53,759 bases of DNA from Acrasis kona (Eukaryota > Heterolobosea > Eutetramitea > Acrasida > Acrasidae), in the NCBI GenBank assembly GCA_026419775.2, contig JAOPGA020001112.1:1-53759 (forward strand). The letters run 5' to 3'. The position numbers and the translations under genes are program-made. The notes below the pieces were generated by a model that was given only the letters and a program-made list of their open reading frames with translations, was not told the origin of the DNA and searched no databases. Below are positions 1 to 53,759 of this stretch, in pieces. Position 1 is the stretch's first letter. Each line of letters starts with the position of its first letter.

Positions 1-681
1 GTCCGTGGGAACATAAAAAGTGGTTTTTACCCCATCGATCAAGTAAGTTTGTTCAAATTCTACTTTTTTCAATGGGAAATATCTTCTTTCTATTTTGACA
101 AGAGTAGCAGTTCTATCTTGGGTAGAAACAGTGTATGTTCCAAAGCACCATGGAAAATCTTTGACGATTAACGCTAGTTCTGGTAAGACTTCCAATTGTC
201 TTGGTGAGAAACTCAATACTGACTTGAAAGAACGTCCCTGTTGATATTTACACTCGACCCAGTCGTTCAACTTCTTCTGGAAGTTGAGAAATCCATCCTT
301 GGTATGGATGACAACGTGGTAGTTTTTAGTCGGTCCTCCAAACAAAGATATAACATATCGAGATGGTGCTGTGTGTTTTACCTCAATAGGATCAATACCG
401 TACGTTAACTTTAAGCTTAATTTAAGGGCATCAGGGCAACACACTAGCACTTTGTCCATAAAGGCCGTCTCGTCTTTAATTTTCTTGTATTCAGTGGTAA
501 TTAAAAAATCTCCTTCAGTAGATTGGTTCGGATCAACACGACTTTGCTCGTCGGTAGTCTTCTTATTTTGAGTGAGAACAATATCTTCTTGAGATGGTTG
601 GTTCAAAACAACACTATATTGCTCATTAAGGCTTGTTGTGGCATCCTCTGGACTTTCGATGGTGATGTTTGACATTGACAT
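1..681 (-). CDS. Hypothetical protein, 3' part cut off by the window edge
   Basis: A frame of 227 codons opens at an ATG at 681, with a second in-frame ATG two codons later, and runs off the window with no stop, so the gene continues to the left. An in-frame TAA lies three codons upstream of the first ATG, which fixes the start unless a 5' exon exists. The N-terminal third is polar and rich in Gln, Thr, Ser and Glu. From about residue 75 the protein looks folded, with hydrophobic/aromatic alternation such as DFPWCFGTY and YFPLKKVEFEQTYL that suggests a beta-rich domain. No signal peptide or membrane segment is visible and I do not recognise the family. It is divergently oriented to the BEACH gene. 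Confidence 0.6.
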   Translation of the reverse strand, partial: MSMSNITIESPEDATTSLNEQYSVVLNQPSQEDIVLTQNKKTTDEQSRVDPNQSTEGDFLITTEYKKIKDETAFMDKVLVCCPDALKLSLKLTYGIDPIEVKHTAPSRYVISLFGGPTKNYHVVIHTKDGFLNFQKKLNDWVECKYQQGRSFKSVLSFSPRQLEVLPELALIVKDFPWCFGTYTVSTQDRTATLVKIERRYFPLKKVEFEQTYLIDGVKTTFYVPTD

Positions 682-1361
682 ACTATCTTACAATAAAATT
701 GTTTTGATTACCATTTAATAAGGAACAAATCCATACAACACAGAAAGCACTCCGATGAAAAGAAGAGGATACATTGAGATAACACGTTGTATTTAAAATA
801 AGTGACGGACGGATAATTGATGTTCACACAATGATGTGGGCCATTTTTAGGGCGCAATATTACTCTGCTGCGTTCTTGGTTTGAGATAAAAAATATACAA
901 CTTAACCAAGGAATTGATTTTTGGTTTTAAAGGCTATATTGGACTTGAGAACTGTCATACACCAGATTTGTGGCTTTTTTACTAATCTCTAGAATGGCCA
1001 CCGATATGACTAGTTGCCATTGAGAACTTGTTGGTCTTTAACAAACGATTGTCAATACCAATAAAAGAAACGTTGTCATTATTGACTGTAGGCGCGAATA
1101 AAGTTGTCTCATTGTTCTTCTGTATAATAAATTTTTGATTTTTTTAATCTGTTGTTCGTCGTCCATAAGCTTGTAGATCATTGGTCTCCTGTGGTTCCTC
1201 TGTCGAAACATTGTTTCATACACGCGGACATATCTTCGTCAACGTCGGTTCATCACGTTGGAATTGTCCGATTGACCCTCACATTCAATTATATTACAAC
1301 AGGTTTCGTCAACCTACAACCAGACATAGAAGAAGAGCAAGTACAAGTACTGTGACTTCTA
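682..1361. other. Divergent intergenic region between the partial gene and the BEACH gene
   Basis: About 680 bases separate two divergent starts, so both promoters presumably lie here. The stretch is AT-rich near the left gene (700-1150) and more mixed after that. I see no convincing gene. A minus-strand frame (1038-1223) could encode a basic peptide with a hydrophobic C-terminus, but it lacks homology I can recognise and an obvious splice partner. Plus-strand frames in 1150-1370 are low quality. No repeat or RNA gene stands out. Confidence 0.4.
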
Positions 1362-4300
1362 ATGGATTTTGTTAGGAATATATTCCGAAAATCCGACCGA
1401 CCGCCTGAAATATCATCAAGCAGTCAGGATTGCCAATCACGTTTAAGAAGTGACGAATTAATACTAAAACAAAGCTGCGAGTATGAGTGGAGCGTTGATT
1501 TAATAAAAAACTTTGCGTTCAGGTATATATAATTTGCAATAAAGAGGCTAATATATAAGTTCGGATCAACAAGGAGTACATTTGCGGAAATTATGGGACA
1601 ACTATAAAAAACAAGTGATAGAACAAACTCAAAATGAAGAAACAAACTACTCAGACATTACAAGCTTTAAAAAGCAAGACCTCGAACCAGACGAAGAATT
1701 AGTGCCCTGCTTTCTTGTTTCGTTTCGTTCTCTATCAACAGTAAGATCCATCACATCCATTAGTTTAAAAGCGTGAAGAGTTCAAAAGAGGCTTGGGACG
1801 CGTTCGCGAAAGAATTCATATCGACACATACCTCTTGGAATCCTCCCCTAGTGACCCTCGCGTCTGTGATGGATCCAAAGGATGAATTTCACAAGTCCAG
1901 CATGAGACATCACAACAGACCCATTCTACTCAGGGTGATTCATTACTTTTTATCATGACTTTTTATACTTTCTCTAGACCACAAGTAAAGATTTAAAAGA
2001 GGACAAACTACCCATACAGCCCAGCATCATGGCATTTCCCAGAGAGTTGGTACAAACCGCATCATTTTTTTTCAAAGAGCAGGCGAAGCACATTGGCGAA
2101 AGTAAGATTCGCATGTAATGTTTACTAAAACCTCTCAAGAATTAAGCATGAATCTTTTGGACGAAAATGCACCAAAAAAGGCGACCGATGACGGCTACGA
2201 AGTATTGGATGTCGTAGAAATCATCTCTAGGTCCCACGTGAATCGACTGCTGCTGAAACAATACGAAATATTCAAGAGTTGTGTGGCGTTGGCAGATGCC
2301 GCCGTTCGTCGATTACAAGTGCTCATATTCGACCAAGCCACCAACATTGAAGAAAAGAGAAGAATCATCCATCAAATCAAAGTGCGTTGATTCTTCAAGA
2401 ATAGCACTAACCCTTTTAGTTTGTCATCGTGAGTTGCTTACAAATATTTGCAAACTTTATGGAATCACCCAATACGTTACGCGACCCTGATGCTGCTTCG
2501 GAGGTACCCAGTTCTCCAAGAGTAAGCATCTCTGTAGAAAATAGAAGAGCGAGCAACATTTCTAGTTGGATCGGAAACGAAAAGAGAAGAAGACAACAAT
2601 ACATGACCGATACATTTAGCACGGTGGGAGCGACAGCAGTGCTGCTCGATTTGCTCACGTGCTGTAAGGATGCCATCAGCAAGACCTACGACGACGTGCT
2701 CCGTCCAGAATTTACGTTTTTATTCAACGTGCAGGTGCATGCTCTACACATTGCTCGTGCCATCATCCTGAGCGATTGCATGACGCCTAATTTCCACACC
2801 TCCATCATTGGAGAATTGGGTGCCGTTGCAGATCGCTTCAGCGCATTAGGTGGATTGGACCTACTGGTCAAATACTTGGGATGGCCAGTAGAGCACGTCA
2901 ATTACACCGAAGGAAAGAAATGGGAACGAGTGAATTTGGAACCCATCGATTTCGCACGATGTACATTATATTACAACACACAAATGTTGGCGCTTCAAAT
3001 CCTGACCGAAGCCGTTCATTTGAACGATACCTACATGACGAGACTAACTCGATTCCGAATCACCGATCACGTCGTAGATTTGGCACTGTGGGTGAAATTT
3101 CTTTTTTTCTACCGAAGCACAGTACTTGGAGGAAACCTTGTTGGAGAATCAACCCATGGAAAAACTAAACAAGAGACCACCAGCTCCTCACCATGAATAC
3201 GAAAAGATTGAATCCAATCTAAACGGATTCATCAAGAAGATTACGAATGGGAAATTTTACACATTTTTCGAATTGTGTAGGGAATTGTGGATTCCTGGTA
3301 ACGAATGGGAGTGGTCGCTGTTGAAGGTTTTTCAACAAGATGAGCGAATGAATCAAGAACAAGATTTCTTTAGGGAATCCAAACTCAAATTAAAACATTA
3401 TAGCGAATTTCCATTGTACGTGATGGATGCATTGACCATTTTGGTTTCCGAAAATCCATCCAATTTGGATTCGCTGGTATCGCAACAGCTCTACAAGGTT
3501 TTATTCGGCGAATACTTTTACACGAATCAATACGCTGGAGTATTGGGCAGAGTGGTTAGAGATTCGGTTTTGCATTTCATGAGATGGTCAGGAAGCATCA
3601 ACAATAGAGATAACAAACACGAAGTGAATGCTCTTTTGAGAATCATGACCGATTTGAAAAATGATTCCGAAATGTTACGTCCGTGCGTGGATAGCTTACT
3701 GACGATCACGTACAATCACACCGAAGGCACTCTCAAGAGCATTCATCAGGGCAAAACGCTGCGCATGATTTCCGATTTGATCTTGCCCGATCCAGAATCA
3801 CAACGACAACAACCAGAGCCCATACGTCACGTCGCCATGTGCATTCTGGACGTTTGTCTGTCGCACGGCGAAATCAGATTGGAAGCGTTGGAATGCAACG
3901 TGACCCTTTCTTGTTTATTTTCTTGTTTGTTCATACCACAGTACAAGGAATTCGCATCCGGTCACATTCAAAAAATGATGAGCGTCAAATCGGATCAATC
4001 CATCGTTTTTGAATTATTTTTTGCTCATTACACGGATGCCTTTTTGAGAATCTTATCGGAACGTACGGTACATAGTTATCATCTCATGATGGACATGTTG
4101 GATTATTTACAAAGGGCGCTCAAAACTAGAAATCCAAAAATATTACAGAGACAAATACGACCGCGATTAGATAAAGTGATTCACTTGTTGACATTTAGTT
4201 GTGCAGATACCGATCAACACGAATTATGTATCAGAGTGTTGAGGACGCTGACGTTATTGATTAGCGACAATCATGGCAGCAAGAGAGTGATCAAGGCACA

Positions 4301-7300
4301 AACCAACAATTACATTGCGCTTCGCGATTTGATTTTAATGTGCGAAAAGAATCAACCACAACCAGATACCTTCGACGAGCTGTTCAACATGCTGGTGGAT
4401 GGAATCTTTGACGAGAACAGTCGGTACACGATTCATAATCCAGATTTGATCTTGATCATTTTTCAACTGTTACAATACACGCAAGAATCCTTCATCGTAT
4501 CGACCTGTAATAAATTTTATAATGTTTTAGAGAAATCAACGAGGAACAGAAACGTGTGTTGTCAGGTGGGATTGATTGGCGTCTTGATTGAAATGGTGGA
4601 GAGATTCCAAACCATCATCACCGACGATGCCAGCGTGAGGGGTAGTTTGGGACTGGTGATTGATTTGATTCAAGTGTTGGGAAGACACAGCATCACCGTG
4701 AAGGAACTAAAATCCTTCTTCAGCATGATCAAGAAACAATCGCAAAACGTAGATAGTCACATCACCAGCATGTTGTTGACTGCATTAAAGAGCATGACGC
4801 ATGCTGAACCGGAGGCCTTTTTTGATTTGGATGGAGTCAATAGCGGATTGGTCGTTCCCACCATTGATTATAGAGCGTGGCCCAGCAGCAAGGGCTACAC
4901 CATCAACATGTGGTTTCGAATCGAATCGTTGGAGAATAAAATCCTCGTGGAGAGCAGGCAACGACAATCGGGAAGAAAGCATCGCAGTAATGCATTGATG
5001 GGTGCAGAAGTACAGGAATATAAACCAAGGCTATATAGTTTTAGCAATTCGTTGGGACAAGGATTCGAATTGTACTTTCACAGCGAATTATTACACGTCG
5101 TGTTGAATCAGAATGGACCCAAACCCATTTGCATCTAAATCGTTTCGTTACAAATTCAATCCGAAGAGATGGTACTTTATAAGCGTGGTTCACTCTTGTG
5201 CCAAACCATTAAGCTTTCAAAAGAGCGAAATCAAATTGTTCGTGGACGGCGTATTACAGGACAAAATACCCGTTCGTTATCCATCCGCTCTGTTCAGTTA
5301 TCAATTGGACAGGAATCGAATTGCAGCCAGCGCAGTTCACCTCCACAAGGACGAATCCACGCTATTCAACGGACAAATGGGCGGTATTTATGTATTCGAC
5401 GACACATTGTTACCAATCACCATCAAACACATTTATGAATTGGGTCCTAATTACATCAGCGCATTCCAACCGGTGGATTCGTCTGGTCACGAGGCATTCG
5501 CAGAGTTATTCGATGGTAATTTGACCACTCGAATCGTCATGTGTTACAATCCAAAGAGTCAATTACCAAACGATCAAAATCGAATTTGTTTGAACAACGT
5601 ACCAGAGGCCTTTTTTCAACAACAATATTATGGATTCAACGAAGATGGAAACGAAAACACAATGATGCTTCATCCAAATCATGGCAACAATGCTGGTGCT
5701 GGTAGCATCGGTAACAACGGCAGATCCAATACAGAAATGCTCAAATTCGTGACCGAAATGATGATGAATGCAAAGATTCCAAAAGGAACTCAATTGTGCG
5801 TGACTCACAATGCAAAGAATATCGTTGGTTGTTTGGGCGGCATCAAGGTCGTATTCCCGTTGATCTTACAAATGGATCAATTATCTCATTCCAATCAAAA
5901 CGCTCTCCAAGAAACATTCAATCCATACCTAGTGAACGAATTATTGAAATTAGTGTTGGATATTTTAAAGGATCATAGCGATAATCAAGAAGATATGGCG
6001 CGCTGTAAGGGATTCCAAGTCGTTGGTTTCTTGTTGCGTCAAATCTCTCCTCAACACCTGACCAATCAAACGGTACAATTAATACCACAATTACTTCGAG
6101 TGGTGAGGCATCACGAAACATTATATGCCGATGTGGTTCGTCATTTGTTATTCGATTTCAAGTTGTGGATCTATACCGACGTGGACGTACAGAAGAAATT
6201 TGTGGAACAACTCATCATGCACATTAGCGATGCCAACGATTCCAAATCGAGAATTCGATTGTTGATTGGATTGCAACGTGCGTTGGACGTGATGAGAATA
6301 TTTTATTGGTACGATCGAAGCGAAATGGACGTGATCATGGGCACCGCAAAGATTTGTAATCCATCCACCGGAGAAGTATTGGGCGTTCGACCCAGCGTGG
6401 ACGTCATCGCACACATTCGAAGTAGCCTGTTGAAATTATGTAGGACCATGATTCATGCCGATACGCCCAGTCATGCAACGTGTACCTCCGAAGAAATACA
6501 AGCATTGATTTACTTCCTGGCCGATTGCAAGGATCACTCTCAATTATTGGACGTGACTCGATTCGTGATGGAGTTGTTGTTGTATGGAAGCAGCGAACAA
6601 ATGAATGCAGTGGCAGAGCACATGGCACAACACAATGCCTACGAAGTATTCGTGAACCTACTTCATGTGCCCATGAATCAAGTGCGCATGTTGGCGCTCA
6701 AGTGCATCGGTCGATTGCTCATGTTGAACAAATCCACTCGCATCAAATACCAAGCAGATGGTGCCAGTGGATTCGCTTACATCACCAGCATATTGCGCAA
6801 TTATCCATTCACGGAGGATACTTACTCTACGCTGCGTGATATCTTCTTGGGTCAAATCTCTCTCGTGGATGACGAGAGCATCTCCACGATGCATGATTTT
6901 GATCAATTGGACGTTCATCAGAGCAACGGCAGCGTGACCAATGCACCCAAAGTACAATTAGATGGCAGCAAGTATCAATTCGAAGTACAATCCGTTCTCG
7001 ATTGTATTTTCAAATTATTGCTGGGTGCAACCAACGAAGTCAAATTACAAGTATTACAGGATTGGAAATTACAATTGAAGAGTTTTTATGTGCAAGAAGT
7101 CTTCTTGAAACAACCCTCGTGGCAAACATGGTTATTATCGCTCATGGCCAATCAACATTTTACGTTCGGATCGAATACACATGGAGGAGTGGTGATTGAT
7201 GTGGATCAACAACAAGAAGAACGATCGAGCGCCTTCTCGTCAACTTGCGCTTCGTTTGATTTTGAAACGGATACTGGAGTGGATATGACCATGCAGGCAG

Positions 7301-10300
7301 TCAAGGAAATTATATTGGACATTATTACCATTTTATTATACCACTCGTTGGTTCATTCGAAAACAGGATGGAGGAACGTAGAAGATACCATTGCTCATTT
7401 GTACACATACGAAGAATCAGAGCTATTGACGGACGCCAACACCATCATTGGTAAGGTTTGGTTACGATTGTTAGATAGTTACATTGCCGCTGCACAACGT
7501 AAATTAGTGGTGGTGAACATTAACGATAAGACGCCAGTGTTGGAGAATTTCTTACACTTGTTGACCTATATCGAAGAATACATGTTTTATTCACAAATAT
7601 CAAAGGAACAATTGTACAAGAGATGGTACAGAAAACAAAATACGAATCAAACCATCAACCCTCAAACCAATTCATTAAATCACAGTCCCACCCAACAAAC
7701 GCCTCCATCGAGCAGCAATCATCACTCGACATCTTCTGACGACGGTAAAATGCCCCTCGATATCTTGTTCCCTCTTCGAGCAACATTCTCATCGACGAGC
7801 GAGAATCAAATCCATACGAATGATTTGATTCAATCATCGGCATCTGCACCGATAAGTATACAACGAATAAGAGATTCCATTTCTATTCAATTACAACAAC
7901 ATCAACAACAAGATGTATCTTATACACCACCGCTGAGTCCATTGTTCACACGCACAAGATCAAGCACCAATGCATCGAGCATCACATCTCCCATTTATAC
8001 ACCCAACACAATGACAAGTCCCATCACATCCTCGCTATCGACGCCACAACGTAGCAAAACATATGACATTGAATTCGAAATCAAATCAAGAAGGGATCAA
8101 GATGATTGTTGGGTCGATTTGCCAATCGCTCAAAAATTAATATCCTTGTTGAACGTGTTCCAATTAACATTTATAGCCAATTTCAAAGCGCTCAACAGCA
8201 TCCAACAACAAGGAATCAAACACTCTCGATTGAGAGATGGTGGTTCGTTGCGTGTATGTTTGCGATTGATTCGATATGCATTACGAGAGAGTCCTGTCGT
8301 GGATGTGACCCATTTGGAAATCATCAAAGGCATCAACAGACGTGATTTGGAATCAGAAAAGGAGATTCAAAGATTTAGCGAATTGTGGGCAGTGACCGGT
8401 GATTTGGAGGAAGGTGACGTGTTTTATAATCGATTGTTGTACATGATTGCCATTCTATTCGATACCTTTTGTAGATTATTGGATTCTGGTAACGAACCAG
8501 ACGCTCTCAAGGTGTATATTTGCATTAAGGAAATCATCATTTCTCGTCGACGATTACTGGAGGCCAAATTATTGACCGACGATGCATCGAGACAACCAGT
8601 GTTGAAATCCAATTCTCCCTTCTTCACCATTCAAGATACAAAATTGAGCGAATATCAATTAATCATGACCAAGGAATGGAAGAATGCATGGGAGAGAAGC
8701 ATCGTACCTGCCGTTCATCGAGTGGAGGCCGAAGAAATGATGCAAGTCAGTAACATTGTGAAGAGAAAGAAATTAATTTTGAATCGAGTGGCTTCTCGTT
8801 GGTCCGCTCTGGAACAAAAGGAAATGGAAATCAAAGTACAACAAATGGAATTGACCAGAAGAAGCATCGAAGAGATTCGTAGCATCGAACGACCTCGCAT
8901 CATACTAGCAAAGAGCACGTTCGAACAGACCGATCGATTGGGTAGTCATTATTGGAAGCGCATCATGAGAAATGTATCGGAGGAGAGAGGAGCATGGGGC
9001 GCTCATCAAGATCATCAAGCGCAATATTATAAACTAGATAGTGTAGAGAATTCAAGAAGAATGAGAATACGTCTCAAGAGAGAATACAATGGAACCAATC
9101 ATGCAGGTGCAGCTGGTAAGATGGACAAGAAGAAGAAGAAGAAGAATGAATTGGAATCATTATCACCGGTGGAGTCACAAGTCAAAGTGATTCAAAATGA
9201 TTTGTTACAAATCAAAGTGCATGGTTCGTTCTTCATACCCAAATTAGCAATCGTCATGGAGGATTCGCAACAACCATTGCCCATCGTGGACCACCACGAT
9301 CATTCGCAACAAGCACCGCCATCTTCCACGTCGTCATCCACATCATCCATCAGCATGTCCAACGAAACGCCCATCAGTACTGTAGAAAAAACAATTTGGA
9401 AAGGCGATGGAGAATTAATCACGCCCATGCAAGGATTCAGCGGTCAAGTCGAACTCACCACCAAACGTATTTCATGGTACGCTGATGCAGTAAATAAATG
9501 CATACAACACGGCGCCAACGAAGCCACCATTGCATTGACCCATAAACCAGGCGATAAGGAATTACTACTGGATACCATCGAAGAATTACATCCAAGAAGG
9601 TATCGCCTCCGCAGCACTGCCATCGAAGTCTTTTTAAAAGATAAAAAGAATTACTTTTTGAATTTTGAAAAGAGAGAGACGAGAGATTACATTTATAAAA
9701 AGATTGCGAGCATGAAGCTACATCACTTGAAAGTGGTGCATCCGTTAATCACCAACGTATCCCCCAGCAACAGTCATCCATGGTTAGAAGACATGATCAA
9801 TCGATCGGGCATCACCAAACAATGGCAGAGAGGTCAATTGAGCAACTTTGATTATTTGATGAAATTAAATACATTCGCCGGTCGTACCTATAATGATTTC
9901 TCTCAATATCCAGTCATGCCATGGATATTACGCGACTATACCTCAGAAACAATCGATTTGAACGATCCGAAAGTATACCGTGATTTGAGCAAACCCATGG
10001 GCATACAAGAACCACATCGAGTGGCTGAAGCTGCATCGAGGTATAGAGATTTGGAGAGCGTTTATAATGATTGGGAACGTAGAAAATCAAACGATGAGCA
10101 TGACCCTGCTCCTTTATTGCCCTATCACTACGGAAGTCATTACAGTAATGCTGGATTCACGTTATATTATTTACTTCGATTGGAACCTTATACCACCTAT
10201 GCGCGTATTCTGCAAGGTGGTCACTTTGATCATGCCGATCGCATGTTTAATTCCATACCGCAAACCTTCTCTAATTTAATGACCACCAGCGATTATAAGG

Positions 10301-11988
10301 AATTGACGCCAGAGTTCTTTTACTTGGCTGATTTCTTGGTGAATAGGAACGGAGTTGATTTTGGAATGCGTCAAAATTTACAACAAGTCACCAACGTGGA
10401 ATTACCAAAGTGGGCAAAGAGCCCCGAAGATTTTATCAAGATTAATAGACAAGCACTCGAGAGCGATTACGTGAGCGCTCATTTACACGAATGGATCGAT
10501 TTGATATTTGGAGATAAACAGAGGGGACCGGAGGCCGTCAAGGCCATGAATGTATTCTTTTACTTGACCTACGAAGGTACGGTTGATTTTGATAAATTCA
10601 ACGATGCCGTACAAAAGAATGCAGTGTTGGCTCAAATTGAGAACTTTGGTCAGACGCCCACTCAATTATTCAAGAGGCCTCATCCAAGAAGACAAGCCAC
10701 GCTGTGTCAGCACGATAACAAGATGGTGGCAGCGGTCGTGAACAATGCCAACGTCAATAGCATACCGACGCCCATGAGCTCCACATGTGCTCGCATTTCC
10801 ACGTTGGCCATATTGATGGTGAGACCCATTGCCAATCATCCCATCGCAGCCATCAAGATCTTCCAACAATACAACACCATGGGCAGCGAAAGAGAGTCGT
10901 TGATTGGTAGTTTCTTCAACACTAGCTATGGCGTCAGCACCATCTCTCGCGTAGCGGTGGTGACGAGCGACGGCATGGTATATGCTGCCAAGGTGAACGC
11001 AGCGCAGCTATCCAGCGGTCAAATGGAGAACATGACGTGCAAGAGCATTGGATTTCCCATTCTATCCAGTCAATTCAACATTATGACGGCCACTGCTGCG
11101 GTCAACAGTCCCACCATCGATCAACACGATCATCCTCACGACGTGTACACTTATCCACAAGTATTTGCCATACAGGGCGATCCGGTGCCCAGTAATCACA
11201 AGGACATTCACGTGTACAGCGCTCATCACTGGGATAATTCGTTCAGACTCAGCAAACCCTTCATCAACAATCAACACAATGAGAGAAAGGTGCTCATGTG
11301 TCAAGAGAAGGCGGTGTGGAGACACAAGGACTTGGTGACGTGTTGTGCGCTGTGCGAGACGGACGCGCTGTTGGTGACCGGTAGCAGAGACACCACGGTC
11401 ATGATATGGCAGGCCGATTCCTTGCTATCGACTGCACCTCCACAGCCCATTCAAATCTTGTATGGACACGACGACGAGATTACTTGCGTGGCCATGAGCA
11501 GCGATTTGGATGTGGTGGTGAGCGGAAGCAAGGACTGTACGGTCATCGTTCATACGGTAAGGGATGGCACCTATCTGCGCACCATCAAGCACCCTAACCA
11601 GGGCTGTATTGATTTGTTGGCGCTTGCTTCCTCTGCACAAGTGGATACGCTGACTCATGGACTGGGTAATATTGTAATATATTCAAGAAGCGATACCATC
11701 ATGTACTTGTACTCCATCAATGGAAAACTATTGGAGAAGGTGGACACCAACGAAATTCTGCACGTGCTCAAGATACATGATTCTCGTTATGTGATTTATG
11801 GTGGTGACAAGGGTTTTATTGTGATTCGTAGTTTGCATGATTTAAGTTTTGTGCATCGGTATAATTGTAGAGATTTGGGAAGTGCGGTCAAGAGCATTGA
11901 TTTATCGGAGGATGACCGATTCTTATTTGTTGGATTGAATGATGGAAGGTTAGTTGTGCTTGGTACAAGGATCGAAAAGAAGGAATAA
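1362..11988 (+). CDS. Giant BEACH-domain protein of the LvsA/ALFY (WDFY3) class
   Basis: Spliced length is about 3,470 residues, the usual size of this family. BEACH proteins are cytosolic scaffolds for membrane traffic, autophagy and cytokinesis. Exons: 1362-1522, 1560-1740, 1779-1934, 1978-2101, 2140-2381, 2420-3091, 3123-11988. An in-frame TGA at 1353 supports the start. The order seen is: helical repeat region, a ConA-like beta domain (about residues 1085-1290; TINMWFRIE and IKLFVDGVL), a Ser/Thr/Gln-rich linker, a PH-BEACH domain (about 2600), the BEACH domain (about 2730-3030; PWILRDY, PYHYGSHYSN, LTPEFFY) and C-terminal WD40 repeats (SRDTTVMIW, SGSKDCTVIV). There is no FYVE finger at the end, unlike ALFY. 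A single-base frame change is needed near 5113-5138; a 40-nt intron at 5070-5109 would also restore frame but removes beta strands expected in the family. The 38-nt intron at 1741-1778 has a shorter alternative acceptor. Confidence 0.95.
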
Positions 11989-12003
11989 AATGTAAATTGT
12001 TAT

Positions 12004-13828
12004 TTAATAATCGTCTTCGTCGTTATATTTTGATTGATTTTGTTCCAGACTATTGTTTTGTGGTAGGTAGCCCAAGATGATGCTTGCGTCCAGAGATTGG
12101 CCCATGTCTACCATGTCGTCCATCATGTCGTCGTCCTCTTCTTGTCTCTGGATGGAATCGTTTATCTTGACTTCGTCTTCCACTGGGTTATTATTTTCTT
12201 GCTGTACAGTTTGAGATGTATCGGCATCTGGTTTTTGCAATACGATTGGCAACGGTATTGTTTTGTCGTTCTTTTCTAATAAACTAGTCTTTTCTGGGAA
12301 TGTTTTATCGTACAAGAGTTTAAGCACGCGCTCCTTTGACAGTAACATGTCGATAACGCGCTGCCTATCTGCATAAGCAAATTCATCCGCATAGACGAAT
12401 CCGTTTGCATCAGTTTTAGTGTTGAATGGTCCCATTGAGCTGAAGGGTCTTTTTGACTTGGCTGACAATCTGGTCACATCCCTTTTTACATCATCTATGC
12501 ATTGCCGCAAGAAAATTTCAAGCTCCGTCCTCTCGGATATATTATTTAAATGAGCCGTCCGAACCTGTTTTAAATTCTTGCGCTCAGTTTCTAAAAGCCT
12601 TCTTAACCTAGCTAGAACATCCATCAATCTTCTCTCCCTCTCTGGATCCATTGTGCCAGTTATATGCTCGTCCCATGCATTATGCTCCATATCACTCATG
12701 CTGGCATGTTCTTCTCTTCGCTTTCTTCTATATGACATAGGACTACTCACGGATTCTGTATCGCGATGTAACAGAGACAGCTCATGTATCATATTTTTGC
12801 TTGTAGCTAGCTCAGATTCCATCAACTTTATATCATTCTTATGTTTTTCGTTTTCCCTTTTTATCAACACAACTTGTCTAGCTAACATTTCCCTGTCATC
12901 CTCCTGAGCTTTGTATTGTATTTTCAACCTTTGGTTCTCCCTCAGCAATTTACTATTCTTGTGGTCGAGGTCCACTACATTATCTTTGAATTGATCCAAC
13001 TCTGTTTTCAAAACTTGGCTCTTCTCCTGCCATTCCTTCTCTCCTGTAGTTTTCTTTTGACGTTCTACTTCCAAGGCTTGTTTGAAGGATTTCTCCCTCT
13101 TTTCAAATTCGAAATTTAACATTTTCGCTTGCTCTTCGAGTAGTTTATTTGTATCACCCTGCATGAATTTTATTTTTGTTTGTATCGAATCCTTCATATC
13201 ACGCAGCGACTCCATCGTTTTGTTAGAATCGCTAGAGATGGTTGTGGCCTCGGTGAGTTGATTCAAGAGCTGAACCTCCTTCTCCCTCGAACGAGCCTCC
13301 TTCCTCATAAATGTAGTCTGACGTATGCGAAGTACTTCTTCCTGTTTTTGATATTTTTGAAGTAATTCTTCGAATTTCTTCTGCAGGTCATAATACATTT
13401 CTTCAAAATTTTGTTGATTTGATATATTCTCGTTCCTACTTATATTCCTACGCTTTGGAATGCGATACGATCTTGAATTTTGAGTTTTGGTGCTAGTGTT
13501 ATTATTCTCTCCCTCTTGCTTTCTACATCAAGTTCAAGTATAAATGATTTGTGAATGAAATTACGGTTCGATGTAACTGTTAATGTGTGCCAATGTTTCT
13601 TTTAATTTCTTTTGCGACGGTAAGTCATCACTAGAATAATTACAAACACCGAATCCCCACGTGCACATACAGGTTTGCATCAGGCTGAGCAGAAGTGGGC
13701 CCACCTTCAGTCCGATGTGAATGAGCCTCCCTGGGAGGTAACATCAACGCCTTATCAAACATATCCAAATAATCATCCTCCTTCTCTTTGGGTGGAAGTT
13801 TTGATGAGACAGGTTTGGTTCGAAACAT
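12004..13828 (-). CDS. Long coiled-coil protein, 580 residues
   Basis: Three exons (13671-13828, 13565-13630, 12004-13522) joined by introns of 40 and 42 nt with GTATGT and GTAATT donors. A TAG sits directly before the ATG at 13828. Residues 1-75 are polar. Residues about 125-320 are a nearly unbroken heptad coiled coil, with blocks such as KKFEELLQKYQKQEEVL. A second helical block follows (RLRRLLETERKNLKQV). A conserved-looking C-terminal module with RTELEIFLRQC and KERVLKLLYDKTFP precedes an acidic Gln/Asp-rich tail. This resembles centrosomal, basal-body or cytoskeletal coiled-coil proteins, but I cannot name the family. The stop codon lies 15 bp from the stop of the convergent BEACH gene, so the 3' UTRs must overlap. 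Confidence 0.8.
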
Positions 13829-13883
13829 CTAACATACAACTACTCTTAACGTCAACCAATCAAGTTTTATTTTTGGCGCCAAA

Positions 13884-15351
13884 TTACAAAGTGTGGTCAA
13901 AACTACCCAAAGGATTCCTCAAGCCCTGATGACCAGCTCTCACCTGTCTAATCGTGCGTGGTTGTTTGGTCTTGAGCGCAACAGCATGACTCAACACTTG
14001 ATTCTCCTTCAACCACATTCTCAACTGTTCCTTCTTCTTTTCGCGTTTCTCGTCCGAATGTCCCTTGACACCCTCTTCATAGTCCTTTCGGCTCAATCTT
14101 GGATTCGAAATTGATTTCGGAGGATCCCATTCCAAAGTACCCTTTGGTGCAATTCCTCTGGCCATGTTCGCCAAGTAATCTCCGACTGGATCTTCGTCAT
14201 CTTCGGATCCATCCGATCCACCCTCATCATCGGAACCAACAACATTATTATCGTCCTTGTCGTCCAAACTCATGTCCACTTCGTCCTCGCTCAAGTAAGC
14301 AGCGTCTTTGAAGGTGTCAAACACGAACTTAGTTTCTACTTGACTTGGAACGCCCATCATTTCCGCAGCAAGGCCATTCTTTTCTGCAAGATCCCCCACG
14401 ATCTCTTTTTGGAAATCCTCCTCGAGATGATCTCCTGACTCGACAATTTCTTCGGATGGAATGTCATGCGAAACTCGCGCCTCTCCCGTCTTTTCGTCTA
14501 CATGTTCGTATAATCCAGACAAATCGGCAGTGTTGCGAATCTTTTGGTAGACCGAATTACCTGTGAAACTCAAAATACCCAAGAAACGAGCCTTTTTGAT
14601 TTCGGATGCTAGTTTTTTTTGGGTCCTTCTTCTTACTCCGGTGAGACGTGTGGGTAGGATTTGTCCTCCAGGAGTTAAGAATTTTGCCAACAGGTTTGGA
14701 TTCTTGTAAGAAATTCTTGCAAGGTCTTTTCTTCTGTGGGCGAATGGATCCGGTGGTTTGTGTCTGAAGACTGGCATTTCTGCAAAGCTTCTGATGAATG
14801 ATTTGGTTCTGATTTTATCGTGCATCAAACCTCCCTTACGCCAATTTGTGATTTGATTTTCGAATTCTGTGAGAGGTCTGGTGCTCATGATTGATGTTTG
14901 GAATAAAGTAGCGGCACTATCTGCGTTGAATTTTTTTTTGAAAGTTATAGTTGACTGATGGGACTGTCCTGCCAATGAACTCATAATATTGATCCCATGA
15001 TGGAGGTGCGTGAACGTCGGGGTTCTTATCGGAACCAGTTTCAAAAGATACGTCTGCGAATCCATCGTATCTGGGTATACCACCCCTCAAGTTGGCAATC
15101 TTTTCGTCTATTACGTCCTTCATTTGGTCGAAAGTCATGGGCTTTTTAATTTCGCTCATTTTCGGATGTGTTGGTTCGGTCTTTGATCTGTCCTTCAGTA
15201 TTACCTCTCCATATGCTGGGTTTTTTGCTTCATGTCTCCTCATGACTCTCGTGCTATTTCTATTTCTAGAAACGGGGATGCTATTGAGAGGAGCATTGAT
15301 TACCCCCGCAAGACACATCCTATAACATGTCCTTGTGTGTGTTGACAACAT
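13884..15351 (-). CDS. Mitochondrial small-subunit ribosomal protein bS18 with long acidic C-terminal extension
   Basis: The bS18 signature is clear in the middle: YKNPNLLAKFLTPGGQILP followed by RLTGVRRRTQKKLASEIKKA, matching the bacterial pattern in which bS18 binds 16S rRNA next to bS6. The N-terminus (basic, Arg/Ser-rich, no acidic residues in the first 30) looks like a mitochondrial presequence. The remaining roughly 250 residues are an acidic, Gly/Asp-rich extension and a basic tail that ordinary S18 lacks. The N-terminal part (15351 to about 14945) and the S18 part are in different frames and join only if one A is dropped from a run of nine A at about 14933-14941. No GT-AG intron fits, so an assembly indel is the simplest reading. 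The joined product is about 488 residues. The gene lies head-to-tail, 55 bp upstream of the coiled-coil gene. Confidence 0.85.
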
Positions 15352-15460
15352 TTTAGGTTGACAGTTTTACAAAAAACAGCACGCTTTATCCGAAGAGTTT
15401 TTATTTATCCCATAATCAAATATTTAATTTATTCGGAATGAGTGTTATCTCAATCATAAT

Positions 15461-15799
15461 TTAATAACTATATCGGTAAGCCGTGCATAGCTTACCGTGT
15501 CCCAATAAACCATTGGTGACATCATGAGTCAGATGATAATTGTGGATCGTCCACAATTGACATCTGGCTGATGACCCGTATGCTGTTGAGGTTACAGACC
15601 ACAATTGTATACGGTTAGAAGGGCCTGTAGGGGTTGTAAAAGCAGCTTCTACAGGTTTTGATTTCTCGGTCTGGAAGACGCTTTTTAAGATACAAATTAC
15701 ATGAGGTCCTTCCAACAAGTCTAATTTATTCTTCGAGTCTTTCGTACATTTTTCATGTGATGGGGTATGTGCTTGCCAAACACTGCTATTGGATGTTAT
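15461..15799 (-). other. Open frame without a start codon
   Basis: A 113-codon frame is open on the minus strand but contains no ATG, so it could be only an internal or final exon, or a chance frame. The predicted peptide has a normal-looking composition (for example LLEGPHVICILKSVFQ) but no family I know. It overlaps the cluster of inverted repeats described separately, and the two interpretations compete. I favour the structured element over a protein. Confidence 0.2.
15470..15700 (+). ncRNA. Cluster of hairpins, candidate structured RNA of unknown family
   Basis: Four inverted repeats follow each other closely. CGGTAAGC/GCTTACCG are perfect 8-bp arms at 15474-15497. A long imperfect stem at 15518-15575 is built round AATTGTGGA-TCG-TCCACAATT and extends through AGATG/CATCT. 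CCGTAT/ATACGG pair from about 15576 to 15613. CCTGTAG/CTACAGG pair from about 15630 to 15657. A run of five T on the plus strand soon after (about 15688) would suit Pol III termination, which is the only reason for choosing this strand. I found no match to U1-U6, SRP, RNase P or 7SK signatures. Function is unknown. Confidence 0.35.
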
Positions 15800-15898
15800 T
15801 TATTAGATAAATTCGATAGTCCAGTGGTTTTCGTTGACAATGTAGGCACAACAGATTGGAAAGAGTAAATGACTGAATGTTAAAATCAAAATTGTTCT

Positions 15899-16467
15899 TT
15901 ATTGTATCATAAATAGTCCTAAAAATCCGAGTACTATAACACCTATTCCTACATATACACTGGCAGCTCCTGACCTCGAATTATCTTCTCCATCCATGTC
16001 AGATCCAATGTCTATACAATTACAGTCATCTCCATTACTTGGTTTACTCAACGTTGTTTCGTACCTACATTACAGTTAAAAAAGTCAAATCATATACGTT
16101 ATACTTACCAATGAATCTTTCCTGGCGCACATGTCCAGCATGGATATGTACACTGACATCTATCTCCATTAGAAGGGAATCTTCTTTGTTGTTCCCACCA
16201 ATGCGTCATACCATTAGGACACTTGGAACAGTCAGTAGGTATTGGGTATGAAGTAGGTGTAGGCGTGGGTGTTGGGGCATTGGTTGTGGATGCTTTGGGA
16301 TCTTTAGTGGCGGATGCAGCTTTAGTAGTTGTAGGAGCAGGAGTAGTTGTTTTCGAGTTCGACACAGGCGCTGAAGTAGTAGTGGTAGGAGTGGCAGTCG
16401 TTGTTACTCTACTTGTTAATGATGGAGAGCTTGTGGTTGGAGACGACGCTGCTGTTGTAACCGAAGC

Positions 16468-16502
<35 letters not shown>

Positions 16503-16797
16503 CTGCTGTCGTTGTTGCTGCTGCTGTCGTTGTTGTTGCTGCCACTGTTGTAGTTGGTGAATTTTCAGTTGGGGCAGCAGTAGTCGTAGATGTTGTGGTA
16601 GGAGCTGCCGTCGTTGTTGTTGCCGCTATTGTTGCCGCTGTTGCTTCTGTTGTTGGGGAAGAGACAGTTGTAGTTGGGGCAACAGTTGTCGTAACTACAG
16701 CTGCTGTTGTATCTGAAAGAGGTGGAGATGACGTCTCCTGCGCTAGGACCACCAAGGTTAGACACAAAACGAGTAGGATGACGGAGTATATCTTCAT
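15899..16797 (-). CDS. Mucin-like secreted or membrane-anchored protein with duplicated Cys motif
   Basis: Two exons (16109-16797 and 15899-16064) joined by a 44-nt intron (GTAAGT...TAG) give 284 residues. The N-terminus is a clean signal peptide (MKIYSVILLVLCLTLVVLAQ). About 150 residues of Thr/Ala/Pro repeats follow, typical of heavily O-glycosylated mucin stalks. Then come two copies of a Cys motif: C-x2-C-PNGMTHW...PSNGDRCQC and C-x2-C-APGKIHW...PSNGDDCNC. The C-terminus is a small/hydrophobic helix (GAASVYVGIGVIVLGFLGLF) preceded by a Ser-Gly-Ala site, so it is either a transmembrane anchor or a GPI-attachment signal. The intron lies exactly at the end of the second HW pair. Probably a cell-surface or cyst-wall protein; this role is inferred from composition only. 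Confidence 0.85.
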
Positions 16798-17160
16798 TTT
16801 ATTGTTTAGAAATTCGTTATTGTATAATACTTTATTTTATAGTAATATTTTTAAGCCTTTTTTGTTGAAAAGAGCTATTTTTACCAGTATTTCAACCAAT
16901 GCTGCGAAACGACGTTGCACGTTGCGAAATAGTATTGCCCGTATTCAGATGAAAAAACGGATACATTTAAAAGCGTTTCGGGAAATATTGATACTTGTGA
17001 TTGTAAAATCTTGTCGTGCTTTTCCAACAGTACGATTTTATTGTATTCTTTAGTGTCACACATTATTTTAAGTAGAGGAAGGCTTTGTGCTGTGAAAGGA
17101 AATGTGAGTCAATCACATTCTGGATGGACGTACAAACAGCGGTAAGATTTAATGTTCTTT
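16798..17160. other. Intergenic region upstream of the mucin-like gene
   Basis: This holds the promoter side of the mucin-like gene and the 3' side of the ZIP gene. It is AT-rich near 16800-16870. Frames here are short or extend from the low-complexity antisense of the mucin gene. I see no gene, RNA or repeat. Confidence 0.4.
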
Positions 17161-18107
17161 TTAATGTTCTTCAAATTGTTCTAAAGCGATGCTGCTCAGG
17201 AACAAAACAATCATTCCAACTACGTTTGAAATTACTGTTATCGTCACACCACAATACGTGAGTGCATTTGATATAAGCTCCGCAAAGCATATATAAGTCA
17301 TTACTCCTGCCACGCTTCCTAACATGAAGTAAACTGCCGTTTCGCTAAGCCACCCATAAAATAGTAATCCAAACATGATCGCGCCAAGTGGTTCACATAG
17401 TCCGCTCAAAAAACTGTATTTCAATGCCTGCCATTTACTCTTTGTAGCGGCGTACATTGTTACCGCCACAGCCATACCCTCCGGAATATTATGGAGACCG
17501 ATGGCCAAGGCTATTGCGAGTCCAAGGTTATAATGTTTAAGAGTCGATAAATATACTGCCATTCCCTCTGGAAAATTGTGGAGCGCCATACCCGTCGCCA
17601 CAACAATTCCAGTCATGAGCAATTTGGCGTCAACCTTTTTAGTGCCCTTGTTATCCTGTGTACGTGCTTCCTCGAATTTACTAGGATCGGGCTCAGGGAT
17701 AAGTTTTATAACAAAGTAGAAAAATACAACTCCGGCAAGGAAGGATGAAACTGCCATTTGCCACCCGATCTTCTCTGCAGTCTCTGGAACTAAATGTACA
17801 AAAGATACAAACAACATTACGCTATAATGGTTAAACCCGTGACGTTATTCTACCTACCCTGAGGCAAATCCTAACATCGCTCCAATCGTTTTTTCAGAGG
17901 GCCTTCCTAAAAACATCACAATAAAACCACCTACAACTATATAAGTGCTCACATTGAAGACAAATTACCTATCCCAGTTGATAGACCAGCTATTAAAGAC
18001 ATAGTTATTGCTGTGAAATGTTTTGACCCAACATCGACTTCACCATCTTGACTGGCCGTGACAAGGCCAATAATAAACATAAACAAAGTGGCGTGAGTGA
18101 TCAACAT
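17161..18107 (-). CDS. ZIP family divalent metal transporter (ZupT/SLC39A type)
   Basis: Three exons (17969-18107, 17858-17936, 17161-17821) with introns of 32 and 36 nt give 292 residues. ZIP proteins move zinc, iron or manganese into the cytosol. The sequence shows LGFASGVMLFVSFVHLVPE, then both metal-site helices with HNFPEG and HNIPEG, then FLSGLCEPLGA, in the order found in bacterial ZupT and in the SLC39A11 group. About eight hydrophobic segments are visible, with a variable charged loop between helices III and IV that lacks the usual His cluster. The first 20 residues could be a signal peptide or first helix. The intact HNxPEG pairs suggest an active transporter. The metal and membrane cannot be read from sequence. 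Confidence 0.92.
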
Positions 18108-18242
18108 ATTTTGTAATGATAGATTGGTTGACCTAATGGAACATGAAAACTCATACCAACCATAAACTATACAGAAACTAATTATACAACAGAACTACAA
18201 CATATCGAAAAACGATTTTATTTATACTATTACAAGTGTGGA

Positions 18243-19383
18243 TTATTTTGCTTTTTTAAGCATCTCCGTAAACAAACTCGACTCTTTAAAGTTTTCGTAC
18301 AAATGTAGCAGTGTATAGTAAACCTCGTTGGATGTTTGTTTGAAAAGATCTACCACTGGACCCTCCTCGTTGAATGTTCGAATCACATCCTTTTTGCCAC
18401 TATCTGTAGTATTAATCTCTAGCATCGATTTGGAATCAAAAAATGTGTGGATAATTTTCGTGGCCAATTCGGTTCTTTTGTCAAGATCCTCGCTCTCATC
18501 AAACTTCTGAACAGCTGACCAGAACAACAGATTCTCTGAGTTGTGAACTTTAGCGGCATGCATGTGAAAGTACTTGATTCGAGATTTGCTTTTGAGAACA
18601 TGGTCCAAATCAATATCCTCCGTAGGTGATTGTGGTGACCTTATTGAGCACGAGACTACCGATGGATTTGATGGCGTGGGCTTTTGGATAGGTGGAAGGG
18701 CACACACCAAGTTCGGGCATTCCTCGTCCTCAGCAGTCAATGGCTCTAGTTCGGATTCGGCATACACACTGTCGGGGTCGACTAAAACTCTTATGTAATC
18801 AGGCTTTTGGGCCATGTGAACGTGTCTGAACTCTTTTAAAACTACTCCGTCGTCAATGATGAAGAGAGAAGGAACACGTAAAAAGCGACCACCTTCAATT
18901 GGAGGTCTACTTTTATACTGACTAGTAAGGGCACGCGATATTACATATCCCGAATAGATTCTAGAGGCTTGTTTGATAATACCAAAAGTGTCTGATAAAA
19001 CATTGTCTTCGTCGTGTACTGTGACCATGTTTTTGATAATTTCATTGTCTCCTGCAAACTAATCATGGTCAATATTATGTAACTGGGGTGATATTACATT
19101 TTCTAGAAATCTTGAAAAGTAACTTGGGTTCTCCATGTGCACGAGTATGGGAATTGTGTTGTATTTTACAAGGGCTGTGTAGTTCTCGGCAATGTCTGCG
19201 ATTGCTTCTTGACCTATTAGTGTGATTTGAGAACTTGTGAATAAACTTACAGAAGCAGCATCTAGAGTGTCTGAGGAACAAGAGTAGTATTTTGTGCTTC
19301 TTGTTTATCTTCCCAACAGATACATTCTTGTTGGTTAAAAACCCATCTAGAAAACCTGGTTTAAGGGTTGTGACCTCCTTCAT
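18243..19383 (-). CDS. Thioredoxin-like (peroxiredoxin-like-2 type) domain fused to an RGS domain
   Basis: Exons 19251-19383, 19098-19213 and 18243-19058, with introns of 37 and 39 nt, give 354 residues. Residues about 25-190 look like the AhpC/TSA-2 (PRXL2-type) thioredoxin fold: beta strand LLLFLRH, then RCCFC (a CxxC), a helix QEAIADIAENY, a strand IPILVHM, and later SLFIIDDGVVLKEFRH where PRXL2 proteins have their last strands. After a Pro/Ser-rich linker, residues about 225-350 form an RGS box (FHMHAAKVHNSENLLFWSAV, ELATKIIHTFFD, LLHLYENFKESSLF), the GTPase-activating module for G-alpha subunits. The pairing suggests redox control of G-protein signalling, which is inference. The fold call for the first half is moderate; the RGS call is strong. 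Confidence 0.8.
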
Positions 19384-20274
19384 TTCAGGTCTACTTCTTT
19401 TTATTTAATTGCTTTGGTGCGACTGTGATGTCTTCAAACGTCAGGACACAACATCACAATCATAATTAAAAAGTAGAAAAGTTAGCAATAGCGGCATTTA
19501 TTTTACCACTATGGCAACAGATAACTTTCTCTGTTTAAAATAGATTGTAGGGATTATTATAATTAAATTGTAAATGAATGTTTGGTCCTGATTTGTATGA
19601 TTGAAATGTTGTAATCCAGTCAATTTTAGATTCGATTTTGGGAGACCCAAAAAGTTTCGGAAGAAGCATAAAAGGCTCGGAACAACGAGACTAATGATAC
19701 AAGCACACCAAGTTTGAACTTGGAATGAGAAATACAGACATGGAAGGTAATAGAAATGTACAAAAGAGAATTTGAGGATTTTGAGATGACAAAACACAAC
19801 GTATGATAATTCATGCTATCTATATCATAACATCGAAATATGATTTTGAAAGCTGGAATGTATTATGTTTCAACAAATCACACTTATCGATGAATTTTTA
19901 TACAATCTTCAACAAGAACGCATTTCTAAATTGTCTTCTCATAATTTAAATTGACATATGTACAACAGCAGAAAAACCTCATCCTATAAGCATATAAGTA
20001 GGTAAATGTTTATATAAAAACACTTTACAGTTTGAATAAATTGTTCAAATTTAGTAGAAATATTTTAATGAAGCTATGATTCTTTTCCATGAGTCTGCTT
20101 ATATTTATGCTAGTGTGAGTGTTGAGATACTTAGCACTGCTTGTTTAGTACGTGCATCAAAATTAATTTAAATTTTCTATAAACCAGGTTACTGTTGTAA
20201 TTATTTTGTAAGCCTCTCATACAAAATCAACATGAACAGTGATTATCAACATCAACATTGAACGAAAAACAAAC
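19384..20274. other. Long intergenic region with a small upstream ORF
   Basis: About 890 AT-rich bases lie between the divergent RGS and P-loop kinase genes. Near 19394-19477 an imperfect inverted repeat (TACTTCTTTTTA.. with ..TAAAAAGTAGAA, and TGTGATG/CATCACA inside) flanks the RGS promoter. A minus-strand hydrophobic frame of 99 codons (19498-19797) has no recognisable features and AT-driven composition, so I do not call it a gene. At 20232 an ATG starts a 9-codon ORF that ends before the kinase start; it may reduce translation of that gene. Confidence 0.4.
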
Positions 20275-20961
20275 ATGATACTCACTGTTGTATTTCTTAT
20301 CACTTTATTTATCCTATTCAAATTGCTGATAGGATACATAAGAGATGACAGCCCTCAGGACGAGACACCTGTTCTTGACCCAAAGCAACCAATACGTATG
20401 GTCGTTGTGGGCTGTTCTGGTTCTGGTAAAAGCTACCTTACCAAAGAACTCGCCAATAAATATTCACTTGATAGGATTGAATTAGATTACATACACTGGA
20501 GGCCAAACTGGAACGAAGCCACCGAATATGAATTTACATGCAAGTTAAACGAACTTTTAGACGCAAGTGAGAAGAAAATAGCTACAGGGCAAAGCAGAGG
20601 ATGGGTTATTGATGGAAACTATACAAAACGAGTCCCAAGGATTACTTGGAGCAAAGCAAACTTCGCAATTTGGTTGGACTATTCACTCTCAATTGTGCTA
20701 TTTAGGTTACTGACAAGGACGTTCAAGAGAATCATTTTCAAAGAACCAGTATGTAATGGGAATGTAGAATCCTTGTCGAACTTCCTGGCCAGTAGAGATT
20801 CCCTATTGCTGTTTGTAATTAACAATCACCCAAACCTGGAGAAAAAACTGCCAGTTATGCTTGATGAATTCAAAGAAACGATGCCACTTTTAAGACTAAG
20901 AAGTCCTCATCGATGTAATAAATGGTTGAATTCACTTTACGATTCTGTATTTATTATTTGA
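20275..20961 (+). CDS. Membrane-anchored P-loop kinase of the adenylate-kinase/FlaR-like group
   Basis: The protein has 228 residues. The start is the first in-frame ATG at 20275; upstream in-frame codons lack ATG. The first 20-odd residues form a hydrophobic helix (ILTVVFLITLFILFKLLIG) that should anchor the protein in a membrane. A soluble P-loop domain follows, with Walker A GCSGSGKS, the substrate-binding block ELDYIHWRPNW typical of bacterial 'topology modulation protein' FlaR-like kinases, and WVIDGNYT, where the family has its second nucleotide-substrate motif. A long helical tail follows. The family is annotated as adenylate-kinase-related P-loop NTPases of unclear substrate. The single-exon structure and bacterial-like core are compatible with old horizontal transfer, but the base composition is not unusual. 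Confidence 0.82.
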   Translation: MILTVVFLITLFILFKLLIGYIRDDSPQDETPVLDPKQPIRMVVVGCSGSGKSYLTKELANKYSLDRIELDYIHWRPNWNEATEYEFTCKLNELLDASEKKIATGQSRGWVIDGNYTKRVPRITWSKANFAIWLDYSLSIVLFRLLTRTFKRIIFKEPVCNGNVESLSNFLASRDSLLLFVINNHPNLEKKLPVMLDEFKETMPLLRLRSPHRCNKWLNSLYDSVFII

Positions 20962-21082
20962 ACCAAGGATTGTAGCATCACAGAGATTTTTTTGCAGTCG
21001 ACAATAATAACCAGTCACAAGGAATGTTCGATTTGATTTCGTGTTGTAAAAAACTTTCTGAGATTCGACAAGGAAGTGAGCA

Positions 21083-22546
21083 ATGAACAATGATGGACAT
21101 ACGCAAGTAGTAGATTCAGAAGACGCTGAAGAGAGTACATCGGATGTAGATATTATAGGCATTTTTAACCGGACTTTCCGCAAGCGTCAAAACACAACAA
21201 TCCAAGAACAAGATGTCGAGGTTGATAAAGGTCTACTCGCTAGTCTGTCGGTCCCAGCACCCACTTGGATAAATTCCATGAACTTCGAAGCGCACCAACC
21301 AGAAAATGTTGGACTGCTGATGGACGATATTCTTCTGTATACCTTTTCCTTTTTAGACTATAAAGATTTGTTTGTTGTTGAGAAGATCAATAACAAGTGG
21401 CGGAGCCTTGTTTCTAATAATGATTTAATGTGGAAGAGGGAATATTTGAGGGTTAATGGAACGAACTACGAAAGTAATTATCGTGGATATTTCGAGAAAC
21501 GCGCATATAGAAAGTACATGCTGCGGGGTGTTCGCAAAAGACATGCTTGGTCTTCTGCTCTCCAAAGTTTATTACTTTTGATTTACGCATTTATTGCTCC
21601 AACAGTATTTTTATCTTGCCTAATCGCGTTTTGTTGTACATTACCTCTTTATGCTGATGGTTCTCTAACGAGCATATCTTCTGTATCTATTCCAATTATT
21701 TTAATGATCTTTTCTTTTGTTGTTGGGATGGCAGGCCTCACAGTTGATCCTAGTTTATTACATAAATATAAAAAGAAAGCCCACGATATTCTTGATGCTA
21801 ACGATCAATTTCAGGACCATCAAGGGGATGATTCTACATTTTTTCTTGATAAAAATACTGATCAAGTTTGGATTCTAAGTATTCATTTAGTAGTCTGGCC
21901 ACTCATGCTATTATTTCTTGTCCCTACTTGCTTTTTACTTAGATTGTCTGTAAAAGATTTGACAAATAGCAAATGTGTGATACCAGTCTATGTGTATGCG
22001 TTATTATATTTTATAATGCCGCTATTACGGGGTAGACGATTATATCAGTTGAAGACAACATACGGTGCTAATAAAATATTCTATTTCTTGTACCTAATAG
22101 GTAACGTTTACAACATGTTGGTTGTTACGCAAGTAGCGCTAGTTGCTGCCAAGTTGGATGGAGCTATTAGTGCCTCATATAGAATTATCAACATACCCAC
22201 ATACTTTTTGGTGTTCATGATTACATGCCCGATTACCATTTGTGCTAGGTTATTGTGTATTAAAATACAAACAAGCATACATACTGTTTTTTGTACCTTC
22301 TCAACGTTAGCAATAGGAATGATCCCATTCGTCGTTGTCCTAACATTAAAGTTGGATGGTGTTGTAACTGCATCATACACAGTAGTGTTTATACCTGTTT
22401 ATATTGTACTTTCCACGGCCATGTGCTGTTTATGTTTTGTGGTAAACTGCTTGTTGGCAAGGCTACATCTAATCAATACTCTTGCCTTTTTGAGCATGAA
22501 TAGTGATATTATACCCGCTGCACCGGAGCAAGAACCAGAACAATAA
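21083..22546 (+). CDS. F-box protein fused to a multi-TM TMEM185-like domain
   Basis: One exon, 487 residues. Residues about 85-125 form an F-box (DDILLYTFSFLDYKDLFVVE, then NNKWRSLVSNNDLMWKREY), the Skp1-binding motif of SCF ubiquitin ligases. From residue 155 there are eight or nine hydrophobic helices. They include two copies of a motif, KLDGAISASYRIINIPTY and KLDGVVTASYTVVFIPVY, that matches the 'transmembrane Fragile-X-F/TMEM185' family pattern (KLD...SW..VF.P.W). Polar termini face the same side. An SCF adaptor embedded in a membrane could target membrane proteins for degradation, but that role is inferred. The start at 21083 is the first ATG. The gene follows the P-loop kinase in the same direction 121 bp downstream. 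Confidence 0.82.
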   Translation: MNNDGHTQVVDSEDAEESTSDVDIIGIFNRTFRKRQNTTIQEQDVEVDKGLLASLSVPAPTWINSMNFEAHQPENVGLLMDDILLYTFSFLDYKDLFVVEKINNKWRSLVSNNDLMWKREYLRVNGTNYESNYRGYFEKRAYRKYMLRGVRKRHAWSSALQSLLLLIYAFIAPTVFLSCLIAFCCTLPLYADGSLTSISSVSIPIILMIFSFVVGMAGLTVDPSLLHKYKKKAHDILDANDQFQDHQGDDSTFFLDKNTDQVWILSIHLVVWPLMLLFLVPTCFLLRLSVKDLTNSKCVIPVYVYALLYFIMPLLRGRRLYQLKTTYGANKIFYFLYLIGNVYNMLVVTQVALVAAKLDGAISASYRIINIPTYFLVFMITCPITICARLLCIKIQTSIHTVFCTFSTLAIGMIPFVVVLTLKLDGVVTASYTVVFIPVYIVLSTAMCCLCFVVNCLLARLHLINTLAFLSMNSDIIPAAPEQEPEQ

Positions 22547-22639
22547 AAAAATAAAATAACATGAAACAATGTTTTATTCGTACCAAACAACCATGAATGA
22601 CATTAACAAGCAAACCAAATAATCTATTTGACACAATCA

Positions 22640-25600
22640 TCAACCAGCCTTAACACTGGTCTGAACCACTTGCTCCTGCTCAGGAGAAACATACGAAGTC
22701 AACATGTGCAAAGATTCGAATGAGTTAATATCTAACAAACCCGCTGCACGTTCCAAACTCTCTCCAACACCCAGCACCGTGACCTCCCAATAATGACCCT
22801 TTCTCAGCTCACACCACATTTCGCCATGATGAGGATCAGCTGCGATACAAGCATCTCTGACTTGTCTCCTACTATCCTCCGTACCATGATCCATTTCAAA
22901 CTTGTAAGCATGAATCCATGCGTCACCGTTATCCTTATTCAAAGCAATAGCCCTGTTCAACCAGGACTTTGCTTTTACCAACGCACCATCCCTCCATAAA
23001 ATCTTTGCAATACAAATCATCACCAACGAATCAGTGTCACAGTATTTGATAGCTTCTGCTCCTTGTGTTTTTTGTTTTGCTTGTATTTCCATATCTACGC
23101 TCAACACCCACACCAAACCACTCTTAGGGCACTCTTGTAAAGCTTTTGCAAGTAATGTCTTTCCCATATTACTCGCCACATCAGTGATGCTCATCAATGA
23201 TGTTTTTTTGGTGGATAAAAAGTGAGCGTGATTTTCCACTCTGATGCTTGCCCTCCATAACTCACCTCTATTGTGATGATCTTTGCCAACCATCAAGCGT
23301 GCCTTGTCCAACAGAGCACGTGCTTTGGAAATGTTATCTAATTTCTCAACTTCCAACTTGGCGGCACACAGCCAAACGGGTACGCTCTTTGGACATGCTT
23401 TACATGCCTTTTCAAGAATGCTTCTGGCGCTCTTGGCGTCGCTATTTACGCTCATTTCATATTGTGCTCTCATCAACCACAATTTGTAGTATTCGTCTTG
23501 ATCCATTTGCGATTTTGAAGTGAGAGAGTCCAGAGCACTTTGTAAAATATCTCGCTCTCTGGAACGTTCCTTTACAATGTTCATGAGGAATAGATTACGT
23601 TCGAACACCGCACTCTTTACCCAAACACGAGCAGAATTGACTTCTTTTCGAGCCTTATCTAATAGTGCTCGAGCCCTTTCGAATTCTTTATTTTCACTTT
23701 CTAATTTCACAGCTGCCAACCAAATATCTTCAGAGTGTTTATTGGCGCTAAATGCATCGTCTAGTACTTTACGCGCACCTGTAATATTGCCGCCCAACCA
23801 CTCCTCCTTTGCGTACATGAGCCATAGTTGTTGAGCGTGTGGACATGCCAACACGCTTCTGCCCAATATACCCAGTAATTCTTGTCTTGTTCCATGTTTC
23901 TTTTCCAATTCACATGCTTTGAGCCACAATGATTTCTTATCTGGAAATTCGGTGATTGCATAATCATAAATGGCGCGTGCTGTTTGAATGTGACCCTGTT
24001 GTAGTGCATTATTGGCATCTTGTATCCAAGTGTGTTTTCGATCAGCAGGTTCGATTCCGATGGAGATTACATTCTTGATGATTGCTTTACAAGTGTGAAC
24101 TTGTCCTCTACTTTCGCACGAATAAGCATATTTGGTGATCCAATCATCTCTAGCAATATCTACTGATTGTGAAGATAATGTCTTGATTGAATTCTTGATG
24201 ATGGTTTCGATCAAAGTTGCTTCTTTTAAATTGGATTCTTCGAGTTCAGCAGCGGCAATCCAAATCAAGGGTTCATTTGGTAACTGTTTATTTGCAGATT
24301 TGATCACTGCCTTTGCTTTGGTATATGTTTCTAACTTGGCTAAAGCTAACCAAAATTCTGCATTACCAGGAATGCATTGAACGGCTCTTGCCAACAATAT
24401 CCTTGCATTGTCTTCGTCTTCCTGTAATTCGATTGCTTCGCGCCATAATACGATACTGTCGGGTATGGTCAATAGTGCCTTTTGTAGTACTTTACGCTTC
24501 GAACGTACATCTGATTCTAATTCAGCAGCGGCCAACCATATTTTTACGCTTGTTGGTAAATGTTGAACTGCTCTTGCGACGAGTGATTTGGACACATTGG
24601 GTGGATGTAGGCGAACGGCCTCCAACCATGCATCTTCGCTCTCTGGACAATTTTCACATGCTTGGACAATTGCTTGTCTTGCTGTTCGTAATTTACCTGC
24701 TAATTCTTCTACTCTTGCTAATGCGATCCATCCCTCGGAATTGGTAGGATTCGATTTTGTAATGTTGACGAGCAATTCCCTTGCTTTTTGATAGTCGCCA
24801 ACTTCTGATGCTCCCAAAGTGCTACTTGGATTCATTCCCGATAAATATGCTTTTGGATTAATGACGCTCTTACCGGCGACGTCATCTTCTGCTTTTTGTA
24901 ATTGACTGTTGATGAGAATGCCTCTTAGTTGACCCAAGGCACGTAGATCGGTTAATGTACCGCTTTGATCATTTGTGGATAGAACATTTTGTTGTTGAGC
25001 TTGGACAAGATAAGAATCAGGAACCGCACTAATTGTTTCGTATTTGCGTCGTTTGACGGAGTAGTCGCCAATTTCTGGAATGTTGCCCCATTCTTCTTCT
25101 GTGACCTCTGATAAATTTCTTTTAAGATCAGCAAACTGTGATTGGATCTTTGGTCTTGCATTTCTGTATTTTTCTAACATTTCCTTTTCTTTTTGTTCTC
25201 GTTGTCTTATGCGTCTTCCGTCCATGCGCTTATCGACTGCATCCCAAAGTTGGTCTGCTTCGCGATCTTCTGCATCGTATTCGGCACCAGCTGCGAATAG
25301 TCCTCCACCGTCAAAACCTGACCATTGGTCGAACTGTGAATCGGAATAATCACCCCGATCTGCATCGTCTTCGGTTCTCACTGGTTGTGGGGCACCAGGT
25401 CCAGTTGCGATAGTTCCGGTAAGTCCAAATCCCACAGCACCTCTTCCCGCTCCAGGAATATAACCTTCAGGTGCTTGACCAAAACTTGCTGATGGTGCTG
25501 TACGGGCTGGTCCGATATCTGATCTTGTTGTAAATCCAACTGCTCCTCTCCCGACACCAGGAACATAGTTTGCAGGTGCTGGTGTACTAAATTTCTTCTC

Positions 25601-25702
25601 TACTGGAACGCCTCTTGGTATTATTGGTGCTTTCCCAGCAGTTGTCGGTACTATGGGAGCCCCAACTGATGTGTTTTTTTGCATTGTTTGATGGTCGCTC
25701 AA
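22640..25702 (-). CDS. PRPF6: Pre-mRNA splicing factor PRPF6/Prp6, U5 snRNP component
   Basis: Single exon, 1,020 residues, close to the human length of 941. PRPF6 bridges U5 and U4/U6 in the tri-snRNP. The N-terminal PRP1 domain shows the repeated motif (NYVPGVGRGAVGFTTRSDIG and GYIPGAGRGAVGFG), then DRGDYSDSQFDQWSG and ADQLWDAVDKRMDGRR. From about residue 310 to the end there are roughly 20 HAT/TPR helical repeats (for example ENCPESEDAWLEAVRL, AVQCIPGNAEFWLALAKLE, ACKACPKSVPVWLCAAKLE) ordered as in other Prp6 proteins. No introns are needed across 3 kb. The gene is divergently transcribed from the OB-fold gene with only 42 bp between start codons. Confidence 0.97.
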   Translation of the reverse strand: MSDHQTMQKNTSVGAPIVPTTAGKAPIIPRGVPVEKKFSTPAPANYVPGVGRGAVGFTTRSDIGPARTAPSASFGQAPEGYIPGAGRGAVGFGLTGTIATGPGAPQPVRTEDDADRGDYSDSQFDQWSGFDGGGLFAAGAEYDAEDREADQLWDAVDKRMDGRRIRQREQKEKEMLEKYRNARPKIQSQFADLKRNLSEVTEEEWGNIPEIGDYSVKRRKYETISAVPDSYLVQAQQQNVLSTNDQSGTLTDLRALGQLRGILINSQLQKAEDDVAGKSVINPKAYLSGMNPSSTLGASEVGDYQKARELLVNITKSNPTNSEGWIALARVEELAGKLRTARQAIVQACENCPESEDAWLEAVRLHPPNVSKSLVARAVQHLPTSVKIWLAAAELESDVRSKRKVLQKALLTIPDSIVLWREAIELQEDEDNARILLARAVQCIPGNAEFWLALAKLETYTKAKAVIKSANKQLPNEPLIWIAAAELEESNLKEATLIETIIKNSIKTLSSQSVDIARDDWITKYAYSCESRGQVHTCKAIIKNVISIGIEPADRKHTWIQDANNALQQGHIQTARAIYDYAITEFPDKKSLWLKACELEKKHGTRQELLGILGRSVLACPHAQQLWLMYAKEEWLGGNITGARKVLDDAFSANKHSEDIWLAAVKLESENKEFERARALLDKARKEVNSARVWVKSAVFERNLFLMNIVKERSRERDILQSALDSLTSKSQMDQDEYYKLWLMRAQYEMSVNSDAKSARSILEKACKACPKSVPVWLCAAKLEVEKLDNISKARALLDKARLMVGKDHHNRGELWRASIRVENHAHFLSTKKTSLMSITDVASNMGKTLLAKALQECPKSGLVWVLSVDMEIQAKQKTQGAEAIKYCDTDSLVMICIAKILWRDGALVKAKSWLNRAIALNKDNGDAWIHAYKFEMDHGTEDSRRQVRDACIAADPHHGEMWCELRKGHYWEVTVLGVGESLERAAGLLDINSFESLHMLTSYVSPEQEQVVQTSVKAG

Positions 25703-25744
25703 CTAATTCATTGAATTGTAACGAACAAATGCTGGTAAATTGTG
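25703..25744. promoter_or_regulatory. Shared divergent promoter of PRPF6 and the OB-fold gene
   Basis: Only 42 bp separate the two start codons, so the core promoters and 5' UTRs must share or overlap this DNA and may extend into the coding regions. The stretch is AT-rich. I see no TATA box or other named element. Co-expression of the two genes is likely but inferred. Confidence 0.5.
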
Positions 25745-27095
25745 ATGACCTCAGTTCTGCGTAAACCATGGATACTAGAAGAAGTAACAGCTGTTATAAA
25801 CGAACAACCAAGAGCAAAATATAGATCTTTGATACAAGTAATCAGAATAGAGCCTCACACATCTGGTCAACAACTGTCTATGGTCGTCTCAGATGGATTT
25901 CACTTTGTGGATGCGGTGATATCAGACGAGAACTTGCAAGCGTTTAACAAGTACTATTTCAATACTCCAAATACATCTTAACTCACATTTACATAGATCC
26001 CAGCCGGAAGATAAACCATTAAATAAGCTGAAAGGATGTCTATTTACTCTCAAAGAATACGAAGTAAATGTACAAAACGACAATGTGGAATATGTTCTAT
26101 CAAAACTAACCTGTTTGAATTCAGATAATTCATTTACCATAGGAGACGTGAAGGATGTTAGAGGCGCAATACAAAAGCAACGTGTACCATCATTGCCACC
26201 AACAAAAGAAACAATCCAAACTGACGGAGTTGATGATGATTTTCATTCTCAGGACAGTGACTACTTGAAAATATCGGATCAGGATAAAGCCAAATGTGGC
26301 AACACAACTGGTTTCCTACAGCTCCAAACACCCAACGTTCCTATTTTGACACAATGTGACGAGACGGCAATGAACAATAGTATCGATCAAGTGGAAGATA
26401 GCTACCAAGAAAACTCCATGATACTTGAAGACAAAGAGCAGGAGGAAACCATCAGCGACAAGACTATCAAAGAACAAACACATCAAGCCTCACAAACACC
26501 TCCACAAAAATCTGAAACCCCCAAACAAAATTCCATTAGCTTAATCACACTTTCAACTTTTCACACAAATCAAGAAATACAAGAAAGTGAAGATGAGGAT
26601 GAAACAAACTTGTCTTGCCTTGCGTTTGATAATTTACTAAGGAGCGACATTGTACATACACTAAGAGAAACACCACAAAAGTCCTCACAACCAGTCATCG
26701 AAATGGCGCAGCGTGAACAAACACCACATTCTTATTCAACTTTAATGCAAGAAGAATTACAAATGTCACCCAACTCCTCTCAAGAAGTGTCAAAGGTACA
26801 AATTACTCCGGAACGCAATTCGTTACAAAATGAAAGTAGCATACATTCGTCACCGATAGTTGCAAGTTCAGATGGCGCCGCATCACCAAATAACTCTTTT
26901 AGTTACATTTGTACCCAAGAACAATCACAATTTAATGATCAAGATGAGGATGAGTTAATGGAGATGTGCGAAGATAGTGTGGTAATGAAAAGTCCTATGG
27001 CGTCGCCTCCTAAAAAGAAAATCAAGTTGGATGATTCTGTTGATGTGACCACAAACCCGATTCATATTTATGACTCTTGGTTGAAATACATGTAA
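25745..27095 (+). CDS. OB-fold protein resembling telomeric TPP1/ACD or the RPA70 N-terminal domain
   Basis: Two exons (25745-25950, 25997-27095; 46-nt intron with GTACTA donor) give 434 residues. Residues 1-135 read as one OB fold: SVLRKPWILEEV, then SLIQVIRIEP, then MVVSDGFHFVDAVIS, a loop, and GCLFTLKEYEVNVQN with EYVLSKLTCL. The opening (LRxPWI) and VSDGxHxV strand resemble human TPP1. The IQVIRIEP strand equally resembles RPA70N. The other 300 residues are disordered and rich in Ser, Thr, Gln and Glu, with many SQ/TQ and SP/TP sites as in ATM/ATR and CDK targets, and a basic PPKKKIKL near the end that may be a nuclear signal. The role is probably at telomeres or in replication and repair; the two options cannot be separated by eye. 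Confidence 0.65.
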
Positions 27096-27141
27096 ATTGT
27101 TATTTATATACTTGTTACTTTTTTCTTTACAAAAACTCATA

Positions 27142-27653
27142 ATGAGTGCTTCTGCTGTTGATATTGTAGGTTTGGAAAGTGGAGATAGTAGAGTGCTTGA
27201 TTTTCTAAATGGATTGGATCCATCATATGATGAAATGAGGGAAGTGAAGAAATATTCAGATTGCACTTATTGGAACTATAAGAAGATTGGATTATCATTA
27301 TGTCTAAAGCCTCACAATACAAAATCAATCATCGATACAGTTTACGTATACAACAAAGGTATTTATAATTTACACGTCACCTAACATTTGGAGGGATAGC
27401 ACAATATAGTAAATACAAAGGCACTCTTCCGAAGGGATTAAGCATGGATCTCATTAATGTGAATGTTGTAAAGTTACTTGGAGAACCAGACAAAAAGGGA
27501 GGAATAACGGTGCCAGTTTGGATTTCGTATGAATCCGAAAAAACAAGTATAAAAAATGCAGAATGTGGAGTTGGAGTGCAGATTGACTTTCAACACAAGA
27601 GTTTTGGCGACCTTGAAAATCCAATTACTGTAATCGCCTTCTTCAAACTTTAA
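27142..27653 (+). CDS. Small soluble hypothetical protein, 158 residues
   Basis: Exons 27142-27358 and 27394-27653 (35-nt intron; an acceptor six bases downstream is equally in frame). No signal peptide or membrane segment. The sequence has short beta-strand-like blocks: WNYKKIGLSLCLK, IIDTVYVYNKG, KYKGTLPKGLSMDLINVNVV, VPVWISYES. The arrangement 'G-x-x-L-x-[FL]...I..V.VY..G...Y.G.LP.GL......V...LG.P' recurs in small proteins or domains of several protists and bacteria whose function is not known to me. It lies 46 bp after the OB-fold gene stop in the same direction and converges with the phytol-kinase-like gene. Confidence 0.7.
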
Positions 27654-27731
27654 CAAAGAATGTTTCAACGTAAATTAATTTATTTTTTTTGTTGATGAAT
27701 AAAAAACGTTCTAGAACACAGATGACCACTA

Positions 27732-28604
27732 TTACATAAAAAGTATTGACAGCAGGATAACTGCGGCAGGCACTGTTATATTGTCTAAATCACTTGTTGT
27801 CACCACCTCAACAAAAGTTGCCACAATATTTATTAAAATGATGATGTGCAAAGTATTCAAAACAGAGAAGGAAGGTCCAAAATTTCCAGTGCATTGAAAC
27901 ATTGCTGAAATTATCAAGAAGAATGCAGTGATTCTACTTACCTAAATAAACAACCGAAAAGGACAAACCACCAAAAAACATTCCTAACGATCCAGCTATT
28001 GATTTGTTACTTTTATTTGACCACGGTCCAAGTTTGTCGCGACCGTATTTCCGGCCGATTACATCTGCCAGTCCATCGCCTCCACATAACACACACAATC
28101 CCATTACTTTGATCATTTAAATTGTGTTTTTGAACAGGTGACTTACCTCCCGCAGGTGAATTCCTCCAGAATAATGTCGTGCATACCACAAATACTATTC
28201 CATAGTATAATGGTCCTTTCAATATTTCCTCTCTCTTTCCGGTTCGTGATAAAGCAATGACTTTAGCCTCATTTTTGATAATCCCTGCCCCGATCAAATA
28301 AAATTGTAGAGTAATTGCGAGAGGTATAACCGAAGCAACGAGCCGTGATTCCAAGGGTGATCTTCCACTAAATGCATTCCAGAAAAGCATAAAGACTAAA
28401 ATTAGTTAAAATGCAAAAAAAATATTTACCAGGACCAGTGAAAATGTGTGCCAACTTTCTGGAGAGAGCCGAAGAGACATACTTTTTGTTCGCTAAATAG
28501 TCAAAGAAAGATAATAGCGACAGAGCTGCGGCTGTCGTTACTACAAACGTTATGAAGTTTTGAACATGATATCGCTCCCCATAAAAGCTGTCAAGACTAA
28601 GCAT
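27732..28604 (-). CDS. Phytol/farnesol kinase-like membrane enzyme (CTP-dependent polyprenol kinase family)
   Basis: Exons 28430-28604, 28147-28395, 27942-28106 and 27732-27904, with introns of 34, 40 and 37 nt, give 253 residues. The family includes plant VTE5/VTE6/FOLK and dolichol kinase, which phosphorylate prenyl alcohols in membranes. Diagnostic blocks in order: ALSRKLAHIFTGPG, ALSRTGKREEILKGPLYYG, FWRNSPAG, LCVLCGGDGLADVIGRKYG, and NKSIAGSLGMFFGG. These match the VTE5 pattern, including GDGLADxxGR, the catalytic cytidylyltransferase-like motif. Six or seven hydrophobic helices are visible. In a non-photosynthetic host the natural substrate is more likely farnesol, geranylgeraniol or dietary phytol. 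Exon 3 carries the catalytic core. Confidence 0.88.
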
Positions 28605-28692
28605 TTTCTCAACTCATTACTTTACAATATTATGATAATAATTATGAGATATTATATTTAAATATAATGAAAGTAAAAGCTCATATCAACTA

Positions 28693-28777
28693 AGTAGAAC
28701 TCATTGGTGAGTAGAGGAATTACCAACACTGTTGTGCTACATAGGATTAGGTAACCGGAGAATAAATGAGTTCTACT
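28693..28777. repeat. Inverted repeat, 13-bp perfect arms
   Basis: AGTAGAACTCATT at 28693-28705 is repeated in inverted orientation (AATGAGTTCTACT) at 28765-28777 with a 59-base spacer. It lies about 90 bases upstream of the phytol-kinase-like start. No gene is inside. It could be a tiny MITE-like element or a structured 5' element; no target-site duplication is evident. Confidence 0.5.
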
Positions 28778-28807
28778 AAGATCATGAATTATAATTAACA
28801 ACCATTT

Positions 28808-29495
28808 GTTCGGATAAAAAAATTAAGCGACGTTTCTACAGGATTCGACATTGCATCTCCCACAACCACCGACAACTCCTCTTCATTCAACCAAGTATCT
28901 TTTATGGATAGCCAAAAATCCTTCCAACAACAACTTCGCAACAAGGAGTTCACCATCGAAGAACACATTCGCTCAATCTCATCCCTTCAACAAAAGGTTG
29001 ATGAACTATCCAGAGCTGCTCTATTAGAAAGACTAGGATTACTGGTTGGTACTTGCCGAACCTCAAATATATATACTTTTTATGAAATGCTATTTTTTTA
29101 ATTCATCAATCTCTATAATGTTTGAACGCAAGCCAAACCTACAATCCAACTAAGTCGAATTGAAAATTGAAAAACGGATCAAAGATATCCTTCCACATCG
29201 GCCTACCCCACAGCATTAACAATGGACTCTTCCAAGGATATTTTATATGCACTTAATAGTAGTAGTCGTACTTGATGTAAAGAGCAGAAAGGTTGTTAGA
29301 ACGGTTGCGGCCGATATACCAATTGGAAATGATGTTTATGACACCATATACGATACCGTTGTCAAAACACTATTCGTGTCCTGCAAGAACCTCCAGCAAG
29401 AATCCCGCATTGTGTCAATCAACATTGATAGTGGGAAAGTAACTTTTAGCGACGAGATGTATTCACAAAACTGGCATGACAATATTCAGGGTTGA
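28808..29495 (+). pseudogene. Decayed coding fragments
   Basis: Two pieces retain protein-like sequence. The first frame is open from about 28808 to 29101, with a Met at 28904 followed by SFQQQLRNKEFTIEEHIRSI and a short coiled coil; it ends in AT-rich sequence. The second is split over two frames: 29180-29274 (Met at 29222, MDSSKDILYALNSSSRT, stop) and 29247-29495 (VLDVKSRKVVRTVAADIP, LFVSCKNL, SRIVSINIDSGKVTF). The second piece resembles blades of a beta-propeller (YVTN/NHL style) with a frameshift at the AGTAGTAGT tract. A complete gene cannot be assembled with plausible introns. It may be debris of one or two genes. Confidence 0.4.
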
Positions 29496-29538
29496 GAAGA
29501 CACAAACTTAAAATTTCCGAAGGTGACGAAATAATAAA

Positions 29539-31743
29539 ATGAAGGACCGCAGAGCATTATATCTACACCACACTTCCGGGAATAATAGTATAAGTTCAAT
29601 AATCATCCACTTTGGAAGTAAGATGCTTCCAATAAAATATTTTGATCGATTATACTACAAAATTGAAAATGGAAGTTCTTTATACATTGACATATATATA
29701 GATCACGAAGTGGTATGCTACTTTCATCGTAATATTTGTTTAGAACCAACACTTCGACATTACTCCGTTGTTGATGTCCAAGACAGCATAATTACTATAA
29801 GCAGTATCTCAACATATGGATTAAATATTCGCAATAAGAGTAAGATATCAGTAAAATTAAATGAATTCGATATTAGGTCCTTTGCAAGGCCTTTGAATGT
29901 TGACAGGTTCAAAATGTTCTTTGACGTGGTCTTCGTTGCTCACAGCGCTGCAATCTATTATATGTCTACTACTGCCTCCACAGCAATTATCACACCTTCA
30001 TTAAGCATTTATACTCGATTACGAGACGAGCCTATATGCAATTATAATTGTTTTGATATAGAGAATCAAACTGCACTATCTATTATTAGATGTATGTCAA
30101 TTAATGAAGACACCGAGATGAGCCCTAATGTTTTCAACTACCTACTTTCAACTAACAGAAGAATCCTCAATCTCTATCGACAGATTCAATATCGAGATAT
30201 TCTCACTTGGAGGGATACTGTGTTATCTGACATCATGATACACATATTTCGACACATGTCATTGAAACATCTGATTATATTCCTCGATAATCTTGACAGA
30301 AATGAGAAGATGCCAACTGAAAGTGATCTATTGAACGGGGTTACTGAATCTGCTCTATTCAGGAATAGAAGAATAAGAGAATTCTCTAATTACTTACAAA
30401 ATCAGAATATCGCGACACCCATCCAAATTGGTGATGCAGCTATATATGGAGCTGGTAGGACTGGTGACATTCCTTACATTATAAAAATCATGGAAGCATA
30501 TAATAAAAACCCTACGGCAGACGAAATTGATAGATTATTGACCAATTCTGGTTTTGATGCTCTACAAGCTCATAACTACAAATTAGAACCACTAAATCTT
30601 GATGGTTTGGCAACAATGACTACATTAAGCAGCAAACAGATAGAACGTTTAGTTAAACTTAATTGGACTGACATGCAACTAGTCGTTTTAATAGAAGAGA
30701 TCTTCTCTTTCTATATTCGCAATCAACAAGGATGTGCTATTATTCTTAGCTTAATTGATATATTCCCAGAATTAGATTCTTATTTGTACTTATATCTGAC
30801 CAGGTTTGCTGCACGGTATGAGATGCCTTTAGTGATAATCAAGTTGTCAAATCACATCGAAAGAAACCAACAAAGAGTTGATATCTCCCAGATACTTGAC
30901 ATCGTTATTCAAAGCAGGGACGCTGATGCTCTAGCTGCAATAGTTAATAATCCAAACTATGAACTAGATGATGACTTTCATCGATATATATGTAACAAAA
31001 TCATTTTATCAGATGATTATCATTTCGCAAGAAGAGTGTTCAATCAAGTGCCACACTTTTTTGATATCAATTATCAAAGAATTGTTGATCTCACTGTTAC
31101 AAACATGTTGCGATTTGATAAATTATCCGTATTAATATTAGTACACACATCAAATAACATACAGGTTATGCACACTGCACGATATTCCTTGATCCAAGGA
31201 ATGTTCTTGTGCTTGAGAAATGAAGAAACCTTCATGTTGACACGAATTTTGAGTATGGTCCCTTATTTACATCAGGTCAGCATCCTCAAGACTTTGAACG
31301 CTTTGTTGATTGAGTTTAGGAATACTATACATTTCTTTGAAATCCCAGAACTCCGCAGATATAAAGATTTGAAATTATTCTTGTATCAAATGAGGATTTT
31401 GTATGATCATGATTTGAACACAGTCACAAGAGAAATGAAGGCAGATAACATCAGCGGAAAGGACATAGTAGAGAGCAAGCTACAAGAATGGGATACTTTT
31501 TATTTGAGCTCACTTTTTATGAATCCTGGAGTTATAGATTTGTGTTTGAAGGATAACAATTTTAAAGAGTTTATCGAGTACTTGATTGGCCAATGTCTAA
31601 ACAAATGTTATTTTAAGTTAGATGGTGATTTGAGCGCAGTGAAAAAACTTGTCAAGGTTATAAGAACAGTGGCTGAGCAAATTTTTCCGCGAAGTTCACA
31701 AATGGTTAAGGATGTTCAAGATTTAGATTTGTCCCTAAATTAA
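29539..31743 (+). CDS. Orphan 734-residue protein
   Basis: Single uninterrupted exon starting at the first ATG; the frame is long and clearly coding. I do not recognise the family. Residues 1-150 look beta-rich (SIIIHFGSKMLPIKYF, YIDIYIDHEVVCYFH). From about 190 to the end the protein is alpha-helical with Leu/Ile-rich helices about 30-35 residues apart, such as SLKHLIIFLDNLDRNEK and AIILSLIDIFPELDSYLYLY. That suggests a degenerate helical-repeat solenoid, possibly ankyrin- or HEAT-like. There is no signal peptide, Cys cluster or catalytic motif. Codon use is more AT-rich than in neighbouring conserved genes, which would suit a fast-evolving or lineage-specific gene. Confidence 0.75.
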   Translation: MKDRRALYLHHTSGNNSISSIIIHFGSKMLPIKYFDRLYYKIENGSSLYIDIYIDHEVVCYFHRNICLEPTLRHYSVVDVQDSIITISSISTYGLNIRNKSKISVKLNEFDIRSFARPLNVDRFKMFFDVVFVAHSAAIYYMSTTASTAIITPSLSIYTRLRDEPICNYNCFDIENQTALSIIRCMSINEDTEMSPNVFNYLLSTNRRILNLYRQIQYRDILTWRDTVLSDIMIHIFRHMSLKHLIIFLDNLDRNEKMPTESDLLNGVTESALFRNRRIREFSNYLQNQNIATPIQIGDAAIYGAGRTGDIPYIIKIMEAYNKNPTADEIDRLLTNSGFDALQAHNYKLEPLNLDGLATMTTLSSKQIERLVKLNWTDMQLVVLIEEIFSFYIRNQQGCAIILSLIDIFPELDSYLYLYLTRFAARYEMPLVIIKLSNHIERNQQRVDISQILDIVIQSRDADALAAIVNNPNYELDDDFHRYICNKIILSDDYHFARRVFNQVPHFFDINYQRIVDLTVTNMLRFDKLSVLILVHTSNNIQVMHTARYSLIQGMFLCLRNEETFMLTRILSMVPYLHQVSILKTLNALLIEFRNTIHFFEIPELRRYKDLKLFLYQMRILYDHDLNTVTREMKADNISGKDIVESKLQEWDTFYLSSLFMNPGVIDLCLKDNNFKEFIEYLIGQCLNKCYFKLDGDLSAVKKLVKVIRTVAEQIFPRSSQMVKDVQDLDLSLN

Positions 31744-32013
31744 TACGACCTATGATTGTTCCAATGATCTTTATTTCCAATGAAATCAAAGTGTTTCGAA
31801 TAAATGTTTGCAAAATAAATTTTTATTTTCTTAAAATATGGACGTTGATTAATGGGGTGAGAGTCTTGAACTACTTCCAATTTGACCCAGTTTCTATTTT
31901 GGTAATCCCTGATTGAACTTTTTACAAAGGTTCAATTTAAAATGAACGGTCGAATTGATAACCAGTTAAAATTGAGTGAAATTTCATATTTTTATCAACT
32001 GTAACTCCACAAA

Positions 32014-32457
32014 ATGCAACAAGCAGAGCACATCTCCATGGGACCAAAGGATCCCCTCATCCATAACACAGCTATTCCCTCCGAACACCCTGTTCACGTT
32101 GATACATACATGTCCCCACCACCACATTACGCACAGGCCCCACCACAATATGTTTCCTCACCACCACAATACGTACAAGCACCACAACAATACCAATCCA
32201 CAACAGTGATACAAGCACCAACAGGAAAGCTAACTGGATTACCAACAATGACTCAATGCCCCAACTGCAGGTCAAATGTAACAACAAAGACAAACAAGGT
32301 TGTCGGTGTCGGTAACTTTTTGGCAGCCGGAGTTTGTGTTTTGATTGGTTGCGTTGGTGGATGTTGCTTAATCCCCTTCTGCGTTGACGATTTAAAAGAC
32401 ACAGAGCACTCCTGCCCAGCCTGCCACTCACACATTGGTAAAGCATCCATGTTGTAA
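32014..32457 (+). CDS. LITAF-domain membrane protein
   Basis: 147 residues in one exon from the first ATG. The N-terminal half is Pro/Gln/Tyr-rich with repeated PPQYV and PPHY units, which resemble PPxY-type ligands for WW-domain ubiquitin ligases. The C-terminal half is a LITAF domain: CPNCRSNVTTK, a hydrophobic segment (NFLAAGVCVLIGCVGGCCLI), then CPACHSHIG. The two CxxC knuckles bind one zinc and the hydrophobic hairpin inserts in the cytosolic face of late endosomes or lysosomes, as for LITAF/SIMPLE. The gene converges on the giant MUN-protein gene, with 49 bp between stops. Confidence 0.93.
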   Translation: MQQAEHISMGPKDPLIHNTAIPSEHPVHVDTYMSPPPHYAQAPPQYVSSPPQYVQAPQQYQSTTVIQAPTGKLTGLPTMTQCPNCRSNVTTKTNKVVGVGNFLAAGVCVLIGCVGGCCLIPFCVDDLKDTEHSCPACHSHIGKASML

Positions 32458-32506
32458 TACAATTAAAAACATTTTTGAAACACAAAATCACTTGTACAAA
32501 ATTAAT

Positions 32507-35500
32507 TTATTTAAAGTCCAATTTCAAGTACTTTGCATACTTTGATATATTCGGCATGACTTGTTCTTGGCTTTGACTGCCCTGTTCCACGTGAGCAGTA
32601 ATCACCGCAATATTTCCTTGTTGCTTGTACAACACGTTCAACGCACCACCCTTGCTCCTCTCAATCACCGAACAAATCTTTTGGAATGCATCATCTCTCT
32701 CCTTGATTCCACTATAAGTAATAGTCCTGCCCTGCTTATCGGTCACCTTAATTCCATTCTTTTGCACCTTGCTCATCTTGCTCAATTTATCGAATGGGTA
32801 CATGTACTTTCCGCTCGATAATCCTATGCTCACGCTCGCTCCAAAGCACAATGAATCGGTGAACAAGTACAAATTACCGGGTAATTTTTGTGCACTTTCC
32901 TTACAGAAGAATTGGTCCATCAATCTCTCATTGTGCAACAAGATTGTAAACTTCTTACGCAGTGCATCGCTGACCGGATATCCCTTATCATCGTTCGAAT
33001 CTCTTGGAATTACTTTTCTGGAATCTTGAGATGTAGATGTGGAATGTTGTTGGTGATGTTGGTTATGACTTCCGAATACACCTCTCACGGCCTGCACCAG
33101 CACGTTACCTTGTTGTCTTCTTCTCTCTTCGAATTCACGAGAGCGTTCGCATAGGAATTGATCGACTGCTTCGTAAGCATCGTCTCGATCATCTAATCCA
33201 TGGAATTGATGATTTCTGCCAGAACGATCCAAGATTTCAATTCCAGATTGATTCCTCCTGCCCAAATCACATTTGCTCACCGAATTGACCTCATCTAATT
33301 TCAATGTTAATTTGGGTAATTCATGAATGGATCGACCGCCACCAATCATGACCAATTGTCTCATGTCGGTGAACGGGACGAAGGTAATGTATTGGTTGGG
33401 TTCCTCCAATAAACACAAGAAACCATCCACAAAGTGATACAAGCATCGATAATGTTTCAAAATGACTAGACGCTGTGCCAAGGTATTTGGAGAGGTGGGT
33501 GCGCCTGGTGACGAATGATTCAAACCAAACACTCGAAGAGCCTCTTCTGGAGAAGCCCTCAGTAAAGAACTAGCGGCGAAGGGTTGTTGCTGAGATAATG
33601 GTATTTTGAATTCCACACGTTTCGATTCTCGTTGTTCCTTTGCAATTGTGAAAATCTTGAATTGATCCTTGATGTAATCATTTAGTGATTTTTCAAATTG
33701 TACATCTTTTTGGCGCCTCGTTCGGAACTGATTGATTAATTTATCGGTTTCTGCCCTAAGTACCTTATCGACTTGTTGATAGGCATCGTTCCATTGATTA
33801 CATTCGCGGTGTTCTCTGGTCAATTTGGATTGATTGATTTTATTTTCGTGACGAATCTTTTTATGAGGTAATGTAATGTTCCTCAACATTTTCAACATTT
33901 TGTAATCTCGTCTTAATTTTTTGTTCTCCGAATCATTCTTCTTGACTTGATCTTTGAGTTGTTTGTAATCGTTTTTACTGCGTTCGATCGCATCCGTAAG
34001 CGCTTGTAATTCGGTATCTAATTTGATTTGTGCATTTTCATATTGTTGCGTTTCGTAACGAACTAGTTTGGAAGCTACTGGGTCGTTATGTCGAACTCTA
34101 CGATTCATGAATGCGAAAATGTAATTTCGACGAATGATTCGTTGTTGTTGGCGTTGTTGTGGCGTTAATTTGTTCTTGGATGATGATGGTTTATGACGTG
34201 GTGGCGCATCATCGTCTTCTTCTTCATCGTCTTCATCGTCATCGTCTTTACGATTATCTTCGTCTTCGTCATCTTGATCCGATTCGTGATCCGAATCAGA
34301 TTCCCATTCGGATACGCTATCGGTATCGTCTTTATCTAGTTCTGCATCCATGGATAATTGTTTGAGTTGCTCTACTTGGGTATCCAAATCATCTTCCAAA
34401 TCTTCATCTTCCTCGTCATCGTCGTCATCGTCATCGTCGTACAAATCTTGTTGTGCCAATTCTTGAGCCATTTCTGCTTCTTGACTATCTTTTATTAACC
34501 TCCTCTCGTCTTGTTTATTTTCGAATTGTCTAATCTTTTCGCTCAATTCTTGATGTTCGGCTGCTAACGTGCTCGAATCTAATCTCGAAGATTTGATTAA
34601 TTTTCTCAAAAGTGCCAATTCGCGATCCAAGAGGTTCTTATCTAATCCAGCACCTCCTTGATAGAAATACTTGTGTAATTTCTTTAGTGTTATCAACAAG
34701 TGATTGATTTGTCGTTCGCTCATGGTTCCGTTGTGATCGGTTACCGTCGTATTCGAAAAGATTAATTCTTTAATTTCTCTCGAAAGCGAATTGAACAGTT
34801 GGTAAAGTAATTGATTAAATAATTTCTTGTTGAGTTCCACTACGATCATTCCTAATTGGTCATCTAGGTACGAAAAGACACCATTGAGAGCAACGTTGAA
34901 TGTGTGGTTGATTTGTTGAGCTTGTTCTGGTGTTTCCGTAGGTTGAGCGACCGTCGGTTTGTTGTATTCGATTGTATTTGGAGGATTGGTAGAAGATGGT
35001 AAATCAAATCCTGCATTCGATAATTTTTCTTGAATGTTCATGCTCTTGATTCGGTCCATCATGGAAGTACCGCTGGATGGTGGAGCCTTTCCATCGTTTT
35101 TAATGAGCGATAACAATGAGTTTTTGATGGTATCCAATACATTCTTGACGATGAAATCCATCATTCCCTTTTGTAGGTAATCGTGATTGATTTGACGATA
35201 GGTCGTCTTGAAGGTATCGAACATCATTTTGAGAGATTCTTCCATGGCATCCTTTTTGGTAGATGTCGTGTTGGTGGTGGTCGTTCCGCTCGTCGATGAT
35301 TTAATGTCGCTAAAGGTATTCGTGTTCGTGTTCGTTGCCGTAGTGTTGGTAGATGTCAAATCAGTTTCGTCATCGTCGTCATCATTTGATTCTCCATTTC
35401 TCGAAGAATCATATTTGGAAGAAGCGCCGCCAGGTACATGAGCGCTCTCTTCTATTAATTGCGAACGAACTTCGTGAGAGAATGTTTGCATTCTTTGTGT

Positions 35501-38500
35501 ACATTCGTTCAAGTTATTTAAGCAGAGTACCATCCTCTTGATGGTTGCTTGATCCTGCATGCTTTGTATTCTTTCCGTTTCGTTAATTTCGTCATAGTTA
35601 CCAATAATTTCATTCTTCATTTTGGTAAACATGTCGTCGCCGATGGATTTGAATTGATTGAGGCGATCTGCAAAATTCCTCTTGTCGGCATGTGGACGCA
35701 ATTTGTGTTTTTCGATTTGTTCTGCTTGTAATTTGACCATGCTCTTTGCGAATTTATTAAAGATGGCAGAATGTTTTTGAGCATAGTGGGTCATGGCTGC
35801 ACAAACGACATCGACGTAGGTCACGTAAATCAACGACAAGTTATTTAATTGATTACTGTGACTATTACCGCTGGTGTTACTGCTGCTTTGTGATTTGTGA
35901 CTACCTAATCCTGTTTGAGTGTATTTGCCGCTCTTAATGTAGTTGCTGCTGGCGGTTGCATCCGATAACAAATCACTTGCGGTATCATCGTCTAGATTCT
36001 GATCATCGTCATCTTCGGGGTGATACGCATCCTTTCTGCTCTTCTTTAAAAAGTCACAGTGTTGTTTCAAGAAGCTCATGCTTTGTTGAACATAGGTAAA
36101 GAAATCGAACACGCTGGTGGTGTAATCACATTCTTCGGAAATCTTTACCCATTTGTCCTTCTCGATGGCTCTATCAGCAACCTTCTTTAATTGAGGTTCG
36201 TATTGATTGATCCAGTCGTAAATAAATGGCATGAACAATCGAGTGGTATCGTATGGTTTCAAATTAACGCTATACTCTAAAAAGTATTCGTGTAATTTAT
36301 CGATTTTATCCGGTAATTCCAACACGCCGTCTGGTAACGAATTACTATTCAATTCATCCGATGCGCCATGAGCTGCCCTTCTGCCCTGTTTGAAATCCAA
36401 ATAGAATTTTTCGAATTCATCTTCGAATAGGTGATAGAAAATCTCTGCAGTGTTCTTCATTAGATTTAATGATTTGGGGAAACACCTCTCGAACATGTTC
36501 TTGTATCGCTGTAAATGTTCCATGATGCAGCTACACAGAGCTAATAAATGAATGGGTTGTAATTTATCGTCGATATCTAACGTGGATGTAGAATCGGATG
36601 CATCCATTTGTTGTTGTTGCATCTTCTTGTAACGAAGGATGATTTTATGCTTAAAGTAAGCCATTGTGTTTTTGGCATTATTGCGTAAGCATTCCAAGAA
36701 TTTTTGATAAATGATGCTGGATAATACTTGTTGTTGTTCCAAATCATCTTTGGTGGCGAATTTACTGGGAGAGGATTGATTACTTCCTGATCCACCTCCC
36801 ACGACATCCAAATCACCGCTCATTGATCTTTGCAAGTGACCCACCACTCCGAGTGCATCTCTATTTAACATATCCCTACTTGCGCTCTTGCTGATGGTAT
36901 TTGTGATTTGTTGACGAGGTACTCTGGATCGTCTGGGAGCTTTGTTAAGCGAAGCCAAGTATTCGCTCAGTACGGTTCCGTTGTTACCTAATACTCTAAA
37001 GCAGTGAACCAATTCCATAACCTTTACGCAGAACATGAGAATGGTTTGCATTTTATCGGTAGTTGCTCTCCAATGGAAATCCAAAATGGTTTGACATCTG
37101 TTCATGATTCTTCGTTGAGCCAATTCGAATAATTCGCTTTCGCGAGTATTGACGAATAGTAACATTCCTTCGCCTTGTTTCATGGTGGTGAGCGATCGAT
37201 CGATGACGCCTTGGATAATGTGTAACATTGTTTTGTAAGCATTGCAAATGTCGCTTGCCAAGTTGCTGTTGCTCTTGTGAGTGGATTCGAATCGACGAGA
37301 TAATTTCTCTAGTAGCACTAGCATGGGATAGACGTGTCCAAATCCATTTAGTCTCGATACGCACTTGATGATGTAGATGGCATCGTCGCTAATGGGCACG
37401 ATGCTCTTGCGGAACGACTCTGCTAATTCTTCGTCTTGTTCTGCTCTTGCTGCATTGGATGAAGATGCGTCAGAATCTACATCTGAATTTTGATCATCTG
37501 CATCATCATCTGTATCTTGATTTTCGGATTCTTCAGAAGATTCAGAATCAGTAGTTTGGTCTCTTTCGGAATCTTCTGATTCTGATTTTTGTGAATTTTC
37601 ATCTTCATCATCTTCGTCATCAGATTCGCTATCAATGTTAGGATCCAACTTTCTTCTCTTTTCTCTTAGCTTTCTCTTTCGTTCCATATCCTTTGCTTTT
37701 TGTTGTAATCTCTTTTCCTTTTCTTTCAATCTCTTCTTGTCCAATTCAATTTGTTTACGTTCTCGCTCTTCTCGTTCTCTTCTGCGACGATGTCTTTCAT
37801 CGGTTCTCTTCTTATCGTCCATTGCATCTTCTTCTTCCAACACTGCATATAAACCATCAACGACAAATTGTATAATTTGCATTCCTTTTCTACTGGTTCC
37901 ATCTAGTGAAGAAGACGATGATGAAGAATCTACGATAGCATTTGATTTGATGTCATAGCGAGATCGTAAATCTTCTAATGGCATTCCTTGTTGTGCTCTA
38001 AATTCTTCAAAGGCACGTTCGGACGCAAAAGTACTCTTGTGGTAGAACGCCTTTCTCTTTTTATGACTAGTGACGCGTAAACTAGTTGGTTCTTGTTCCT
38101 TCACCATACAATCGTAACTATTAACCAAATCTGCAGATACATTTTTGTGACCTCTACGGTCTAGTGTCGACAATTTACTGTCCATGACTCTCTTGTCGAC
38201 ATCTAATCCTCTTGCCAACATTTTACTCAATCGTTGGAAACGATCGTCTTGTTCTTGAATGGTCTTTCGTTTATCGAATTGAACGAATAGAGCGCACAAG
38301 GATACTTCGAATGCAATTTCTCGTTGTTTGTGGAGCAAATCCACTGCGTTTTGGTACATGTTACGAGTGAACCCTCTCACGCATGAAATGGCTTGATAAG
38401 CAGTGTGATCGTTTCGAATGCTCATGTCCTTTGGTTCGTCTGCTCCTCCCATGGCCAAATTAAATGGAATGCTTATGCTTCTTACTTTACTTAACATTCC

Positions 38501-41500
38501 ACCGGCCATCTCACCTGCCATTTCGCTTGGTTTCACGAACATGTTGTTCCATACGGTATCCAAATGTAAAGCGTCCTTCATGTGTCCTAACACATTTTGA
38601 TTCGAAGCGGCGCTAGAGAATTCTTCGTCGTCGTCGTCGCCTAGTAAATCAGCCAACGACATTGATTTGAGTTCGGCATTGGAGTGAATGGAATTAACGT
38701 TGGGAGCAGGTGCACCCATGGCTTCGTTAATGACATCTTCTCCCTCCTTATCGAACATTTCATTCTCTTCGGCGTCGTCTCTACTGACGTGTGCTGATCG
38801 ACGTAATCTAACCATCAATCCACCATCTCTCATGTCAGTTTGTTCAAAATCAACAATGATGGAATATAATCGATGGAGCAATCCCAAATGTTTTGGATCT
38901 TGTTCCAATCCTTGCACAGCGACGAACAACGCTTCGTATTGATCGTCATAAATGGTGGAATTGATACGTGCGAACAATTCGAAAGCTTCTGGATAATCAG
39001 GATGTAATTGAATGAGGCCCATGCTCTGATAAAAGGCTTCATCGTTCTTTAGCCGTTGATCCTTTTGAGATTGAGACAAGATTAATGATTCAATGTAATC
39101 GCGAAGATAGGTATTGTTGAGTGGTTCCAAATTGGATCCTTCTAGCAACGCTCTTTGAGCTTTACTCAACGCTGCTTTATTATGGACCACAATTTCGGTG
39201 GTAGTGGCCACAATGGCAGATGATTTCGCTTGAGATGGAGTGGTCGATCCATCGTTTTCTTGTTGCTCTTGTAAATCAATTTCTTGTTTTTTCAATTTCA
39301 TCATTTGTAACAAATTGTCGTTGAGTCGGGTAAGTAAATTACCTTCTGCTTGAGCAGTGTTTTGATTATGAACAGTAGGCGACGCCGTTTCGTCCTTTTT
39401 CTTTTTATCGGTCCTTAAACCGACGGCACCTAATGCCAAGTTCATGATTCCAATGCTACCACTTGCGATTCCGCCTCCAATTTCGTTCACGACGTTTACG
39501 ATTGCATTTCCGCTCTTGTTGGTTTTGACCAAAATTTCTTCTCCATCAGCATCTACCGTAGAAGCATCCGAAAAGACTCTATTGAGATAGAGTTGACCCT
39601 GTTCGTGTTTTTGTTTGGCTTGATCGCTCTTATCTTGTCGATCTCTCAACTCTTGTAATAAATCTTTGAGAGGTTCGTGATCATCGTCGATTTTGATGCC
39701 TTGATCGATCGATTGTTTGGCTTGTGCATACTCGCATAGTTCCAAATGAGCAAGTGCTTTGCATACGTAGGTTTCCATTTCTGCTGGATCCACTTGCATT
39801 GCTTTTTTGGCATCGCGAAGAGCCTGTCTCGATTTGCTTAACGATAATAATAATCGAGAGCGTCTACAGTAATAAATGGCATTGGTTGGATGTAATTCCA
39901 TTGCCTCCGTGAACAAACGATACGCAAGATCAGTGTTTTGTCTACTGATGGCCTCTTCTGCATCTTGGCACTTGTGTTGTGCGCTGTAATATTGACGTTC
40001 CAATCGTAACACCTCTTCTAATCTCGTCAACATTTTATCGTGCTTTTTGAATTTATCTAAGCCCTTCTTGAGAGTTGATTTTGCTCTCAAAATGTCCTTT
40101 TTGCGCAAATAGGATTTGGCTTTATAATAAACAGCATCGGCACTTTCTGGATCTAATTGAACTGCCTTCTTAGTGTCCTTGATTGCTCTTTGGGGTCGAT
40201 TCGTTTTTAACAAAACACGTGCGCGTAGTAATAACGTAGGGACGTGATTGGGACGTAATCCAATGCTATGATTCAAACGCTCCAAACAATCTTCGTATAA
40301 ATCGTTTGATTTTTGAATTAATTCCTTAATCTCTTGTTCCTCCTTTCCAGTGTTGATTTGGATTTGTTTGGGAGGAGAAGGTGATTTGGGAGGTGGTGTC
40401 GCTGGTTTTGATTGTGGCGACGAACTACCAGAATCAGATGATGCCTTGTTGCTATAAGTCTTTAACCCTATGGGACGACGAATGGTGGTGATTGAAGTTT
40501 GACGAGTGGGAGCAGCTGGTTTGTTTTTATCTTTTGCGCTCTTTGCAATTTGTTTTGCTTTGGAGGCAATGCTTTGAGCTTCCTGTAAGTGCTCCTCTGC
40601 TTCTTCGTTACATGTGTAGAGACGTATTTTCTTCCAAATGTCATTGAGTGCATTATTGAATGGTGCATATTCATCTAATGCTCTGGTACATATGGAAAGT
40701 GCTTGACGTGCTTGATTGTTATGTAACATGCTCTCGCACAACAACACATAAAAGTGAGGATAATGTGGTTGTAAAGAAATACACTTGTTACAGTCCTTGA
40801 TGCATTCTTCTAATTTACCCAATGCATGATAACACTCTGCTCTGTCGTAATAAGCCATTGCACATTCTTCCTTATCGTCATCTAAGGATACATGATCATG
40901 ATAATCTTGTAATAATTGTTGATTATCGTTTTCACGATTAGGCGACAATTCTTCAACGTCAAGAATTTGATTTCCGCTACGATCATTGTCACTTTCGGGA
41001 GTAGGAGCCGTTTCGATAATGGTGGGAGTTGATTTTGGAGTGGGGATGACAGGTACCAAAATATGTACCTTTGATTCTCCAGCAGGTATCAATTCGCCCT
41101 CTTGATCATAATCAACGGGCGTGCTGGGCGTATCAATCTTTAATCTCTTATATTCGTCATGTTCCAATTCCTTCGAACGAGATGAACTATTTTCGATTTG
41201 ATCGATTACTGTATTAAAGATTAATAACGCATCATTGTATTCCTTCTTTTCCAAAAAGATTCTTCTGCCTTGTTTACGTAACGATTCGAAATGTTCTCGT
41301 TCTTCTTTGAGAATGCTTAATTTGATTTGTAATTGCTTCACGCTTTCGTATCTCTTCTTTTTTAGTTCGATGACGTGAGGTGGTTCTTGTGAACTAGGTG
41401 ACGTTGGTTCAACGACTCTTACATTTTGTAACGAATCATCAAATTCGATATAGTGACGAGTGATCATTTGGTCGATGAATTGAATTGCATTGTCGAATTG

Positions 41501-44500
41501 TCTGAGAGATGCGAAAGATTTGGCACCTAACGAGATGCTCTCGGCAATTGCATCCGCTCTTCTAATTTGTCTTTTTAATTTCTTTTCCAAATGAGCTCCA
41601 TCGTGTGACTCTGTGTAAGATTTGTATTGCTCTTGCGAAAAACTCTTTCTGTATTGTGCATGTAACCATTCGTCCTGTACGCACAAATCCATGGCCCTCT
41701 TTGCACTTTCTGTACATTTTGTGAATTGACCACCCAAGTATTCACATTGTGCACAGTGTAAATAAAAGTGATAAGCGTGATCATCTAGAGCAATGGCATC
41801 GCTCAATAATTGTTGAATTTTCGAAACTTCATTTTTAGTTTCGTCTCTCAAATCTTCTTCGCGAGTATGCAACGAGATTTTATAAGCTATTAATCGACGA
41901 GTCTGCGGTGAGATTTTCGAATGTTGATTCGATTTTGATTTTTCCATAAACATTTCTTGTTCTAATTGACGTAATAAGAACTGAGCCCTTTCGAACAACA
42001 TTTGTGCGTTGCTGCTATTTTGTACAAAATCTTGTACGGCTCTTAATTCTCGTTGTAGGTCCTTGTTGGATGGGTCCATACTTAGACCACGTTCCAATAC
42101 TTCCATGGCGGCTACGTGCCTGTGGAATTGAACCAAACAACGACTTTGAGCCAAGTAACCAAAATATTGTCGTTTGGACAAACGAACGGATTCAAGAGCG
42201 TCCTTCATGGCACTTGCCAAGTCGTTTACTCCTATAAAACTCTCGCTTCTTCCAGCATGATAGAGTCCATTCTTTGGTGCCATTTCTAATGCTTTGGCAT
42301 AAAAGACCAATGCATCGTGATCCTTGTTGTTGTTATGGAATTCCTTTGCTCTTTCGTAATACTGCTCTCCTAATTTTCTAGCATTGGTTTTTGCTTCCAC
42401 GTCATGTTGCGCCTTTTTTAATTCCAAAATGGCAGATTGGAAATGTTCGCGATCGTCTTTCCAACTCTCTTTTTGTTTATCGAGACAATTCAATCCATTT
42501 TCGAACATTTGTTGACCTCTCTTGTAATTATTTAACATGACGCGACAGTAACCTGCTAAAAGGAACGCTTTGTAGGCTTGTTTGGGAGGTTCTCCCACTG
42601 CACATTGCTGCACGCATTCTTCGGCCACCAATAATGCCTTTTTGAACTCTGAATTGGCCATGTAAGCTTCGGCCAGCGATAACAAGTACATGAATTCGTG
42701 CCTGAATGAAATGGCCTCTTTCAACAGACGAATGGCCGTTACGATTTTGGATTCTTCGTTCGAATCAGATTCGCTAATGGGCGAATTCAATTCTTGCTCA
42801 TCTTCGTCGTCTTGATTGTACTCTTCTTCGCCCAACGTATAATCGCTAATTTCCATTTTACGATAAACTCCGCTCATCACATTACGTTCTTGCTCCAACA
42901 AGATTTGTTCCTTTTTTTGCTTCTTGTATTCTGCAATCAAGGCGATCGCCTTTTGGTAATTCTCGCTGGCGCCATAATTATTTCTGGATTGATTTTCTAC
43001 GCGAGTGCGTAATCCTTCCAAACTCTTTTTGAATCGAATGGCCCTGTTCAAAACGTTCAAATCTCTGGTATCGACGTTCGAATCTCTTTTGAATACGTTA
43101 AAGAGAGATTGACGATTAGAAGAAGATGAAGATTTCTTGTTGTCTTCGATCACGTCTTCGACTTGAACTAATGCCATTTCTACTAACGCTGCGGCTCTGT
43201 TATATTCCTTCTGTAACATGCAGGCCTTCGCTTTGACTTTGTGCATGCTGACGTAATGTAAAAACCATTGTTCGTATCGTTCTTTACAGAGCTCTGGGGA
43301 GAGGTATTTGGGTGGTTTGTAACTACTCAATCTCTCTACTGCCTTATCACAATCTCTCGTGCAGTCATCCAAATGCCGAGGCACCTCTCTACCTAATTTC
43401 AGGTGAGATTTGCTACGAGTACGATATGCAGGTATCAAATGCATCATCAGGACGTGATCGTTATTTTCGATGAATTTTTGTAATTTTTCTAATTGTTTGG
43501 CTCGTTGAATTTTAGTGGCTTGTAAATGGATCGCATCTAATCCGGGCGTGATTTCGACGACAGTTGGTTCGGGTCGAGAGAGCGCTGCTTCTCCATAAGT
43601 AACCACCACTTTATCCAACACGTCGATTGCTTCCTTGTAACGACCCAAATGGAACAAACAATTACCCTTGTTGCGGCTCAATTCCAATTCCAAATCGACA
43701 TCCTTCTTTGTGCTGTACATGATGCTCAATCCCTTATCGGCATCATGTAATGCATCTTGCCATAATCCAGCATTGACTCGAAGTTGACAACGATCGGCCC
43801 AATGATAAGCATTTTTATCGTCTTTTCTAATCTTGATTGTTGATGCTTCAATGTCCCTGTATAATTCCTCCTCTTTTTGTAACTCTGCTTGTGATTTGTT
43901 TGATGATTGCTTGTTGGGTAATTTGTGGCCCACTTCAATCAATCGGAATAATGCATTCACGTCCATGGCACATACGTTACTAAAAGTGGTCTTTTTGATG
44001 GGATTGGTACCGCCTTGCACGAACAACGTATTGTCGATGGAATCAAAGTACATGACGTTACTCTTGCGTGCTTGTGGCCACGTGTATTCTTCTTGAAGGC
44101 CCAATCGAGGAATGGAAACCCATTCGTCATTGATGAGATCCAAAACGTCGGCATCCTTCGTAGGGGCTAATGGTGGATTTTGTCCTCCGAACACCAAAAT
44201 GCATCCTCTCCCAATGTAATTCGACGTGTGTGCGTGTCGCTCGTTGGGTGAATTCTTCAAACTGGTGCTCAACATGCGATACTTGTTAGTGCCCGTGTAG
44301 GTGCCCAAAGTGACGGCATTTCCAAAGCTCTTGATTCCATCCACCGCTTGACTTCCCATCTTTTTGGAAATGTTGACGCCCGTTTGGATGGTGTTTTTAA
44401 TGTTGGTGGAAGCGGCCGTGCCGAACGCTTGGAACGATTTGATTAATTTGTTTTGATTTTGAGCCGGTTGACCGGAGATTTGTTGGTCTTGATTAATGTT

Positions 44501-45574
44501 TGTTTTTTCTGGATCGGATAAACACAACCATTCTGCGCTGGTGAACGAGTAGGCCCATACGTCCTTGTAACTCATGGTATGTGTGGTGAAGCGAATCAAA
44601 CCGGCGATCACGATCATGCAGTACTCGTCGACGCCACTGTCGCTGTCGCTCTTGATGCTGGTGGTGCTGCTGCTGCGCGTCATTCCGCTCGATATGCTCG
44701 CGTTGCTCGAACTACGAGTCATGCCGCTCGGACCGCTCGAACTGCTGCTGGTGTTGCTCGTGCTGCGACTTTCTTTGACCCTTGCAATTTCGCTCATGTT
44801 GATGAGGGTGGAAGTGTGGCCCTGTCTTGCCTCTGGTTTTACCATTTTTTTGTTGGCATGAGCAGCAGGTGTGACTTCGCTCCATACCATGGTTTCGAGA
44901 TCAAGACACCAGAAATCATCAAGCGTCTTGTTGTTGTTGCAGCCTCCGTAAATCCACATGTGATCATTGTGGACCACTGCGGTGTGATCGTGACGTGGTG
45001 GCGGTAACTTGACGCCGTCGAATTCTACTTTGGTCCATGACCAACCGTTTGATGGATCTAGAATCCAAGTGTCGTTGAAATCATTCTTACCGTCCGTCCC
45101 TCCGAACAAGATTACTTGTTGGCGTTCGTCGAGCTCCATGACTGATTCTTCGTCGCTATTGTCTTCGTCGTCCAAATCTTGGCCCGCCTTGTTGATCCTT
45201 CCGGCATTGTTGACAAAAGTGACTGTAGTATGGGACTCTCTTGGACATGGTCTATTATTTTCTTCTTCTTTTTGTCTGCCCTTGATGGCTTCTATTAAGT
45301 TTTTTTGCTTTGTGCTCTCTTGTATAATCTTGCAATGCCATTCTTTGAAGATGAAAAGGAATGAAAAGATTTAAAAAATACCCGTTTCTCTGCTGTTTGT
45401 AGTTAACTCGACAATGTCGTTCAATTTTCCGGATTTTTGACCAGTTCCTCCGAAAATGTATAAAGTTTTGTCTTTCTGATTATTTCGCTTTGTTTTGTGT
45501 AGACGGAACATTGAATGCTCCATCCTTTCCTCAAAAGCATCGCCAGTTTTAATGTCACATAACTTCCACTCCAT
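32507..45574 (-). CDS. 4,342-residue Kelch-TPR-Munc13 (MUN) protein with GRAM/PH-like C-terminus
   Basis: Two exons (45382-45574; 32507-45342) with a 39-nt intron. A TGA just before the ATG fixes the start. Kelch blades occupy residues about 35-515 (TLYIFGGTG, VILFGGTDGKNDFNDTW, HMWIYGGCNNNKTLDDFW, LFVQGGTNP). TPR arrays fill about 540-2100 (for example AMAYYDRAECYHALGKLEE, AVYYKAKSYLRKKDILRAKS). Highly acidic/charged linkers lie near 2620-2700 and 3700. A MUN region follows: MHD1-like near 3095 (LFMPFIYDWINQYEPQLKKV, DKWVKISEE, SVFDFFTYVQQSM) and MHD2-like near 3575 (QLLYQLFNSLSREIKELIF, ERQINHLLITLKKLHKYF, GAGLDKNLLDRE). This is the core of Munc13/UNC13 vesicle-priming factors. GRAM/PH-like modules end the protein (about 4040 and 4170). 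No C2 domain is seen. Probably a vesicle-tethering or priming scaffold. Confidence 0.9.
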
Positions 45575-45843
45575 GTTTCAGGAAGAAATGATGTGTTGCG
45601 GTTGACTTTCTCCTTACAATAAAAATTGAAGTTCCCTTTCACTTTGAAGGTTTCTGCGTTCGATCCTCTGAAAAAACTCTGCAAACATTCATCTAGACAC
45701 AAGGGAGTTAAATAGGCATTTGTTCTCTTATTGTATGAAATACATCGTAGCTCCCTTGATAGTTTTCTGGACTTAACCGCAGATACTTTTAACCCTTGTA
45801 TTTTTCTCCTATTACTTGGTTAGAATGATAAACAATAAAATCA

Positions 45844-45928
45844 TGCGTTAAACGGGAATCGAACCCGTGTCGCGAGCTTGGAAGGCTAGCATTCTTTAGT
45901 GAGTTATATACCACTATACCATTAACGC
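45844..45928 (-). tRNA. tRNA-Gly(UCC)-like gene with a 13-nt insertion before the anticodon stem
   Basis: The acceptor stem (GCGTTAA with TTAACGC), the T arm (ACGGGTTCGATTCCCGT; B-box GGTTCGATTCC) and the A-box (start of the D arm, GGTATAGTGGT) match eukaryotic tRNA-Gly(UCC). The anticodon loop is CTTCCAA. Total length with the discriminator A is 85 nt, against the normal 72. The extra bases fall between the D loop and the anticodon stem (around TATAACTCACTAA) and not after the anticodon, where nuclear tRNA introns sit. The anticodon stem CTAGC/GCTCG has one mismatch. It could be an ectopic intron, an unusually large D loop, or a pseudogene. Confidence 0.7.
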
Positions 45929-46143
45929 AGTTGAAGTTTATATGTTTGTGATTAAACAATTATTAGCAGAGTCCGTTCGTATAAATGGTCGTATGTTGAC
46001 GGAGGTGTTTTCATGTAATAACAAATCAAATAGGCAACGAAACATGCCGACGTCAACCAATGAAAAGAGCATTCTTATTTGGTTTTGTTCCTGGTCGGAA
46101 GTACTCACTATAGACCTATAGGTGTTGTATCAAAAGCGTTTTT

Positions 46144-46192
46144 TGTCCCAGTTCATTCAAACCAACTAAGTACAATTGAATGAACTGGGACA
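46144..46192. repeat. Perfect 17-bp inverted repeat with 15-base loop
   Basis: TGTCCCAGTTCATTCAA at 46144-46160 and its exact reverse complement at 46176-46192 enclose a 15-base loop. It would form a stable hairpin in RNA on either strand. It lies about 215 bp on the 5' side of the tRNA-like gene (which reads leftward) and just 3' of the small minus-strand ORF. It may be a terminator-like hairpin, a small RNA precursor or the relic of a MITE. Confidence 0.65.
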
Positions 46193-46232
46193 TTTATTGT
46201 AAGCAGAAGGGCGAATTTATTTTTAAATTTAG

Positions 46233-46385
46233 CTAGACTTTATATTCCTTTCCGAACTGATCGTCCACGAATAAACCCACTGCTAAAATTGTTGAGCCCA
46301 CGCAAATTACCCTTCCAAAATCGAACATTGGGACACCCGCATTAAACTCGTTCACATTTCTATAATCGAAGCGATAATTACGACG
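46233..46385 (-). CDS. Possible small single-TM protein
   Basis: A 51-codon frame ends in TAG. Its beginning abuts a plausible splice acceptor (ATATATAG at 46386), and an internal ATG at 46328 would give 31 residues: MFDFGRVICVGSTILAVGLF followed by a charged tail. The pattern of one hydrophobic helix with a short polar tail fits micro-subunits of respiratory or oligosaccharyl-transferase complexes, but the family is not recognisable. No convincing upstream exon was found. It could be a chance frame. Confidence 0.3.
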   Translation of the reverse strand, partial: RRNYRFDYRNVNEFNAGVPMFDFGRVICVGSTILAVGLFVDDQFGKEYKV

Positions 46386-46483
46386 CTATATATATGTGAT
46401 GAAGTGTTATTAATAACAAAACAACATTTTATTCAAATAAAATTGGAAGGATAAAAGTTTGAATAAAAGCTCTTGTAAATCCC

Positions 46484-47560
46484 TTAGCACGATGCCAAGT
46501 TCATTCCAACATTGATAAGAGGACAAGTTCTCAATCTTGGGGAGAGGTTGATGTTTGAGCTGGTAACAACTCCGTTACATACGATTCCTCTGCTACATCC
46601 AATTGCGCACACATTACTTCCGACTCCTCCTAATAAAAGGGAATTACCGGAAATTGCACCAAATAATCTGGACTGTAAGCTCACATTGTTAAATGCTCCC
46701 AAGATACTGGTTCTAAAGCTAACTGGTGCACCCAAAATACCGAATGAACTCAAATTGACTTGTGACACTCCACAGCTGTCATTGTTTGCTCCCACAACAG
46801 TGATGTGGTCGTTGTTACAAACATCAGTTGCTATTCTAATAGGACCAGAGATACCGTAGTTAATAGATTTGACAATGCTTAGTGCGTTAGAAGCAACGGT
46901 GTACTTGTGCATGATGCCAGTAGTAGTGGAAGAATAAATGTGACCGTTTCTGGCCAAAAATGGACTTCCATTACATGCTCCGGAAATAACTTTCACAGTG
47001 TTTGAAATACTTGCATCAATAAATCCTCTAATGTCAAATACTCCAATTCTAGTTGTTTGTTCCATGGTTGAGACGGCAGCGTGGTACCCATTAACTAAAC
47101 CTAAGAATTTAGTTTCCATTGGAGCACAGATTTGACGTGCACTCTCTGACAGAGTATTGAGGCACATTCTTCTGTAGCATTGACCATTTGATACAATAAT
47201 GTAATCATCTTTGACGGCAATGACTTTGGTTGAAGTAGTAGTGGTGACTGATTTAGTAGTAATACCAGTTGCCAAATTGACAGTAGCAACCACAGAAGTA
47301 GTGGCAGTAGTTTGAACACCAGAGATGACAGCCACATCAGACACAGAAGTGATTGCAGCAGAGTTGGGCAAGAATGGTAGGTTAATAGACCTAACTACAA
47401 CGCCAGAGTCGTCCACACATCTCACATCTCTTGAGCTTGGGTTGAACTTGTAGAATAAACCAGCTCCATTTCCAATCACGAACTCAGATTGATCAAGTAT
47501 TTGACACAAGACGCATGCAACAAGTGCACACAATAAAATTGACTTCTTGAAGTAACTCAT
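46484..47560 (-). CDS. Secreted beta-repeat (propeller-like) protein, 358 residues
   Basis: Single exon. The N-terminus is a signal peptide (SILLCALVACVLCQI). The mature part has strand-loop units typical of beta-propellers: VIGNGAGLFYKFN, VIAVKDDYIIVSNGQCYR, TRIGVFDIRGFID, LARNGHIYSSTTTGIMHKYT, HITVVGANNDSCG, SLLLGGVGSNVCAIGC. It is rich in Ser, Thr, Val and Gly, with about ten cysteines likely to form disulfides outside the cell. No membrane anchor or catalytic motif is evident. Probably an extracellular or lysosomal protein of unknown ligand. Its promoter is shared with the divergent broken gene on the other side (312 bp). Confidence 0.75.
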   Translation of the reverse strand: MSYFKKSILLCALVACVLCQILDQSEFVIGNGAGLFYKFNPSSRDVRCVDDSGVVVRSINLPFLPNSAAITSVSDVAVISGVQTTATTSVVATVNLATGITTKSVTTTTSTKVIAVKDDYIIVSNGQCYRRMCLNTLSESARQICAPMETKFLGLVNGYHAAVSTMEQTTRIGVFDIRGFIDASISNTVKVISGACNGSPFLARNGHIYSSTTTGIMHKYTVASNALSIVKSINYGISGPIRIATDVCNNDHITVVGANNDSCGVSQVNLSSFGILGAPVSFRTSILGAFNNVSLQSRLFGAISGNSLLLGGVGSNVCAIGCSRGIVCNGVVTSSNINLSPRLRTCPLINVGMNLASC

Positions 47561-47872
47561 TTTTTTGATGTGCTTCTATTAAAAACAATACGTTTTTATA
47601 TTTGTGAACAGGCGCTAATCCAAAAAGTACCATGTTCAAATAAAGTAGAATGCCATACCAACAATAATTTAAAAGGTAAGATCATTGAGTTGCATGATGT
47701 CAGTTCATTAGGTTAGCACCACGAACTACCACAACTCAAAATGTAGGCATTTTTGCTCCAATGAATAGATTGCACTTTTTAGTTCACATGAAGTGTCAAG
47801 TTGTAACAGGAGATTAGTCCGCCAGTTGACTCGGAGAAAATGACATTTGACAACGAATAAAACAGTACTAAC
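47561..47872. promoter_or_regulatory. Divergent promoter region between two secreted-protein genes
   Basis: Some 312 bases separate the starts of the secreted propeller-like gene (minus) and the broken Cys-rich gene (plus). It is AT-rich next to the left gene. I see no ORF, repeat or named promoter element. Confidence 0.35.
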
Positions 47873-48824
47873 ATGATAAAAGCAGGGTTGGTTCTTGTGT
47901 TAATTGTCCTCATCAGCACGGTTTGTGCAGGTCCTTGCCCAATTGGAAGCTATGACCAAATCGGTTACCGTCCATGTGCAGTCTGGTAAGATCAAAATCA
48001 ATATTACATACACCAACTAAACCTCCAGTCCATTCGGCTTCCACTGTCCAGATGGAAAGGTTAGATTACCATGTGAGTTTAGTAGTCATGCCCCAGAGAA
48101 GAACATGTCATCGTGTACATAAAAACTAGTTGCCTACCAAGCACCACCCATCCGGACACCGTCAACCTTATTTCAGAACAGTACACAGTAGAGAACATGT
48201 ATACAGGATTTGCTGTTATGGAGACATCATATCTATTCTTGGAGCATGAAAGAAATGTAGTCCTTAATGTTGTTCAACAAGACAATGTTGATCTAACTGT
48301 CTATGGTTCTTTAACCAATCCAAGACCAAATGAACAAAATCATACTTTTAAAGCAGTCGGCAGTCGCATAACCGAATTGTTATTAGCCAAGGAGCAGTCA
48401 CTTGGTCGTGTCTTTGTTTCAGTATCTGCACCCGCCTAAACAAACATTTTTGTAAACACAGTCAACTATCCCCACCGCTCTTATCCTCTTCACAGCGCCG
48501 ACGCACCATACATTATTAGTTTTGATCATCTTGATGATGAGGTTGTCCAACTCATTGTAAGAGGTGTTAATAAAGGTCACAGTTTACATTTCCATCAAGC
48601 GGAGAGGTATCGGGTACTGTTTATTGGTCAAACGATAAAAATAACAAACTACCAAGCCTCTTGACACATACAGAGTCTTCAGATATTAAAAAAGGATCAC
48701 TAACTGTGGTGACAACTGGAGATGAACAGGGTGATGTTGTCTTTCTGTCTTTGCAAGGTTGGTTGGTCAATATGAGCCGAAGTTTAAGTTAAAGGTTTCT
48801 GCAGTTGTGGAGGCTTCACAATAA
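47873..48824 (+). pseudogene. Broken gene for a secreted Cys-rich protein
   Basis: The 5' end is intact: signal peptide (MIKAGLVLVLIVLISTVCAG), then CPIGSYDQIGYRPCAVC and PFGFHCPDG across a 43-nt intron (47986-48028), a pattern of 'CPxG...C..C..GF.C.DG' Cys-rich modules. The frame then hits a stop at 48120 while coding sense continues in another frame (SCLPSTTHPDTVNLISEQY, from 48113 to 48439). It resumes again downstream (SYPLHSADAPYIISFDHLDD; after a possible 26-nt intron SGEVSGTVYWSNDK; SLTVVTTGDEQGDVVFLSLQ) and ends at 48824 after another shift. At least two frame breaks cannot be explained by ordinary introns. It is a recent pseudogene or a locus with assembly errors. Confidence 0.6.
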
Positions 48825-48914
48825 ATAATAGATTTTATCATATTTACTTTTAATTGTGAAAATTATAAATCTCTCAAATCTCTTTGGATATCCATCAACA
48901 CCTCCCATTTGGTT

Positions 48915-49198
48915 ATTTTGGTGACCTAGCATCACCAATTAAATGATTCAATCCTAAAGGTAACGGTCCAGTCAAAATTAAATGGAACAAACATGGTTGG
49001 TTCGTCACAATGTTTATTGCTTTTGCGGAAACTTAGGGAATATAGTGGTGTATTGATCTATACAGAAAAAATGTCCCTCCTTATTGGTGGGTGGACCGAG
49101 CTCGTGATTATCGAAAAGTATGTAAATTTTCGTCGTCGTCGTTTAAAAGTCATGATGATGGAAATCAAAATGTGGTCTGTGCTCAAGCAATAGTAGTG
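48915..49198 (+). pseudogene. Remnant coding segment with in-frame stops
   Basis: One plus-strand frame reads like protein: GYFGDLASPIK, stop, NPKGNGPVKIKWNKHGWFVT, MFIAFAET, stop, GI, stop, WCIDLYRKNVPPYWWVDRAR, then a Ser-rich tail to a stop near 49198. The Trp-rich composition is unlike random AT-rich DNA, so this looks like a dead gene fragment with three in-frame stops. The source family is unknown. The remaining sequence to 49456 holds a short GC-rich patch (about 49231-49262, GCGAGCGTAGCGAGC) and nothing else I can name. Confidence 0.35.
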
Positions 49199-49456
49199 AT
49201 TTCATAAGTGCTGGTGAAAACCAGTATATATGCCGCGAGCGTAGCGAGCCCGTCCCGCAGCCTATGTTCTTATACCTACAGAACATTTATCGCAAACGCA
49301 TGTTTATTTGATAAACTGCTCAAGAGCTGATCATTTTAGTCATAATTGTACAATTATTTGAAATAAACAGTACGAGCTGAAAGCCGTAGCATTTTGTAAA
49401 ATTGCGTATTAAATTAGTAGATAAGGTTATCACAATTAGAATTTGAGTAAAAAACT

Positions 49457-52373
49457 TTATTCATTACTAATCACCGGCATGATGCTGAATTGATTTTGCT
49501 TTTGTTTGTCCATCCATAATTTGAGACACAAGTAATCCGTTAACAGGAAAGGAAGCTTCAAAACATCTTTGGCTTTCCTCTCTTCATCAATTGAGTATGA
49601 CGCGTGCAACCAAGTGACAGCCCTGTCAATTAATTTGGGTGACATTACTTCCAAAGGAGCAAGGTCTATTTCATAACGATTAAAATGTTTATAGCTCTTC
49701 AAAGTCTCTGACCCTTTGACATACCCCTTCTCAAATACATGTCTAATATCAGAAACAAATTGATCTACCTCACTTAAACGATTCTTAATTCTTTTTATAA
49801 AGTATTCTTTTTGATCAGCACCATTTGCAGAGTGTTCATCACTTTTGTACTTTTGGAAGAATTCCCTCCATACCTTAACAATCAACTTGGCTTGAACGTA
49901 TTCACTAGAACTAACATTTACAGATTTTATTATACTCCTCAAAGGATCTTCCTGTAGTGTTTTTTGGTCATCACCTTGTGTAGAGGAGTGTTCTTGCTTC
50001 AACCAATCATAGGCCACATTGAATAATTTACTAGTGATAACAATACCACCTGGTGCAACATGACCGCCGTTTGTCAAATCTTCAGAGAGGGCTTTTTTTG
50101 TTTCACCTCTTTTCAATAGCTTTCCAACTATCATCCAGCTCTTTTCACCTACCTTTTGTTGTCTATGATTCAAGGAATCAGAGTAATGACCGTCCAGTTC
50201 TGATGAATACATTTTAGCATAGTCTTTATACATGTATGAAGTCATTCCACCGTTTTCTTCTGCATAGATTCTTAGATAATACTCCAACAATCCAATTTGA
50301 TCCTTGTGTTTGAATACTTTCAAGTAATCTTTGTCCTCCTGTGAAGTAGAAACGGAGTTATCATGAGGTTTGGAGTAATCATGAGATTCTTCTTCTTTAA
50401 AGTGGGACACCATGAGATGATCCCAACACACCCAATACAAATCACCATCTAGATCTCCACCTCCCATCATGTCCTGATGTGGTCTTTTACAATTGCTTTT
50501 AGGAAATAGAATCATGTCTCTAATATGGGACAATGATTCATGGTTCACGCACTTTAAAACTCTCATATCACCAGAGTGTACACAGGGGTTTCTTGTGACA
50601 ATTACTTTGGTGTCATCCAAGATGACTTTACCATAAGATACATACACCTCGCCTTCTTTTAATACACCAGCCTCATCTACACCACCCATCAAGTATTTTG
50701 ATTGCTATAGATTGTTAACTTGGATCAATAATGAACCTAGTACTTACTCTTTCTGGTATGCTATAGTCCTTAAGAAACTTTTCAACCTTTTTTTTGATTT
50801 CTTTATCAATGTATTGGTTAACAAATGGAATCTTGTAGACATCTACGGAGAGAAGAGGTTAACTAATAAATATGAAAAAGAAACTTACCTTGTTTGAGAA
50901 GGACGGCCAATCTATATACTGATTCGCTCACCGGCATGATGGCATTGGTTATTTCTGAAATGTTATGATCTCGTTCGGTAAGTTCAATCAAACTATCAAG
51001 GTTAGTTTTGGCTAATTTGACCTTATTCATGAAAGGTATGAATTTTTGTTGCAATATAACCTAAAAAGTGTGTTAATTTGTAGAATGTGAATTTTACATC
51101 GGGTGGGACTTGACATGATTCTAATACCATCATAAAGTGTCTCGATAGACCTGCTGGTATGCTTTTTGAAATGTTCAGGACATCAATGTAATTGTACTTG
51201 TCGGTTCCTTCGAATTTGTGCATTGATTCTCTTAGGAACATTTGTAACTTTTCGTTTTTGTGTAACTCTCTTAGATTACGAATCACCTTGCTGTCATCAG
51301 GGTATTGCACCACTACTCCTTTAAATCCTAAAAATCGAATTTGGAATGCACTCGGTGCCAAATCGAACGTGCCGTTCTGTAATTGTGGTTTGATTGCATT
51401 GGCGATGCGATTGGCCAGTGATTCCGTAATAATTCCGATGCCATCCGTAAAGTTAAAATCGTTATGTAGGTAATCTTTAATCAACTTCCACTCGGATTCT
51501 TTGACCTATTTTTTTTGTTATTCTATCAAGGAATTGGTTGATTACCTCAACTGAAGCGAGGGATGTTCCAAAAGATAACCCTTGTCTACCAACGACTTTT
51601 CTGATTCCTTGCCTTTTTGCTTTTTCGAAAGTGCCAAGAATGGATAAAACATAATCACGGTTGTGCTTGTTGCTAATGTACCAAAACGATCCAGTTCTCA
51701 TGCCCGAATTTGAAGCACTTAGCAAATTAAATGTTGTGCCTTCACTTTGATGGTTATGTTTGACTCGACAAGAGACTTACTATTCTATGGTTCCTTTTTC
51801 TATTAGCTTCTTGTCCTTGAAATTCACTCTTAGTATATCATTTGAACTAATGCCATTCTGTTCGAAAATTCTTAAAGCTCTATTGCTAAAGGTCTCAGAT
51901 TTGTCTTCAACTATGACTTTCTCCTCAACTCTTACTGATTTTGGTAGTTCGGCGGATTTGGGCACTACAACCTCCTCGCCAGTAGTTACAACTGCCGTTC
52001 TGGGGTATGAATAGTATTTGGGTTGCACACGAATTTCAACAGTGTGATCAACTACATAGCTTAAGCATTCCTCCTTGACACTCTCATTTGTGTGCTCGAT
52101 GTTGTCTTCCTTTACATCCTGGTTGTTTTCTTGTTTTGGAGCTCTCTTTAGCTGTCCCATTTTCTTTTCTATCGCGTTTTCTGTTCTGTTTGGGAATCTA
52201 TCCTTGTTTTCCCTCGCAATGGATGCAACTGTTAAGCCTTTTTGAATACCATTCACGAGAAGCTCATTCGCCAAGTCAAGATCTTCTTTTCTAACTTTGT
52301 TAATCTTTAGTAGAATAATGGATTACGTCCAGCGCCCCCTATTGGGTGAGCTTTTGTTCTCACCACTACTCAT
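49457..52373 (-). CDS. RNA-dependent RNA polymerase (RNA-silencing type) with N-terminal SANT/Myb domain
   Basis: Seven exons (52327-52373, 51781-52290, 51546-51744, 51098-51505, 50889-51060, 50748-50842, 49457-50704) with GT-AG introns of 36-46 nt give 892 residues. This is the cellular QDE-1/RDR/EGO-1 class, which makes double-stranded RNA for siRNA production. The C-terminal core shows FQIRFLGFKGVVVQYPDDS, YLMGGVDEAGVL, VTRNPCVHSGDMRVLKCV and the catalytic GGGDLDGDLYWVCWD (DxDGD). The first two exons encode GRWTKEDLDLANELL and FPNRTENAIEKKMGQLKR, a SANT/Myb-like helix-turn-helix that ordinary RdRPs lack. The protein is shorter than fungal or plant relatives (1,100-1,400). The start at 52373 lies on exon 1, whose splice restores the Myb motif. 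All catalytic aspartates are present. Confidence 0.93.
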
Positions 52374-52858
52374 CTTCTCACTGTGATTTCCTTCGAACTT
52401 GTTTGTTAAATTTACTTTTTAGAATAAATACAAAAAAGTAAATTCAACAAAAAAGTAAAATTAACATTTCAGAGGGCCCTGATTACACCTGCGGGAGGAA
52501 ATAATGTTTTAGGAAATAGATGGCCGCCCCTAATAAACGATGCTATATTGTAAGTTTTTGTCCAATAAAAAGCCTCCTCATTCATTCTATTTTTGAATTA
52601 ATTCCATGGCAAGTCGCTCTGGTATTCTCTTGTGTCCCAGGCGAATGTGTTCGACTGAATTGTCCAGGCGAAAATAAAAATAGTCTTCTTAATAAAGATA
52701 AATGAGTTCTCAAAATAAATCTTTCAATATGTGACGTAGATATCTTTTCTACGCTTACCGTTAAATTTTTTAACATGAAGCGGATTTACTAGCCGTTACC
52801 ACTAATATAATCCAGAATTCAGCCCAAAACAATAACCTTGATCAAAAATAAACACAAA
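52374..52858. other. Intergenic region between the RdRP and the integrase element
   Basis: This AT-rich 485-base stretch should hold the RdRP promoter and the left end of the mobile element. A plus-strand frame from an ATG at 52520 (MAAPNKRCYI..., stop at 52705) could be a small protein, with a possible donor site after codon 10, but it has no recognisable features. CCAGGCGAA occurs twice within 30 bases near 52640-52675. Short AAAAAAGTAAA tracts recur at 52420-52465. No terminal inverted repeat was identified. Confidence 0.35.
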
Positions 52859-53759
52859 ATGCTACAAGAAGAATACAACAACATATACAACTACATAACA
52901 AATAAGAAGAGTATTGAATCTAACTTGACAAAGGCACAATTAGTCAAGTTAAAGCGTATATGTGAAAACTATCGGATCACAAATAGACAGGATGAATACC
53001 TTGGTAATGGTCCACATCTCGTTATGTCCAAAAAATTAAAAGTGACAAAGAACAGTAAGAACAGGGAAATTCAATTTACCTCCGAAGATGCCAAAGCTAA
53101 AAAACCTGAAGATCTAATTCCTGGCGAGGATTTCTCATACGTGGATGCTGGTTACCAGGTTGTTGAAAAAATCCAATTACATTTTGGAATGTTTACCAAA
53201 GTTGTAGCATTAGAGCATAAGCGAACGAATTGCGCTGGTAGGGATGTTGTCGGCAGGATATTCCATGATTCTGAGGGTCCGTATCACTTCAAAGGATGGA
53301 GGTTTGTTGAACTTTTTTCCACAACATTGACCAACATTACAATAGAAACTATTTTGAGACCAACAAAGAAAAAGGCACTATAAACACATGTGCACTTTGC
53401 TGCGCTAGAAAAGCTCAGAGAGAAGCACCAGTTCCGGTCGCTATTGTTTCGGAGTATGCCATGCACCACCTCCAAGTGGACTACACATTCTACTCGGATT
53501 ATAAAATCCTCAACTACGTAGACCACTTCACCAAAAGGGTCTGGTCCTTCTCAACACCAACCAAGGAGGGGAAACATGTCATCAAGGCACTTGAGTTAAT
53601 CAAAGCTGAGGTTGGCATCTATCCTACCATCTTCCACTCTGATAATGGTGGAGAATTTGTCAACGATGGTCTTTCAGAGTTTTGTATACTACACAACATT
53701 GAAGAAAGGCATGGGCAAGCCTACAACCCCCAATGCCAAGGTGCTATTGAAGCGGCCAA
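52859..53759 (+). mobile_element. Transposable-element integrase, 3' part beyond the window
   Basis: The first frame, from an ATG at 52859 to a stop at 53383, opens with a basic helical segment (KAQLVKLKRICENYRI) and a domain I cannot name. Near the T run at about 53304-53309 a -1 shift leads into a frame that stays open to the window end. That frame holds an HHCC-type zinc segment (HNIDQHYNRNYF...CALC) and then a DDE integrase core: HLQVDYTF (first Asp), FHSDNGGEFVND (second Asp) and QCQGAIEAA (Glu). All three catalytic acids are present. This fits a Ty3-like retrotransposon integrase or a Ginger-type DNA transposon. No reverse transcriptase lies within the window on the 5' side, which favours Ginger/integrase-only, but the 3' side is unseen. 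Confidence 0.8.

Follow-up and report, generated by a model that had tools for sequence, protein, structure and literature searches.

The stretch of Acrasis kona DNA analysed here (the window; 53,759 nucleotides, contig JAOPGA020001112.1) carries one giant gene and several neighboring loci. A Neurobeachin-type BEACH protein is encoded over two open reading frames at 3126-11988 on the plus strand, with Neurobeachin solenoid, DUF4704, PH_BEACH, Beach (5.7e-116) and WD40 matches. The other three neighbors are on the minus strand. A ribosomal protein S18 domain, probably mitochondrial, lies within a longer ORF (13884-15083), and PRP1_N and HAT repeats at 22640-25702 probably mark the splicing factor Prp6. 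A partial cellular RNA-dependent RNA polymerase (PF05183, 1.3e-36) is found at 49457-50692, which suggests an RNA-interference pathway. Of two proteins examined as lineage markers, S-adenosylhomocysteine hydrolase is nearest to PDB 5v96 (Naegleria fowleri) and next to 6uk3 (Acanthamoeba), a hint of heterolobosean origin; enolase gave no such signal.

The giant gene occupies the minus strand from an ATG at 45574 to a stop codon ending at 32507, and all of its features given below lie on that strand. Most of it is a single ORF of 4,222 codons (32507-45175). Removal of one predicted 39-nt spliceosomal GT...AG intron (45343..45381) extends the frame to 4,342 residues with no internal stop, and only one of the three phases tested gives this result. 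The first-pass annotation, which had proposed a protein of more than 4,300 residues at 32507..45574, was correct in this respect. Exon 1 (45382..45574; 193 nt) provides the start codon and the first Kelch blade (MEWKLCDIKTGDAFEERMEHS...LYIFGG), and exon 2 (32507..45342) encodes the remaining protein and includes the stop codon. Residue numbers refer to the full protein; subtracting 120 gives the ORF numbering. The start is well supported because a paralogue in the same genome opens with a matching start and lacks that intron: MEWKVTEAIKGDSFEERWQHSSF in the paralogue aligns with MEWKLCDIKTGDAFEERMEHSMF in the window protein, MEWKVTEAIKGDSFEERWQHS of the paralogue matches the start of exon 1, and from its own start (MEWK...GDxFEER) the paralogue reads through the first Kelch blade without the 39-nt interruption. 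Upstream of the gene, a near-perfect inverted repeat (cccagttcattcaa...ttgaatgaactggg) is located at 46147-46189. By eye, an 85-nt stretch at 45844-45928 on the minus strand is tRNA-like, with matching ends and perhaps an intron; it was not called a tRNA by ARAGORN, with introns allowed or not, and had no match in Rfam.

Several relatives of the window protein were found. The sequence from 29287 to 39250 is 99.45% identical, over 9,969 columns and including the flank, to positions 1-9967 of contig C201 in the same genome (locus L021, genome G000). C201 is probably a second allele, judging from this alignment; a very recent duplicate is another possible reading. The assembly keeps some haplotypes apart, as C201 illustrates. 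The 6,744 shared ORF bases contain 28 substitutions and no indel, with 24 of the 28 synonymous and 24 at third codon positions, and the 3,220 shared flanking bases contain 20 substitutions and 7 indel bases. In the absence of selection, as few as four amino-acid changes or less would arise with a probability of 4e-9 to 4e-13 (kappa 8 to 1). Purifying selection on the C-terminal half is thus probable from the substitution pattern; the comparison covers residues ~2096 to the end, and the N-terminal half rests on the more distant relatives. Within the own genome, the MUN piece of the protein identified a second locus on contig C760 (6.6e-35, 31% identity), and the region before MUN identified a locus on C761 (1.1e-15). 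C761 (from about 26,049; L025) and C760 (1-3,987; L020) share 166 identical overlapping bases and together encode the paralogue, which has 3,438 residues, is 28.5% identical to the window protein over 3,177 positions, and contains Kelch (2.4e-64), TPR and GRAM domains.

Three further relatives are metagenome proteins. A long-protein search returned at least two matches, P0002 and P0003, among 1,851 candidates scored, and a second such search returned P0004, besides P0003 itself, among 4,731 candidates. P0002 (4,086 residues) is ~55% identical along nearly the whole length; P0003 (2,972 residues) and P0004 (2,293 residues) are 33% and 34% identical, respectively. P0002 lacks the first exon, P0003 begins partway through Kelch, and P0004 is missing both ends. 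Since P0003 and P0004 are incomplete, the domain order is nearly whole only in the window gene, P0002 and the paralogue. P0002 and the paralogue, each one open frame, align along the same order as the window protein, and the order is therefore kept in two paralogues and a metagenome relative.

That order is a Kelch propeller, TPR clusters over ~1,430 residues, MUN, an acidic tract, a coiled coil, a PH-like module, GRAM and the C-terminus. The sequence of Kelch, TPR and MUN, already read in the first-pass annotation, was recovered by Pfam on the ORF and on pieces of it. In the whole-ORF scan Kelch (PF24681) scored 3.7e-32 and TPR_1 1.1e-21. The Kelch beta-propeller (residues 1-523; 43967..45574) matches PF24681 at 2.8e-31 in its first 221 residues and Kelch_4 at 6.7e-10 in a second piece; six blades can be counted by eye, with long inserts between them. 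The TPR-rich solenoid (residues 550-1980; 39596..43888) was delineated by Pfam scans of the ORF and pieces, with recognizable TPR clusters near residues 500-530, 830-860, 1050-1176, 1559-1630 and 1743-1980.

Between the TPRs and MUN lie regions defined by the family alignment. A highly conserved block (residues 2115-2250; 38786..39193) has no Pfam assignment; over ORF residues 2001-2100 identity is 86% with P0002, 57% with P0003 and 59% with P0004. A second conserved region, apparent in the alignment of three members (residues 2378-2570; 37826..38404), matches no Pfam family at 0.01. It is followed by a charged low-complexity linker (residues 2570-2700; 37436..37828), ~80% of which is missing in P0003 and P0004. 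The helical segment before MHD1 (residues 2709-2865; 36941..37411), where the model places helices, is the most conserved stretch of the family, carries the motif ISDDAxYxxKxVSRxNGFGxVYPMLVLLEKLSRRFE, and over ORF residues 2601-2700 is 88%, 57% and 63% identical in the alignment with P0002, P0003 and P0004. Neither of the two most conserved stretches outside the TPRs, 38786-39193 and 36941-37411, corresponds to a named domain; these stretches may be the real functional sites.

The MUN region extends over about residues 2709-3680. By sequence comparison, it is homologous to the MUN domain of Munc13. Pfam MUN (PF06292) matched the cut piece with 46.7 bits (E 3e-12; cut-off 24.2) and was found in two of the three family members scanned. 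A search of the PDB with the single sequence found rat Munc13-1 at 7e-5, and a three-member family profile found Munc13-1 at 5.2e-12. Addition of P0004 and the paralogue to give a five-member profile brought rat Munc13-1 to 1.6e-13, with the MHD1 and MHD2 stretches separate; of the eight PDB matches at E <= 1, six were Munc13-1, one was Munc13-4 (0.048) and one was a Nup155 fusion (0.31). The MHD1 side (residues 2948-3158; 36062..36694) is supported by PF06292 and by a Munc13-1 stretch with an i-Evalue of 8.1e-07, and the MHD2 side (residues 3425-3680; 34496..35263), with a GGxGL motif, by a stretch of 3e-05 and by alignment ('yfyqggagldknlld' versus 'yfhaggvglkktfle'). The middle (residues 3230-3360; 35456..35848) is a 0.5-bit stretch that is consistent in position and alone not significant. 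The MHD1- and MHD2-like blocks noted in the first-pass annotation are therefore recovered as separate profile stretches (8.1e-07, 3e-05), but only the window protein and P0002 have the GGxGL signature of MHD2; P0003, P0004 and the paralogue, three of the five members, lack it. Searched alone, the paralogue matched neither Pfam MUN nor any Munc13 structure in the PDB (E <= 10), its sole match being a CHRAC-16 chain at 0.01. A wider search with the three-member MUN alignment gave no match at E <= 0.001 among 7,118 candidates. The comparison of the MUN region with Munc13 structures that had been suggested at the outset also placed Munc13 first in a fold comparison; these fold matches are supporting only, because the AlphaFold model from a three-row alignment has a mean pLDDT of 42 and a pTM of 0.31 and Foldseek scoring takes residue identity into account as well.

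The C-terminal end begins with an acidic tract of D/E runs (residues 3690-3788; 34172..34468), followed by a predicted long helix or coiled coil (residues 3790-3965; 33641..34168; helices 3-26 and 30-176 of the C-terminal model). GRAM/PH-like modules had been expected here. The GRAM domain (residues 4190-4295; 32651..32968) was confirmed, with PF02893 at 39.4 bits on a 373-aa piece (cut-off 23.6, E 6.1e-10), 34.4 bits in the paralogue, and Lam6 (5yqr) at 5.2e-11 and a Leishmania protein (4tyz) at 5.2e-4 by C-terminal family profile against the PDB. The first PH/GRAM-like module (residues 4019-4141; 33113..33481) has no Pfam match and is seen in a low-confidence model; its conservation in the paralogue is weak (16% over 114 positions). 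The model, built from a three-row alignment with a mean pLDDT of 51.2, contains two modules, each with seven strands and a helix, and Foldseek returned 22 matches to it at E <= 0.001, including tandem PH proteins, 4tyz and Lam6. Rtt106, Pob3 and SSRP1, which led the Foldseek matches, were rejected as homologues; they share only a tandem PH fold, at low confidence.

In the current understanding of Munc13, C1 and C2 domains control a MUN rod. The window protein is homologous in sequence to Munc13/UNC13 (Munc13-1 MUN, 5uf7, 4y21 and 6a30; Munc13-4, 9la9) in both the MHD1 and the MHD2 part of MUN. Unlike Munc13, the window protein has 4,342 residues, Kelch and TPR repeats before MUN, a coiled coil and PH/GRAM after it, and no detected C1 or C2 domain. 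Neither C1 nor C2 was found among the best 25 of 26 Pfam families in the whole-ORF scan or when the protein was scanned in pieces along its length. Negative results of this kind carry little weight because MUN and GRAM were themselves missed on longer pieces and found on cut ones: both were absent among those best 25 of 26 families, GRAM was unreported for the window protein on a 553-aa piece, on which it was found in one of three members, and a genome-wide GRAM search did not list the window gene. A lossy search of the own genome gave 58 C2 matches elsewhere and none on contig C556. Pieces of Sec1/Munc18, SNARE and Sec6 proteins also occur in the genome (17, 9 and 4 matches). The NF motif of Munc13-1 opens syntaxin-1. 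We take this motif (N1128, F1131) to lie at the 'NLHF' of the chain, from its N-x-x-F spacing; the window protein has E and D at the aligned positions, and the motif is not conserved. The NF motif of Munc13-1 is named in PMC13398699. Because the two domain features, C1 and C2, and the NF motif fail, the window protein is not a Munc13 orthologue.

Other known systems resemble parts of the protein. Sec6, Sec8, Sec10 and COG4 are among the best 12 rows of VIA-align with the low-confidence model, where the lack of a family from these rows is no evidence of absence. CATCHR subunits of the exocyst, Dsl1 and COG are described as rod-shaped helical bundle tethers in PMC3849599, and both this paper and PMC5344669 connect MUN in general terms with rod-shaped tethering subunits. 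The exocyst, Dsl1 and COG are multi-subunit complexes, whereas the interaction modules of the window protein are fused in one chain. Lam6, of the Lam6/Aster type, is the closest solved GRAM (5yqr), but in the window protein GRAM comes after MUN and a coiled coil, and no StART-like lipid-transfer domain was found. Our literature searches found no published description of the Kelch-TPR-MUN-GRAM order, in agreement with the first-pass annotation, which knew of no described protein of this kind.

We lean toward the interpretation that the protein is a single-chain tether of the CATCHR type, or a scaffold for SNARE assembly, with the MUN rod as its core. A second reading, which we consider rather unlikely, is that the MUN rod is a protein-protein scaffold outside SNARE assembly, an adaptor of trafficking or the cell cortex that uses Kelch and TPR, which are general binding modules, to recruit cargo or cytokinesis factors. 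The lack of conservation of the NF motif would fit such an adaptor, as would the resemblance to PATROL1, a plant MUN protein without C1 or C2. PATROL1 is not known to have a Kelch, TPR-array or GRAM part. A weak profile match to the PATROL1 family (DUF810, PF25761) was obtained for all three members scanned, at best 1.1e-4. This match is below threshold (18.8 bits versus a cut-off of 27 for the window member), and Munc13-1 is matched strongly by profile on each side of MUN. Precedents are PATROL1, presented in PMC11427605 as a MUN protein that delivers an H+-ATPase to the plasma membrane, and fission-yeast Ync13, a Munc13-family cytokinesis protein according to PMC12132425. Both also act in vesicle delivery, and the adaptor reading shades into that of a tether.

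It is improbable that the protein is instead a scaffold for membrane contact sites or lipid transfer, in which GRAM/PH would act at ER contacts as it does in Lam6/Aster, with the helical rod as a mere spacer between two membranes. The closeness of the Lam6 GRAM is consistent with this view, but it leaves the MUN homology unexplained, and the Pfam scans gave no StART-like or other lipid-transfer domain. It is hardly credible that adjacent genes, a pseudogene or a mis-assembly have been read as one frame. The extreme length and a first exon predicted from sequence would allow this, and the order could come from several cistrons; yet 4,342 codons are free of stops, 24 of 28 SNPs in the probable allele are synonymous, the ORF is free of indels when the flank has 7 indel bases, and P0002 and the paralogue each hold the same order in one open frame.

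The favored tether would be a giant cytosolic protein with a Munc13-type MUN helical rod of the CATCHR fold as its core. At the N-terminus, the Kelch propeller and TPR solenoid may hold a partner, such as a vesicle coat, a Rab, a motor or the cytoskeleton. The MUN rod would bind a SNARE or a SNARE-Sec1/Munc18 complex, and the C-terminal coiled coil and tandem PH/GRAM-like modules would dock the other end on a lipid membrane, occupying the place of C2C in Munc13-1. That the protein binds SNAREs and membranes and acts as a tether is inferred from its domains, as are its compartment and partners. The results are in line with the vesicle-priming or tethering scaffold first suggested for this locus.

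It is conceivable, although doubtful, that in this lineage a single-chain tether with a MUN rod, Kelch/TPR partner docks and a GRAM/PH membrane dock replaces the C1/C2-controlled Munc13. In the own genome, a Pfam MUN search matched only the window gene and its probable allele on the overlapping contig C201, and a protein search added the paralogue. A conventional Munc13 elsewhere in the genome is possible, both searches being lossy. If replacement is true, the system would be driven by protein partners and phosphoinositides, not by diacylglycerol and calcium, and the old paralogue pair would serve two routes.

The protein suggests a one-piece vesicle tether built unlike those of animals and plants. 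Finding the MUN rod with quite different ends, both in two paralogues and in relatives from metagenomes, would mean that the core of SNARE assembly is a portable module. One could then ask which MUN activities depend on calcium, on diacylglycerol or on the NF motif. The coupling of tethering to SNARE assembly, a task that elsewhere falls to multi-subunit complexes, could also be tested here in a single polypeptide.
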